Positions 1 through 45,073 of a stretch of DNA of 45,073 nucleotides are shown here, piece after piece. The stretch is from Gammaproteobacteria bacterium. Its GTDB lineage: Bacteria > Pseudomonadota > Gammaproteobacteria > Chromatiales > Chromatiaceae. A program made the position numbers and the translations under genes. The notes below the pieces were generated by a model that saw nothing but the letters and a program-made list of their open reading frames with translations, made no database searches and was not told where the DNA came from. The stretch is from assembly GCA_009928645.1 (NCBI GenBank), contig SACH01000020.1, forward strand, positions 1 to 45,073. The letters are read 5' to 3'. How positions within the stretch are numbered: the first letter of the stretch is position 1; every line of letters begins with the position of its first letter.

Positions 1-719
1 GTGGCCAGGTCATAGACCATCTGGTTGAAGGTGCATGTCAGGCGGGCCAGTTCGTCGCTCCCCGCGCACGGCAATTCCACCCATTTGCCCTGGCCAAAGC
101 GTATGACTCCTTCTTCGAGCCGCTTGAGGCCGCGCACCAACCAGGTGCCCAGCAGGATGGAGAAGAGGGTCGAAAGCAGGAGTTCCCCGCCAGCGATCAG
201 GTACAGCTTGTATTCCGCGGACCGGATCAGGTTCTGGATGCGTGCTGCCGAGAGGGTCACCTGCACGTAGCCGAAGATCTGCCCCGACTGCTCGACGGGC
301 ATCTGGGCCTGAATCAGTGTCCCATTGTCCAGCGGCGGCGCTGGTAGCGGTGCGGCCTGCTCATGGGCGTCCGCCAGGCGCGCCGAATCGATCAGGACGC
401 CTCCCAGGGGGTCGCGGATCAGGACGCGATGGACTTCCTCGAAATGACTTACCCCTTGCCATTCCAGGTCGAACTGGATCTCCCGTCCATGGCCAGGGCT
501 GACGGCTTCCCGGGCCAGGGCCTCCAGGGTCGCCAGATCTTGGGCGATGAGGGCGTTCTTGATGGCGATGCCCAGCAAATGGGCCGTGGCATGCGCGCGG
601 CCCTGCAGTTGGTCTTCGTTGGTGGTCCGCAGATAGTCGAGACTCAGCCACAAGAGCAGGGAGAGAAAGACGATCTCGATGAGGGCGATACCGAGGATGG
701 TCTTGAGGCGGATACTCAC
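1..719 (-). CDS. membrane sensor protein with HAMP domain, C-terminus beyond window edge
   Basis: Read on the minus strand from a GTG at 719 (first residues VSIRLKTILGIALIEIV) and open for about 239 codons to the window edge. It shows an N-terminal membrane helix (about residues 5-28), a periplasmic region of about 130 residues, a second membrane helix (about residues 175-198) and the start of a HAMP linker (VRGLKRLEEG...). The output domain (histidine kinase or diguanylate cyclase) is outside the window. It starts 22 nt after the stop of the PhnD-like binding protein and almost certainly shares its transcript. That arrangement suggests that the binding protein presents a ligand to this sensor, which is an inference. 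The GTG has only a weak ribosome site; no in-frame ATG lies just upstream. Confidence 0.8.
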   Translation of the reverse strand, partial: MSIRLKTILGIALIEIVFLSLLLWLSLDYLRTTNEDQLQGRAHATAHLLGIAIKNALIAQDLATLEALAREAVSPGHGREIQFDLEWQGVSHFEEVHRVLIRDPLGGVLIDSARLADAHEQAAPLPAPPLDNGTLIQAQMPVEQSGQIFGYVQVTLSAARIQNLIRSAEYKLYLIAGGELLLSTLFSILLGTWLVRGLKRLEEGVIRFGQGKWVELPCAGSDELARLTCTFNQMVYDLA

Positions 720-741
720 GGCGGCCTGTGTCCAGGGTTCA

Positions 742-1677
742 TCAAGGGGCGGGCATCTGGGACAGGCGCCGCAGCCGGTCGACGTCCAGGGCGCGAATGT
801 CGTCCCAATCGCCGTCCTTGGCCAGCGTCAGGGGACCCAAGGCCGCGTCCTTGAGCAACTCCGGGGCCGCGTCGGCCAGGGCGAGGAAGGCCTGACCCAC
901 GGCCTGGGCGTCACGCTCCGGGACCTGGGGGCTGACGGCAATGGCATGGGGGGTAAAGCCCGGGCTTTCCCACAGGAGCCGCAGTTGCTCCCGGACCTCC
1001 GGGTTCACCGCCTCCAGGGTGCGGCCGATACCACCGCCGGCGGCGAAGTGGCCCCCGGCCACATTGAGGTACACGGAGTCATGGGAGGCGACGAAGCGGG
1101 TCTGGAAGGGGATGCCGCGTCGTTCGAGTTCGGCCCGGGTGAGGATGCTGGCGGCGAAGGCGCCGGGGGCGGGAAAGACCAGATCCTGGTTCGCCAGGTC
1201 TTCCAGGGCGACGAAGGGGGCGTCCTTGGCCACGACCATGATGCCCTTGATGCGCTGGTCGCGGTCCCGGGCCAGGGCCCGGTAGCCCGGGGCGGCGTTG
1301 AAGACCACGAAGTGGAAGGGGTTCATGTAGGCAAAGTCGTAACGCCCAGCCGCCAAGCCCTCCTCGAAGGTGGGTATATCCTTGGCGGTGGCGAATTTCA
1401 GGGGCACCCCGCTCAGGGTCTCCAGGCGTTGCAGGAGCGGCACCCACATCGCGGCCAGCCGGGTGGCCGCCTGCTGGGGCACGACGCCGAAGCTGTAGGT
1501 CCGCTCCGGGTTGGTTCCCAACGCCGGCGGCGGATCACTGGGTTGCTCCAGGGTCAAGACCGTGACGGCTGACCCCGATGAGGAATCGTCATCCGCGGCC
1601 CAGAGGGCCAAACTGATCAGCAGTAGGCAAAGCCCAAGGAGAAGGCGTAAGCAGATATCCGTAACACCTGATCGCAT
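742..1677 (-). CDS. PhnD-like periplasmic phosphate/phosphonate-type substrate-binding protein
   Basis: 311 residues. A signal peptide (about residues 1-28, ending in ALWA-ADD) is followed by a PhnD-type binding fold: YSFGVVPQQ near the start, then GRYDFAYMNPFHFVVFN and KDAPFVALEDLANQDLVFPAP, all typical of phosphate/phosphite/phosphonate ABC-transporter binding proteins. No permease or ATPase gene follows; the next gene is a membrane sensor 22 nt downstream. The likely job is therefore ligand sensing rather than import, with the protein acting as the periplasmic partner of the sensor. The real ligand cannot be told from sequence, because many PhnD-like proteins bind other compounds. The ATG at 1677 is preceded by CGGAG at a good distance. 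Confidence 0.85.
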   Translation of the reverse strand: MRSGVTDICLRLLLGLCLLLISLALWAADDDSSSGSAVTVLTLEQPSDPPPALGTNPERTYSFGVVPQQAATRLAAMWVPLLQRLETLSGVPLKFATAKDIPTFEEGLAAGRYDFAYMNPFHFVVFNAAPGYRALARDRDQRIKGIMVVAKDAPFVALEDLANQDLVFPAPGAFAASILTRAELERRGIPFQTRFVASHDSVYLNVAGGHFAAGGGIGRTLEAVNPEVREQLRLLWESPGFTPHAIAVSPQVPERDAQAVGQAFLALADAAPELLKDAALGPLTLAKDGDWDDIRALDVDRLRRLSQMPAP

Positions 1678-2027
1678 AAACGTAACTCCGTCAGCAAGGA
1701 TGTAAAGTCGAGTATCCCAAGCCCTGAGCAGGTTAACTTAAAGATTCAATAGAGTGCTGGTCCAACGCCAGAGGCCAGGGCGGGTGACGCCGATCACCGG
1801 GGCTCGCCGTAGCCAGGACGGCCCTCGCGGACCGTCGGGAGGAGGGGCGGTTGGCTAAGGGGCCATCACCAGGCACAAGGGAGATTTTAGTGGATAGACC
1901 TCCCCCCGAGGGGGGGTAACAAGACAACAGTTGGGGTGCGGAGGGACAATGATTAGCGAAGAGGCTGTCGTTGCCGTTGATGTTTTCACATGATTATTCG
2001 GACTAATTGGCCAATCAAAGATGAGGG
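1678..2027. other. 350-bp intergenic region between divergent genes
   Basis: No convincing gene. It must hold the promoters of the minus-strand binding protein and the plus-strand nuclease. Visible structure: a C6/G7 inverted repeat at 1902-1916 with almost no loop, and a 10-bp palindrome ATTGGCCAAT at 2006-2015, about 13 bp before the nuclease start. The palindrome could be an operator, but nothing else supports that. AT content rises around 1970-2020 (TGATGTTTTCACATGATTA), which suits a promoter for the plus-strand gene. Confidence 0.4.
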
Positions 2028-2636
2028 GTGACCGGTTGGCTGCTGATGGCGCACTATAGGGCAATGGAGACCCTTGAACCCCTGCCGCCCTTGGCGGAAC
2101 CCCGCAGCGCGAGCCCCGACCAGCCAATCCCCTCAGGGGCCTATTCCTGGCGGTTCCCCGGGTGGTGGTTGTGGTGGCTGCTGTGCGGGTTCGTCATCAC
2201 CCCGGCCCTAGCAGGGAACTTCCAGGGCCAGGTGGTAAAGGTCATCGACGGCGACACCATCGAGGTGCGTGGCCCCGCCAGGCGGACCCAGCGGGTCAGG
2301 CTCCAAGGGATCGATGCCCCCGAGACCAGCCAGGCCTTTGGCCCCCAGGCCCGGGAACGGCTGACGGAACTCGTAGGGGGCAAGGTCGTGACCGTGGTGT
2401 CCGACAAACGGGACCGCCATGGCCGCACGCTGGGCAAGGTCAGCCTGGCGGGGGAAGATGTAGGCCTGACCCTGGTACGGGAGGGCTACGCCTGGTGGTA
2501 CCGCGACTATGCCGCCGACCAGGGACTGCTGGACCGGGTGTTCTATCCGCTGGCGGAAGTGCGGGCCCGCTGGGGCAACCAGGGCCTCTGGCGCGACCCG
2601 GGTCCCACGCCACCCTGGGCGTTCCGGCGACGCTGA
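2028..2636 (+). CDS. exported staphylococcal-nuclease-like (SNase) thermonuclease
   Basis: 202 residues from a GTG with GATGAGG just upstream; ATGs at 2046 and 2064 are alternatives. A Trp-rich hydrophobic segment (WWLWWLLCGFVITPALA, about residues 46-62) looks like a signal peptide or anchor with cleavage before GNFQG. The rest is a single SNase domain with the catalytic pattern: VIDGDTIEV, RVRLQGIDAPE and RDRHGRTLGKV supply the Asp, Arg, Glu and Arg residues expected in this family. It probably cleaves DNA or RNA in the periplasm or outside the cell in a Ca2+-dependent way. The N-terminus before the hydrophobic segment is long, so the true start may lie further downstream. It is followed by the EgtB-like gene after 138 bp. 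Confidence 0.85.
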   Translation: MTGWLLMAHYRAMETLEPLPPLAEPRSASPDQPIPSGAYSWRFPGWWLWWLLCGFVITPALAGNFQGQVVKVIDGDTIEVRGPARRTQRVRLQGIDAPETSQAFGPQARERLTELVGGKVVTVVSDKRDRHGRTLGKVSLAGEDVGLTLVREGYAWWYRDYAADQGLLDRVFYPLAEVRARWGNQGLWRDPGPTPPWAFRRR

Positions 2637-2774
2637 TGCCTCGGGCAGTCCTTAATGGAGGCCGTCTTGCGGATTCGGTAGGATGGGGCCACGGCAAGCG
2701 CACCACCGGTCAGTACGGGCCCAGCCAGACCAGACCCTATCCCCCGGATCCGGGCCCCCCAACTGGAAACCAGC

Positions 2775-4085
2775 ATGACTCACCCCGACATACTTGGCCA
2801 ACTGAGCGGCCTGCAGACGATGATGGCGGACCTCCTCACCGGGGTCCCGGTTGCTTCGGCCAATGCCCGCTTCCACCCCCACCAGGCCTCCCTGGGCTGG
2901 TATCTCGGCCGTTCCGTCTATCGTGAACTCCGCTGGCTGCGGGAGGAGCTTGGTCGCGATGGGGATCTGGCTGGCCGGGTGCGCCACCTCTTCGACGTCG
3001 ACGAGGCGGAGGCACCGGTAGAACACCTGCCACCACCGAACCACCTGCTGGCCTGGGCGACGGAGATCCAGGACGAACACCTGCGCCGCCTGGCGACCCC
3101 AGGGGCCCTGCCAGACAGCCCCTTGCTGGTGGACGACCGGCTGGCCTGGTTCCTGCTCCAGGAACGGGCCCGGGACTACGAGGCCATGCTGTGGGTGCTC
3201 CTGGCGCGGCGTTTGCGGGAAGATGCCCGGGCTGAAGCGCAGCCCATGCCCGGCATCAGCCCGGCCCCTGACAGGGCACATGACGCAGCCAAAGATCCAG
3301 CACCAGAACCTGCCACCGCCCCGGAAGCGCCACCACCTCCAGGGGCATCCCCTCCCCTCCCCGCCTCGCCGACGCCGCAGCTGGAACCGCGCCTGCCCAG
3401 TGCCGATACGGTGGCGGTCACCCAGGGCCACTACCGGGTCGGTTCCCGGGGGGAGCCCTGGGCCTACGACCACGAACTGCCGCCCCAGGCAGTTGAACTC
3501 GCCAATTTCCGCATCGCCCGCCGGCCCGTGACCAACGCCGAATTTCTAGGCTTCCTCACGGCGGGTGGCTATGGCCGTCCGGAGTTCTGGGACGCTGCGG
3601 GCCAGGCCTGGGTGGCCAGCGGCGCGATCCACGCACCCTGGCACTGGCGCAGGGATGGCCAGGGGGGCTGGTATGCCCTCGGTCTCAACGGCCCCGTCCT
3701 TCTGGCCGCCGAGGAGCCGGTAGCGGGGTTGAGCCGCCACGAGGCCCAGGCCTATGCCGCCTGGGTGGCGAGCCTGGGGGGCGCATTGACCGGTGCCGTC
3801 CTGCAGCACGAGTATCAGTGGGAGGTCGCCGCCCGTGCCGGCCACCTGGAAGGCACGGGCCGGGTCTGGGAGTGGTGCGCCAACCCCTTCCACCCTTATC
3901 CGGATTTCAGTCCCTTCCCTGACCCCACCGTCTCCCAGACCGCCTTCCACGTCGCTCAGGGCGTGCTGCGTGGGGCCAGCCTTCACACCCAGCGCTGCCT
4001 GCGCCGCGCCAGCTTCCGCCACCCCGCCGTAGCCGACGATCGTTTCCGGATCAGCGGCCTACGGCTGGTCTTCCCCCCGGACTGA
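2775..4085 (+). CDS. EgtB-like DinB/FGE-sulfatase-domain protein with substituted iron ligands
   Basis: 436 residues. The N-terminal half (about 1-145) is a DinB-like four-helix domain; a Pro/Ala-rich linker (about 160-210) follows; the C-terminal half (about 215-435) is a formylglycine-generating-enzyme/sulfatase-modifying fold (FRIARRPVTNAEFLGFL, RVWEWCANPFHPYPDF, VLRGASLHT). This architecture belongs to EgtB, OvoA and SenA, non-haem iron enzymes that join a thiol or selenol to a histidine betaine or histidine. Here the usual LGH of the first iron ligand reads LGR (R46), and the usual HExxH-like pair reads E130...D134 (QERARDYEAM). If the alignment is right, all three His ligands are gone and the protein is unlikely to be a normal sulfoxide synthase. 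No egtD-like methyltransferase is nearby. It could be a binding protein or an enzyme of another type. Confidence 0.75.
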   Translation: MTHPDILGQLSGLQTMMADLLTGVPVASANARFHPHQASLGWYLGRSVYRELRWLREELGRDGDLAGRVRHLFDVDEAEAPVEHLPPPNHLLAWATEIQDEHLRRLATPGALPDSPLLVDDRLAWFLLQERARDYEAMLWVLLARRLREDARAEAQPMPGISPAPDRAHDAAKDPAPEPATAPEAPPPPGASPPLPASPTPQLEPRLPSADTVAVTQGHYRVGSRGEPWAYDHELPPQAVELANFRIARRPVTNAEFLGFLTAGGYGRPEFWDAAGQAWVASGAIHAPWHWRRDGQGGWYALGLNGPVLLAAEEPVAGLSRHEAQAYAAWVASLGGALTGAVLQHEYQWEVAARAGHLEGTGRVWEWCANPFHPYPDFSPFPDPTVSQTAFHVAQGVLRGASLHTQRCLRRASFRHPAVADDRFRISGLRLVFPPD

Positions 4086-4525
4086 GGCCAGGGCACCACT
4101 TGGCCCGCCTCCACGTCTTACCCTTGATTCCTTGGCACTCCTGCCCCTCTTACACCCGATCTTTCCCCCAAGGGGTCAGTTGGTCCCTTGGTTCTTCCAG
4201 GCACCCACCGCTCGGGCGGGTGGAGGGCCGGGTCAGGACTCCTCATCCCGTCGGTGCAGGAGGGGCGATGCTATCGCTCCCGCACCCAGCGGGCGTCTGC
4301 GTCCGGTATATGCTGCACCGCAATACAATGGATTTATATAATTTGTTTCCGCAATATTAAGACCGGGTGTAGATTTAGGTGATGCTCATCTAGCGACTGG
4401 TCTACCCCTGGTCGCCGGCCTGTCCGCACCTCCCACCCGGAGGATGGCGTTCCTGAGTCGTATCTCTTCCGTACTGGTCAATGGCCGCCCTCACTAGCGG
4501 GGGCGACAAGCATGGGTAGTCAACG
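4086..4525. other. 440-bp intergenic region upstream of the rnf operon
   Basis: No convincing gene; the short open frames lack coding character. It holds an AT-rich island at about 4320-4365 in otherwise GC-rich DNA, which contains the best promoter candidate for rnfB (annotated separately). The rnfB leader would then be about 180 nt long, enough for a regulatory element, but I recognise no riboswitch or clear attenuator. Confidence 0.45.
4314..4342 (+). promoter_or_regulatory. candidate sigma70-type promoter for the rnf-nifJ operon
   Basis: An exact TATAAT at 4337-4342 sits in a markedly AT-rich patch, with TGCACC (3 of 6 matches to TTGACA) 17 bp upstream at 4314-4319. The weak -35 suggests an activator may be needed. 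I found no convincing sigma54 -24/-12 element or FNR box next to it. The assignment rests on the -10 match and position only. Confidence 0.4.
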
Positions 4526-5434
4526 ATGCAGTCTATTTTCGTTGCCATCGCCTTCATGGGTTCCCTGGGCCTGATGTTGGCCAGCATCCTGGTCCTGGCT
4601 AATAAGCGCTTCTTCGTCTTCGAAGACCCCCGCATCGATCAGGTCGAGGACCTGCTGCCCAAGGCCAATTGCGGCGCCTGCGGCACGGCGGGCTGTCGCC
4701 CCTTCGCCGAACTGCTGGTCCAGGGGGAGATCGAGCCGGCCAAGTGCACCGTCAACTCCAAGGACATGAACCAGGTCATCGCCACCTTCCTCGGCGTCGA
4801 CCTGGGCAGGGAGGAGAAGCGCGTCGCTCGGCTGGCCTGCGCCGGCGGCAGCCACGTCGCCTATATCCGCGCCTCTTATGGCGGTATCGAATCCTGTCGA
4901 GCGGCGGCCCTGGTCTCCGGTGGCGGCAAGGGCTGCGCCTGGGGCTGTTTGGGCTTGGGTGACTGCGCCGCGGTTTGTGACTTTGACGCCATCCGCATGG
5001 ACCGCCACGGTCTGCCGGTGGTGTCGGAGGTCGACTGCACCGCCTGTGGTGACTGTGTCGAGGTCTGCCCCAAGGACCTGTTCAGCCTCCACCCCGTCAG
5101 CCACCAACTTTGGGTCGCCTGCCACAACCAGGCTTTTGGTGACGAGGCCGAGAAGGAGTGCGAGGTCATCTGCACCGCCTGCGGCCGCTGTGCCCAGGAT
5201 TCCCCCGAGGGCCTGATCGAGATTCGCGACAATCTGGCGGTGATCGATTACGCCAAGAACAGCCTCGCCTCCCGGGTGGCCATCGAGCGCTGCCCGACCG
5301 GGGCCATCGTCTGGCTGGAGAAGGGCGGCAAGGCCGAAAAGGGCCGCGACGCGCGCAAGGTGGTGCGCAAGGAGGCCCTCCAGCCTGTGGCCAGCCGGCC
5401 AAAATCACCCCCCAGGGTCGCGACCCGCGCCTAG
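4526..5434 (+). CDS. rnfB: RnfB, ferredoxin-like iron-sulfur subunit of the Rnf complex
   Basis: 302 residues, the long form of RnfB. Residues 5-25 form a membrane anchor. C49, C52, C57 and C74 (CGACGTAGC...PAKC) form the family's 4Fe-4S site. C137/C141/C147/C151 form a second site, and C171/C174/C177/C181 give a classic CxxCxxCxxxC. The last ferredoxin-like pair is reduced: C216, C219, C222 and C256 (ERCPTGAI) remain, but the fourth Cys of that motif is S226 and the partner CxxCxxC is absent (DYAKNSLASR), so one cluster of the pair is probably lost. RnfB accepts electrons from ferredoxin at the cytoplasmic face and passes them into the complex. It is the first gene of the operon; the basic tail after residue 265 has no recognisable motif. 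Confidence 0.93.
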   Translation: MQSIFVAIAFMGSLGLMLASILVLANKRFFVFEDPRIDQVEDLLPKANCGACGTAGCRPFAELLVQGEIEPAKCTVNSKDMNQVIATFLGVDLGREEKRVARLACAGGSHVAYIRASYGGIESCRAAALVSGGGKGCAWGCLGLGDCAAVCDFDAIRMDRHGLPVVSEVDCTACGDCVEVCPKDLFSLHPVSHQLWVACHNQAFGDEAEKECEVICTACGRCAQDSPEGLIEIRDNLAVIDYAKNSLASRVAIERCPTGAIVWLEKGGKAEKGRDARKVVRKEALQPVASRPKSPPRVATRA

Positions 5435-5436
5435 CC

Positions 5437-5455
5437 GGGGCGGCGCCGCCGCCCC
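5437..5455 (+). terminator. GC-only hairpin between rnfB and nifJ
   Basis: An 8-bp perfect stem (GGGGCGGC/GCCGCCCC) with a GCC loop starts 3 nt after the rnfB stop. There is no following T-run, so it is not a classical intrinsic terminator. In a same-strand operon with a 170-nt gap it could attenuate transcription or protect the 3' end of rnfB mRNA, giving different levels of RnfB and the downstream proteins. Confidence 0.45.
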
Positions 5456-5604
5456 AGACCCAAGGTTAGGGCAACTGCCTGCCAGCACTCAATTTCGTCA
5501 GCACTCGCTCCATTATCCCGCGCCCCGCGCGCCCCTGTATCCGGTTCCCCGGCCCCAACCGCCACGGGATTCATCAAACCCAGACCGCTGAGTAGATCAA
5601 GGCC

Positions 5605-8600
5605 ATGTTCGGAAAAAAAGACGAGAAGTCCTTTAAGTATCCTGGCGTTCGGCAGGCGATGGACGGCAATGCCGCCGTCATCCTCTGCGAGCGGGAGGCC
5701 TCGGATGCAGCGGGCGCTTATCCCATCACCCCCTCCACCCAGATGGGCGAGTTCTGGGCCGAGGAGGTCGCCAAGGGCCATCTCAATGTCTCCGGCAAGC
5801 CGCTGATCTTCGTCGAGCCCGAATCCGAGCACGCGGCGGCGGCGGTCACCGCCGGTATGGCCATGACCGGGCTGCGCGCTACCAACTTCTCCTCGGCCCA
5901 AGGCGTGGCCTTCATGCACGAGTCGCTCTATGCCGCGGTCGGCAAGCGCCTACCTTACGTGCTCAATATCGGCTGCCGCGCCATCACCAAGGCCAGTCTC
6001 AATGTCCACTGCGCCCACGACGATTACCACTGCATCGACGACACCGGCTTCTTCCAGGTCTTCGGTAAGAACACCCAGGAAGCGGCGGACCTCAACCTCA
6101 TCGGCCACAAGATCGCCGAGCTGTCCCTGACCCCGGCGGCGGTGGCCCAGGACGGCTTTCTCACCACTCACCTCATCGAGCCCCTGATGGTGCCGGAGCG
6201 GGAACTGGTCGCCGAATTCCTCGGCCGCCCGGATGACATCATCGTCTGTCCGACCCCGGCCCAGAAGCTGGTTTACGGCGAGACCCGCCGCCGCGTCCCC
6301 GAGGTCTGGGACGTGGACAAGCCCATGCAATCCGGCACGGTGCAGAACCAGGACGCCTACATGCAGGCGGTGGCGGCTCAGCGGCCCTACTTCTTCCAGC
6401 ACATCGCCCCCCTGGCCGACCAGGTGATGGACGAGTATTACCAGCTCACTGGTCGTCGTTATCGCCGTGTCACTGGCTACCGCACCGAGGACGCCGAGTA
6501 CCTGATCCTGGGCCAGGGCAGCATGATCCTCCAGGCCGAGGCGGTAGCCGACTACCTGCGCGAGACCCGCAAGCTCAAGGTTGGCGTGGTCAACCTGACC
6601 ATGTACCGTCCCTTCCCCGGCGACCTCCTCGGCCCCCTGCTCAAGGGCAAGCGTGGCGTGGCGGTGCTGGAGCGGACCGACCAGCCCCTGGCGGAGGATC
6701 TGCCCATCATGCGCGAGGTTCGCGCCGCCCTCTCCAAGTGTCTGGAGAACGGCGCGATCGAGCGCAACGAGTCGCTCCCCTACCCGGCCTATGACAGCTA
6801 CAAGTCGGGCGACATGCCGCGACTCTATTCCGGCTGCTACGGCCTGGGTTCCCGCGACCTCCAGCCCGAGGGCCTGATCGCCGCCATCGAGAACATGCTC
6901 CCCGCCGGCCGGCGGCAGAAGTTCTTCTATCTTTCTGTGGACTTCATGCGTGAGGCCACCGACCCCAAGGATGAGATCCGCCTCCAGGCCCTCAAGGATG
7001 CCTACCCGGCGGCCGCCAGCCTGGCCCTCAAGGGCAGCGAGAACCCCAACCTGCTGCCCAAGGGCGCCATCACGGTGCGCATGCACTCGGTGGGCGGCTG
7101 GGGGGCCGTGACCACCGGCAAGAACCTGGCCATGACCCTCTACGACCTGCTGGGCTTCGACATCCGCGCCAACCCCAAGTACGGCTCGGAGAAAAAGGGC
7201 CAGCCCACCACCTACTTCCTGTCCGCGGCCCCGGAGCCCATCCGCCTCAACTGCGAGTACACCTACGTCGACGTGGTGATGTCGCCGGACCCCAATGTCT
7301 TCACCCACTCCAACCCCCTGTCCGGGCTGAAGAAGGGCGGCGTCTTCATCATCCAGTCCAGCCTTGGCAACGCCGAGGCAGTGTGGGCCACTATCCCCAG
7401 CGAGGCCCGGCGCTTCATCGTCGATCAGGAGATCCACGTCTTCTACGTCGACGGCTTCAAGATCGCCCGTGACGAGGCCTCGGACCCGGAGCTTCAGTTC
7501 CGCATGCAGGGCAACGCCTTCCAGGGCGCCTTCTTCGCCGCCTCGCCCCTCATGGAGCGTGCTGGTCTCGACGAGAACGGCCTGTTCCAGGCCATCGAGG
7601 ATCAATTGCGGTCCAAGTTCGGCGGCAAGGGCGAGCGGGTGGTGCAGGACAACCTGCGGGTGGTGCGCCGCGGCTTCGACGAGATCGTCGAGATCAAGGA
7701 CAAGCCCCTCAACGTCGGCCAGCTCATCCCCCACAAGACCTCCAAGCTGCCGATCATGCTTAAGCAGTTGCCGGAAGGCGACGGCTTCGTGTCCGATGTC
7801 CACCGCTTCTGGCGCCAGACCGGCTACTTCTACGCCACCGGCCGCGGTAACGGCAACCTGGCGGATCCTTACATGGCCATGAGCCTGATGCCGGCCTCCA
7901 CCGGCGTCTACCGCGACATGACCCAGATCCGCTTCGAGTATCCCAAGTTCCTGCCGGAGAACTGCACCGCCTGCGGCGGCTGCTTCTCCACCTGCCCGGA
8001 CTCCGCCATCCCCGGCCTGGTCAACACCGTGGCCGACATCTTCAACACCGCCATCCTGCGGGTGGAGAAGGGGATGCCCACCCAGTACCTGCGCCGCGAG
8101 ACGCGGAAGGTCGAGAAGCGCCTGCGGGAACTGCTGGACGGGGCCGGCGAGGGCGCCGATACCCGCACCCTCCTCGACCAGGCGGTCCTGGAGACCCTGG
8201 CCGCCTCCGAACTGCAAGGAGAGCAGAAGGCGTCCCTGGAGAAAGAGATGGGCCTGTTTCTGGAGGCCCTGAGCGGCTTCCAGTTGGCCATCACCAAGCC
8301 CTATTGGACCAACCGGGAGAAGAAGGAGAAGGGCAGCGGCGGCCTGTTCAGCATCACCGTCAACCCCTACACCTGTAAGGGCTGCATGGAATGTATCGAG
8401 GTCTGTGCAGACGGCGCCCTGGTGGCCGAGCCCCAGACCGAGGACGCCATCGCTGAAATGCGCGCCAAATGGGCCTTCTGGCTCGACCTGCCGACCACCC
8501 ACCCAGACTTCATCCGCATCGACGATCTCAACGAGAAGGTCGGCGCCCTGGAGACCCTGCTCCTCGATAAGGCCAACTACCAGTCCATGGTCTCCGGCGA

Positions 8601-10524
8601 CGGCGCCTGCATGGGCTGCGGCGAGAAGACCGTCATCCACCTCTTCACCGGCACCGTCACCGCCTTGATGCAGGGGCGGGTCAAGCAGCACCTGGCGGAA
8701 CTCGATGACCTCATCAACCGTCTGGAGACCCACGTGCGCCTCAAGCTGGCGGCGGGGGTGGACCTCAGCGACCCGACGGCCATCGCCCAGGTCCTGAACC
8801 GTCACCAGGACGCCGACTTAACCCTGGGTGAGCTGTCCAGCGAGCTGGACCAGGGCCGCAAGGTTAACCCCGTCGATCCCGAGTGGCTCGGCTGGGTCAC
8901 CGGCCTCCTCGGCAAGCTGCGCGACCTCAAGGCCCGCTATACCGACACCCAGCCCCGGGCGGAGATGGGCATCATCAACGCCACCGGCTGCACCTCGGTC
9001 TGGGGCTCCACCTTCCCCTACAACCCCTACCCCTTCCCCTGGACCAGCCACCTCTTCCAGGACTCCCCCTCGGTGGCCATGGGCATCTTCGAGGGCCACA
9101 TGCGCAAGATGGCCGAGGGCTTCAAGGCGGTGCGCCAGGCCCGGATCGAGCTGGATAAGGGCTACAAGGCCGCCGAGCACGCGGCCTTCTTCACCTACTT
9201 CAACTGGAAGGACTTCAGCGAGGAGGAGTGGCGCCTCTGCCCGCCGGTGGTCAGCGTGGGCGGTGACGGCGCCATGTACGACATTGGCTTCCAGAACCTG
9301 TCCCGGGCGCTCATGTCCGGCACGCCGATCAAGGTCCTGGTCCTCGACACCCAGGTTTACTCCAACACCGGCGGCCAGGCCTGCACCTCCGGCTTCATCG
9401 GCCAGGTGGCGGACATGTCGCCCTACGGCAAGGCCTGGAAGGGCAAGACCGAGATCCGCAAGGAGATGGGCCTCATCGGCATGGCCCACCGCACCAGCTT
9501 CGTGCTCCAGGGCAGCATCTCCCACATGAGCCACCTGCTGGAGGGCTACATCGACGGCCTCAACAGCCGCCGCCCGGCCCTGTTCAACATCTACGCCGTC
9601 TGCCAGCCGGAGCATGGCGTCCCCGACGACCACTCCGAGCACCAGAGCCGCCTGGCGGTGGAGTCCCGCGCCTATCCCCTGTTCCGCTTCGACCCGGACG
9701 CCGGCACCACCTTTGAGGAGTGCTGCTCCATCGAGGGCAACCCCAATCTGGACGATGACTGGATCAGTTGGGCCATCAAGTACCAGGACGAGGCCGGCAA
9801 GGAGCAGCAACTGGAACTGCCCATGACCTTCGCCGACTTCGCCATGACCGAGGGCCGTTTCCGCAAGCACTTCCGCAAGGCCCCGCCGGAGACCTGGAAC
9901 GACGCCATGGTGCCCCTGCACGATTTCCTCGACCTGGACGCCGACGACCGCGAGGGCAAGTTCCCCTTCGTCTGGGGCGTGGACGGCAAGAACCGCCTGA
10001 TGCGCGCCCTGGTCTCCCAGGAACTGGTCCTCTCCTGCGAGGAGCGGCGCGGCTTCTGGCGCCAGTTGCGCGGCATCGTCGGCCTGGATCGGCAGTTCGA
10101 CGAGGAAGCGGTGCGCAACCAGGCCAAGGCCGAGATGGCGCAGAAGCTCACCGCCGGCCTCTTCGCCCTCGCCACCGGTGGCGCCACCGGCCTGGGGTCC
10201 GGGCTGCTGGCGGACTTCGCCCCGGCGGGTGGCGGCAACGGCACCGGCCAGACGGCCGGCGCGGCCGCGGGGGGCTGGGAGCCGGTGTGGATCGAGACCC
10301 CCGAGTGCACCGCCTGCGACGAGTGCATGAACATCAACCCCAAGATCTTCGCCTACAACGACCAGAAGCAGGCCGTCATCCTCGACCCCAAGGGCGGCCC
10401 CTTCAAGGATGTCGTCAAGGCGGCGGAGAAGTGCACCGCCGGCTGCATCCACCCCGGCACGCCCTTTAACCCGGCGGAAAAGGATGTCGACAAGCTCGTC
10501 GCCCGGGCGGCCAAGTACCAGTAA
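5605..10524 (+). CDS. nifJ: pyruvate:ferredoxin (flavodoxin) oxidoreductase with C-terminal fused ferredoxin domain
   Basis: 1639 residues against about 1170-1200 for a usual single-chain PFOR. It catalyses pyruvate + CoA + oxidised ferredoxin to acetyl-CoA + CO2 + reduced ferredoxin, reversibly. Order: pyrimidine-binding and transketolase-C-like domains (about 1-450; YPITPSTQMGEFWAE), gamma domain (about 490-680; GGWGAVTTGKNLA), two 4Fe-4S motifs (from C787, CTACGGCFSTC; from C924, CKGCMECIEVC), GDGACMGCGE at 998-1007 with proximal-cluster Cys, and the thiamine-diphosphate domain (ATGCTSVWGST around 1126; GGDGAMYDIGFQN around 1219). Two spacers are long: about 137 residues between the 4Fe-4S motifs and about 120 between GACMGCGE and ATGC. 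A Gly/Ala-rich linker (about 1520-1558) leads to an extra ferredoxin-like domain with C1568, C1571, C1574 and C1610. It lies between rnfB and rnfC, so the fused ferredoxin may hand electrons directly to Rnf. Confidence 0.93.
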   Translation: MFGKKDEKSFKYPGVRQAMDGNAAVILCEREASDAAGAYPITPSTQMGEFWAEEVAKGHLNVSGKPLIFVEPESEHAAAAVTAGMAMTGLRATNFSSAQGVAFMHESLYAAVGKRLPYVLNIGCRAITKASLNVHCAHDDYHCIDDTGFFQVFGKNTQEAADLNLIGHKIAELSLTPAAVAQDGFLTTHLIEPLMVPERELVAEFLGRPDDIIVCPTPAQKLVYGETRRRVPEVWDVDKPMQSGTVQNQDAYMQAVAAQRPYFFQHIAPLADQVMDEYYQLTGRRYRRVTGYRTEDAEYLILGQGSMILQAEAVADYLRETRKLKVGVVNLTMYRPFPGDLLGPLLKGKRGVAVLERTDQPLAEDLPIMREVRAALSKCLENGAIERNESLPYPAYDSYKSGDMPRLYSGCYGLGSRDLQPEGLIAAIENMLPAGRRQKFFYLSVDFMREATDPKDEIRLQALKDAYPAAASLALKGSENPNLLPKGAITVRMHSVGGWGAVTTGKNLAMTLYDLLGFDIRANPKYGSEKKGQPTTYFLSAAPEPIRLNCEYTYVDVVMSPDPNVFTHSNPLSGLKKGGVFIIQSSLGNAEAVWATIPSEARRFIVDQEIHVFYVDGFKIARDEASDPELQFRMQGNAFQGAFFAASPLMERAGLDENGLFQAIEDQLRSKFGGKGERVVQDNLRVVRRGFDEIVEIKDKPLNVGQLIPHKTSKLPIMLKQLPEGDGFVSDVHRFWRQTGYFYATGRGNGNLADPYMAMSLMPASTGVYRDMTQIRFEYPKFLPENCTACGGCFSTCPDSAIPGLVNTVADIFNTAILRVEKGMPTQYLRRETRKVEKRLRELLDGAGEGADTRTLLDQAVLETLAASELQGEQKASLEKEMGLFLEALSGFQLAITKPYWTNREKKEKGSGGLFSITVNPYTCKGCMECIEVCADGALVAEPQTEDAIAEMRAKWAFWLDLPTTHPDFIRIDDLNEKVGALETLLLDKANYQSMVSGDGACMGCGEKTVIHLFTGTVTALMQGRVKQHLAELDDLINRLETHVRLKLAAGVDLSDPTAIAQVLNRHQDADLTLGELSSELDQGRKVNPVDPEWLGWVTGLLGKLRDLKARYTDTQPRAEMGIINATGCTSVWGSTFPYNPYPFPWTSHLFQDSPSVAMGIFEGHMRKMAEGFKAVRQARIELDKGYKAAEHAAFFTYFNWKDFSEEEWRLCPPVVSVGGDGAMYDIGFQNLSRALMSGTPIKVLVLDTQVYSNTGGQACTSGFIGQVADMSPYGKAWKGKTEIRKEMGLIGMAHRTSFVLQGSISHMSHLLEGYIDGLNSRRPALFNIYAVCQPEHGVPDDHSEHQSRLAVESRAYPLFRFDPDAGTTFEECCSIEGNPNLDDDWISWAIKYQDEAGKEQQLELPMTFADFAMTEGRFRKHFRKAPPETWNDAMVPLHDFLDLDADDREGKFPFVWGVDGKNRLMRALVSQELVLSCEERRGFWRQLRGIVGLDRQFDEEAVRNQAKAEMAQKLTAGLFALATGGATGLGSGLLADFAPAGGGNGTGQTAGAAAGGWEPVWIETPECTACDECMNINPKIFAYNDQKQAVILDPKGGPFKDVVKAAEKCTAGCIHPGTPFNPAEKDVDKLVARAAKYQ

Positions 10525-10539
10525 TGTGATGGAACGAAC

Positions 10540-11892
10540 ATGGGCATCATGAACTTCTTCCGCTCCACCAAGACCTTCGCCCACGGCATCCACCCCGTGG
10601 AGCACAAGGAACAGACGGCGGACAAGCCGATCCGGCGCCTGGGCTTCGCCCCCGAATTGGTGCTGCCCCTGGCGCAGCACCGGGGCAAACCCTCCCGGCC
10701 CGTCGTCAAAGTCGGTCAGGAGGTGGTCCGCGGAGAGCCCATCGCCGCAGCCGACGGGCTGATGTCGGTGCCCATCCATGCCCCGGCGGACGGCGTCATC
10801 CGCGGCATCGATCTGGCGCCGACCGCGGAGGGCCCCAGGGCCAGGGCCATCTTCCTCAAGGTCCTTCGCGCCTCCACCCAGGAGGTGCTCTACGAGCAGC
10901 CCCGGGACCTGGACAGCCTGACCCCGGATGAACTGGTAGCCGCCGTGCAGGACGCCGGCCTGGTGGGATTGGGCGGTGCCGCCTTCCCCAGTCACGTCAA
11001 GATGAGGCCGCCGGCGGGACATCCTATCCATACCCTGGTGGTCAACGGCTGTGAGTGCGAGCCTTACCTGACCTGTGACCATCGCCTGATGCTGGAGCGG
11101 CAAGATAGCATTATGGCCGGTATCCGCATCGCCCTGCGGGCGACCGGGGCCCAGCGGGCGGTGATCGGGGTCGAGGACAACAAGCCTGACGCCCTGGCCC
11201 GCCTGCGGGAGCGTATCCCCACCGATCTACCGGTGACCGTCCAAGCGGTGGAGACCAAGTACCCCCAAGGCGCCGAGAAGATGCTCATCAAGAGCCTCTT
11301 CAACCTGGAAGTCCCGGTGGGCGGCCTGACCCTGGACCTAGGCATCGCCGTCTACAACGTCGGCACCCTGGCGCAGATGGGCGAGCTCCTGCCCCGCGGC
11401 CGCGGGCTCATCGAACGGGTGGTGACCGTCAGCGGTCCCGCCATCTTCCGTCCCGGCAACTATCTGGTGCCCATCGGCACCCCCCTGCGCTTCCTGCTGG
11501 AGCAGACGGGGATGAGCGAGCAGGCCGGCGAGGTCATCCTCGGCGGGCCCATGATGGGGATGTCCGTGGCCTCTCTGGACGTGCCGGTGACCAAGGCCGT
11601 CTCGGGGGTGGTGGTCCTGGAGGCCCAGGACCCGGATCTGGCCCAACGCCAGGTGCTGCCCTGCATCAAGTGCGCTGCCTGTCTGGAGGCCTGCCCGGTC
11701 AAGCTCAACCCCTCCATGCTGGGTGAGCTGGCCCAGCATCGGGACTACGGGCGCATGGCGAGCGAGTACTACCTGGACCAGTGTTTCGAGTGCGGCTGCT
11801 GTGCCTACGTCTGCCCCTCCAACATCCCCCTGACTCAGTACTTCCGCATCGCCAAGGCCATCAACCGCGAACACCCGCCCAGGCCCAACTGA
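10540..11892 (+). CDS. rnfC: RnfC, NADH/FMN-binding peripheral subunit of the Rnf complex
   Basis: 450 residues, starting 15 nt after the nifJ stop. The N-terminal region carries the FAHGIHP motif and a barrel-sandwich segment (VKVGQEVVRGEPIA). The central part is the NuoF-like Rossmann domain for FMN and NADH (GLVGLGGAAFPSHVK, VVNGCECEPYLTCD, EDNKPDAL). Two C-terminal 4Fe-4S motifs begin at C375 (CIKCAACLEACP) and C415 (CFECGCCAYVCP). RnfC exchanges electrons with NAD(H) on the cytoplasmic side. The short C-terminus, without the long Ala/Lys repeat tail of enteric RnfC, resembles the clostridial and Bacteroidetes type. Confidence 0.95.
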   Translation: MGIMNFFRSTKTFAHGIHPVEHKEQTADKPIRRLGFAPELVLPLAQHRGKPSRPVVKVGQEVVRGEPIAAADGLMSVPIHAPADGVIRGIDLAPTAEGPRARAIFLKVLRASTQEVLYEQPRDLDSLTPDELVAAVQDAGLVGLGGAAFPSHVKMRPPAGHPIHTLVVNGCECEPYLTCDHRLMLERQDSIMAGIRIALRATGAQRAVIGVEDNKPDALARLRERIPTDLPVTVQAVETKYPQGAEKMLIKSLFNLEVPVGGLTLDLGIAVYNVGTLAQMGELLPRGRGLIERVVTVSGPAIFRPGNYLVPIGTPLRFLLEQTGMSEQAGEVILGGPMMGMSVASLDVPVTKAVSGVVVLEAQDPDLAQRQVLPCIKCAACLEACPVKLNPSMLGELAQHRDYGRMASEYYLDQCFECGCCAYVCPSNIPLTQYFRIAKAINREHPPRPN

Positions 11893-11914
11893 GCCTCCGC
11901 CAACGAGCCACGCC

Positions 11915-12958
11915 ATGTCGAGACCCATCGAGATCCGCACCTCCCCGCACCTGAAGCGGGCGCGCACCGTGCCGCAGATCATGCAGGGCGTGGTCTGGGC
12001 CCTGCTGCCCATCTGCGCCTTCGCGGTTGTCCAGTTTGGCCTCAGCGCCCTGCTGCTGCTGGTTACCACCACGCTGGTGGCCATGGCCACCGAGTACGGC
12101 TTCGCCCGCCTCTCTGGCCGGGGTAACACCCTCAACGACTGGAGCGTGGTCATCACCGGTCTGCTCCTGGGCCTGACCCTGCCACCGGGCTTCCCCCTGT
12201 GGATGGCGGCGGTGGCGGCCTTCGTCGGCGTCGCACTGGGCAAGTCCCTGTTTGGCGGTCTGGGCTTCAACGTCATGAACGCCGCCCTGGTGGGGCGCGC
12301 CTTCGCCCAGGCGGCCTTCCCGGTGGCCATCACCACCTGGACGCCGGCCTTCGCCCCCGGCCGCTTCTGGGAGCTGATCCCCTCGACCCTCACCCTGCCC
12401 TTCCTGCAGCCCGTGCCGGTGAAAGACTGGATCGCCGGGCTGAACATCGACGGCTTCACCGGCGCCACCCCCCTGGCCCTGCAGAAATTCCAGCAGATCG
12501 AGGTGAGCAGTCTGGACCTCTTCACCGGCATGGTCGCCGGCTCCGCCGGGGAGACCTCGGCGCTGCTGATCCTGGTCTGCGGCCTCTGGCTGGCCTATCA
12601 GCGCATGCTGGACTGGAAGATCCCGGTGGGGGTCATGCTCGGCGCGGTGCTGGTCGCCCTGCCCCTCTGGCTGCTGGATGGCAGCGTCTACCCCACGCCC
12701 TGGTTCGTGCTCTTCTCCGGGGGCCTGATGCTGGGAGCCTGGTTCATGGCCAGCGATATGGTCGGCTCGCCGGTTACCCCCTGGGGGGCCCTGGCCTATG
12801 GCCTCTTCATCGGCGTCCTGACCGTGGTCATCCGCCTCTTCGGCGGCCTCACCGAGGGCATCATGTACGCCATCCTCCTGGCCAACGCCGCCGCCCCCCT
12901 GATCTCGGCGGTCACCCAGCCGCGGGTCTATGGCGCTAAGCGGGAGGGGCGGTCATGA
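11915..12958 (+). CDS. rnfD: RnfD, membrane FMN-carrying subunit of the Rnf complex
   Basis: 347 residues with about nine or ten hydrophobic helices. The N-terminal SPHLKRARTVPQIM stretch and KSLFGGLGFNVMNAALVGRAF are family signatures. DGFTGATPLAL contains the covalent-FMN threonine, T185 by position, matching the S/TGAT rule for NqrB and RnfD. It forms part of the ion-translocating membrane core with RnfA, RnfE and RnfG. Its stop overlaps the rnfG start by 4 nt (ATGA), a sign of translational coupling. Flavinylation needs an ApbE transferase, which is not in the window. Confidence 0.95.
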   Translation: MSRPIEIRTSPHLKRARTVPQIMQGVVWALLPICAFAVVQFGLSALLLLVTTTLVAMATEYGFARLSGRGNTLNDWSVVITGLLLGLTLPPGFPLWMAAVAAFVGVALGKSLFGGLGFNVMNAALVGRAFAQAAFPVAITTWTPAFAPGRFWELIPSTLTLPFLQPVPVKDWIAGLNIDGFTGATPLALQKFQQIEVSSLDLFTGMVAGSAGETSALLILVCGLWLAYQRMLDWKIPVGVMLGAVLVALPLWLLDGSVYPTPWFVLFSGGLMLGAWFMASDMVGSPVTPWGALAYGLFIGVLTVVIRLFGGLTEGIMYAILLANAAAPLISAVTQPRVYGAKREGRS

Positions 12959-13857
12959 GCGCAACCCTTCCCGTTCAGTCCGGCACCTCGGCTCCGGCAG
13001 CGCTTCCGGCGCTATCTCCAAGCCCGATGCCTGGAGATGAATACGAACAGGCACCCGAACAGGCCGCTAATCAGGGTGCAAATCAGGCCGCGAACCGGAC
13101 CAGGACACTGACCACGGCACAGGCCTCGGCGCGGGCCACTGAACCGGCCGTTGAGCAGGCCCCTGCCACCCCCAGCCTGGCCATGCTGCTGACCCTAGGG
13201 CTCATCGCCGCCATCTCCGGCCTGCTGGTGGCGACGGCCTATGAGTACACCGCGCCCATCATCGCCGAGAAGGAGCGCCTCGCCACCGAGGCGGCAGTGT
13301 TGCGCATCCTCCCCAACGCCGTCGCCAAGCGCGATTTCGTCATCGACGCGGCGGGCCGCCTGGCCCCCGTGGACCCGGTAGCCGGGGGGGGCACCGGCGG
13401 GGGCGGTGGAGCGGCCGCGGGAGGCGGCGGTCTGGTCTATGCCGGCTACGACGCCCAGGGCCAGCTCCAGGGTCTGGCCTTCACCGGCGTCGGTAGCGGC
13501 TACGCCGGTCCCGTGGAGGTCCTGTTCGCCTACGACCCCCAGCGTCAGGTCATCGTCCGCAGCAAGGTCCTCAAATCCACCGAGACCCCGGGCTTCGGCG
13601 ACAAGCTGGACACGGACCCGGCCTTTCTGAAGAACCTGGAGGCCCTGGACGCCCGTCTCGACGCCACGGGTCAGGCCCTGGCCAACCCCATCGTCACCGT
13701 CAAGAACGGCACCAAGACCCAGCCCTGGCAGATCGACGCCATCACCGGCGCCACCCTCTCCTCCCGGGCGATGGGCAAGGCGGCCAACCACGCCGCCCAG
13801 CGCGCCGCCCCGGCGATCCAGCGCAGCCTGGCGCTGCTGGCCCAACCGTCAAACTAA
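12955..13857 (+). CDS. rnfG: RnfG, periplasmic flavoprotein subunit of the Rnf complex, with unusual N-terminal extension
   Basis: 300 residues. A single membrane helix (about residues 80-97, LTLGLIAAISGLLVATAYEY) precedes a periplasmic FMN-binding domain with DAITGATLSSRAM; T267 is the expected covalent FMN site. Usual RnfG starts a few residues before the helix, whereas this frame has about 75 hydrophilic residues first, with repeated QAxNQxAN and Ala/Pro/Glu-rich sequence. There is also a Gly-rich insertion (about residues 143-159) in the periplasmic part. The ATG at 12955 overlaps the rnfD stop, which argues that the extension is translated; an internal start near M79 cannot be excluded. 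Confidence 0.92.
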   Translation: MSATLPVQSGTSAPAALPALSPSPMPGDEYEQAPEQAANQGANQAANRTRTLTTAQASARATEPAVEQAPATPSLAMLLTLGLIAAISGLLVATAYEYTAPIIAEKERLATEAAVLRILPNAVAKRDFVIDAAGRLAPVDPVAGGGTGGGGGAAAGGGGLVYAGYDAQGQLQGLAFTGVGSGYAGPVEVLFAYDPQRQVIVRSKVLKSTETPGFGDKLDTDPAFLKNLEALDARLDATGQALANPIVTVKNGTKTQPWQIDAITGATLSSRAMGKAANHAAQRAAPAIQRSLALLAQPSN

Positions 13858-13874
13858 ATCGGGAGGCATGAACC

Positions 13875-14573
13875 ATGGCTGAGGCATCCCAACCGGCGGC
13901 GGTCGCCAAGGCGGCGGCCGACCCCTTCAATCGCGAGGAGAACCTGACCGCGGACACCTTCCTGCGCGGCCTCTGGCAGGAGAACCCGGTCTTCGTCATG
14001 CTGCTCGGCATGTGCCCGGTGCTGGCGGTGACCAACTCCGCCATCAACGCCCTGGGGATGGGGCTGGCGACGACCTTCGTCCTGCTGGGCTCCGGGGCCC
14101 TGGTGTCCCTGCTGCGCCGCTGGATTCCCAAGCAGGTGCGCATCGCCAGTTACATCGTCATCATCGCCACCTTCGTCACCGTGGTGGACTATGCCATCCA
14201 TGCCATCAGCCTAGAGTTGTACGCCTCCCTGGGGGCCTTCATCCAGCTCATCGTCGTCAACTGCATCATCCTCGGGCGGGCCGAGGCCTATGCCTCCAAG
14301 CAACGGCTGTTGCCGACCCTGGTCAATGGCCTGGGGATGGGCCTGGGCTTCACCCTGGCCCTGTTCAGCCTGGGGTCGGTGCGCGAGATCCTCGGCAACG
14401 GCACCCTGTTTGGCGTCGCCCTCTTCGGCGACAGCTTCCAGCCCTGGCTGGTGATGATCCTGCCTCCCGGGGGCTTCTTCGTCCTCGGCACCTGGCTGCT
14501 GCTGTTCGCCTGGCTCAAGCAGCGGCGCGAGCGCCGCGTCCTCGCCTCCGCCGGAGCCGCCGCCCATGGCTAA
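13875..14573 (+). CDS. rnfE: RnfE, integral membrane subunit of the Rnf complex
   Basis: 232 residues, preceded by GGGAGG. Six hydrophobic helices; LRGLWQENPVFVMLLGMCPVLAVTNSAINALGMG is a RnfE/NqrD signature, and VNCIILGRAEAYASK is the second inverted half. The Cys in GMCP and VNCI match those proposed to bind an intramembrane 2Fe-2S cluster together with RnfA. It pairs with RnfA in an antiparallel arrangement in the ion-pumping core. It overlaps rnfA by 8 nt. Confidence 0.95.
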   Translation: MAEASQPAAVAKAAADPFNREENLTADTFLRGLWQENPVFVMLLGMCPVLAVTNSAINALGMGLATTFVLLGSGALVSLLRRWIPKQVRIASYIVIIATFVTVVDYAIHAISLELYASLGAFIQLIVVNCIILGRAEAYASKQRLLPTLVNGLGMGLGFTLALFSLGSVREILGNGTLFGVALFGDSFQPWLVMILPPGGFFVLGTWLLLFAWLKQRRERRVLASAGAAAHG

Positions 14574-15156
14574 CCCCTCCCTGCCCCTGATCTTTCTCGA
14601 CGCCGCGGTGGTCAACAACTTCGTGCTGGCCCTGTTCCTGGGCATCTGCCCCTTCCTCGGCACCTCCGCCAAGAAGGAGACGGCCCTGAACATGGGGCTG
14701 GCCACCACCTTCGTCATGGTCGTCAGTTCACTCAGCGCCTACGGGGTCAACTGGCTGCTGGTGGAACTCGAACTGGAATTCCTGCGCCTGATCTGCTTCA
14801 TCGCCATCATCGCCTCGGCGGTGCAACTGGTGGAGATGTTCGTCAAGAAGCACAGCCCTGCCCTGTTCCGCTCCCTGGGCATCTTCCTGCCCCTGATCAC
14901 CACCAACTGCGCCATCCTCGGCCTGGCCCTGTTCCAGACCGCCAAGGAGTACGACTTTCTCCAGAGCCTGGTCTACAGCCTGGGGGCCGGCACCGGCTTC
15001 ATGCTGGCCCTAATGCTCATGGCCGGCCTGCGCGAGAAGCTGGAACTGGCCAAGCTGCCGACGGTCAGCCAGGGCGCCGCCCTGAGCCTGATGCTGGCCG
15101 GGCTCCTGTCCCTGGCCTTCATGGGCTTCGCCGGCCTGGGGGGCTCGCATGGTTAG
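14566..15156 (+). CDS. rnfA: RnfA, integral membrane subunit of the Rnf complex
   Basis: 196 residues, six helices, homologous to NqrE. The signatures LFLGICPFLGTSAKKETALNMG and PLITTNCAILGLALF contain the two Cys that, with those of RnfE, fit the intramembrane 2Fe-2S site. Its start overlaps rnfE by 8 nt and its end overlaps the following small Cys-rich gene by 8 nt, so three membrane proteins are tightly coupled in translation. Confidence 0.95.
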   Translation: MANPSLPLIFLDAAVVNNFVLALFLGICPFLGTSAKKETALNMGLATTFVMVVSSLSAYGVNWLLVELELEFLRLICFIAIIASAVQLVEMFVKKHSPALFRSLGIFLPLITTNCAILGLALFQTAKEYDFLQSLVYSLGAGTGFMLALMLMAGLREKLELAKLPTVSQGAALSLMLAGLLSLAFMGFAGLGGSHG

Positions 15157-15334
15157 GGCCCTGATCGCCAGCCTGGTGATCTTCGCCGTCCTGCTCGGCT
15201 GGGTCTGGGTGCAGCAGCGCTACGCCACCTTTGCCCGCCGGAACCCCCGGCTTGGCCCCTTCCGCAGCCCCGATGATAGCTGTGGTGGAAGCTGCTCCTG
15301 CAAGGGCGGCCAGTGCCAGGTCCCGCCGCGATGA
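15149..15334 (+). CDS. small Cys-rich single-pass membrane protein, NqrM-like candidate
   Basis: 61 residues. One N-terminal membrane helix (ALIASLVIFAVLLGWVWV) is followed by a short basic stretch and a C-terminal cluster CGGSCSCKGGQC. Helix plus CxxxCxC...C resembles NqrM, the small iron-delivery factor needed to build the membrane Fe site of Na+-NQR, and also the FeoB-associated Cys-rich membrane proteins. Its ATG overlaps the rnfA stop by 8 nt, so it belongs to the operon. A role in maturing the RnfA/RnfE 2Fe-2S site is an inference from position and Cys pattern. No RnfH is seen. Confidence 0.7.
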   Translation: MVRALIASLVIFAVLLGWVWVQQRYATFARRNPRLGPFRSPDDSCGGSCSCKGGQCQVPPR

Positions 15335-15529
15335 GGGTAGCCAGTCGCCGTACCCCACGGCATTGCCACCGGTTCACCGTCAATAGGCGCCAGTAACCAC
15401 TCGAAATCCACCACGGGTCCACAACGGCTCCCCCCTTGGCTGGCCGTGGTCCCCAGCGTGAAAACCACCAGCAACCTTTTTCGATCCTCAACCCCACTTG
15501 ACCTCCGCACTCCTCAAGGAACCCGCAAG

Positions 15530-16387
15530 ATGAGCGAACTCGAACCCCCCATCGGTCCCACGGTCGCGGCCCAGATCCTGGCATCCCGGCGCATCACCCC
15601 GGAGAAGGCGGTCGAGGTGCGCCATCTCACCCTGCGGGTCACGGACCCGGCCTTCCAGTTCATCGAGGGCCAGAGCATCGGCGTGGTGGTACCCGGCCCC
15701 CACCCCTTCGGCAACCCCTACCACCTGCGCCGCTACTCCATCGCCAACGCCCGCCCACGCCCCGAGGACGAGACCGTTGACCTGGATATCCTGGTGCGCC
15801 GTTGCTTCTACATCGACGATATCAGCGGCGAGCGCTACCCCGGCATCGCCTCCAACTTCCTCTGCGACGCCCAACCCGGACAGCCGATCACCCTCAGCGG
15901 CCCCTATCGCAGCCCCTTTCAGATGCCCCAGGACAAGGACGCCAACCTGCTGATGATCGGCACCGGCACCGGCGTCGCCCCCTTCCGCGCCTTTGCCCAG
16001 CTCATTTACGAGCGCTGCGGCGGCTGGGACGGCCAGGTGCGCCTGTTCTACGGCGGCCGCACCGGCCTGGACCTGGCCTACGCCAACGACGAGGAGACCA
16101 ACCTCGCCGATTATTACGACCAGCCCACCTTCAAGGCCTTCAAGTCCCTGGCCACCAATTCCCTGGTGGCCTCCTCCGATGCCCTGCAGCGCGGCCTGCG
16201 GGAGAACCTGGACGAGGTCTGGGAACTGGTCCAGGCGCCCAAGACCCACGTCTTCCTCGCCGGCCTGGGTAAGATCGCCCAGGTCCTTGACAAGGTGATG
16301 AGTGAGCGCGCCGGCTCCGCCGAGGCCTGGCAGACCCTGAAGCAGGGCATGATTCAGCAGGGTCGCTGGTCGGAGTTGATTTACTAA
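15530..16387 (+). CDS. ferredoxin-NADP+ reductase-type flavoprotein
   Basis: 285 residues from the ATG at 15530, chosen because AAGGA lies 9 nt upstream; the frame is open further upstream to 15446 but without a ribosome site. It has an FAD-binding domain with HLRRYSIAN and an NAD(P)-binding domain with MIGTGTGVAPFRAF, then FYGGRTGLDLAY and HVFLAGLG. The fold and motifs fit plant-type FNR, which moves electrons between reduced ferredoxin or flavodoxin and NADP+. The gap to the small Cys-rich gene is 195 nt, so it may have its own promoter, but orientation and function place it with the Rnf-PFOR module. Which nucleotide it prefers cannot be read with certainty. Confidence 0.85.
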   Translation: MSELEPPIGPTVAAQILASRRITPEKAVEVRHLTLRVTDPAFQFIEGQSIGVVVPGPHPFGNPYHLRRYSIANARPRPEDETVDLDILVRRCFYIDDISGERYPGIASNFLCDAQPGQPITLSGPYRSPFQMPQDKDANLLMIGTGTGVAPFRAFAQLIYERCGGWDGQVRLFYGGRTGLDLAYANDEETNLADYYDQPTFKAFKSLATNSLVASSDALQRGLRENLDEVWELVQAPKTHVFLAGLGKIAQVLDKVMSERAGSAEAWQTLKQGMIQQGRWSELIY

Positions 16388-16567
16388 GAGAAGGTTAGAG
16401 AAGGGAAGTCTCTGAGGCTGCGGGACTGGTGTCTGGTGTCTGGAGTTCAGAGAGTCGGCGAATGAAAGTCTTGACGACTCAGCGTCCGCAAGCCCCGGAT
16501 ACTTGAGAACTTGAGCACCAGATTATTGGCGCAGGGAACGAGATCGGCCTGGCCGCCCCGGCCGATC

Positions 16568-17104
16568 TCAAAATCTCGGCGGCTGGGTCTTTTGCTCCCA
16601 CTGCTCCGCCAGGCGCGCATCGACCGCAAGCCCCATCTCCCCCGCGCGATAGGCCTTGGCCAGGCGTTTGGCGGCTTCGACATGCCCACCCTCGGCGGCA
16701 CGTTCTAGCCAGGCCAGCGCCTCCCGGTCATCGCGCGTGACCCCCTCGCCCTCGGCGTAGGCCATGCCCACGTAATAAGCGGTGGGGGCATAGCCGCGAT
16801 CCGCCAGCTTCAGGAACTCGGCAAAGGCGCGTTGCGGGTCCGGCGGGCCCATGACCCCCCGCAGATAAAAGGCCGCCAGGGCGTATTGACCGCCCACCTA
16901 CCCCTGCTCGGCGGCCTTGGCATACCAATTGGCCGCCTTGCGGTAATCACGCGGCATACCCTGCCCCACGTGGTACAGCAGGGCCAGACGCAATTGCGAC
17001 AGGGCATGGCCCGTCTCCGCCAGGACTTTGAGCCTTCGCGCCCCACCCACCACCCCGCCGCTGCTGCCTGACGGTGTGACACGCCCCGTGCGAACAGTTT
17101 GCAA
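16568..17104 (-). pseudogene. Sel1-repeat protein interrupted by an in-frame TAG
   Basis: On the minus strand a Sel1-like (TPR-type) repeat protein reads in one frame from about 17104 to 16568. A TAG at 16898-16900 falls in the middle of a repeat (NWYAKAAEQG, stop, then GQYALAAFYLRGVMG). Repeats with the A.....YL.G.G.P.D...A..W...AA..G pattern lie on both sides, so this is one gene broken by a nonsense codon rather than two genes. The N-terminus lacks a clear start or signal peptide (TTG at 17104), so the 5' end is probably lost too. A base error in the sequence is the other explanation for the stop. Confidence 0.7.
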
Positions 17105-17704
17105 GTAAGATTACGCTGGTTCTTTTTATGCCGGCGCAGCGACGGTGTCGTCTGGCTGATCAAGGCCGGTGAGGATTGGCTCTACCTGTATATCCTCATC
17201 AAGTTCCAGAACCGCGTCGAATCCTTCATGGCGATGCGTATGCTGGTCTATATCGGTCTGCTCTACCAGGACCTGATCCGCCGTAAAGAGGTGAAACCCG
17301 GCCGGCCCCTGCCGCTGGTGTTGCCTATCGTCCTCTACAATGGCTGCAAAACCTGGACCGTACCGACGGACCTGGCCGCACTGCTGACCAAGGTCCCGGG
17401 GCTGGTGGTCGACTACCTGCCTCAGATCCGCTACCTGCTCATCATCGAAAAGAACTGGGGGGAGTTTCGGTAGGGCGGCGTGCGACGCCTATTGGCCATC
17501 CACCGGATTTTGCGCCAGGATCGTCTTACCACCTTGGAACAAATCGAGCGGATGCCAGTGGACCTGCACCCCTTGATCACCCGCGCCGTGGCGGAGGTGC
17601 AGCGGCAGAGCAAGGGCATCCTGGGGGAAGGAAGCACCTTCGGGGTCCGTCTACCAGGCAAGGCGTCGGACTGGCGGCCAGACGGGGAGTTCTTGATGGG
17701 GTAG
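17099..17704 (+). pseudogene. remnant of an Rpn-family recombination-promoting nuclease/putative transposase
   Basis: The frame from about 17132 contains the core of the Rpn (PF04754-type PD-(D/E)XK) family: SDGVVWLIKAGEDWLYLYIL, IKFQNRVESFMAMRMLVYIG and LPIVLYNGCKTW. The family's N-terminal 60 or so residues are missing; that sequence stops where the divergent Sel1 remnant begins. A TAG at 17471-17473 follows KNWGEFR, and the same frame continues after it (RRLLAIHRILRQDRL...) to 17704. I read it as a truncated, broken copy. Rpn genes are common scattered elements, so this suggests past rearrangement here. Confidence 0.65.
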
Positions 17705-17752
17705 GGCTGGGGAGAGGCTGGTTAGAACGGTTACATGAGGGGTTGTTGGTAG

Positions 17753-17784
17753 GTCAGCCTCCCACCCGCGGGTGGGAGGCTGAC
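17753..17784 (-). terminator. 32-bp perfect palindrome downstream of petC
   Basis: A perfect inverted repeat of 16 + 16 bp centred on CCCGCGGG, starting 8 bp beyond the petC stop on the minus strand. As RNA it would form a very stable hairpin (small loop forced by the palindrome). No T-run follows on the minus strand, so it may act as a 3' mRNA stabiliser or a bidirectional transcription barrier between the convergent pet operon and the rnf/Rpn side. Confidence 0.6.
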
Positions 17785-17792
17785 GGGGTGCG

Positions 17793-18533
17793 TCAGTGCA
17801 CGTCCTTCCAGTATTCCTTCTTGAGGAAGTAAGCGGCGACGAAAAGCACCGCCAGGAACAGCAGCACCCAGATGCCCAAGCGCTGGCGTTCGAGCTTGAT
17901 CGGCTCGCCGACGTAGGTGAGGAAGTTGGTGAGGTCGCGGGCGAAGGCGTCGTATTGCTCCGCCGTCATCGTGCCACCCTGGGCGGGCTCGACCCCGACC
18001 ACGGTCTTGACCGGGGCGCCGTCCGGGCCCTTATGTTCCTCGAACTTGGGCTGTGCCAGGCCCTGCAGTCCGGCGAGGACATGAGGCATGCCGACGTTGG
18101 GGAAGACCAGGTTATTCACGCCCAGGGGCCGGCTGGGATCGGCGTAGAAGCCCTTGAGGTAGCTATAGACCCAGTCGGGGTTGCGCCAGCGGGTGGCCAG
18201 GGTGAGGTCGGGGACGGCGGTGCCGAACCATTTCTCGGCACTCACCGGGTTCATGGTGGAGACCATGAGGTCGCCGGGCTTGGCGCCGGTGAAGATGAGG
18301 CTCTGGCGCAGGGTGGCGTCGTCGATGCCCAGGTCGGCGGCCAAACGGTTGTAGCGCATGTAGCCCAGGGAATGGCAGCCCATGCAATAGTTGACATAGT
18401 AGCCGGCACCGCGCTGCAGGGAGGCCTGGTCCTTAAGGTCGATGTCGGCGTCCTCCAGGGGAACGCCGCCGCCCGCGGCGGGGGCCAGGGCGGGGACGAG
18501 CAGGAACAGGGAGGCGAGGAGTAGTTTTCTCAT
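17793..18533 (-). CDS. petC: cytochrome c1 of the cytochrome bc1 complex
   Basis: 246 residues. A signal peptide (MRKLLLASLFLLVPALAPAA), one c-type haem site C50-M-G-C53-H54 followed by SLGYMRYNRLA, and a C-terminal membrane anchor (LGIWVLLFLAVLFVAAYFLKKEYWKDVH) are the marks of proteobacterial cytochrome c1. It takes electrons from the Rieske protein and passes them to a soluble cytochrome such as the c4 encoded nearby. Its start overlaps the petB stop by 4 nt; it is the last gene of petABC and is followed by a strong palindrome. Confidence 0.95.
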   Translation of the reverse strand: MRKLLLASLFLLVPALAPAAGGGVPLEDADIDLKDQASLQRGAGYYVNYCMGCHSLGYMRYNRLAADLGIDDATLRQSLIFTGAKPGDLMVSTMNPVSAEKWFGTAVPDLTLATRWRNPDWVYSYLKGFYADPSRPLGVNNLVFPNVGMPHVLAGLQGLAQPKFEEHKGPDGAPVKTVVGVEPAQGGTMTAEQYDAFARDLTNFLTYVGEPIKLERQRLGIWVLLFLAVLFVAAYFLKKEYWKDVH

Positions 18534-19771
18534 TTCGTGACCCTCTCCGGGACCGGCTTGGTGGCTTCCAGCTTGGTGTAGATGGGCATCAAGAGGAAGA
18601 ACAGGAAGTAGAGGACGGTAAAGACGCGGGCGAAGAAGGTGCCTAAGTCGGAGGCGGGTTGCAGGCCCAGATAGGCGAGGACCACGAAGCTGACGGCGAA
18701 GATGCCGAGGGCGATCTTGGACAACTGGCCCTTGTAACGCATGGACTTGACCGGGCTACGGTCAAGCCAGGGGAGGAAGAACATGATGATGATGGCGCCG
18801 AACATGACCACCACGCCGGGGAACTGGGAGCCAAACATGGGCGGGACGGCGCGCAGCATGGCGTAGTAGGGGGTGAAGTACCACACCGGGGCGATGTGTT
18901 CGGGGGTCTTCAGCGGATCGGCGGGCTGGAAGTTGGGGGCTTCGAGGAAGAGGCCGCCCAGGTCGGGGGCGAAGAAGACGATGGCGCTGAAGATGGCGAG
19001 GAAGACGACCACGCCGACGATGTCCTTCACCGTGTAATAGGGATGGAAGGGGATGCCGTCGAGGGGGATGCCGTTGGCGTCTTTCTTGGCCTTGATCTCG
19101 ATGCCGTCCGGGTTGTTGGAACCGACCTTGTGCAGGGCGACGATGTGGACGAAGACCAGGGCCGCGAGCAGGAAGGGCAACAGGAAGTGGAAGGCAAAGA
19201 AACGGTTCAGGGTGGTGTCGGAGATGACATAGTCGCCGCGCACCCAGACCGAGAGGTCTTCACCGATGCCAGGAACGGCGGCGAAGAGGTTGACGATGAC
19301 CTGGGCACCCCAGTAAGACATCTGCCCCCAGGGCAGCAGGTAGCCAAAGAAGGCGGTCGCCATCATGGCGAGGTAGATCACGAGGCCGATGATCCACAGC
19401 AGTTCGCGAGGCTTGCGATAAGAGCCCCACAGCAGGGCGCGGAACATGTGGAGATAGATGACGATGAAGAAGGCCGAGGCGCCGGTGGAGTGCATGTAAC
19501 GGATCAGCCAGCCCCAGTTCACGTCGCGCATGATGTATTCGACGCTGGCGAAGGCATCGGCGGCGGCGGGCTTGTAATTCATGGCCAACCAGATACCAGT
19601 CAGGATCTGGATGACCAGGGCGAGGAGCGCCAGGGAGCCGAAGAAGGACCAGGCGTTGAGGTTTTTCGGGGCGTAATACTGGGCGAGGTGTTCGTTCCAG
19701 ACCTTGGTGAGGGGGAAACGGTAGTCGATCCAGCCGAGGAAACCCCCCGGGGTAGTAGTGTCGTTACTCAT
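18530..19771 (-). CDS. petB: cytochrome b of the cytochrome bc1 complex
   Basis: 413 residues with eight or nine membrane helices. Haem-ligand His pairs are present in the second helix (MHSTGASAFFIVIYLHMF) and fourth helix (AFHFLLPFLLAALVFVHIVALH). The Qo-site motif reads PVWY (HIAPVWYFTPYYAMLR) instead of mitochondrial PEWY; I believe this is common in beta- and gammaproteobacteria and not a defect. It oxidises quinol at the Qo site and reduces quinone at Qi. It overlaps petC by 4 nt and petA by 1 nt. Confidence 0.96.
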   Translation of the reverse strand: MSNDTTTPGGFLGWIDYRFPLTKVWNEHLAQYYAPKNLNAWSFFGSLALLALVIQILTGIWLAMNYKPAAADAFASVEYIMRDVNWGWLIRYMHSTGASAFFIVIYLHMFRALLWGSYRKPRELLWIIGLVIYLAMMATAFFGYLLPWGQMSYWGAQVIVNLFAAVPGIGEDLSVWVRGDYVISDTTLNRFFAFHFLLPFLLAALVFVHIVALHKVGSNNPDGIEIKAKKDANGIPLDGIPFHPYYTVKDIVGVVVFLAIFSAIVFFAPDLGGLFLEAPNFQPADPLKTPEHIAPVWYFTPYYAMLRAVPPMFGSQFPGVVVMFGAIIIMFFLPWLDRSPVKSMRYKGQLSKIALGIFAVSFVVLAYLGLQPASDLGTFFARVFTVLYFLFFLLMPIYTKLEATKPVPERVTK

Positions 19772-20364
19772 CAGGCGACTCCTCCGTCTTCGCCGATCTT
19801 GAGGATGGCGTCGGTGACGTATTGGTGTTTAGGGATGACGAGGTTGGTGGGAGCGGGGGAGCCCTTGAAGACGCGGCCGGCGAGATCGAAGCGTGAGCCG
19901 TGGCAGGCGCAGAAGAAGCCGCCTTTCCACTCGGCGCCGAGGTCGTCAGGGGCGATGTCGGGACGATAGGTCGGCGAGCAGCCGAGGTGGGTACAGATGC
20001 CGATGGCGACGAAGTATTGAGGCTTGATGGACCGCGTGGGGTTCTGGGTATAGGCGGGCTGGTCGGAGGCGGCGGAGGCCGGGTCGATCAGTTGCGGGTC
20101 GAGCCCCGGAAGGGCGGCGAGCATGGCCTCGGTGCGGTTGACGACCCACACCGGTTTGCCGCGCCACTTGACACGCAGCAGGGCGCCGGGCTCAAGCTGG
20201 CTGACGTCGGCCTCGACTGGGGCGCCAGCGGCCTTGGCCTTAGCACTGGGCTCCCAGTAACTCAAAAAGGGTACGGCAACGAAGCCGGCGCCGACGGCTC
20301 CGACGACGCTGGTGGCGGCGATCAATACGCGCCGCCGGTTTTTGTCAACGCCTGGTGCGCTCAT
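19771..20364 (-). CDS. petA: Rieske 2Fe-2S protein of the cytochrome bc1 complex
   Basis: 197 residues. It starts with a twin-arginine-type signal anchor (KNRRRVLIAATSVVGAVGAG), which fits Tat export of a folded iron-sulfur protein. Ligand box 1 is C124-T-H126-L-G-C129 and box 2 is C152-A-C154-H155-G-S; C124, H126, C152 and H155 bind the cluster and C129-C154 would form the disulfide. It is the first gene of petABC; GAGGGG lies upstream of the ATG at 20364. Confidence 0.96.
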   Translation of the reverse strand: MSAPGVDKNRRRVLIAATSVVGAVGAGFVAVPFLSYWEPSAKAKAAGAPVEADVSQLEPGALLRVKWRGKPVWVVNRTEAMLAALPGLDPQLIDPASAASDQPAYTQNPTRSIKPQYFVAIGICTHLGCSPTYRPDIAPDDLGAEWKGGFFCACHGSRFDLAGRVFKGSPAPTNLVIPKHQYVTDAILKIGEDGGVA

Positions 20365-20591
20365 GTTCTGTTCTTAACCCCTCTGTGTTTGGGCTGAACC
20401 GCCGCCATGACGACGGTCGGTTCCCGTCCGAAAAGGTGGATTTCCTGAAATTCCTGGAACCGTGGCTCAACCGGCGACTGGCCGGACGAGGCGGTTGAGG
20501 CATGCATTCACTCTGGACCCGTCTGGTCGGAGCTGTCCTGCCATGGCGGCAACGCCGCACAGGCCAGCAAGGTCTGTCAGGGTCAGGGGAG

Positions 20592-21203
20592 CTACTGACT
20601 CAGGCCCTGGACGTACTGGGAGACCGCGGCGATCTCAGCATCCGTCAGGCGGGCTGCAACCTCGCGCATCATGCCGTTCGGATCGTTAGCCCGAGTACCA
20701 TCCCGGTAGAGCTTGAGGCTGGACTCGACGTAGGTCGCATGCTGTCCGGCCACCCGTGGATACTTGGCGGCCCCCACGCCCAAACCGGCGGGGCCATGAC
20801 AGCCGGTGCAAGCGGGGACGCCGGTCTCCGCGTTACCCCCGCGGAACAGGCGCCCACCCAGTTCGAGGGCGGCCGGATCGGTGGTGCCGCCCACTTGCGT
20901 CTGGGCGGTGTAATACGCGGCCAGATCGGCAAAGTCCTGCTCATTAAGCGCCAGGACCTGGGGGCTCATGCTCTCGTTGACCCGCGCCCCGGTCTTGAAG
21001 TCCATGAGTTGCTTGTAGAGATACTCGGGATGCTGGCCGGCCAGCTTGGGCCAGGTCGGCACCAGGCTGTTGCCCGCGGGGCCGTGGCAGGCCATGCAGA
21101 CCGCGGTCTTGGCCTCGCCGGCCTTGGCATCGCCGGCTGCCTGAGCGCCATGGGAGAGGAAGGCCGCCGTGACGGCCACCGAGATCAGCCACGTCTTCGT
21201 CAT
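20592..21203 (-). CDS. dihaem cytochrome c4
   Basis: 203 residues with a signal peptide (ending SHGAQA-AGD) and two similar halves, each with a haem-binding site: C36-MA-C-H40 and C132-TG-C-H136. Length and the GPAGNS / GPAGLG sequence after each site fit periplasmic cytochrome c4. It lies 227 bp upstream of petA on the same strand. A role as electron carrier between bc1 and a terminal oxidase or another acceptor is likely from the family. The ATG has AGGAAG upstream. Confidence 0.92.
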   Translation of the reverse strand: MTKTWLISVAVTAAFLSHGAQAAGDAKAGEAKTAVCMACHGPAGNSLVPTWPKLAGQHPEYLYKQLMDFKTGARVNESMSPQVLALNEQDFADLAAYYTAQTQVGGTTDPAALELGGRLFRGGNAETGVPACTGCHGPAGLGVGAAKYPRVAGQHATYVESSLKLYRDGTRANDPNGMMREVAARLTDAEIAAVSQYVQGLSQ

Positions 21204-21497
21204 ATTTTTGTCTCGCTTCCTGTTGGGGGAACCCGTCCCGGCCGTGCCGATACCTTGCCGGCTGGCAAAGGCAACACAGATTGATTATTACAAAAGCCAA
21301 AAGAAAGGACCTGGCTGGAGTCAGGCCCAGTCGCGTTACAGCCTGGGAAGTGCCTGAGTAACGTATCTGAATACTCGGATTCCCGCCATGACATAAGTCA
21401 ACACTAATTGTCATGAGAGGAGCCAGCTACACCCCAGAAGAGGGAAGGCTCCGATGGGGTGTTCACGCTAGCGCCCCCCGCGGGGATCGTGCGCCGG

Positions 21498-22397
21498 TCA
21501 GGGAGCTGCGCGCACCCGATCGCGGCCTTCCACCTTCGCCTGATAAAGCTGAGCATCGGCGGCGGAGACCAGGGTGTCGGGGTGCGTCTGGAGGGAGGGA
21601 ATGGCGGCGGCGACGCCGATGCTCAGCGTCACCTGGTCGCCACTGGGCGAGGCGGCGTGGGGGATCGCCAGGGTGGCTACCGCTAAGCGCACGGCCTCCG
21701 CCTTGGTGGCGGCACCCTCCAAATCGCACTCAGGCAGCATACAAACGAACTCCTCCCCCCCATAGCGCGCCGCCAGGTCATGGGCGCGTTGCATGCTGGC
21801 GCCAAGGGTTGTGGCCACCCGCCGCAGGCAATTATCTCCGGCCTGGTGGCCGTAATGATCGTTGTAGGCTTTGAAATGGTCGATGTCGATCATGAGCAGC
21901 GCCAAGGGCCGTTGGTGGCGCTGGAGGTGCCGCCACTCCGCGAGCAGGCGCTCGTCGAAGAAGCGGCGATTGGCGATCCCGGTGAGGCCATCGACCATAG
22001 CCTGTGCCCGCAGGAGGTCCTTCTGCTGTTTCAGGGTGAGGTGGGTTTGGATGCGCGCCCGGGCCGTGACGGGATTGACCGGTTTGGTGATGAAATCCAC
22101 GGCGCCGGCGGCAAAGGCCGCGATTTCCGCCTCGGGATTGTTCTTGGCGGTGATGAAAATGACCGGGATCTCCGCCGTAGCCGCATTCGCCTTGAGACAG
22201 GCGCAGACCTCCAAGCCATCCATACCCGGCATCAGGACATCGAGAAGGATGAGATCCGGCCGATCCACCGCCAGTTCCAGGGCCTCGGGGCCGGAAAAGG
22301 CGCACTGGATGTCGTAATTGTCGGCCAGGATCTCCCCCAACACCTCGATGTTCTCGGGGACGTCATCGACGATCAGAATTCGGGGGCGATCTTGCAT
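21498..22397 (-). CDS. response regulator with GGDEF diguanylate cyclase output
   Basis: 299 residues. Residues about 6-120 form a receiver domain (ILIVDDVPENIEVL, the phosphoacceptor Asp in LILLDVLMPGMDG, KPVNPVTARARI). Residues about 135-297 form a GGDEF domain with an active GGEEF and an RxxD inhibitory site (RAHD) five residues before it, so it should make c-di-GMP with product feedback. It begins 9 nt after the stop of the giant hybrid kinase. The pair is probably an operon in which the kinase, through its own receiver and Hpt domains, controls this cyclase. Confidence 0.93.
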   Translation of the reverse strand: MQDRPRILIVDDVPENIEVLGEILADNYDIQCAFSGPEALELAVDRPDLILLDVLMPGMDGLEVCACLKANAATAEIPVIFITAKNNPEAEIAAFAAGAVDFITKPVNPVTARARIQTHLTLKQQKDLLRAQAMVDGLTGIANRRFFDERLLAEWRHLQRHQRPLALLMIDIDHFKAYNDHYGHQAGDNCLRRVATTLGASMQRAHDLAARYGGEEFVCMLPECDLEGAATKAEAVRLAVATLAIPHAASPSGDQVTLSIGVAAAIPSLQTHPDTLVSAADAQLYQAKVEGRDRVRAAP

Positions 22398-22406
22398 GGT
22401 GACCCC

Positions 22407-27347
<4,941 letters not shown>

Positions 27348-27437
27348 ATCAATTACTCTTGTTGTTGGCCGCTGCAACACCTGGAGGGCTCTCGGAACCA
27401 ATGAGTCAGTTACCGAAAGGCTCCCCTTGAGTGGCAA

Positions 27438-27833
27438 AGTGTAGCGCTGCGGGGGTCAAATCAAGAAGTAGGCCGAACCTGTCGGATCAGGAAAAACCTG
27501 CGGGTGACTGCCCTGATCGTCACTGATTATTTTGATTGCTTACGCCCGACTTTCTTACCCGCCGCGGCGAAGGTGTTACACAGCCGGAGCGACAGGGTGG
27601 GCGGCGAGGTATGACGGAGTCCAGGGTAATCGCGGACTCGTGGGGGACCCTAGACAAGGGCCTGGCTGGGGTGTCAAACCCAACCAGGCGTCATCTCATT
27701 GTCGGGTTAAGACGGCTGCGTCGGGGTCAGGCCCTTGCAGCACCGGGAGACATCGACCGGATCGCCAGAGCGGGCGAGGTCATCAGGACTGCAAGCGGGT
27801 TCTCTTCCCGTCAATGAATCGCGGTTCCCACGA
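27438..27833. other. about 400-bp intergenic region upstream of the hybrid kinase
   Basis: No convincing gene on either strand. It should contain the kinase promoter; I cannot pick one. An imperfect hairpin (CCTGG-C-TGGG / CCCA-A-CCAGG) at 27661-27688 could end the minus-strand transcript of the small secreted protein that starts at 28097, though it is about 145 bp beyond that stop. Confidence 0.35.
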
Positions 27834-28097
27834 CTACTTCTTGATGATGGGATCGTTCATGCCCGCATCGAAGAATGCCTTGTGGGCCTTCTCAAACGCT
27901 ACACAGGCCTCGCCCCCCTGGGTCACGTTTTGCCGGGTGCACTTGCGCGTCCCCTTGGCCAGGTCCGCGCAGGCGCCACCCGGGACAAATAAAGCGGCGC
28001 AGGACTCAGCCATCTGCTTTTTGAGCGCCGCCTCATCTTCAGCAGCCAGGGCTACGGAAGAGACCAGGAGCAAGGCAATGCCAAGAATTCTTTTCAT
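27834..28097 (-). CDS. small secreted Cys-containing protein of unknown function
   Basis: 87 residues. A clear signal peptide (MKRILGIALLLVSSVALA, cut before AEDEAAL) leaves a mature protein of about 69 residues with four Cys (SCAAL, GACADL, KCTRQ, ACVAF), which could form two disulfides. GGAGGTAAT precedes the ATG, a strong ribosome site. I recognise no family. It stands alone between the kinase and the divergent RND operon. Confidence 0.75.
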   Translation of the reverse strand: MKRILGIALLLVSSVALAAEDEAALKKQMAESCAALFVPGGACADLAKGTRKCTRQNVTQGGEACVAFEKAHKAFFDAGMNDPIIKK

Positions 28098-28276
28098 ATT
28101 ACCTCCAAATCATTGATTCTCAGATGAGACTTAGTGTTAGGAGCTACTGAGCATATTCAGGTTTTATGAAGATTTGGTTACCGTTTAATGACATTTACCG
28201 GCTACCAAGCTCTTCCCTGGGCTTAGGGAACCGGAGAGAAGGCCGGCGATTTGCCCGGCACCCACTAGGCCCGTAA

Positions 28277-28290
28277 AATAAACGTTCATT
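28277..28290 (+). promoter_or_regulatory. candidate TetR-family operator upstream of the RND operon
   Basis: AATAAACGTTCATT is a 14-bp near-palindrome (one mismatched pair) centred on AACGTT and located 33-46 bp before the start of the adaptor gene. TetR-family repressors often bind such sites over the promoter of the pump they control, and the operon ends in a TetR-family gene. The match is to a general pattern, not to a characterised site. Confidence 0.4.
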
Positions 28291-28322
28291 CAATCCAGTC
28301 CTGCCCTACCGCGAGGTGCTTC

Positions 28323-29501
28323 ATGGGTTCCCGCAACGCTCACGCCATCCTGCCACTGGCGGGTCTCTGCGCCACCCTTCTGGTCGCCGGTTGTGGTCAG
28401 GGTAGCGCGCCCGGGGGCGGCCCTGGCGGGCCCGGCGGGCAGATGCCCCCCCCCGAGGTGGGCGTCATCACCCTGTCGGCCGAGCCGGCGACCCTGACGG
28501 TGGAACTGGTCGGACGCACGGCATCCTTCCGCATCGCGGAGATCCGGCCCCAGGTCGGGGGGATCATCAAATCGCGGGACTTCCGGGAAGGGAGCCAGAT
28601 CCGGGCCGGAGATCTGCTTTATGTTATCGACCCGGCCCGCTTCGAGGCGGCCCGGGACAGCGCCGAGGCCACCCTGCTCCGGGCCCGCGCCACCCTGGAG
28701 CGGGCCGAGCAGAAGGCGGATCGCTACGCCGATCTGCTGAAGAGTAAGGGCACCAGCCGGGAACAATACGACGACGCCCAGGCCGCCATGAAGGAGGCGC
28801 AGGCCAACCTCAAGGTGGCCGAGGCCGATCTGGCCAAAGCGCGCATCGAACTCGATTACACCCGCATCCTCTCCCCCATCGACGGTCACATCGGCCGCTC
28901 CGCCGTCACCCAGGGGGCCTTGGTGACGGCCAACCAGGAACTGGCCCTGGCGACAGTCCAGCAGCTCGATCCCATTTACGTGGACCTCACCCAATCCGCG
29001 GCCCAGCTCCTGCGCCTGCGGCGCGATCTGGAGGGTGGCCACTTGCAGCGTACCCCGGAGGAACTGCCCACGGTGACCCTGGTCCTGGAGGATGGCTCGC
29101 CCTATCCCCATGCGGGACGCCTGGAATTCGCCGAGGTCAGCGTGGATCAGGACACGGGGACCGTGACCCTGCGGGCGACCTTCCCCAATCCGGATGCCCT
29201 GCTCCTGCCAGGCATGTTCGTGCGTGCCCAGGTGGAGGAAGGGGTCCGGCCGGACGCGCTCCTGGTCCCCCAGTCCAGCATCCAGCGTGACCGCCAGGGT
29301 CATGCCCAGGCCTTGATCCTGAATGCGGAGGGGGTGGTGGAACAGCGCCAGGTCGAGGTAGATCGCGCCCTGGGCAATCGCTGGCTAGTCACCGCCGGTC
29401 TCCAGCCCGGCGAACGCCTGATCGTCGATGGCCTGCAAAAGGCCCGGCCCGGCAGTCCGGCCAAGGCCGTCGACTGGGCCCCGGCGGCGAAGGCCCCCTA
29501 G
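28323..29501 (+). CDS. RND efflux periplasmic adaptor (membrane fusion) lipoprotein
   Basis: 392 residues of the AcrA/MexA family. The signal ends in the lipobox LVAGC, so the mature protein is anchored to the inner membrane by a lipid. It has the biotinyl-lipoyl half-motifs ([23 protein letters not shown] and [15 protein letters not shown]), an alpha-hairpin coiled coil (about residues 100-165) and a beta-barrel domain ([23 protein letters not shown]). It links the RND pump to an outer-membrane channel. No channel gene (TolC/OprM type) is in the operon, so it must use one encoded elsewhere. Confidence 0.93.
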
Positions 29502-29548
29502 ACCCCCGCCGCGCTGTCCGCCCGCGCCCCTCACTGGGAGATTGCTCC

Positions 29549-32500
29549 ATGGCCCATTTCTTCATCGACCGCCCAGTCTTCGCTTGGGTGATCGCCATCC
29601 TCATCATGCTCGCCGGCCTCCTGGCGATCTGGACCTTGCCCATCAGCCAGTATCCGGCCATCGCCCCGCCGGCCATCGCCATCACCGCCAACTATCCCGG
29701 GGCCTCGGCGCAGACGGTCCAGGACTCGGTGACCCAGGTCATCGAGCAGCAGATGAACGGCCTCGATGGCCTGCGCTACATGTCCTCCACCAGTGAGTCC
29801 AACGGCCAGGCGACCATCACCCTGACCTTCGCCAACGGTGTCAATCCCGACACGGCGCAGATGCAGGTGCAGAACAAGCTGCAACTGGCCAGTCCCCTGC
29901 TGCCGGAGGAGGTCCGCCAGCAGGGCCTCACCGTCGCCAAGTCGGTGCGCAACTTCCTCATGGTGGTGGCCTTCGTCTCCCGCGACGGGCGCCTGAGCAA
30001 GGCCGACCTGGGCGACTACGCCAATTCCATGGTCAAGGACCCCCTCAGCCGGCTCCCCGGGGTGGGCGAGGTGACTATGTTCGAGACCCAGTACGCCATG
30101 CGCATCTGGCTCGATCCCCACCGGCTGAACCAATATGGCCTGACCCCCGGGGAGGTCTGGAGCGCCATCGAGGCGGAGAATGCCCAGGTCTCCGCCGGCC
30201 AGCTCGGCGCCCGTCCGGCGGACGCCGGCCAGCAGTTCACCGCCACGGTCAACGTCCAGAGCCGCCTCAGTTCCCCGGAGGAGTTTGGCGCCATCCGCCT
30301 GCGCACCCAGGAGGATGGGGCCGTGGTCTATCTGCGCGACGTGGCGCGCATCGCCTTGGGGAGCGAGAGTTACAGCCGCAACGGCCGCCATCTGGGCAAG
30401 CCCTCCGCCGGCATGGCCATCCGCCTCGCCACCGGCGCCAATGCCCTGGAGACCGCCGACGCCATCAAGCGCAAGGTCGAGGAGCTGTCCGCCTATTTCC
30501 CCCCGGGGATGGAGTACGTCTTCCCCTACGACACCACGCCCTTCGTGCGCATCTCCATCGGCAAGGTGGTGACCACCCTCTTCGAGGCCGTGGCCCTGGT
30601 CTTCCTGGTGATGTACCTCTTCCTGCAGAACTTCCGCGCCACCCTGATCCCGGCCATCGCCGTGCCGGTGGTGCTGCTGGGCACCTTCGGCGTGCTGGCG
30701 GCCTTTGGCTACAGCATCAACACCCTGACCCTGTTCGCCATGGTCCTGGCCATCGGCCTGCTGGTGGACGACGCCATCGTGGTGGTGGAGAACGTCGCCC
30801 GGGTCATGCACGAGGACCGCCTCCCGCCGCGGGAGGCGACGCGCAAGTCCATGGACCAGATCACCAGCGCCATCATCGGCATCGCCCTGGTGCTATCGGC
30901 GGTCTTCGTGCCCATGGCCTTCTTCGGCGGCTCCACCGGGGTCATCTACCGCCAGTTCTCCATCACCATCGTCTCGGCCATGCTGCTGTCGGTGCTGGTG
31001 GCCCTGACCCTGACCCCGGCCCTCACCGCCAGCCTGCTCAAGCCCCTGGACCACGAGCATCATGAACGCCGCAAGGGTTTCCTGGGCTGGTTCAACCGCT
31101 CCTTCAATCGCAGCGTGGGCCTGTACACCGGGGGCACCGGGTTCATGCTCAAACAGCGCTGGGTCTTCTTCGCCGTCTATCTGCTGCTGGTGGGGGCCCT
31201 GGTCTGGCTCTACCCGCGGCTGCCGAGTTCCTTCCTGCCGGATGAGGACCAGGGCATCCTCATCATGCAGGCGGTACTGCCCGCCGGCGCCACCCTGGAG
31301 CGCACCGAGGCGGTCCTGGAGCAGATCGAGCGGCACTTTCTCGAGAACGAGCCCGAGGCGGTCCAGGAGTTCATCACCGTCGCCGGTTTCAGCTTCGCCG
31401 GCCAGGGCCAGAACATGGCCATCGGCTTCGTCAAGCTCAAGGACTGGTCCGAACGCCAGCGGCCGGACCTGGGGGTCAAGGCCGTGGCTGGGCGGGCCAT
31501 GCAGGCCTTCGCCGGCATCCGCGACGCCATGGTCTTCGCCTTCCCGCCGCCGGCGGTGGTGGAACTGGGCACCGCCACCGGCTGGAACGTCCAGCTTCAG
31601 GATCGGGTCGGCCTGGGCCACGATGCCATGATGGCGGCCAAGGGGCAGTTCATGGGCATGGCCAGCCAGGACCCGCGGCTGATGGGGGTGCGGCCCAACG
31701 GCCGCGACGACGAGCCCCAGCTCCAGGTGGAGGTGGACCGCACCCGCGCCGGGGCCCTGGGCCTGTCGCTGGCAGACATCAACCGCACCCTGGCGGTGGC
31801 CTGGGGCAGCGCCTATGTGGACGACTTCGTCCACGAGGGGCGGGTCAAGCGCGTCTACCTCCAGGCTGACACCCCCTTCCGCATGCTGCCGGAGGACCTG
31901 GATGCCTGGTATGTGCGCAACAAGCAGGGGGAGATGGTGCCGTTCTCGGCCTTCGCCGATATCAAGTGGGTCTACGGCTCACCGCGCCTGGAGCGTTTTA
32001 ACGGCCTGCCCGCGGCGGAGATTCTGGGCCAGGCCGCGCCGGGTCACAGCACCGGCGAGGCCATGGCGGCGGTGGAGGAACTGGTGGCCAAGCTACCACC
32101 GGGTATCGGGCTGGAATGGACCGGCATTTCCTATGAGGAGCGCGCCGCCGGGGCGCAGGCGCCCCTGCTCTATACCCTGTCCATCCTGGTGGTCTTCCTC
32201 ACCCTGGCGGCCCTGTACGAGAGTTGGTCCGTGCCCTTCGCCGTCATCCTCGGCGTGCCCATTGGTGTCTTGGGCGCGGTCCTGGCCGCCATGGGACGGG
32301 GACTGCCGAGCGATATCTATTTCCAGGTCGGTCTGCTGGCCACCATCGGCCTGGCGGCCAAAAATGCCATCCTCATCGTCGAGTTCGCCCGCACCCTCCA
32401 GGATGAGGGACGCAGCGCCATGAGCGCCGCCCTGGAAGCGGCCCGGATGCGTATCCGCCCCATCGTCATGACCTCCCTTGCCTTTGGCTTCGGCGTCCTG

Positions 32501-32764
32501 CCCCTGGCCATCGCCACCGGGGCCGGCTCCGGTGGCCAGAACTCAGTGGGCACCGGCGTCCTGGGCGGGGTGGCCGCCAGCACCCTGCTCGGGGTCTTCT
32601 TCGTGCCCCTCTTCTTCGTGCTGATCCGCGGGCGGCTGGGCAGGCAGGCGACCCGGCCCGCCAGCGCGCAAGCAGATCAGGGCACCGCCCAATCTCCGGC
32701 CTCCGCCCCTTCCCCGGCGTCGGTCGCCTCCGCCGTGGTCAGCGAGGGCTCTGTCCATGGCTGA
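29549..32764 (+). CDS. RND multidrug efflux transporter, AcrB/MexB (HAE1) family
   Basis: 1071 residues, full length, with twelve membrane helices and two large periplasmic loops. It begins [17 protein letters not shown], the usual HAE1 start. Proton-relay residues are present: the Asp pair in helix 4 ([14 protein letters not shown]) and Lys in helix 10 ([12 protein letters not shown]). It exports hydrophobic compounds from the periplasm or membrane using the proton gradient. It overlaps the regulator gene by 8 nt. The C-terminal tail of about 35 residues is Ala/Ser/Pro-rich. Confidence 0.95.
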
Positions 32765-33467
32765 GCCCATCACCGCCGCTCCGGACCCGGAGGGACGCGG
32801 TCAGAGCCGGCGGCAGCAGATCCTGGATGCCGCCGCCGCCTGCTTCATCCGTGAGGGCTTTCATGGTGCCAGCATCGCCCGCATCGCTAAGGAGGCGGGT
32901 ATGAGCGCGGGCAACCTATACCACTTCTTTTCCGGCAAAGAGGCCATGATTGCCGCCCTGGTGCAGCGCCGGCTGGACCAGTCCCTAACCCTGTTTGCCG
33001 AAATCAAGGCCGCCGCGGACCCCGTGCAGGCCATGCTAGAGCGGGTCGCGTTCAGCCTGGAACAACAGACGGACCCGGACCAAGCCGCCCTAGGCCTGGA
33101 GATCCTGGCGGAGGCGGGACGCAATCCAGGGGTGGCAAAAATCGTGCGTGACGCCGATGCCGCGATCCGCGTGCATCTGATCCGCCTCTATCAGGGTGCC
33201 CGTGAGGCGCATGGCCTACCCGCCACGAACACAGAGGCGGAGATGGATGTCAACGAGGCGGCGAAGCCGGAGGGGGAGGCAGAGGCGGTTACCGAGGTGC
33301 TGGTGGCGATCTTTCAGGGCCTGCCGGCCCGGGCCATCAGCCACCCGGAACTCGACAGGGACCGTCTGTTACCGGTACTGCGCCAAGCGCTGGAATTCCT
33401 GTTATTAACCCGCCGCCAGGACTCCTCGACACTTGGACCTCCGGCTTTGAGGACGTCTGGCCTTTAG
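32757..33467 (+). CDS. TetR/AcrR-family transcriptional regulator
   Basis: 236 residues. The N-terminal helix-turn-helix ([48 protein letters not shown]) is typical of TetR regulators, followed by an all-helical ligand domain. Its start overlaps the RND transporter gene by 8 nt, so it is the third gene of the efflux operon and would control its own transcript, which differs from the usual divergent acrR arrangement. An Glu/Ala-rich stretch (about residues 157-180) is an insertion-like feature. Confidence 0.92.
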
Positions 33468-33531
33468 TATCTCAGGGAGGCGGATGGCGAGGAGGAAACC
33501 GGGCGGGCAGCAGGTGGCTGGAAGGCCTATA

Positions 33532-34032
33532 TCAGAGATCGCCGCTGGCTCCGGCTTCCATGATCTCCCGCAGAGTGTCCCGCACATTGATCGCCTTTTC
33601 CAGCAAGGCCGGCGAGAGGTCCGCAGTGCGAATGACCATGTCCAAGTCCAGAGTGACCAGCCAGACGTGGCCGTCGCGGTCCTCGATCAGGGTGATGCGG
33701 CAGGGCAGATAGGCCGAAAAGTCGATGTCATGGGCGATCATGTCGTGGGCGATGGCCGCATCACAGAACTGGAAGATCTCCACCCGCTTACTCTCGATAC
33801 CCATGCTGATGAGCTGTTGTGAGAGGGGCAGGTGCGCAACCAGTTTGAAGTTCAGGGCGTTGGCGCGCAGCTTCATCGACTCGATGGCGTCATCCGCGGT
33901 GACCCCTTCCGCCAACGGCATCTTGAGCACGGTGTCAGCAATCTTGGGCATTGCAGCCTGCTCGGCGAGACCGACGGTGGTCATCAACAGGGACAAGAGG
34001 GCCAGCAGGGCGACGAGGGTCAATTTGCGCAT
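33532..34032 (-). CDS. exported DUF302-family protein
   Basis: 166 residues from the ATG at 34032, chosen because AGGAG lies 10 nt upstream and a good signal peptide (MRKLTLVALLALLSLLMTTVGLA) begins there; the frame is open to 34080. The mature part has the DUF302 pattern (DDAIESMKLRANALNFKLVAHLPLS, VEIFQFCDAAIAHDMIAHD, YLPCRITLIEDRDGHVWLVT). The function of DUF302 is unknown; members are often found near redox and metal-handling genes. No partner is evident here. Confidence 0.85.
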   Translation of the reverse strand: MRKLTLVALLALLSLLMTTVGLAEQAAMPKIADTVLKMPLAEGVTADDAIESMKLRANALNFKLVAHLPLSQQLISMGIESKRVEIFQFCDAAIAHDMIAHDIDFSAYLPCRITLIEDRDGHVWLVTLDLDMVIRTADLSPALLEKAINVRDTLREIMEAGASGDL

Positions 34033-34371
34033 CTTGGGGGATCTCCTGGGCAGGGGGCGGCCCTCGGGGGCAGGCCGCAAAAATAAAAAGTGGTAACAAT
34101 GGGTATTTTGGACCTTTAACCCCGTCCATGCCAGTGATAGCCGGCGCGAACCGATATCAGGTCTCAGCTCTCAGGTCTCAGGTCTCAGGTCTCAGGTCTC
34201 AGGTCTCAGGTCTCAGGTCTCAGGTCTCAGGTCTCAGGTCTCAGGTCTCAGGTCTCAGGTCTCAGGTCTCAGCAGCAGTGAACCAAACTCTCAATCAGGG
34301 ATCTTGATATCCTTCAAAACAGTTGGTTACCAAATACGCGGCTGAAAAGTAATGGTCTTTTTCACCAGTGA
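34033..34371. other. intergenic region between convergent-facing DUF302 leader and rsmI 3' end, with tandem array
   Basis: 339 bp without a gene. About a third is the 7-bp tandem array annotated separately (34158-34272). The DUF302 promoter should lie in 34050-34140. The array is preceded by GATAT and followed by CAGCAGTGAACC; I see no intrinsic terminator for rsmI. Confidence 0.4.
34158..34272. repeat. 7-bp tandem repeat array (unit CAGGTCT), about 16 copies
   Basis: The unit CAGGTCT is repeated head to tail about 16 times with one variant copy near the left end (CAGCTCT). It lies between the start of the DUF302 gene and the end of rsmI. In one frame it would encode repeats of SQVSGLR, but no start or gene context supports translation. 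The near-perfect identity suggests recent slippage growth and likely length variation between strains. Confidence 0.9.
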
Positions 34372-35223
34372 TCAGCTCTCAGGACGAGCACCTGCCTTCA
34401 GTCCCAGAGCATAAAGGCGGTTCTTTTTTTCGCCCGTGATTTCCGCAGCGAGGGCGGCGGCCTGTTTAAGCGGTAATGCGCGCGCCAGGATGCGCAGGAC
34501 CCGTTCACCCTCGGCCGCCACCGCGTCCTGATTGCGATCACCCGCCACCAGCAGCACGAATTCACCCTTTTGCTGATCGGCGTCTCCGACGATGCGGGGG
34601 GGCAGGTCCGCCAGGGTCCCGGCGAGAAAGGTCTCGAAGCGTTTGGTGAGCTCCCGCGCCACCACCGCCCGGCGTTCCCCACCCAATACTTGGGCTAGGT
34701 CGGCGAGGGTTTCCAAGACCCGATTGCCGGCCTCGTAAAACACCAGGGTGCCAGGTTCCCGGGCAAGCGCAGCGAACTGTTCCCGACGCTTGCCGGGGGT
34801 GCGCGGAGGGAAACCGAGAAACAAAAAGCGATCGCTAGGCAGGCCAGCGGCGGACAGGGCGCAGATGGCGGCATTGGCCCCCGGGATCGGCACCACGCGG
34901 AAGCCGGCGGACCGGGCGGCGGCCACCAGCGGGTAGCCGGGGTCGCTGATCAGGGGGGTGCCGGCATCGGACACCAGGGCCAGGTCCTCCCCCGCCGCCA
35001 GACGCTCCAGGAGGCGCGGCACCAGGCGGGTCTCGTTATGCTCGTGGCAGGCCGTCAGGGGGGTGCGCAGGCCATAGTGGGCGAGCAGTACCGCGGTATG
35101 GCGGGTATCTTCGGCGGCGATGAGGCCCACCCGCCCCAGGGTGTCCAGGGCGCGCTGGCTGATATCCGCCAGATTGCCCATGGGCGTGGCCACCACGTAT
35201 AGTACTCCCGGGGATTGGTTCAA
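34372..35223 (-). CDS. rsmI: 16S rRNA (cytidine-1402-2'-O)-methyltransferase RsmI
   Basis: 283 residues of the tetrapyrrole-methylase superfamily. LYVVATPMGNLADISQRAL, AAEDTRHTAVLL, and LVSDAGTPLISDPGYPLV are RsmI signatures. It 2'-O-methylates C1402 of 16S rRNA with S-adenosylmethionine and helps decoding accuracy. The start is a TTG at 35223 (MNQSPGVLYVV). It faces away from lpoA with a shared upstream region, as in enteric bacteria. Confidence 0.94.
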   Translation of the reverse strand: MNQSPGVLYVVATPMGNLADISQRALDTLGRVGLIAAEDTRHTAVLLAHYGLRTPLTACHEHNETRLVPRLLERLAAGEDLALVSDAGTPLISDPGYPLVAAARSAGFRVVPIPGANAAICALSAAGLPSDRFLFLGFPPRTPGKRREQFAALAREPGTLVFYEAGNRVLETLADLAQVLGGERRAVVARELTKRFETFLAGTLADLPPRIVGDADQQKGEFVLLVAGDRNQDAVAAEGERVLRILARALPLKQAAALAAEITGEKKNRLYALGLKAGARPES

Positions 35224-35262
35224 GGATTTACTTCCCGATTATTTGATGTGGGGACGCCAGCC

Positions 35263-36597
35263 ATGCCAACGCCGACTCTGCTCGTCACCGCCCGGGATCC
35301 GTCTGCTACCGCGTCCTGGCCCTGCCGGTCGGACGGATCGCTGCCTCGACCGCCGTTGGGCACGTCGGCAGTCCGGCCTGATGTGCGTCCCGCGCTCTGG
35401 CCTCGACGCTGCACTGGTCTCTGGCCTGGGCGCTGGACCTTTCTCTGGCCTGGAGGCCCCTCCCAAGCGCTCCTCGGCCTCCTCCTAGCCTTGACCCTGC
35501 TGCTGGCCGGCTGCGCCGGGGCCCCACGGGAGGGGGCGGGTCCCGCCAGCGGTCGTGATGACCAACCAGGGACGGCGGCCCCGGCGCCCCGGGTCCAGAT
35601 CGCCGTCCTGCTGCCGGAGGCCGGTCGCTACGCCGAGGCCGGAAAGGCCGTGAGGACCGGTATTGTCGCCGCCCAGACCCAGGGCGGACAAGACACCGAG
35701 CTGAGGTTCTACGCCAGCCGCGACCCGCGCCAGACCCCGGAACTGCTGCGCCAGGCCGCCGCCAACGGCGCCAGCCTGGCCATCGGCCCGCTGGAAAAGG
35801 AGGCGGTGGAAGCCCTGGCCCTGCAGCCAGCCCTCCCCATCCCCACCCTGGCCCTCAACCGGGCGACCAGCGAGGCCGCCCCCGCCAACCTCTATCAATT
35901 TGCTCTGGACCCGGAGGACGAGGCCAGCGACGCCGCGCGCAAGGCCTGGGGTCTGGGCTTCCACGGCGCCCTGCTGCTCTATCCCGCCAACCCCTGGGGA
36001 GAACGCCTGGCGAGGGGCTTTCGCCGCGAATGGCTGGGACGGGGTGGCACCTTCGCCGCCACCCACGCCTTCGACACCGAGCAACCGGACCTGCCGCAGG
36101 GGCTGCTGGCAGACGCCCTGGCCGGCTCCATCCACGCCGCCTCCGCCGAGTGCATTTTCCTCGTTGCCACGGCCGCCCAGGCCCGACAGCTCTGGCCCCA
36201 GATCCTCGCCAGCGCCCCTGGCCTGCCCCCGGTCTTCGCCACCTCTCATATTTTTGAAGGCGCCCAGGACATCGAGGGAAATCAGCTCCTGACGGGGGTG
36301 CAATTCGTGGAAATCCCCTGGATGGTCGACACCGCCCCGACCGATCCCCTGTCCCGCGCCAGCCTGGACCGGGCCCAGGGCGGGCTGGACCCGCGCTATA
36401 TCCGGCTCTACGCCATGGGGATCGATGCCTATCGCTTGCTGCCCTATCTGGAGGGGCTCACCGCCCGTCCCGGGGCCTATGTCGACGGCCGCACCGGGCG
36501 CCTGAGCATCGATGACCGGCGGCGGGTCCAGCGTGAACTGGTCCTGGCGCGGATGGATTCCCTGGGCCCGACCCGCCTTGCCACCCTCACCCCCTGA
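35263..36597 (+). CDS. lpoA: LpoA-like lipoprotein, penicillin-binding-protein activator (short form)
   Basis: 444 residues from the ATG at 35263; a GTG at 35383 would give a more normal leader. The lipobox is LLLAGC about 80 residues in. After a short linker the mature protein is a periplasmic-binding-fold domain ([58 protein letters not shown]). In E. coli LpoA the same domain is preceded by a TPR-like domain; here that is absent. LpoA activates PBP1A from the outer membrane. The order rsmI-lpoA-yraN supports the call. Before the lipobox there is a repetitive Trp-Pro-Arg stretch (ALWPRR, LWPGR, LWPGG) that may be untranslated. Confidence 0.85.
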
Positions 36598-36949
36598 GAC
36601 CCCGCGCGACACGGGCGCCGCCAAGGAGCGCCTGGCGCGGACCTATCTCGAGGCCCAGGGCCTGCGGCTGGTGGCAAGCAATTACCGCTGCCGGCACGGG
36701 GAGATCGATCTGGTGATGCGCGACGGCCAGACCCTGGTCTTCGTCGAGGTGCGTTACCGGGCCTCCGAGCGCTTCGGCGGCGCCGCGGCCTCGGTAGGCC
36801 AGGCCAAACAGCGCCGCTTGCAGGCCGCCGCCGGCCATTTTCTGCAAGGCCGAGGCCATGGCAACGCCCTGCCCTGCCGCTTCGACGTCCTGGCCATTGG
36901 CGCCGGCGACCGGATCGACTGGATCAGGGACGCCTTTGGCGCCTGGTGA
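36578..36949 (+). CDS. yraN: YraN-family (UPF0102) putative endonuclease-fold protein
   Basis: About 123 residues if started at the TTG at 36578, overlapping the lpoA end by 20 nt; an ATG at 36512 is in frame but would add a sequence unlike the family. It contains [35 protein letters not shown] and [15 protein letters not shown], the PD-(D/E)XK-like core of this family. The function is not established; it is thought to be a nuclease-like protein. The tight overlap with lpoA fits the conserved gene order. Confidence 0.85.
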
Positions 36950-37396
36950 TCCAGACCTTGGTCCGCTGACTGCTTAACCCTACTTACTTACCCCTGACTG
37001 CTGGATGCTAAGTGCTGTGCGCTGAACGCAGATCGCTGATCGCTGACCTCTGATCGCAGAATGCTGACCACCGATCACTGAACGCTTAATCCCTGATCGC
37101 TGACCGATGATCCCTGCTTTCTGACCAGAATTTCATCACCCCCAGGACCGCTTCCATCCCCCCTCACCCATGGTTACCCGCCGATGTTTTGCCCGGAAAC
37201 TCGCCCACCTTCACCACCACTGACGGTATTGTCCGGTCTCACCGCTCCCGGTATCGGACGCCGCGCCTGGATATTTTGGCTAGGCCACGCGCTTGCCTGG
37301 ACGAACCATGCGCTGATCTGGCCAAGCCGCCTGTTCACCTGGCCGAGCCGCACGCTCAGCGGGACCCGACGCGCGCTTTGCGGACCCTGTAGCCCC
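36950..37396. other. spacer between yraN and dolP made of degenerate short repeats
   Basis: About 450 bp if dolP starts at 37397. From about 36968 to 37130 it consists of loosely repeated GCTGA / GATCGCTGAcc / TGCTGAcc units. From 37290 to 37360 there are imperfect repeats of CTGGCC(A/G)AGCCGC. In E. coli diaA occupies this place; I see no remnant of it on either strand. Confidence 0.5.
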
Positions 37397-38245
37397 GTGA
37401 TTCACCCCTGGCACGCCACCCGCGTCATCCTCTCGGCCTTGGTGCTGACCCTCCCCCTCCTCCAAGGCTGTGCCGGGGCACTGATCGCGGCCGGGGTGGG
37501 GGCGGCGGTCGGGGCGACCGTCGTCGTCCGTGACCGGCGGGGGGAGGAGGTGGTGCTCGCCGACAAGGAAATCGAATTTAAGGCCAAGGATTGGCCCGGT
37601 TCCGGCTCGGGCTGTCAGGTCGCGGCCACCAGTTACAACCGTGTCGTGCTCCTCACCGGCCAATGCCAGGATCAGGCGGCACGGCAACGCTTTGCCGAAC
37701 GCATCGGCAAGATCCCCGGTGTCAAGCAGGTGTTGGACGAGATCAGTATCGGACCCTTCGCCAGCCTCCAGCAGCAGGCCGACGACACCCTGATCACCTC
37801 CCGGCTGAAGCTCGAACTGGTCCAGGTCCGCCTCCCGGGCTTCGACCCCACCCGCGTCACCATCGTCACCGAATCCGGCGTCGTCTATCTGCTGGGGCTG
37901 GTGACCCCGGCCGAGGCCGAGGCGACCGTCGACAAGGCGCGCTACACCCCCGGGGTCGCCAAGGTAGTCAAGATGTTCGAGACCTGGCACGAGGCGGGTA
38001 TGGCGGAGCCCCCGACGGGTGGTGGCGGCCAGGCCCAGGCCGGTGCTGGGGGCAAGGTAACCGTTCAGCCCCCCTCCCCCCAATCCTCCCCCCCCAGGGG
38101 GGAGGGAGTGGGAGAAGCCGCAGCCGGTGCCACCGCAGCCCTCCTGGGGCGCGAGGGGTCTGAACGGATAGGGGGCCAGGAGGTTGTCGGGACGGGAGTC
38201 TTCACCCGCCCGCTAAAGAGCGAGGCCGGCAATGCTGCCGGCTGA
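37397..38245 (+). CDS. dolP: BON-domain outer-membrane lipoprotein, DolP/YraP-like
   Basis: 282 residues from the GTG at 37397, chosen because it gives a normal lipoprotein signal (VIHPWHATRVILSALVLTLPLLQGC); the frame is open to an ATG at 37184. Two BON domains follow (about residues 50-120 and 125-195; VVLLTGQCQDQAARQRFAERIGKIPGVKQVLDE and LPGFDPTRVTIVTESGVVYLLGLV). DolP supports outer-membrane integrity and BAM function. The last 80 or so residues are low-complexity and include a REP-like element. It ends 14 nt inside the following gene. Confidence 0.85.
   Translation: MIHPWHATRVILSALVLTLPLLQGCAGALIAAGVGAAVGATVVVRDRRGEEVVLADKEIEFKAKDWPGSGSGCQVAATSYNRVVLLTGQCQDQAARQRFAERIGKIPGVKQVLDEISIGPFASLQQQADDTLITSRLKLELVQVRLPGFDPTRVTIVTESGVVYLLGLVTPAEAEATVDKARYTPGVAKVVKMFETWHEAGMAEPPTGGGGQAQAGAGGKVTVQPPSPQSSPPRGEGVGEAAAGATAALLGREGSERIGGQEVVGTGVFTRPLKSEAGNAAG
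38067..38111 (+). repeat. REP-like palindromic repeat inside the dolP gene
   Basis: A C-rich/G-rich inverted repeat (CCCTCCCCCC...GGGGGGAGGGAG) encodes QPPSPQSSPPRGEGVGEA in frame. It resembles the element at 23230-23271 in base and peptide sequence, although in another gene and on the other strand. It sits in the disordered tail of DolP. Confidence 0.6.
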
Positions 38246-39632
38246 GCCCCTGAGTCGCCAGACTCTGGCCGAGCTCCAGGTCATCGCCACGCCGGGGACC
38301 CTGCTGACCAGGCCGGAGGACTGCTGGGCCTATGGCTACGACAACAGCCGCCGCCAGGCCCTGCCCCAGGCGGTGGTCCTGGTCGAGGACGTGGCCCAGG
38401 TCCAACCCCTGGTCGCGCTCTGTAACCGCGAGGGGCTGCCCCTCGTCACTCGCGGGAGGGGCACCGGTACCACCGGCGCCACGGTCCCAGACCGGGGCGG
38501 CCTGGTCCTGTCCTGCGAGCGCCTGGAACGGATCCTGGACATCGATCCCGACAACCGCCTGGCGATCGTCGAGCCGGGCGTCACCAACCAGGCCCTGCAG
38601 CAGGCCCTGGCACCCCTTGGCTTCTTCTGGCCCCCAGACCCGACCAGCGCCGCCACCTGCACGCTGGGGGGCAATCTGGCCTGCAACGCCGCCGGTCCCC
38701 GGGCGGTCAAGTACGGCACGCCGCGGGAGAACACCCTGGGGCTGCGGGTGGTGACCGGCGCCGGCGAGGTGTTGCGCACCGGTGTCCGGACCACCAAGGG
38801 CGTGGTGGGTTATGACCTGACCCGGCTGCTCATCGGCTCCGAGGGCACCCTGGCCGTCATCACCCAGGCGACGCTCAAACTGACCCCCCTGGCGGAGGCC
38901 AAGCGCACCCTGCGCGCCAGCTACCGCGACATCCACGCCGCCGCCGCCGCAGTCGCTACGATCATGGCCCAGCCGGTCACCCCCTGCGCCCTGGAGTTCC
39001 TCGACGGTTCCGCCATCGCCATGGCCCGTCACGTCGCCGATCTGGGCCTGCCGGCGGAGACCGGCGCCCTGTTGATGATCGAGGTCGACGGCCCGGCACA
39101 TGGCAGCGACGAGGCCGCCGCCGCCGTGGCCGCCGCCGCTCGCCACCCGGGTCTGCTGGAACTCAAGACCGCCGCCAGCACCGCCGAGGTGGCCGACCTC
39201 TGGCGGACCCGCACCGCCCTTTCCCCCGCCCTGCGCCAGATCGCCCCGAAGAAGATCAACGAGGACGTGGTGGTACCGGTCTCGCGCCTGGGCACCTTCA
39301 TCGAGGGGGTGGACCGGTTGGGACGGGAGCACGCCATCCGTATCGTCAACTTCGGCCATGCCGGGAACGGCAACATCCACGTCAACCTGCTGGTCAACCC
39401 CGACGACCCGGCGGAGATGAGCCGCGCCACCGTCTGCCTAGACGCGATCTTTAGCCTGGTCCTGGCCCTGGAGGGCACCCTCTCCGGCGAGCACGGCGTG
39501 GGTCTGGCCAAGCGTGACTTCGTCCCCCGGGAACTGGACCCCGTAGCCTTGCGCCTGATGCACGGCATCAAGCGTCAATTCGATCCCAACGGCATCCTCA
39601 ACCCGGGCAAGACCTTGCCTCCCTTGCCCTGA
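38232..39632 (+). CDS. FAD-linked oxidase, GlcD/D-lactate dehydrogenase-like
   Basis: 466 residues. The N-terminal FAD_binding_4 domain carries VTRGRGTGTTGATVPDRGGLVLS and PDPTSAATCTLGGNLACNAAG; the C-terminal FAD-oxidase domain carries NFGHAGNGNIHVNLLV and GTLSGEHGVGLAKRDF. This is the pattern of glycolate oxidase subunit D and D-2-hydroxyacid dehydrogenases. It oxidises a 2-hydroxy acid and passes electrons to a quinone or partner subunit. No glcE or glcF lies next to it, so a stand-alone D-lactate dehydrogenase-type role is as likely as glycolate oxidation. It overlaps the dolP end by 14 nt. Confidence 0.9.
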   Translation: MLPAEPLSRQTLAELQVIATPGTLLTRPEDCWAYGYDNSRRQALPQAVVLVEDVAQVQPLVALCNREGLPLVTRGRGTGTTGATVPDRGGLVLSCERLERILDIDPDNRLAIVEPGVTNQALQQALAPLGFFWPPDPTSAATCTLGGNLACNAAGPRAVKYGTPRENTLGLRVVTGAGEVLRTGVRTTKGVVGYDLTRLLIGSEGTLAVITQATLKLTPLAEAKRTLRASYRDIHAAAAAVATIMAQPVTPCALEFLDGSAIAMARHVADLGLPAETGALLMIEVDGPAHGSDEAAAAVAAAARHPGLLELKTAASTAEVADLWRTRTALSPALRQIAPKKINEDVVVPVSRLGTFIEGVDRLGREHAIRIVNFGHAGNGNIHVNLLVNPDDPAEMSRATVCLDAIFSLVLALEGTLSGEHGVGLAKRDFVPRELDPVALRLMHGIKRQFDPNGILNPGKTLPPLP

Positions 39633-39857
39633 GGGACAAAGGCTCTTCCCAGGCCCGCGGCAGGGGAATAGGCTAGTGGGGCATAGAGGCGACCACGACC
39701 GCCCATCGTGGACATGCTGGCTTGAACACGCCATGACCAAGCCTCTCCCGCACACGGGACGACCGCCAGGTTCCGATGATGCTAGCCAGATGGGACGTCG
39801 CTTCATGGCAGCAAATCCTGGCGCTTTTCCAGACTGGCCAGGTATAAATGGTGGGCA

Positions 39858-39888
39858 TAAAAAAAGGAGGGGTTTTAACCCTCCTTTT
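39858..39888 (-). terminator. intrinsic terminator after tRNA-Gly
   Basis: On the minus strand a stem AAAAGGAGGG/CCCTCCTTTT (with a loop of 7 nt) is followed by a run of T residues. It starts 8 nt beyond the tRNA 3' CCA and is a clear Rho-independent terminator for the pgsA/tRNA transcript. Confidence 0.85.
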
Positions 39889-39895
39889 AAGAATC

Positions 39896-39971
<76 letters not shown>

Positions 39972-40201
39972 TTTAGGCTCCAACATCGACGCTACCGCCG
40001 CGTTGGAAGTTGCGCATTTTACCGAGCACAGCCGGACTGTCAAGCACCATTCCGGGGAATTCTCCCGGCTCCAGGGTTCGCAACCAGACAGGCCCGGCCG
40101 ACGCTGGCCGCCAGGAGCGGCGGGTTGGGTTGGTACTAGCCCGGTCGCACGCTGCGGGCCGGATCGGACAGCGCCGACTGAACAGCCCGCCTCAGGAGCC
40201 T

Positions 40202-40768
40202 TCAGGGGCCTGGTGACGGGGCGGTAAGACTGGGCCAGGCCGCGCGCAAATAGATGAACATGGACCAGAGGGTGAGGACGGCAGCAACGTAGAGCAGTAC
40301 CAGCGCCGGCACGTAGGTCGGCAGTCCCCAGGGGGATGGACCAAGGATGAGCACCAGGATGGCGATCATCTGTACCGTGGTCTTGAACTTGCCCACTTGT
40401 GAGACGGCGACCCGGGAGCGGACACCGATCTCCGCCATCCATTCCCGCAACGCGGAGACCGCGATCTCACGGCCGATAATGACGGTCGCCGGGAGGGCCA
40501 GCAGGGGGCGGGGGTCGGCCTCGACCAGCAGGACCAGTGCCGCAGCGACCATGAGTTTATCGGCGACCGGATCGAGGAAGGCCCCCAGGGCCGAGGTCTG
40601 TCCCAGACGCCGCGCCAGATAACCGTCCACCAGGTCCGTGAGGGCGGCCAGACCGAAGACCAGCGCGCACGCCAGACGCGCCCAGGCCACCGGGGTGTAG
40701 AAGAGGACGATAAAGACCGGGATCAGAAAAATCCGCAGCAGCGTCAGAAGATTGGGAATATTCCACAT
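40202..40768 (-). CDS. pgsA: CDP-diacylglycerol-glycerol-3-phosphate 3-phosphatidyltransferase
   Basis: 188 residues with four to six membrane helices and the CDP-alcohol phosphotransferase motif DLVDGYLARRLGQTSALGAFLDPVADK (Asp residues that bind the metal). It makes phosphatidylglycerol phosphate, the first committed step to phosphatidylglycerol and cardiolipin. It begins MWNIPNLLTLLRI, the standard PgsA start, and lies between a small coiled-coil gene and tRNA-Gly downstream of uvrC. Confidence 0.95.
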   Translation of the reverse strand: MWNIPNLLTLLRIFLIPVFIVLFYTPVAWARLACALVFGLAALTDLVDGYLARRLGQTSALGAFLDPVADKLMVAAALVLLVEADPRPLLALPATVIIGREIAVSALREWMAEIGVRSRVAVSQVGKFKTTVQMIAILVLILGPSPWGLPTYVPALVLLYVAAVLTLWSMFIYLRAAWPSLTAPSPGP

Positions 40769-40900
40769 AGGGAGGGAACAGCGGAAGGCTATGAGCGCAT
40801 CACCCGTCGCGGGGCAATGGAGCGCTATCGGATCATTCAGGGTGTGGCGAGAGACCCGCCACCCTGAAGGAGAGCGGGGGTCGGGCGCCGGCAGCCACCA

Positions 40901-41311
40901 TCAAGGGGTCATCATCCTCAGGTCTTGCTCCAATAACTGATCGTTCCTAGCCTGTAAATCGGATCTAAGGGCGGCATTGTCGCGCTCAATTTCCTGTTCT
41001 TGCCGTTGTCGCTCCTCAAGTGTCATGTGCCGATGATCGGGTAACGGGAGCGGGGGAGCGGCCCAGTATTCATAGTCCGTCTTGCGGTGGTAATAGACGG
41101 TCCCCAGCCTAAGCGCCTGGTCCCGATCCCCGCCGCGCAGGGCTTGTTGATAGTCCGTCTCGGCCTGGGCCATCCTGGCCAACAAGGCTTCCTCCTGCCG
41201 CCCATTTTCCTGGACCAGGGCATCGATCTCCTGGCGATCGCGACGGTTGACCCGCAGGACGAAGATCAACATCGCTACCACGGCGACAACGACCACTGCG
41301 ACCGCTAACAT
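40901..41311 (-). CDS. small membrane-anchored coiled-coil protein, unknown function
   Basis: 136 residues. An N-terminal membrane helix (MLAVAVVVVAVVAMLIFVLRV) is followed by charged, Gln/Glu/Arg-rich sequence with coiled-coil character in two blocks (about residues 24-65 and 95-130). I recognise no family. It is inserted between uvrC and pgsA, which are adjacent in many gammaproteobacteria, and shares their strand. Confidence 0.7.
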   Translation of the reverse strand: MLAVAVVVVAVVAMLIFVLRVNRRDRQEIDALVQENGRQEEALLARMAQAETDYQQALRGGDRDQALRLGTVYYHRKTDYEYWAAPPLPLPDHRHMTLEERQRQEQEIERDNAALRSDLQARNDQLLEQDLRMMTP

Positions 41312-41365
41312 GGACCCCCTCCGAATGTGTCCTGAAGGTCAAAAGGGCGTACTCAATCGCCACCC

Positions 41366-43357
41366 TCAGGGTAGCTGACTGTTGGGATGCAGGGCCTCGA
41401 AAATCTGCTGAGCGAGTTGACGGCTGATGCCCTCGACCCGTGCGATGTCCTCCACCGCGGCGCCCTCCAGGGTCTGGATGCCACCGAATTCGCGCAATAA
41501 CCGCTGGCGGCGCCGGGGACCAATGCCCGGGATCTCCTCGAGGAGGGAGGCGGTCCGCGCCTTGGCTCGGCGCTGACGATGGGCGGTGATGGCAAAGCGA
41601 TGCGCCTCGTCCCGGATCTGCTGGATGAGGTGCATGGCGGGGGAGTCCGCGGGCAGTATAAGGGCCTGGTCCCGACCGGACAACCAGAGTTGCTCGGCCC
41701 CGGGACGCCGGTCCGGCCCTTTGGCGACCCCGACCAGGATCGGCCCGGTTACCCCCAGTTCATGCAAAGCCGCCTCCACCTGGGAAAGCTGGCCCCGCCC
41801 CCCATCGATCAACAGGATGTCCGGCGCCGGGTATTCCCCCTGCTTGACCCGGGCGTAACGTCGGCTCAGGGCCTGGTGCATGGCGGCATAGTCGTCCCCC
41901 GGGGTCACGCCCTCGATATTGAAACGGCGGTAGTCGGACTTGAGGGGCCCCTCGGTCCCGAAGACCACGCAGGAGGCGACCGTCCGCTCCCCCTGGGTAT
42001 GGCTGACATCGAAGCATTCCAGCCGCTGGGGCAAGGCCTCTAGCCCCAGGGCCAGGCGCAGGGCCTCCCGGCGTTGGGCATAGCCGGCCTGGCTGCCAAG
42101 GCGGGCCTCCAAGGCCACCCGGGCATTGCCCAGGGCCAGGTCCAGCCAGTGGCGTCGCTCCCCGCGGACGCGGTGGCGGATGGCCACCTTATGGCCGACG
42201 CGTTCGCCGAGGGCGGTTTCTAGCAGGGTCCGCTCCTCGGGCTCGGCGCTGATCAGGATCTCGGTCGGCAGCGCCTTGTCGGCGTAAAACTGGGTGAGGA
42301 AGGCGGCGAGTACCCCCGGCGCCTCCATCCCCTCCGGCACGCGGGGGAAGAAGGCCTTGTTGCCCAGGTTGCGCCCGGAGCGGATGTAGAAGACCTGGAC
42401 GCAGGTCAGGCCGCCACCGCTGGCGGCGGCAACGATGTCCAGATCGCCTCCCTGGCCGTTGACGTACTGGCGCTGCTGGATACCCCGCAGCATCTGGATC
42501 TGATCCCGCAGCACCGCGGCGCGTTCGAAATTGAGGGCGGCCGCGGCGACCTCCATGCGCCCCGCCAGGTCGCCGATCACCTCGTCGGTGCGGCCCTCCA
42601 AGAACTGGATGGTATGGCGCACGTCCTCGGCATAGTCCTCGGGGCTGATCAGGTTGACGCAAGGCCCGCTGCAGCGCTTGATCTGATATTCCAGACAGGG
42701 GCGGGAACGATTGTTGAAGACGGCGTCCTCGCACTGGCGCACCGGGAAGATCTTCTTCAGCAGGTGCAGGGTCTGGCGGACGGCGTAGCCGCTGATGAAG
42801 GGACCGAAGAAGCGATCCTTGCCCTTGGTGGAGCCGCGATGAAAGGTCAGGCGCGGAAAGGTGTCGGGCACCGTCAGGCGGATGTAGGGGTAGCTCTTGT
42901 CGTCACGCAACAGGACGTTGAAGCGCGGCTGCAAGGCCTTGATGAGATTGTTCTCCAGCAGCAGGGCCTCGCCCTCGGTGCTGGTCACGGTGATCTCGAT
43001 GTCCCGGATGAGGGACACCATGATCTCGATGCGCCGGTTGTGGGTCCGGCCGAAATAGCTGGAGACGCGGCGCTTGAGGTCCTTGGCCTTGCCGACGTAG
43101 AGCACTTTGCCAGCGCCATCCAACATGCGGTAGACCCCGGGGGACTCGGGGAGGGTCTTCAGCAGGCGGCGGGGATCGCGCGACTCCTTGCCAGCCGGCA
43201 AGCCAGTTCCCACGCCAACCTCAAGGCTGGTCACCCGCCCAGGCTCCGCGATACTCTCCTCGCCGGTCTCCCCGTTGGTCTCCAAATCGGTATCCCCGCA
43301 GGTCTTGCTGAGGTTCTCCATGCGGTTCTCCGCCAAGGCGGGATCTTGACTGGACAT
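41366..43357 (-). CDS. uvrC: excinuclease ABC subunit C
   Basis: About 663 residues from the ATG at 43357 (a TTG two codons earlier is also in frame). It has the GIY-YIG nuclease domain (SPGVYRMLDGAGKVLYVGKAKDLKRRVSSYF), a Cys-rich CLEYQIKRCSGPC segment, a UVR motif (FERAAVLRDQIQMLR), an RNase-H-like second nuclease (LECFDVSHTQGE, DILLIDGGRGQL) and C-terminal helix-hairpin-helix repeats. UvrC makes both incisions in nucleotide-excision repair. Before the nuclease there are about 60 acidic, Gly/Glu-rich residues absent from E. coli UvrC, so a later start is possible. Confidence 0.96.
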   Translation of the reverse strand: MSSQDPALAENRMENLSKTCGDTDLETNGETGEESIAEPGRVTSLEVGVGTGLPAGKESRDPRRLLKTLPESPGVYRMLDGAGKVLYVGKAKDLKRRVSSYFGRTHNRRIEIMVSLIRDIEITVTSTEGEALLLENNLIKALQPRFNVLLRDDKSYPYIRLTVPDTFPRLTFHRGSTKGKDRFFGPFISGYAVRQTLHLLKKIFPVRQCEDAVFNNRSRPCLEYQIKRCSGPCVNLISPEDYAEDVRHTIQFLEGRTDEVIGDLAGRMEVAAAALNFERAAVLRDQIQMLRGIQQRQYVNGQGGDLDIVAAASGGGLTCVQVFYIRSGRNLGNKAFFPRVPEGMEAPGVLAAFLTQFYADKALPTEILISAEPEERTLLETALGERVGHKVAIRHRVRGERRHWLDLALGNARVALEARLGSQAGYAQRREALRLALGLEALPQRLECFDVSHTQGERTVASCVVFGTEGPLKSDYRRFNIEGVTPGDDYAAMHQALSRRYARVKQGEYPAPDILLIDGGRGQLSQVEAALHELGVTGPILVGVAKGPDRRPGAEQLWLSGRDQALILPADSPAMHLIQQIRDEAHRFAITAHRQRRAKARTASLLEEIPGIGPRRRQRLLREFGGIQTLEGAAVEDIARVEGISRQLAQQIFEALHPNSQLP

Positions 43358-43418
43358 CGGCAATGTCCGGGGTAATCGCGACGTACGGAAGGTTTAGGCG
43401 CTGACGGCGAACCGGACC

Positions 43419-44081
43419 TCAGGCCGCCCGAAGCCAGTCCCGGGCCTGGGCGATCACGGCCTGGAACATCGCCGTCGTCAGGCGACCGGTCTGGGTGTTG
43501 TAGCGGCTGCAATGGTAGGAATCCAGCAGCCGCCGACCGGCGGGCAGGTCATGGCTGGCGCCATGGGCGAAGGGATAGGCGGCGAGCTTGAGATCCAGGG
43601 CCATCAGCACCGCTCCATGGGCAACCCGCCCCAGCGCCAGGATCAGGGACTCGGGCCCCAGGTCCGCCAGTTCGGCCCGCAGATAGGCGTTGCAGGCGCG
43701 AGCCTCCCCACCCGTGGGTTTGTTCTGCGGCGGCAGGCATTTGACGGCATTGGTGATGCGGCAGCCGGTCAGCACCAGACCGTCTCCCTGAGTCTGGGAG
43801 ATAGGCGCGCTGCCAAAGCCGTAGCGGTGCAGGGTCTCGTAGAGCAGGATACCGGCATGATCGCCGGTGAAGGGCCGACCGGTGGCGTTCGCCCCATGCA
43901 GCCCCGGGGCCAGGCCCACCACCAGCAGGCCGGCCTGCCGATCGCCAAAGGGCGCCACGGGGGCGGCATGATAGGTCGGGTGAAGCCCCCGCACCTCGTC
44001 CAGGAAGCCCGCCAGGCGCGGGCAGCGGCGGCAGTCAGGATCGAACCAGCCCGGGGGCCAGGGTGAATCTGGAGCGTCCAA
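43419..44081 (-). CDS. uracil-DNA glycosylase, family 5 (UdgB)-like
   Basis: 220 residues. GLAPGLHGANATGRPFTGDHAG (motif with the water/substrate region) and SYHCSRYNTQTGRLT match family 4/5 uracil-DNA glycosylases, with the variant first motif typical of family 5. Cys residues in CRRC near the N-terminus, the Cys in AVKC and the one in EARACNAY fit the 4Fe-4S cluster of this group. It removes uracil and possibly other deaminated bases from DNA. It lies 55 bp beyond uvrC on the same strand as another repair gene. Confidence 0.9.
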   Translation of the reverse strand: MDAPDSPWPPGWFDPDCRRCPRLAGFLDEVRGLHPTYHAAPVAPFGDRQAGLLVVGLAPGLHGANATGRPFTGDHAGILLYETLHRYGFGSAPISQTQGDGLVLTGCRITNAVKCLPPQNKPTGGEARACNAYLRAELADLGPESLILALGRVAHGAVLMALDLKLAAYPFAHGASHDLPAGRRLLDSYHCSRYNTQTGRLTTAMFQAVIAQARDWLRAA

Positions 44082-44142
44082 AGTGAAGTCCCGTCATTAC
44101 AGGTCGCGGGCGAGGCGGCATTTTGCCCGGGTAAGATCGCGA

Positions 44143-44589
44143 TCAGCGCAGTCCCAGTTGCACCGCCAGCCGCTGTGTCTTCAGGACCAGCCCGATCGCG
44201 ATCGCCACACCGGAAGGGCGATTGATATTCCTGGGGATAGCCGTGGCCGCGAACCAGCGGGAGAGGCTATGCTCAGGGCCGAGCCTGGGCGTGAGTTCCC
44301 GTTCAGTAAACATAACGAAGTAGTGGAATTCCCGCACCCCGGCGGCATAGCCGAGTTCCCGGAAGTTGCTGTTGCCCAATGGCAGAAGCTCACCCACCGC
44401 AGGGGTCAGGCCCGTTTCTTCGTCCAGTTCTCTGAGCACCGCCGTCCGCGGGGATTCTCCAGGCTCCAGATGACCCCCAAAGAAATTCCACAAGCCCGGT
44501 TTATGGACGAGGTGGCTGCGCTTGCCGAGGAGGAACTTGCTGGTCCTGTAACAATAGATAAGGGTCCAGGCACCGGGATCGGTATTCAT
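44143..44589 (-). CDS. Nudix hydrolase
   Basis: 148 residues with a complete Nudix box G-x5-E-x7-REUxEExGU (GHLEPGESPRTAVLRELDEETGL, about residues 39-61). The metal-binding Glu residues are present. The substrate, a nucleoside diphosphate linked to another group, cannot be told from sequence. It ends about 60 bp before the glycosylase gene on the same strand, which may hint at a house-cleaning role beside DNA repair. Confidence 0.88.
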   Translation of the reverse strand: MNTDPGAWTLIYCYRTSKFLLGKRSHLVHKPGLWNFFGGHLEPGESPRTAVLRELDEETGLTPAVGELLPLGNSNFRELGYAAGVREFHYFVMFTERELTPRLGPEHSLSRWFAATAIPRNINRPSGVAIAIGLVLKTQRLAVQLGLR

Positions 44590-44725
44590 GGCCTACGCCT
44601 TCCGAGTTAGCTCAGGCTGGGACCAGGCAGATGGACACGGCAGGCAGGATTGAGCGACAAGCTGGGGAGGATCGTGACGCCAGGCAGCCCGAGCAATCTC
44701 GTAACTGCTTGATTTATAATGAAAT

Positions 44726-44815
<90 letters not shown>

Positions 44816-44900
44816 GGGAGGGACCACCAGGCTGGCGCGGGGGCTGCCAGATACCATTCCATGCCGGTGGAAGGGCGGCAAGATAAGGGAATCCCGCCGG

Positions 44901-44930
44901 TCGTGCAAGTCCTTATCAACCCTTGCACGA
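44901..44930. repeat. 9-bp perfect inverted repeat with 12-nt spacer
   Basis: TCGTGCAAG at 44901-44909 and CTTGCACGA at 44922-44930. It lies in the divergent interval between the tRNA-Ser 5' end (44815) and the gene starting at 45058. It could be an operator for a dimeric regulator or a small hairpin. Confidence 0.5.
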
Positions 44931-45057
44931 GGGTCCGCGGGAAAAGCCTGGCCAGGAGGCCTCGCCAACCCGTCCTAGCAGCCTGTCGGACTTTCTCGGT
45001 TTCGTGCGGGGGAGCCGCCCGATAGAATAAGCCCATCTACTGGGGAGGCCTGAGCCG

Positions 45058-45073
45058 ATGAGCCACTTCCGTC
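45058..45073 (+). CDS. start of a gene truncated by the window edge
   Basis: An ATG at 45058 is preceded by GGGGAGG at about 9 nt, a strong ribosome site; only MSHFR is visible. A TAGAAT at 45023-45028 could be its -10 element. The product cannot be named from five residues. Confidence 0.5.

Follow-up and report, generated by a model that had tools for sequence, protein, structure and literature searches.

The rnf cluster described here is likely to encode a variant Rnf complex whose electron input would be a dedicated giant pyruvate oxidoreductase, not free ferredoxin. Rnf is usually drawn as trading electrons with the free ferredoxin pool; in the proposed variant, a 2-oxoacid oxidoreductase (POR) would probably be docked on Rnf as its input module. 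The cluster lies in a window of 45,073 nucleotides, the whole stretch of DNA analysed, from a gammaproteobacterium of the Chromatiaceae. It comprises nine genes, all on the plus strand between positions 4526 and 16387:

4526 to 5434, plus strand: rnfB, 302 aa, long (Acetobacterium/Clostridium) type; TIGR01944, 91.4 bits (cut-off 68.7); best solved relatives 9eri_B and 7zc6_B
5605 to 10524, plus strand: POR, giant pyruvate:ferredoxin oxidoreductase, 1639 aa; PF01855, PF17147, PF01558, PF02775, and Fer4_13; phmmer matches to 6cin and 1b0p
10540 to 11892, plus strand: rnfC, 450 aa; TIGR01945, 486 bits (cut-off 246); 7zc6_C
11915 to 12958, plus strand: rnfD, with a TGAT flavin site; TIGR01946, 288 bits (cut-off 207)
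12955 to 13857, plus strand: rnfG, with a TGATLS flavin site and an extra N-terminal stretch; PF04205; TIGR01947, 84.3 bits, under the cut-off of 102
13875 to 14573, plus strand: rnfE; TIGR01948, 248.8 bits (cut-off 213.4)
14566 to 15156, plus strand: rnfA; TIGR01943, 240.3 bits (cut-off 229.3)
15149 to 15334, plus strand: small membrane-anchored Cys-rich protein, 61 aa, of no family; in 51 of 60 named loci
15530 to 16387, plus strand: plant-type FNR-like flavoprotein, ATG start; matches to 2b5o, 8hfq, and spinach FNR

Profile matches (Pfam and NCBIfam) confirmed the gene families, and the nine-gene order of the original prediction was borne out; it is conserved among relatives and not due to chance. 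All six Rnf subunits (RnfABCDGE) are encoded together. RnfB, C, D, E, and A score above their NCBIfam subfamily cut-offs and RnfG, though below that of TIGR01947, matches FMN_bind above the Pfam cut-off, with the flavinylation motif TGAT present in both RnfD and RnfG. Spacers of 170, 15, and 22 nt separate rnfB from POR, POR from rnfC, and rnfC from rnfD, respectively. Further downstream, the anticipated overlaps of 4–8 nt are found at rnfD/rnfG (4 nt), rnfE/rnfA (8 nt), and rnfA/small gene (8 nt), but rnfG and rnfE are separated by a 17-nt gap. The 170-nt spacer could leave room for a separate promoter; consensus scanning, uninformative in this G+C-rich sequence, found no promoter-like site, including in this spacer, and terminator candidates, sought with the same restriction, were no better than shuffles. 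Large minus-strand open reading frames (5950 to 8805 and 8818 to 11103) are probably a product of high G+C third-codon bias.

The embedded gene had been called nifJ. Its product does belong to the PFOR superfamily, but at 380.6 bits against the curated TIGR02176 cut-off of 911 it is, by profile score, a divergent enzyme outside the NifJ equivalog. It holds the PFOR domains POR_N, PFOR_II, POR (gamma), two-cluster ferredoxin, and TPP, and its fold aligns with 6cin (Z 24.8, rmsd 4.2, 419 aligned residues). The following elements can be located:

5719 to 5739, plus strand: YPITPST motif, pyruvate site together with R125 (5977 to 5979); alignment to 6cin_A; YPITPST in 76 of 77 relatives
7963 to 7995, plus strand: Fe-S motif 1 (C787–C797) of the two-cluster ferredoxin domain; 78 of 78 relatives
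8029 to 8274, plus strand: helical insert A, residues 809–890, between both Fe-S motifs; AlphaFold2 model; longer than that of 6cin
8374 to 8406, plus strand: Fe-S motif 2 (C924–C934); 78 of 78 relatives
8608 to 8622, plus strand: C1002 and C1005 of the TPP-proximal cluster; GACMGCGE against GACAGCGE of 6cin; 78 of 78
8623 to 8964, plus strand: helical insert B, about residues 1007–1120, including a single helix some 46 residues long; AlphaFold2 model
8989 to 8991, plus strand: C1129, third Cys of the TPP-proximal cluster
9259 to 9378, plus strand: TPP-binding GGDG (1219–1222) and VYSNTGGQ (1251–1258), the PFOR pyruvate-type motif
10165 to 10284, plus strand: Gly/Ala-rich low-complexity linker, about residues 1521–1560; pLDDT below 50 at 1525–1557; composition compared over 77 relatives
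10288 to 10452, plus strand: C-terminal single-cluster ferredoxin domain, C1568, C1571, C1574, and C1610; Fer4_13; Cys in 77–78 of 78

The active-site set (YPITP, Arg, GDG, VYSNTGGQ, and the proximal-cluster Cys) is present, each motif being found in 72–77 of 77 relatives. POR shares its domain order, TPP/pyruvate motifs, and three clusters with two homodimeric PFORs, those from Desulfovibrio africanus (1b0p) and Moorella (6cin). By contrast, these two measure 1171–1231 aa and POR, with its two helical inserts, 1639 aa; furthermore, ferredoxin I is a separate protein in D. africanus, whereas POR carries a single-cluster ferredoxin fused to its C-terminus. This domain superposes on D. africanus ferredoxin I (1fxr; TMt 0.79, rmsd 1.3), and its tethered position is conserved across POR relatives.

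The placement of a PFOR gene within an rnf operon had been thought unusual, which it is against textbook operons; nevertheless, the gill symbiont of Solemya velum was reported in 2014 to have one between rnfB2 and rnfC2 of its rnf2 operon (PMC4287430). That operon has the same order as the window and is included here (locus L104). The relevant part of that account gives the placement in one sentence, without the giant size, the tethered ferredoxin, the breadth of the arrangement, or the sister class of dead enzymes described below (PMC4287430). A literature search for a PFOR-Rnf supercomplex or a PFOR in rnf operons gave only this paper, and neither the tethered ferredoxin nor the dead-enzyme class turned up in the literature covered; subscription papers were thinly covered, so that these absences are weak.

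When PFOR genes were sought inside rnf operons, the arrangement proved to be kept across families and phyla, so that one outcome named in advance as counting against the module, its absence from every relative, did not arise. In a set of 80 relatives with named loci, every POR whose contig leaves room for the neighbor has rnfB upstream (72/72) and rnfC downstream (66/66), and all full-length loci of a further survey have the same two neighbors. This type of RnfB and POR occur in exactly the same 3 genomes of a 398-genome phylum sample. POR and RnfB also diverge in step, their distances correlating as highly as those between Rnf subunits (r=0.85, species tree not factored out). RnfBs accompanied by a giant form one clade (support 100/98), apart from POR-less RnfBs, and a single insertion would suffice to account for it. 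An accidental neighborhood, inherited by descent and devoid of functional meaning, is nonetheless extremely improbable: the same order recurs between phyla, MAGs of SAR324, Verrucomicrobiota, and Spirochaetes being among those that have it, and POR was never lost or relocated in the 72 loci.

The strongest evidence comes from sister operons. Operons with an intact POR are here termed class I; in class II, represented by 28 giants, a homologue of POR stands in its place, with rnfB upstream. All four catalytic motifs checked are missing from every class II giant (0/28), both [4Fe-4S] motifs are present in 28/28, and the 8 Fe-S Cys are invariant in 23/23. The C-terminal half is still modelled as a PFOR fold. 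PF02775 and PF01558 had no match in the two class II giants scanned; these domains are carried by KorB and KorA. The genes for this 2-oxoacid:ferredoxin oxidoreductase, korA-korB, adjoin the giant in most class II operons, and KorA scores above the TIGR03710 cut-off. In the class II loci L214, L229, and L235–L237, korAB are not adjacent, with no obvious contig-edge excuse, and rnfC is displaced in L235. Class II resembles known KorAB systems in its korA-korB pair, but adds, within an rnf operon, the dead giant and a dead half-POR of 830 aa to which the ferredoxin is tethered; 9 loci also have sucCD. Several genomes carry both classes; targeted searches of the window's own 92%-complete assembly revealed no class II operon.

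Since a catalytically dead giant is kept at the slot, the class II proteins point to a role as scaffold and electron conduit on Rnf, and make up a large candidate pseudoenzyme family. More generally, this pattern suggests that the giant is a structural part of the Rnf pump and not a mere neighbor. PFOR and Rnf are classically joined via soluble ferredoxin, and their coupling could be functional instead of physical, with POR and Rnf co-expressed, sharing a soluble pool, and kept in matched amounts by the operon. Pyruvate is indeed read as the electron donor of Rnf in the relevant part of the Solemya velum symbiont paper (PMC4287430). We regard a purely functional coupling as improbable: it leaves unexplained both the ferredoxin that POR carries on its own tether and the presence beside rnfB, in 28 operons, of a motif-less POR homologue with intact Fe-S ligands.

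The sequence shows the gene content, its conservation, the motifs kept or lost, the linker, and the ferredoxin domain; the docking of POR, the route of electrons and its reversibility, and the roles of the small gene and FNR are inferred. At POR, pyruvate, CoA, and TPP would yield acetyl-CoA and CO2; the electrons would enter at the TPP-proximal cluster and move on to the pair of clusters in the ferredoxin domain. The C-terminal ferredoxin, swinging on its flexible linker, would then deliver them to RnfB, from which they would travel through RnfA/E, RnfG, RnfD, and RnfC to NAD+ while ions are moved across the membrane. In class II, the giant keeps only its clusters, and the adjoining KorAB-type enzymes would use it as scaffold and conduit. 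Work on the Clostridium tetanomorphum Rnf anticipates that the electron donor to RnfB may be ferredoxin-like, either a domain or a subunit within some larger complex (PMC9588780).

The anatomy would equally allow the reverse reaction, NADH and the membrane gradient driving pyruvate synthesis. A ferredoxin-dependent pyruvate synthase was reportedly described from Chromatium in the 1960s, which would suit a system running mainly backward, with light or the membrane gradient driving pyruvate synthesis: Rnf would draw on the gradient and NADH to pass low-potential electrons directly to POR for assimilation of CO2 and acetyl-CoA. The host, a purple sulfur bacterium, is phototrophic (reaction-centre L/M genes were found) and has dsrA, and Rnf runs in reverse in diazotrophs (PMC12174285). 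Such a predominant direction seems doubtful, as the operon also occurs in a Spirochaetaceae MAG, an Opitutales MAG, and many non-phototrophic sulfur oxidisers, and sequence cannot tell direction. On anatomy, backward running overlaps with the preferred reading; it concerns direction. A link to dsrA was discarded because 173 of the order's 195 genomes carry this gene, too many for it to discriminate.

Rnf owes its name to nitrogen fixation, and nifJ feeds nitrogenase in enterobacteria, both of which favor a joint role of POR and Rnf in reducing ferredoxin for N2 fixation. This role is highly improbable: POR and nifH are independent in the 195 genomes of the order (51/57/40/47, Fisher p=0.89), which rules out N2 fixation as a common denominator, and searches of the window's genome and of its two congeners yielded no nifH.

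On the Rnf side, the presumed acceptor RnfB contains 20 Cys, enough for five [4Fe-4S] clusters, and all 20 are present in 61–62 of 62 aligned RnfBs (one truncated). Its third ferredoxin-like region is reduced:

5171 to 5293, plus strand: FdIII region of RnfB, with one cluster left (C216, C219, C222, and C256); alignment to 7zc6 and 9eri; clade-wide

We know of no oxidoreductase gene inside the rnf operons of C. tetanomorphum or A. woodii. Their Rnf complexes have a similar long multi-cluster RnfB and a similar RnfC (7zc6, 9eri; PMC9588780), but their RnfBs end in a full two-cluster FdIII, whereas throughout the clade of the window RnfB lacks exactly the four Cys that would hold one FdIII cluster; which of the two is lost is our reading of the ligand order rather than of a structure. 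The cluster furthest from the membrane has been named as the entry point for electrons in C. tetanomorphum (PMC9588780). The idea that POR supplies the entry cluster, and that RnfB lost its own for this reason, was abandoned: several POR-less RnfBs of other bacteria lack the same cluster, so that its loss does not count as evidence for docking.

The small Cys-rich protein has no significant Pfam match. It shares with NqrM a single membrane helix and a Cys cluster encoded beside RnfA, by analogy only, and an identity with NqrM (DUF539) was rejected, since a scan of 26 orthologues with E values allowed up to 1 gave no match; it is a candidate Fe-S maturation factor. The FNR gene most likely starts at ATG 15530 rather than GTG 15446, because residue 29 is a Met aligned with the starts of several orthologues; the gap to the small gene is therefore 195 nt. 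FNR carries the FAD motif RxYSxx, a GTGTGxAPFR motif, and a C-terminal Tyr, but not the Ser-Arg pair of aligned FNRs, which we take to be the NADP 2'-phosphate site (Ser-Arg ... Tyr). The cluster had been proposed to be a single module joining pyruvate, ferredoxin, NAD(H), NADP(H), and the membrane gradient, with PFOR possibly docked on Rnf. The union of POR with Rnf is upheld by their conservation and co-divergence, and the dead homologues at the slot lend the docking idea indirect support, but the FNR arm, a putative side outlet, is optional (26 of 60 named loci) and, the Ser-Arg pair being absent, at most a possible link to NADP(H).

Taken together, the chances seem about even that there exists an Rnf built with a 2-oxoacid-oxidoreductase-derived subunit in two forms. 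In class I, a single membrane enzyme would oxidise pyruvate with NAD+ while translocating ions (or make pyruvate at the expense of the gradient); in class II, an ion-translocating machine would do the same with 2-oxoglutarate and NAD+, its former PFOR having turned into a catalytically dead scaffold with an Fe-S wire and a swinging ferredoxin. Rnf genes also cluster with rTCA genes in the thiotrophic symbiont Endoriftia, but that cluster was described with an Hdr-Flx complex, korABCD, and pntAB, and not with an oxidoreductase-derived scaffold in the rnf operon (PMC11636981). Class II giants may well be annotated automatically as 2-oxoacid oxidoreductases, which would mislead metabolic models. 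In the Allochromatium vinosum genome paper, the role of three Rnf clusters was called "entirely unclear" (PMC3368242); one of the three may be of the present kind, and the present operon offers a testable answer for one kind of Rnf cluster. If decarboxylation is the work of a permanent Rnf subunit, low-potential electrons would stay inside the complex, and in genomes with both classes, an ion pump would be tied directly to each of the two oxidative decarboxylations around the TCA cycle. Oxygen-exposed sulfur oxidisers, phototrophs, and symbionts would thereby have a protected route to oxidise pyruvate and 2-oxoglutarate, or to make both with membrane energy.

The host genome (~4.8 Mb) carries reaction-centre L/M genes and dsrA, and nifH was not found in it; the host is therefore a purple sulfur bacterium. 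Gene reading and family matches agree on nine operon genes on a single strand with the coordinates of the original prediction, the FNR gene most likely starting at 15530, but rnfG and rnfE do not overlap as claimed. An ordinary second rnfC (654-aa frame) lies on another contig, C427, of the same genome. Other genes in the window are:

742-1677, minus strand: phosphonate-binding-type protein, preceding the FGE-sulfatase-like gene
2028-2636: SNase-like gene, also preceding it
2775-4085: FGE-sulfatase-like protein, immediately upstream of rnfB
17793-20364, minus strand: cytochrome bc1 genes (Rieske protein, cytochrome b, cytochrome c1), convergent to the operon, ~1.4 kb downstream
22407-27437, minus strand: CheB-CheR-PAS-histidine kinase-receiver fusion, 1676 aa

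The giant pyruvate:ferredoxin oxidoreductase (POR) encoded between rnfB and rnfC is 1639 aa long, whereas solved PFORs span 1171-1231 aa. It retains YPITPST, the pyruvate-site Arg, GGDG, VYSNTGGQ (the motif type of PFOR), the proximal-cluster Cys and two ferredoxin-type Fe-S motifs, and with its pyruvate, TPP and Fe-S motifs kept, it is expected to catalyse a reaction on pyruvate. It scores far below the NifJ equivalog cut-off. The structure model contains two extra helical inserts (residues ~809-890 and ~1007-1120) and ends in a Gly/Ala-rich linker of low model confidence, followed by a single-cluster ferredoxin domain resembling D. africanus ferredoxin I (Foldseek, TMt 0.79, rmsd 1.3), whose Cys are conserved in 77-78 of 78 relatives. 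Among the matches listed, the closest named relatives are from Thiocapsa, Imhoffiella, Allochromatium and Marichromatium (76-78% identity).

At least 577 POR relatives were confirmed in a scan of genome contigs, and 80 named ones were retained; most loci surveyed are draft or metagenome assemblies. Within the same order and class, all full-length copies fetched have rnfB before POR and rnfC after it. Where a named locus has enough contig, POR always follows rnfB (72/72) and precedes rnfC (66/66); the small Cys-rich gene comes after rnfA in 51/60, and FNR is present in 26/60. Among the hosts of such operons with an intact POR (class I) are purple sulfur bacteria, Sedimenticola, Thiodiazotropha, Sulfuritalea, Gallionellales, Rhodoferax and Shewanella atlantica; the operons also occur in MAGs with SAR324, Opitutales and Spirochaetaceae labels. 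In a phylum sample, POR (>60% identity) and the matching RnfB type occur in the same 3 genomes out of 398. POR and RnfB pairwise distances correlate at r = 0.85 (range 0.65-0.85 among six genes compared, uncorrected for species relationships). The SAR324, Opitutales and Spirochaetes copies group in the POR tree and lie near one another in the RnfB tree, a pattern that movement of the operon as one block would produce. RnfBs from all giant-bearing operons form a single clade (100/98), separate from POR-less RnfBs. In the ferredoxin-like region FdIII of RnfB (window 5171-5293, residues 216-256), one [4Fe-4S] cluster is cleanly absent across the clade of the window's RnfB; some POR-less RnfBs of other bacteria also lack it.

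Distant POR matches (~28-31% identity along most of the protein) and RnfB matches led to 28 sister operons (class II). Their genes were called as longest ORFs, which makes the starts approximate. Their order and three example loci are:

Order: korA (~633 aa), korB (317 aa), 830-aa protein, rnfB, giant (1226-1572 aa), (sucC-sucD), rnfC-D-G-E-A
L212: 1913-16742
L218: 147-15331
L210: 1899-16997

By our count, korB is present in 19/28 loci and the 830-aa protein in 21/28; several loci that lack one or the other stop at a contig edge, but L214, L229 and L235-L237 not obviously so. Nine loci (L211, L212, L219, L224-L228, L234) carry sucC-sucD after the giant and, where the contig extends that far, ahead of rnfC, an arrangement that looks like one unit for 2-oxoglutarate oxidation, ATP formation and Rnf. 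Both classes occur together in genomes G003, G008, G009, G072 and G133, among others. In L238 (G048:C99) the giant is apparently split into two frames of 545 and 719 aa, the match counting two in-frame TAG. A third kind, L208 (5987-14267), comprises rnfB, a 1590-aa giant, rnfC and rnfD; this giant has 31% identity, lacks the catalytic motifs and sits on a very long branch.

The class II giant is a homologue of POR. In a motif scan, YPITPST, GGDGxxYDIG, YSNTGGQ and the proximal CxGCGE were each found in 0/28 class II giants, whereas both CxxCxxCxxxC motifs are present in 28/28, their eight Cys being invariant in all 23 aligned. The two giants scanned gave no Pfam match to PF02775 (TPP-binding C-terminal domain) or PF01558 (gamma domain), which KorB and KorA of these operons do match; the giant's C-terminal half is nevertheless predicted to have the PFOR fold (6cin, Z ~20, rmsd 4.2, 381 aligned). 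The 830-aa protein aligns with the C-terminal half of POR, lacks TGGQ (a stray GDG occurs in 1/7) and bears a tethered single-cluster ferredoxin after an Ala/Pro/Glu-rich linker. Because class I, solved PFORs and stand-alone relatives all carry the catalytic motifs, the parsimonious direction is loss in class II; the POR tree itself is rooted only at the midpoint.

Since catalysis appears lost but the Fe-S ligands and the place beside rnfB are kept in 28 operons, the class II giant is best explained, from sequence, as a subunit carrying electrons to Rnf and holding partners in place. The active POR of class I is, by the same reasoning, probably docked on Rnf as an input module, with its tethered ferredoxin acting as the mobile carrier that links POR to RnfB. 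According to the structure paper on C. tetanomorphum Rnf, electrons enter at the RnfB cluster lying farthest from the membrane, and the donor could be a ferredoxin-like domain or a subunit of a larger complex (PMC9588780). One study of the Solemya velum symbiont places PFOR between rnfB2 and rnfC2 and suggests pyruvate as Rnf electron donor (PMC4287430). The A. vinosum genome paper called the role of its three rnf clusters "entirely unclear" (PMC3368242), and in Kentron symbionts PFOR copies are highly expressed, with no tie to Rnf gene order. Searches of the open literature found neither the tethered ferredoxin nor the dead-enzyme class described.

By analogy with NqrM, whose gene lies in the nqr operon and whose target is the membrane cluster (PMC12174285), the small gene product (61 aa) may be an Fe-S maturation factor, but it has no family match. 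FNR, optional in the operon, may be a side outlet for electrons. Docking, electron route and direction of flow are what we infer for this module: it would be compatible with pyruvate oxidation in darkness or at low oxygen, and equally with pyruvate synthesis driven by the gradient under light.

Follow-up and report, generated by a model that had tools for sequence, protein, structure and literature searches.

A long PFOR with a predicted C-terminal ferredoxin, encoded in Rnf operons of five phyla and probably dedicated to the Rnf ion pump

The electrons that PFOR withdraws from pyruvate normally go to a shared pool of ferredoxin, and in the textbook case of the clostridia soluble ferredoxin connects PFOR with Rnf. 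The couples concerned lie near -500 mV (pyruvate/acetyl-CoA) and near -320 mV (NAD+/NADH), so that the step from pyruvate to NAD+ can pay for ion transport; in the pyruvate and 2-oxoglutarate dehydrogenases (PDH and OGDH), the energy of the drop from a 2-oxoacid to NAD+ is not conserved. Two relatives of the enzyme described here carry additional C-terminal material: the PFOR of Desulfovibrio africanus, whose usual partner is ferredoxin I, has a protective C-terminal region, and the PNO of Euglena and Cryptosporidium is a PFOR fused to a CPR-like domain, which places a redox domain at its C-terminus.

The location of PFOR genes inside an rnf operon has been reported before. In its passages on rnf, pyruvate and ferredoxin, the 2014 genome paper on the Solemya velum symbiont places PFOR genes between rnfB2 and rnfC2 and proposes pyruvate as the electron donor of Rnf2 (the rnf2 of this gill symbiont is locus L032 of the present analysis), and those passages contain no mention of a ferredoxin tail, of insertions, of a spread across phyla or of a KorAB version (PMC4287430). 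Papers on tubeworm symbionts list Rnf among rTCA gene clusters, together with a PFOR-like gene (PMC6315080, PMC11636981). In the genome paper on Allochromatium vinosum, what the three rnf clusters of this organism do is described as entirely unclear; the word PFOR is absent from a 2025 review of Rnf (PMC12174285) and from a study of rnf/nqr evolution (PMC4014512). In the main texts of the open-access literature, a search of which is weak evidence, no account was found of a tethered ferredoxin, of phylum-wide linkage or of adapters derived from a catalytically dead PFOR. The position of the gene is thus already known, and the tethered ferredoxin, the linkage across phyla and the dead adapters are apparently new, no report of them having been found.

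The window analyzed here (the whole stretch of 45,073 nucleotides, from a gammaproteobacterial draft genome of 851 contigs) has its PFOR gene between rnfB and rnfC, as in Solemya velum rnf2. The operon is ordered rnfB-PFOR-rnfCDGEA, followed by a plant-type FNR gene, and encodes all six Rnf subunits (A, B, C, D, E and G). Its features are as follows.

4526..5434, + strand: rnfB, polyferredoxin type, 302 aa
5605..10524, + strand: long PFOR with C-terminal ferredoxin, 1639 aa, open frame intact
5701..6738, + strand: POR_N and PFOR_II domains with YPITPST and EPESEH, PFOR residues 33-378
7093..7680, + strand: POR (gamma, CoA-binding) domain with YGSEKKG, PFOR residues 497-692
7963..7995, + strand: first distal [4Fe-4S] motif, residues 787-797, invariant in 73/73 homologues
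8020..8340, + strand: insertion 1, between the distal clusters, about residues 806-912
8374..8406, + strand: second distal [4Fe-4S] motif, residues 924-934
8602..8625, + strand: GACMGCGE, with proximal-cluster ligands C1002 and C1005
8638..8964, + strand: insertion 2, about residues 1012-1120
8965..9702, + strand: beta (TPP) domain with NATGC (C1129), GGDG, YSNTGGQ and C1333
9712..10164, + strand: post-beta extension, about residues 1370-1520
10165..10284, + strand: Gly/Ala-rich linker, residues ~1521-1560, poorly conserved
10285..10521, + strand: predicted one-cluster ferredoxin, residues 1561-1639, ligands C1568/1571/1574/1610
10540..11892, + strand: rnfC, starting 15 bases past the PFOR stop codon
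11915..12958, + strand: rnfD
12955..13857, + strand: rnfG (Pfam FMN_bind; TIGR01947 at 84.3 bits, under the cut-off of 102)
13875..14573, + strand: rnfE
14566..15156, + strand: rnfA
15446..16387, + strand: plant-type ferredoxin-NADP reductase-like protein (PetH/BoxA C-terminal type), accessory

The initial annotation had placed a PFOR of 1639 residues at 5605-10524; its coordinates, length and open frame are right, and the motif positions given there agreed to the residue with the recomputed cysteine positions. The protein carries the motif set of the superfamily (YPITPST, EPESEH, GGDG and YSNTGG) and 12 cysteines for three [4Fe-4S] clusters, of which C787/790/793/797 and C924/927/930/934 belong to the distal clusters and C1002, C1005, C1129 and C1333 to the proximal one, with every ligand invariant in an alignment of 73 full-length homologues. 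All five Pfam domains exceed their gathering scores (POR_N 33-262, PFOR_II 297-378, POR 497-692, TPP_enzyme_C 1214-1272 and Fer4_13 1566-1616). Because the 73 homologues are co-linear with the window protein from end to end, its length is no artefact, and an assembly or frame error, or read-through, has been ruled out as the source. In a search of the PDB, the best matches are the Moorella and D. africanus PFORs, which align over residues 16-812 and, as a separate hit, over the TPP domain; the equivalog model of the classical enzyme (TIGR02176) gives 380.6 bits, under its cut-off of 911, and the long PFOR is a diverged relative of that equivalog, outside its membership. Pyruvate is the predicted substrate, as the motifs match those of pyruvate enzymes.

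Two antisense open reading frames run opposite the PFOR gene (5950-8805, - strand, 951 aa, and 8818-11103, - strand, 761 aa), and are most likely a by-product of coding sequence of high G+C content. Farther along the window, 22407-27437 (- strand) was recognized by eye as encoding a 1676-aa protein in which a CheB/CheR-like methylesterase-methyltransferase is joined to PAS, histidine kinase and receiver parts.

Judged by its sequence, the C-terminal segment of 79 residues is a single-[4Fe-4S] ferredoxin of the Fd I type. Fer4_13 scores 27.9 bits against a gathering threshold of 24.5, and D. africanus ferredoxin I is the best match both of the segment itself (phmmer E 2.8e-6) and of a profile of 44 homologous tails compared with the PDB (1dax, E 4.5e-9). 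The four ligands (C1568, C1571, C1574 and C1610) are kept in 73/73, 73/73, 73/73 and 72/73 homologues, and nearby C1614 is not conserved, a pattern that fits the prediction from cluster binding. The ferredoxin-like domain that had been proposed for this region is therefore borne out at the level of profile matches and conserved ligands. The layout proposed with it, a Gly/Ala linker followed by CxxCxxC and C1610, also stands, with the correction that the linker sequence is unconserved: few parts of the protein are less conserved across the 73 homologues, and the linker is constant in presence and variable in sequence. The first search patterns contained part of the ferredoxin (CDECMNIN), so that conservation of the ferredoxin among the loci found with them was partly chosen; when the whole protein was used as the query against 369 evenly sampled Gammaproteobacteria, the 15 matches of full length extended to residue 1638-1639, and therefore all bear the tail. 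In the Solemya velum symbiont (L032 14560-14912, the same as L101), the ferredoxin lies in a different frame that is entered inside the Gly/Ala linker, which may represent a frameshift, a sequence error or a natural separation.

The body of the enzyme is enlarged as well. The starts of its two CxxCxxCxxxC motifs lie 137 residues apart and those of GxCxGCG and ATGC 126 apart, as compared to 57 and 27 in the classical-size, NifJ-type L132; the spacers of 137 and about 120 that had been noted earlier, and the classical values near 55 and 25 to which they were compared, thus hold up, the second spacer being 126 when measured from start to start. The two internal insertions reported at the outset are both present, but a third expansion had been overlooked: 216 residues (1345-1560) separate the TPP domain from the ferredoxin, versus ~99 in NifJ and split PFORs, and the post-beta extension and linker together are ~115 residues longer than in either. 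When used as profiles against PDB sequences, neither insertion returned a significant match, insertion 1 giving weak helical or coiled-coil matches only.

Neighboring genes were read at 80 loci drawn from one-genome-per-species data and at 13 loci from an evenly drawn sample of Gammaproteobacteria. A check suggested in the initial annotation, whether homologues with the same C-terminal domain co-occur with Rnf, has a uniform answer: rnfC lies directly 3' of PFOR and on the same strand wherever at least 1.5 kb of downstream sequence is available (82/82 loci), in five phyla (Pseudomonadota, Acidobacteriota, Bacteroidota, Calditrichota and Planctomycetota), and a complete rnfCDGEA is found wherever this sequence reaches at least 7.5 kb (70/70 loci), although these loci are mutually related and the counts are not independent. 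The rnfB gene is directly 5' of PFOR in 64 of 81 loci and at the end of the operon in 15 (the contigs of the other two are too short to tell), and the FNR gene is present in 49 of the 70 complete loci. Two gene orders occur among lineages, rnfB-PFOR-rnfC... and PFOR-rnfC...-FNR-rnfB; since the order varies by lineage yet the linkage persists, the linkage outlives rearrangement. Within the even gammaproteobacterial sample, rnfC adjoins PFOR in 12 loci read (L116-L117 and L119-L128), and at L118 rnfB is present and the contig stops on the rnfC side. A sample of 198 Bacteroidota genomes yielded full-length matches only in two genomes already known as carriers, which indicates that the operon is patchy in that phylum.

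The Rnf that accompanies the long PFOR forms a lineage of its own. In a tree of 79 RnfC rows, built with a quick search method and with ordinary Rnf drawn solely from the class to which the window belongs, 62/62 PFOR-linked sequences form one clade (SH-aLRT 99), outside of which fall the ordinary sequences, including the copy that this genome has on C427. In other phyla, there are three genomes in which the PFOR-linked rnfC was the sole rnfC found at E 1e-40. Because one gammaproteobacterium (L124, G483:C1) combines the gene order of Bacteroidota with an RnfC nested among those of Bacteroidota, it seems that the genes traveled together, probably by whole-operon transfer.

A sister clade of RnfC belongs to a second type of operon, ordered korA-korB-840 aa-rnfB-1526 aa-rnfCDGEA in 7/7 loci with readable flanks, from three phyla (L105, L107, L108, L129, L130, L169 from Calditrichota and L170 from Planctomycetota). 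Its 1526-aa protein aligns with PFOR along its length at ~30% identity, lacks the YPITPST, GGDG, NTGGQ and CoA motifs as well as all four proximal-cluster cysteines, and retains both distal clusters and both insertions in most copies; the L170 adapter has degraded motifs at the distal clusters too. The 840-aa protein carries the same ferredoxin tail, together with a beta-like region devoid of TPP motifs. Since these PFOR-like proteins are devoid of catalytic motifs, KorAB must perform the chemistry in the sister operon, and the fact that a PFOR body was kept after catalysis had been lost speaks for a role as an electron relay to Rnf, suggesting that the enlarged body and the ferredoxin serve electron delivery to that complex. 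Both operons stand in tandem on one Calditrichales contig (G057:C87; Kor-Rnf, L169, and PFOR-Rnf, L048). On the Gemmatirosa kalamazoonensis megaplasmid (NZ_CP007129.1, L177, 4128-19573), the order is korA-korB-rnfB-PFOR-rnfCDGEA with a catalytic, ferredoxin-tailed PFOR, and no 840-aa protein was found at this operon, which is a plausible intermediate between the two types.

In a PFOR tree rooted on NifJ (the L133 NifJ entry was left out), split PFORs branch first and Nfn-linked PFORs second, followed by all Rnf-linked types together (0.999), with the Gemmatirosa enzyme beside the pyruvate type (1.0). The split relatives (L131-L138; ~650 + 525 aa, 41-46% identity to the window PFOR) showed no ferredoxin, no insertions and no Rnf within ~8 kb, and classical NifJ has neither insertions nor ferredoxin tail; both serve as negative controls. 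The Nfn-linked PFOR, of 1692 aa, has its own C-terminal single-cluster domain (C1625/1628/1631/1681) and is encoded beside a 968-aa Nfn-like fusion of the PRK12779 type (L106 3722-11742; L111 97-6582), with no Rnf in the flanking sequence of these two loci; this may be a soluble counterpart whose ferredoxin is tethered.

These relatives bear upon the purpose of the insertions, which had been suggested to form a docking surface for Rnf. Between fixed anchors, the insertion lengths are 122 and 116 in the window PFOR, ~119 and 118 in the Kor adapters (where the ferredoxin is on a partner protein), 118 and 81 in the Nfn-linked PFOR, 57-65 and 22 in the split relatives (which have neither ferredoxin nor Rnf) and 42 and 17 in NifJ. 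Docking elements specific to Rnf must be rejected as stated, since the ferredoxin-tailed, Nfn-linked PFOR has the insertions without a nearby Rnf. The observation named in advance as contrary to that suggestion, insertions in ordinary PFORs unlinked to Rnf, was thus made in part: they were found apart from Rnf and not in ordinary PFORs. Their presence in the Nfn-linked enzyme and absence from the split relatives indicate, therefore, that the insertions accompany a dedicated ferredoxin and not Rnf as such, an association whose Nfn-linked side rests on two loci with neighbors.

The genetic case for dedication to Rnf is strong, and the long PFOR is likely to be a pyruvate oxidoreductase that works specifically for the Rnf ion pump. 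Electrons from pyruvate would pass to the proximal cluster, through the two distal clusters and on to the tethered ferredoxin, which, on its flexible linker, would swing from the PFOR body to RnfB. The net reaction would be pyruvate + CoA + NAD+ -> acetyl-CoA + CO2 + NADH, with Na+ or H+ pumped, and the gene arrangement suggests that pyruvate oxidation may be wired directly to ion pumping in this way; given enough ion gradient and NADH, the reverse reaction, pyruvate synthesis, might also be possible. The insertions would most likely cradle the dedicated ferredoxin or restrict its reach, and the plant-type FNR, if present, would probably draw on the same ferredoxin for NADPH. As for the two roles originally imagined for the tail, its use in directing electrons to Rnf gains from the tie of the gene to rnfC and rnfCDGEA at every informative locus, direct transfer from ferredoxin to RnfB being what we infer from it, and a putative independence from soluble ferredoxin is plausible.

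The alternative that survives best is the same machine run in reverse in this organism, which overlaps the preferred reading and differs from it in direction only: Rnf, supplied with NADH and an ion gradient, would reduce the tethered ferredoxin for the formation of pyruvate from acetyl-CoA and CO2. Rnf is reversible, and the closest named relative of the window PFOR in the one-genome-per-species data (95% identity) comes from a Candidatus Thiosymbion MAG; a paper on Kentron symbionts proposes that CO2 is assimilated through PFOR from stored PHA (PMC6593406). Either direction is compatible with the sequence. Synthesis as the function nevertheless appears rather unlikely, as the operon is also found in the Bacteroidota Algoriphagus and Marinoscillum, aerobic heterotrophs in which oxidation is the likelier direction.

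The chief rival to dedication is a soluble-ferredoxin route with mere co-regulation, in which the added cluster of PFOR is an internal relay, electrons go to the soluble pool and Rnf is simply used at the same time. Such a route would correspond to the clostridial arrangement; contact between PFOR and Rnf is a prediction, and operon linkage could arise from co-regulation alone. The window's own genome, moreover, encodes a NifJ piece (C177), PorABG (C292), PDH (E1, C407) and a second, ordinary Rnf (C427). Nonetheless, co-regulation would have to account for linkage without exception across five phyla despite altered gene order, for a private Rnf clade, for a ferredoxin that is kept in all, and for a sister operon that keeps dead PFOR bodies beside KorAB and Rnf, for which a mere neighbor has no need; it is accordingly regarded as unlikely.

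A further proposal, that the extra parts serve oxygen stability or dimer packing rather than electron delivery, draws on the many carriers that live with oxygen and on the precedent of the protective region in D. africanus PFOR; the invariant feature of the tail, however, is a full set of cluster ligands, which implies a redox function and makes this proposal very improbable, if less badly placed for the insertions alone than for the tail. Least probable of all is a ferredoxin that mainly serves the neighboring FNR, as in the pyruvate:NADP+ oxidoreductase (PNO) of Euglena: a PetH-like FNR is the last operon gene in the window and, in Bacteroidota, is placed between rnfA and rnfB, but the idea is weakened by the absence of FNR (never of Rnf) from 21/70 complete loci, among them Thiodiazotropha, Gallionellaceae and Novimethylophilus, whose PFORs retain the ferredoxin.

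Beyond dedication to Rnf, it may tentatively be proposed that PFOR and Rnf form one physical complex, an ion-pumping pyruvate:NAD+ oxidoreductase that operates without soluble ferredoxin, and that the sister complex does likewise for 2-oxoglutarate, with KorAB as the catalyst and two dead PFOR descendants as an electron cable. If so, PFOR-Rnf and KorAB-Rnf would be the ion-pumping equivalents of PDH and OGDH, and a dedicated wire from 2-oxoacid to Rnf would keep the energy as an ion gradient, or would allow pyruvate to be made from NADH, in sulfur symbionts, purple sulfur bacteria, iron oxidizers and Bacteroidota that are seldom credited with such chemistry. The tethered ferredoxin offers a testable case of electron channeling, and the dead-PFOR adapters that accompany KorAB provide a natural setting in which electron delivery is separated from catalysis.

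Compared with the PFORs of known structure, from D. africanus (1b0p) and Moorella thermoacetica (6cin), the window protein has the same catalytic motifs and 12 cluster ligands (whole-protein E 2e-86) and adds two insertions, a post-beta extension and the C-terminal ferredoxin, for a length of 1639 versus 1171-1232 residues. The tail shares the CxxCxxC...C ligands of D. africanus Fd I (1dax), but is covalently joined to PFOR through a linker. Like the PNO of Euglena and Cryptosporidium, the protein is a PFOR with a C-terminal redox domain; in place of a flavodoxin/NADPH reductase domain, of which Pfam finds none, the added domain is an iron-sulfur ferredoxin. The KorAB-Rnf operon shares a sister Rnf clade, a PFOR-like body with insertions and an Fd I-like ferredoxin, and differs in that KorAB carries out the chemistry, the ferredoxin resides on a separate 840-aa protein and the PFOR-like protein is catalytically dead. 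Finally, the Rnf (RnfABCDGE) complex of the window has the usual six subunits in the order rnfB...CDGEA, and is set apart from ordinary Rnf by its separate RnfC clade, by its long, polyferredoxin-type RnfB and by the PFOR gene within its operon.
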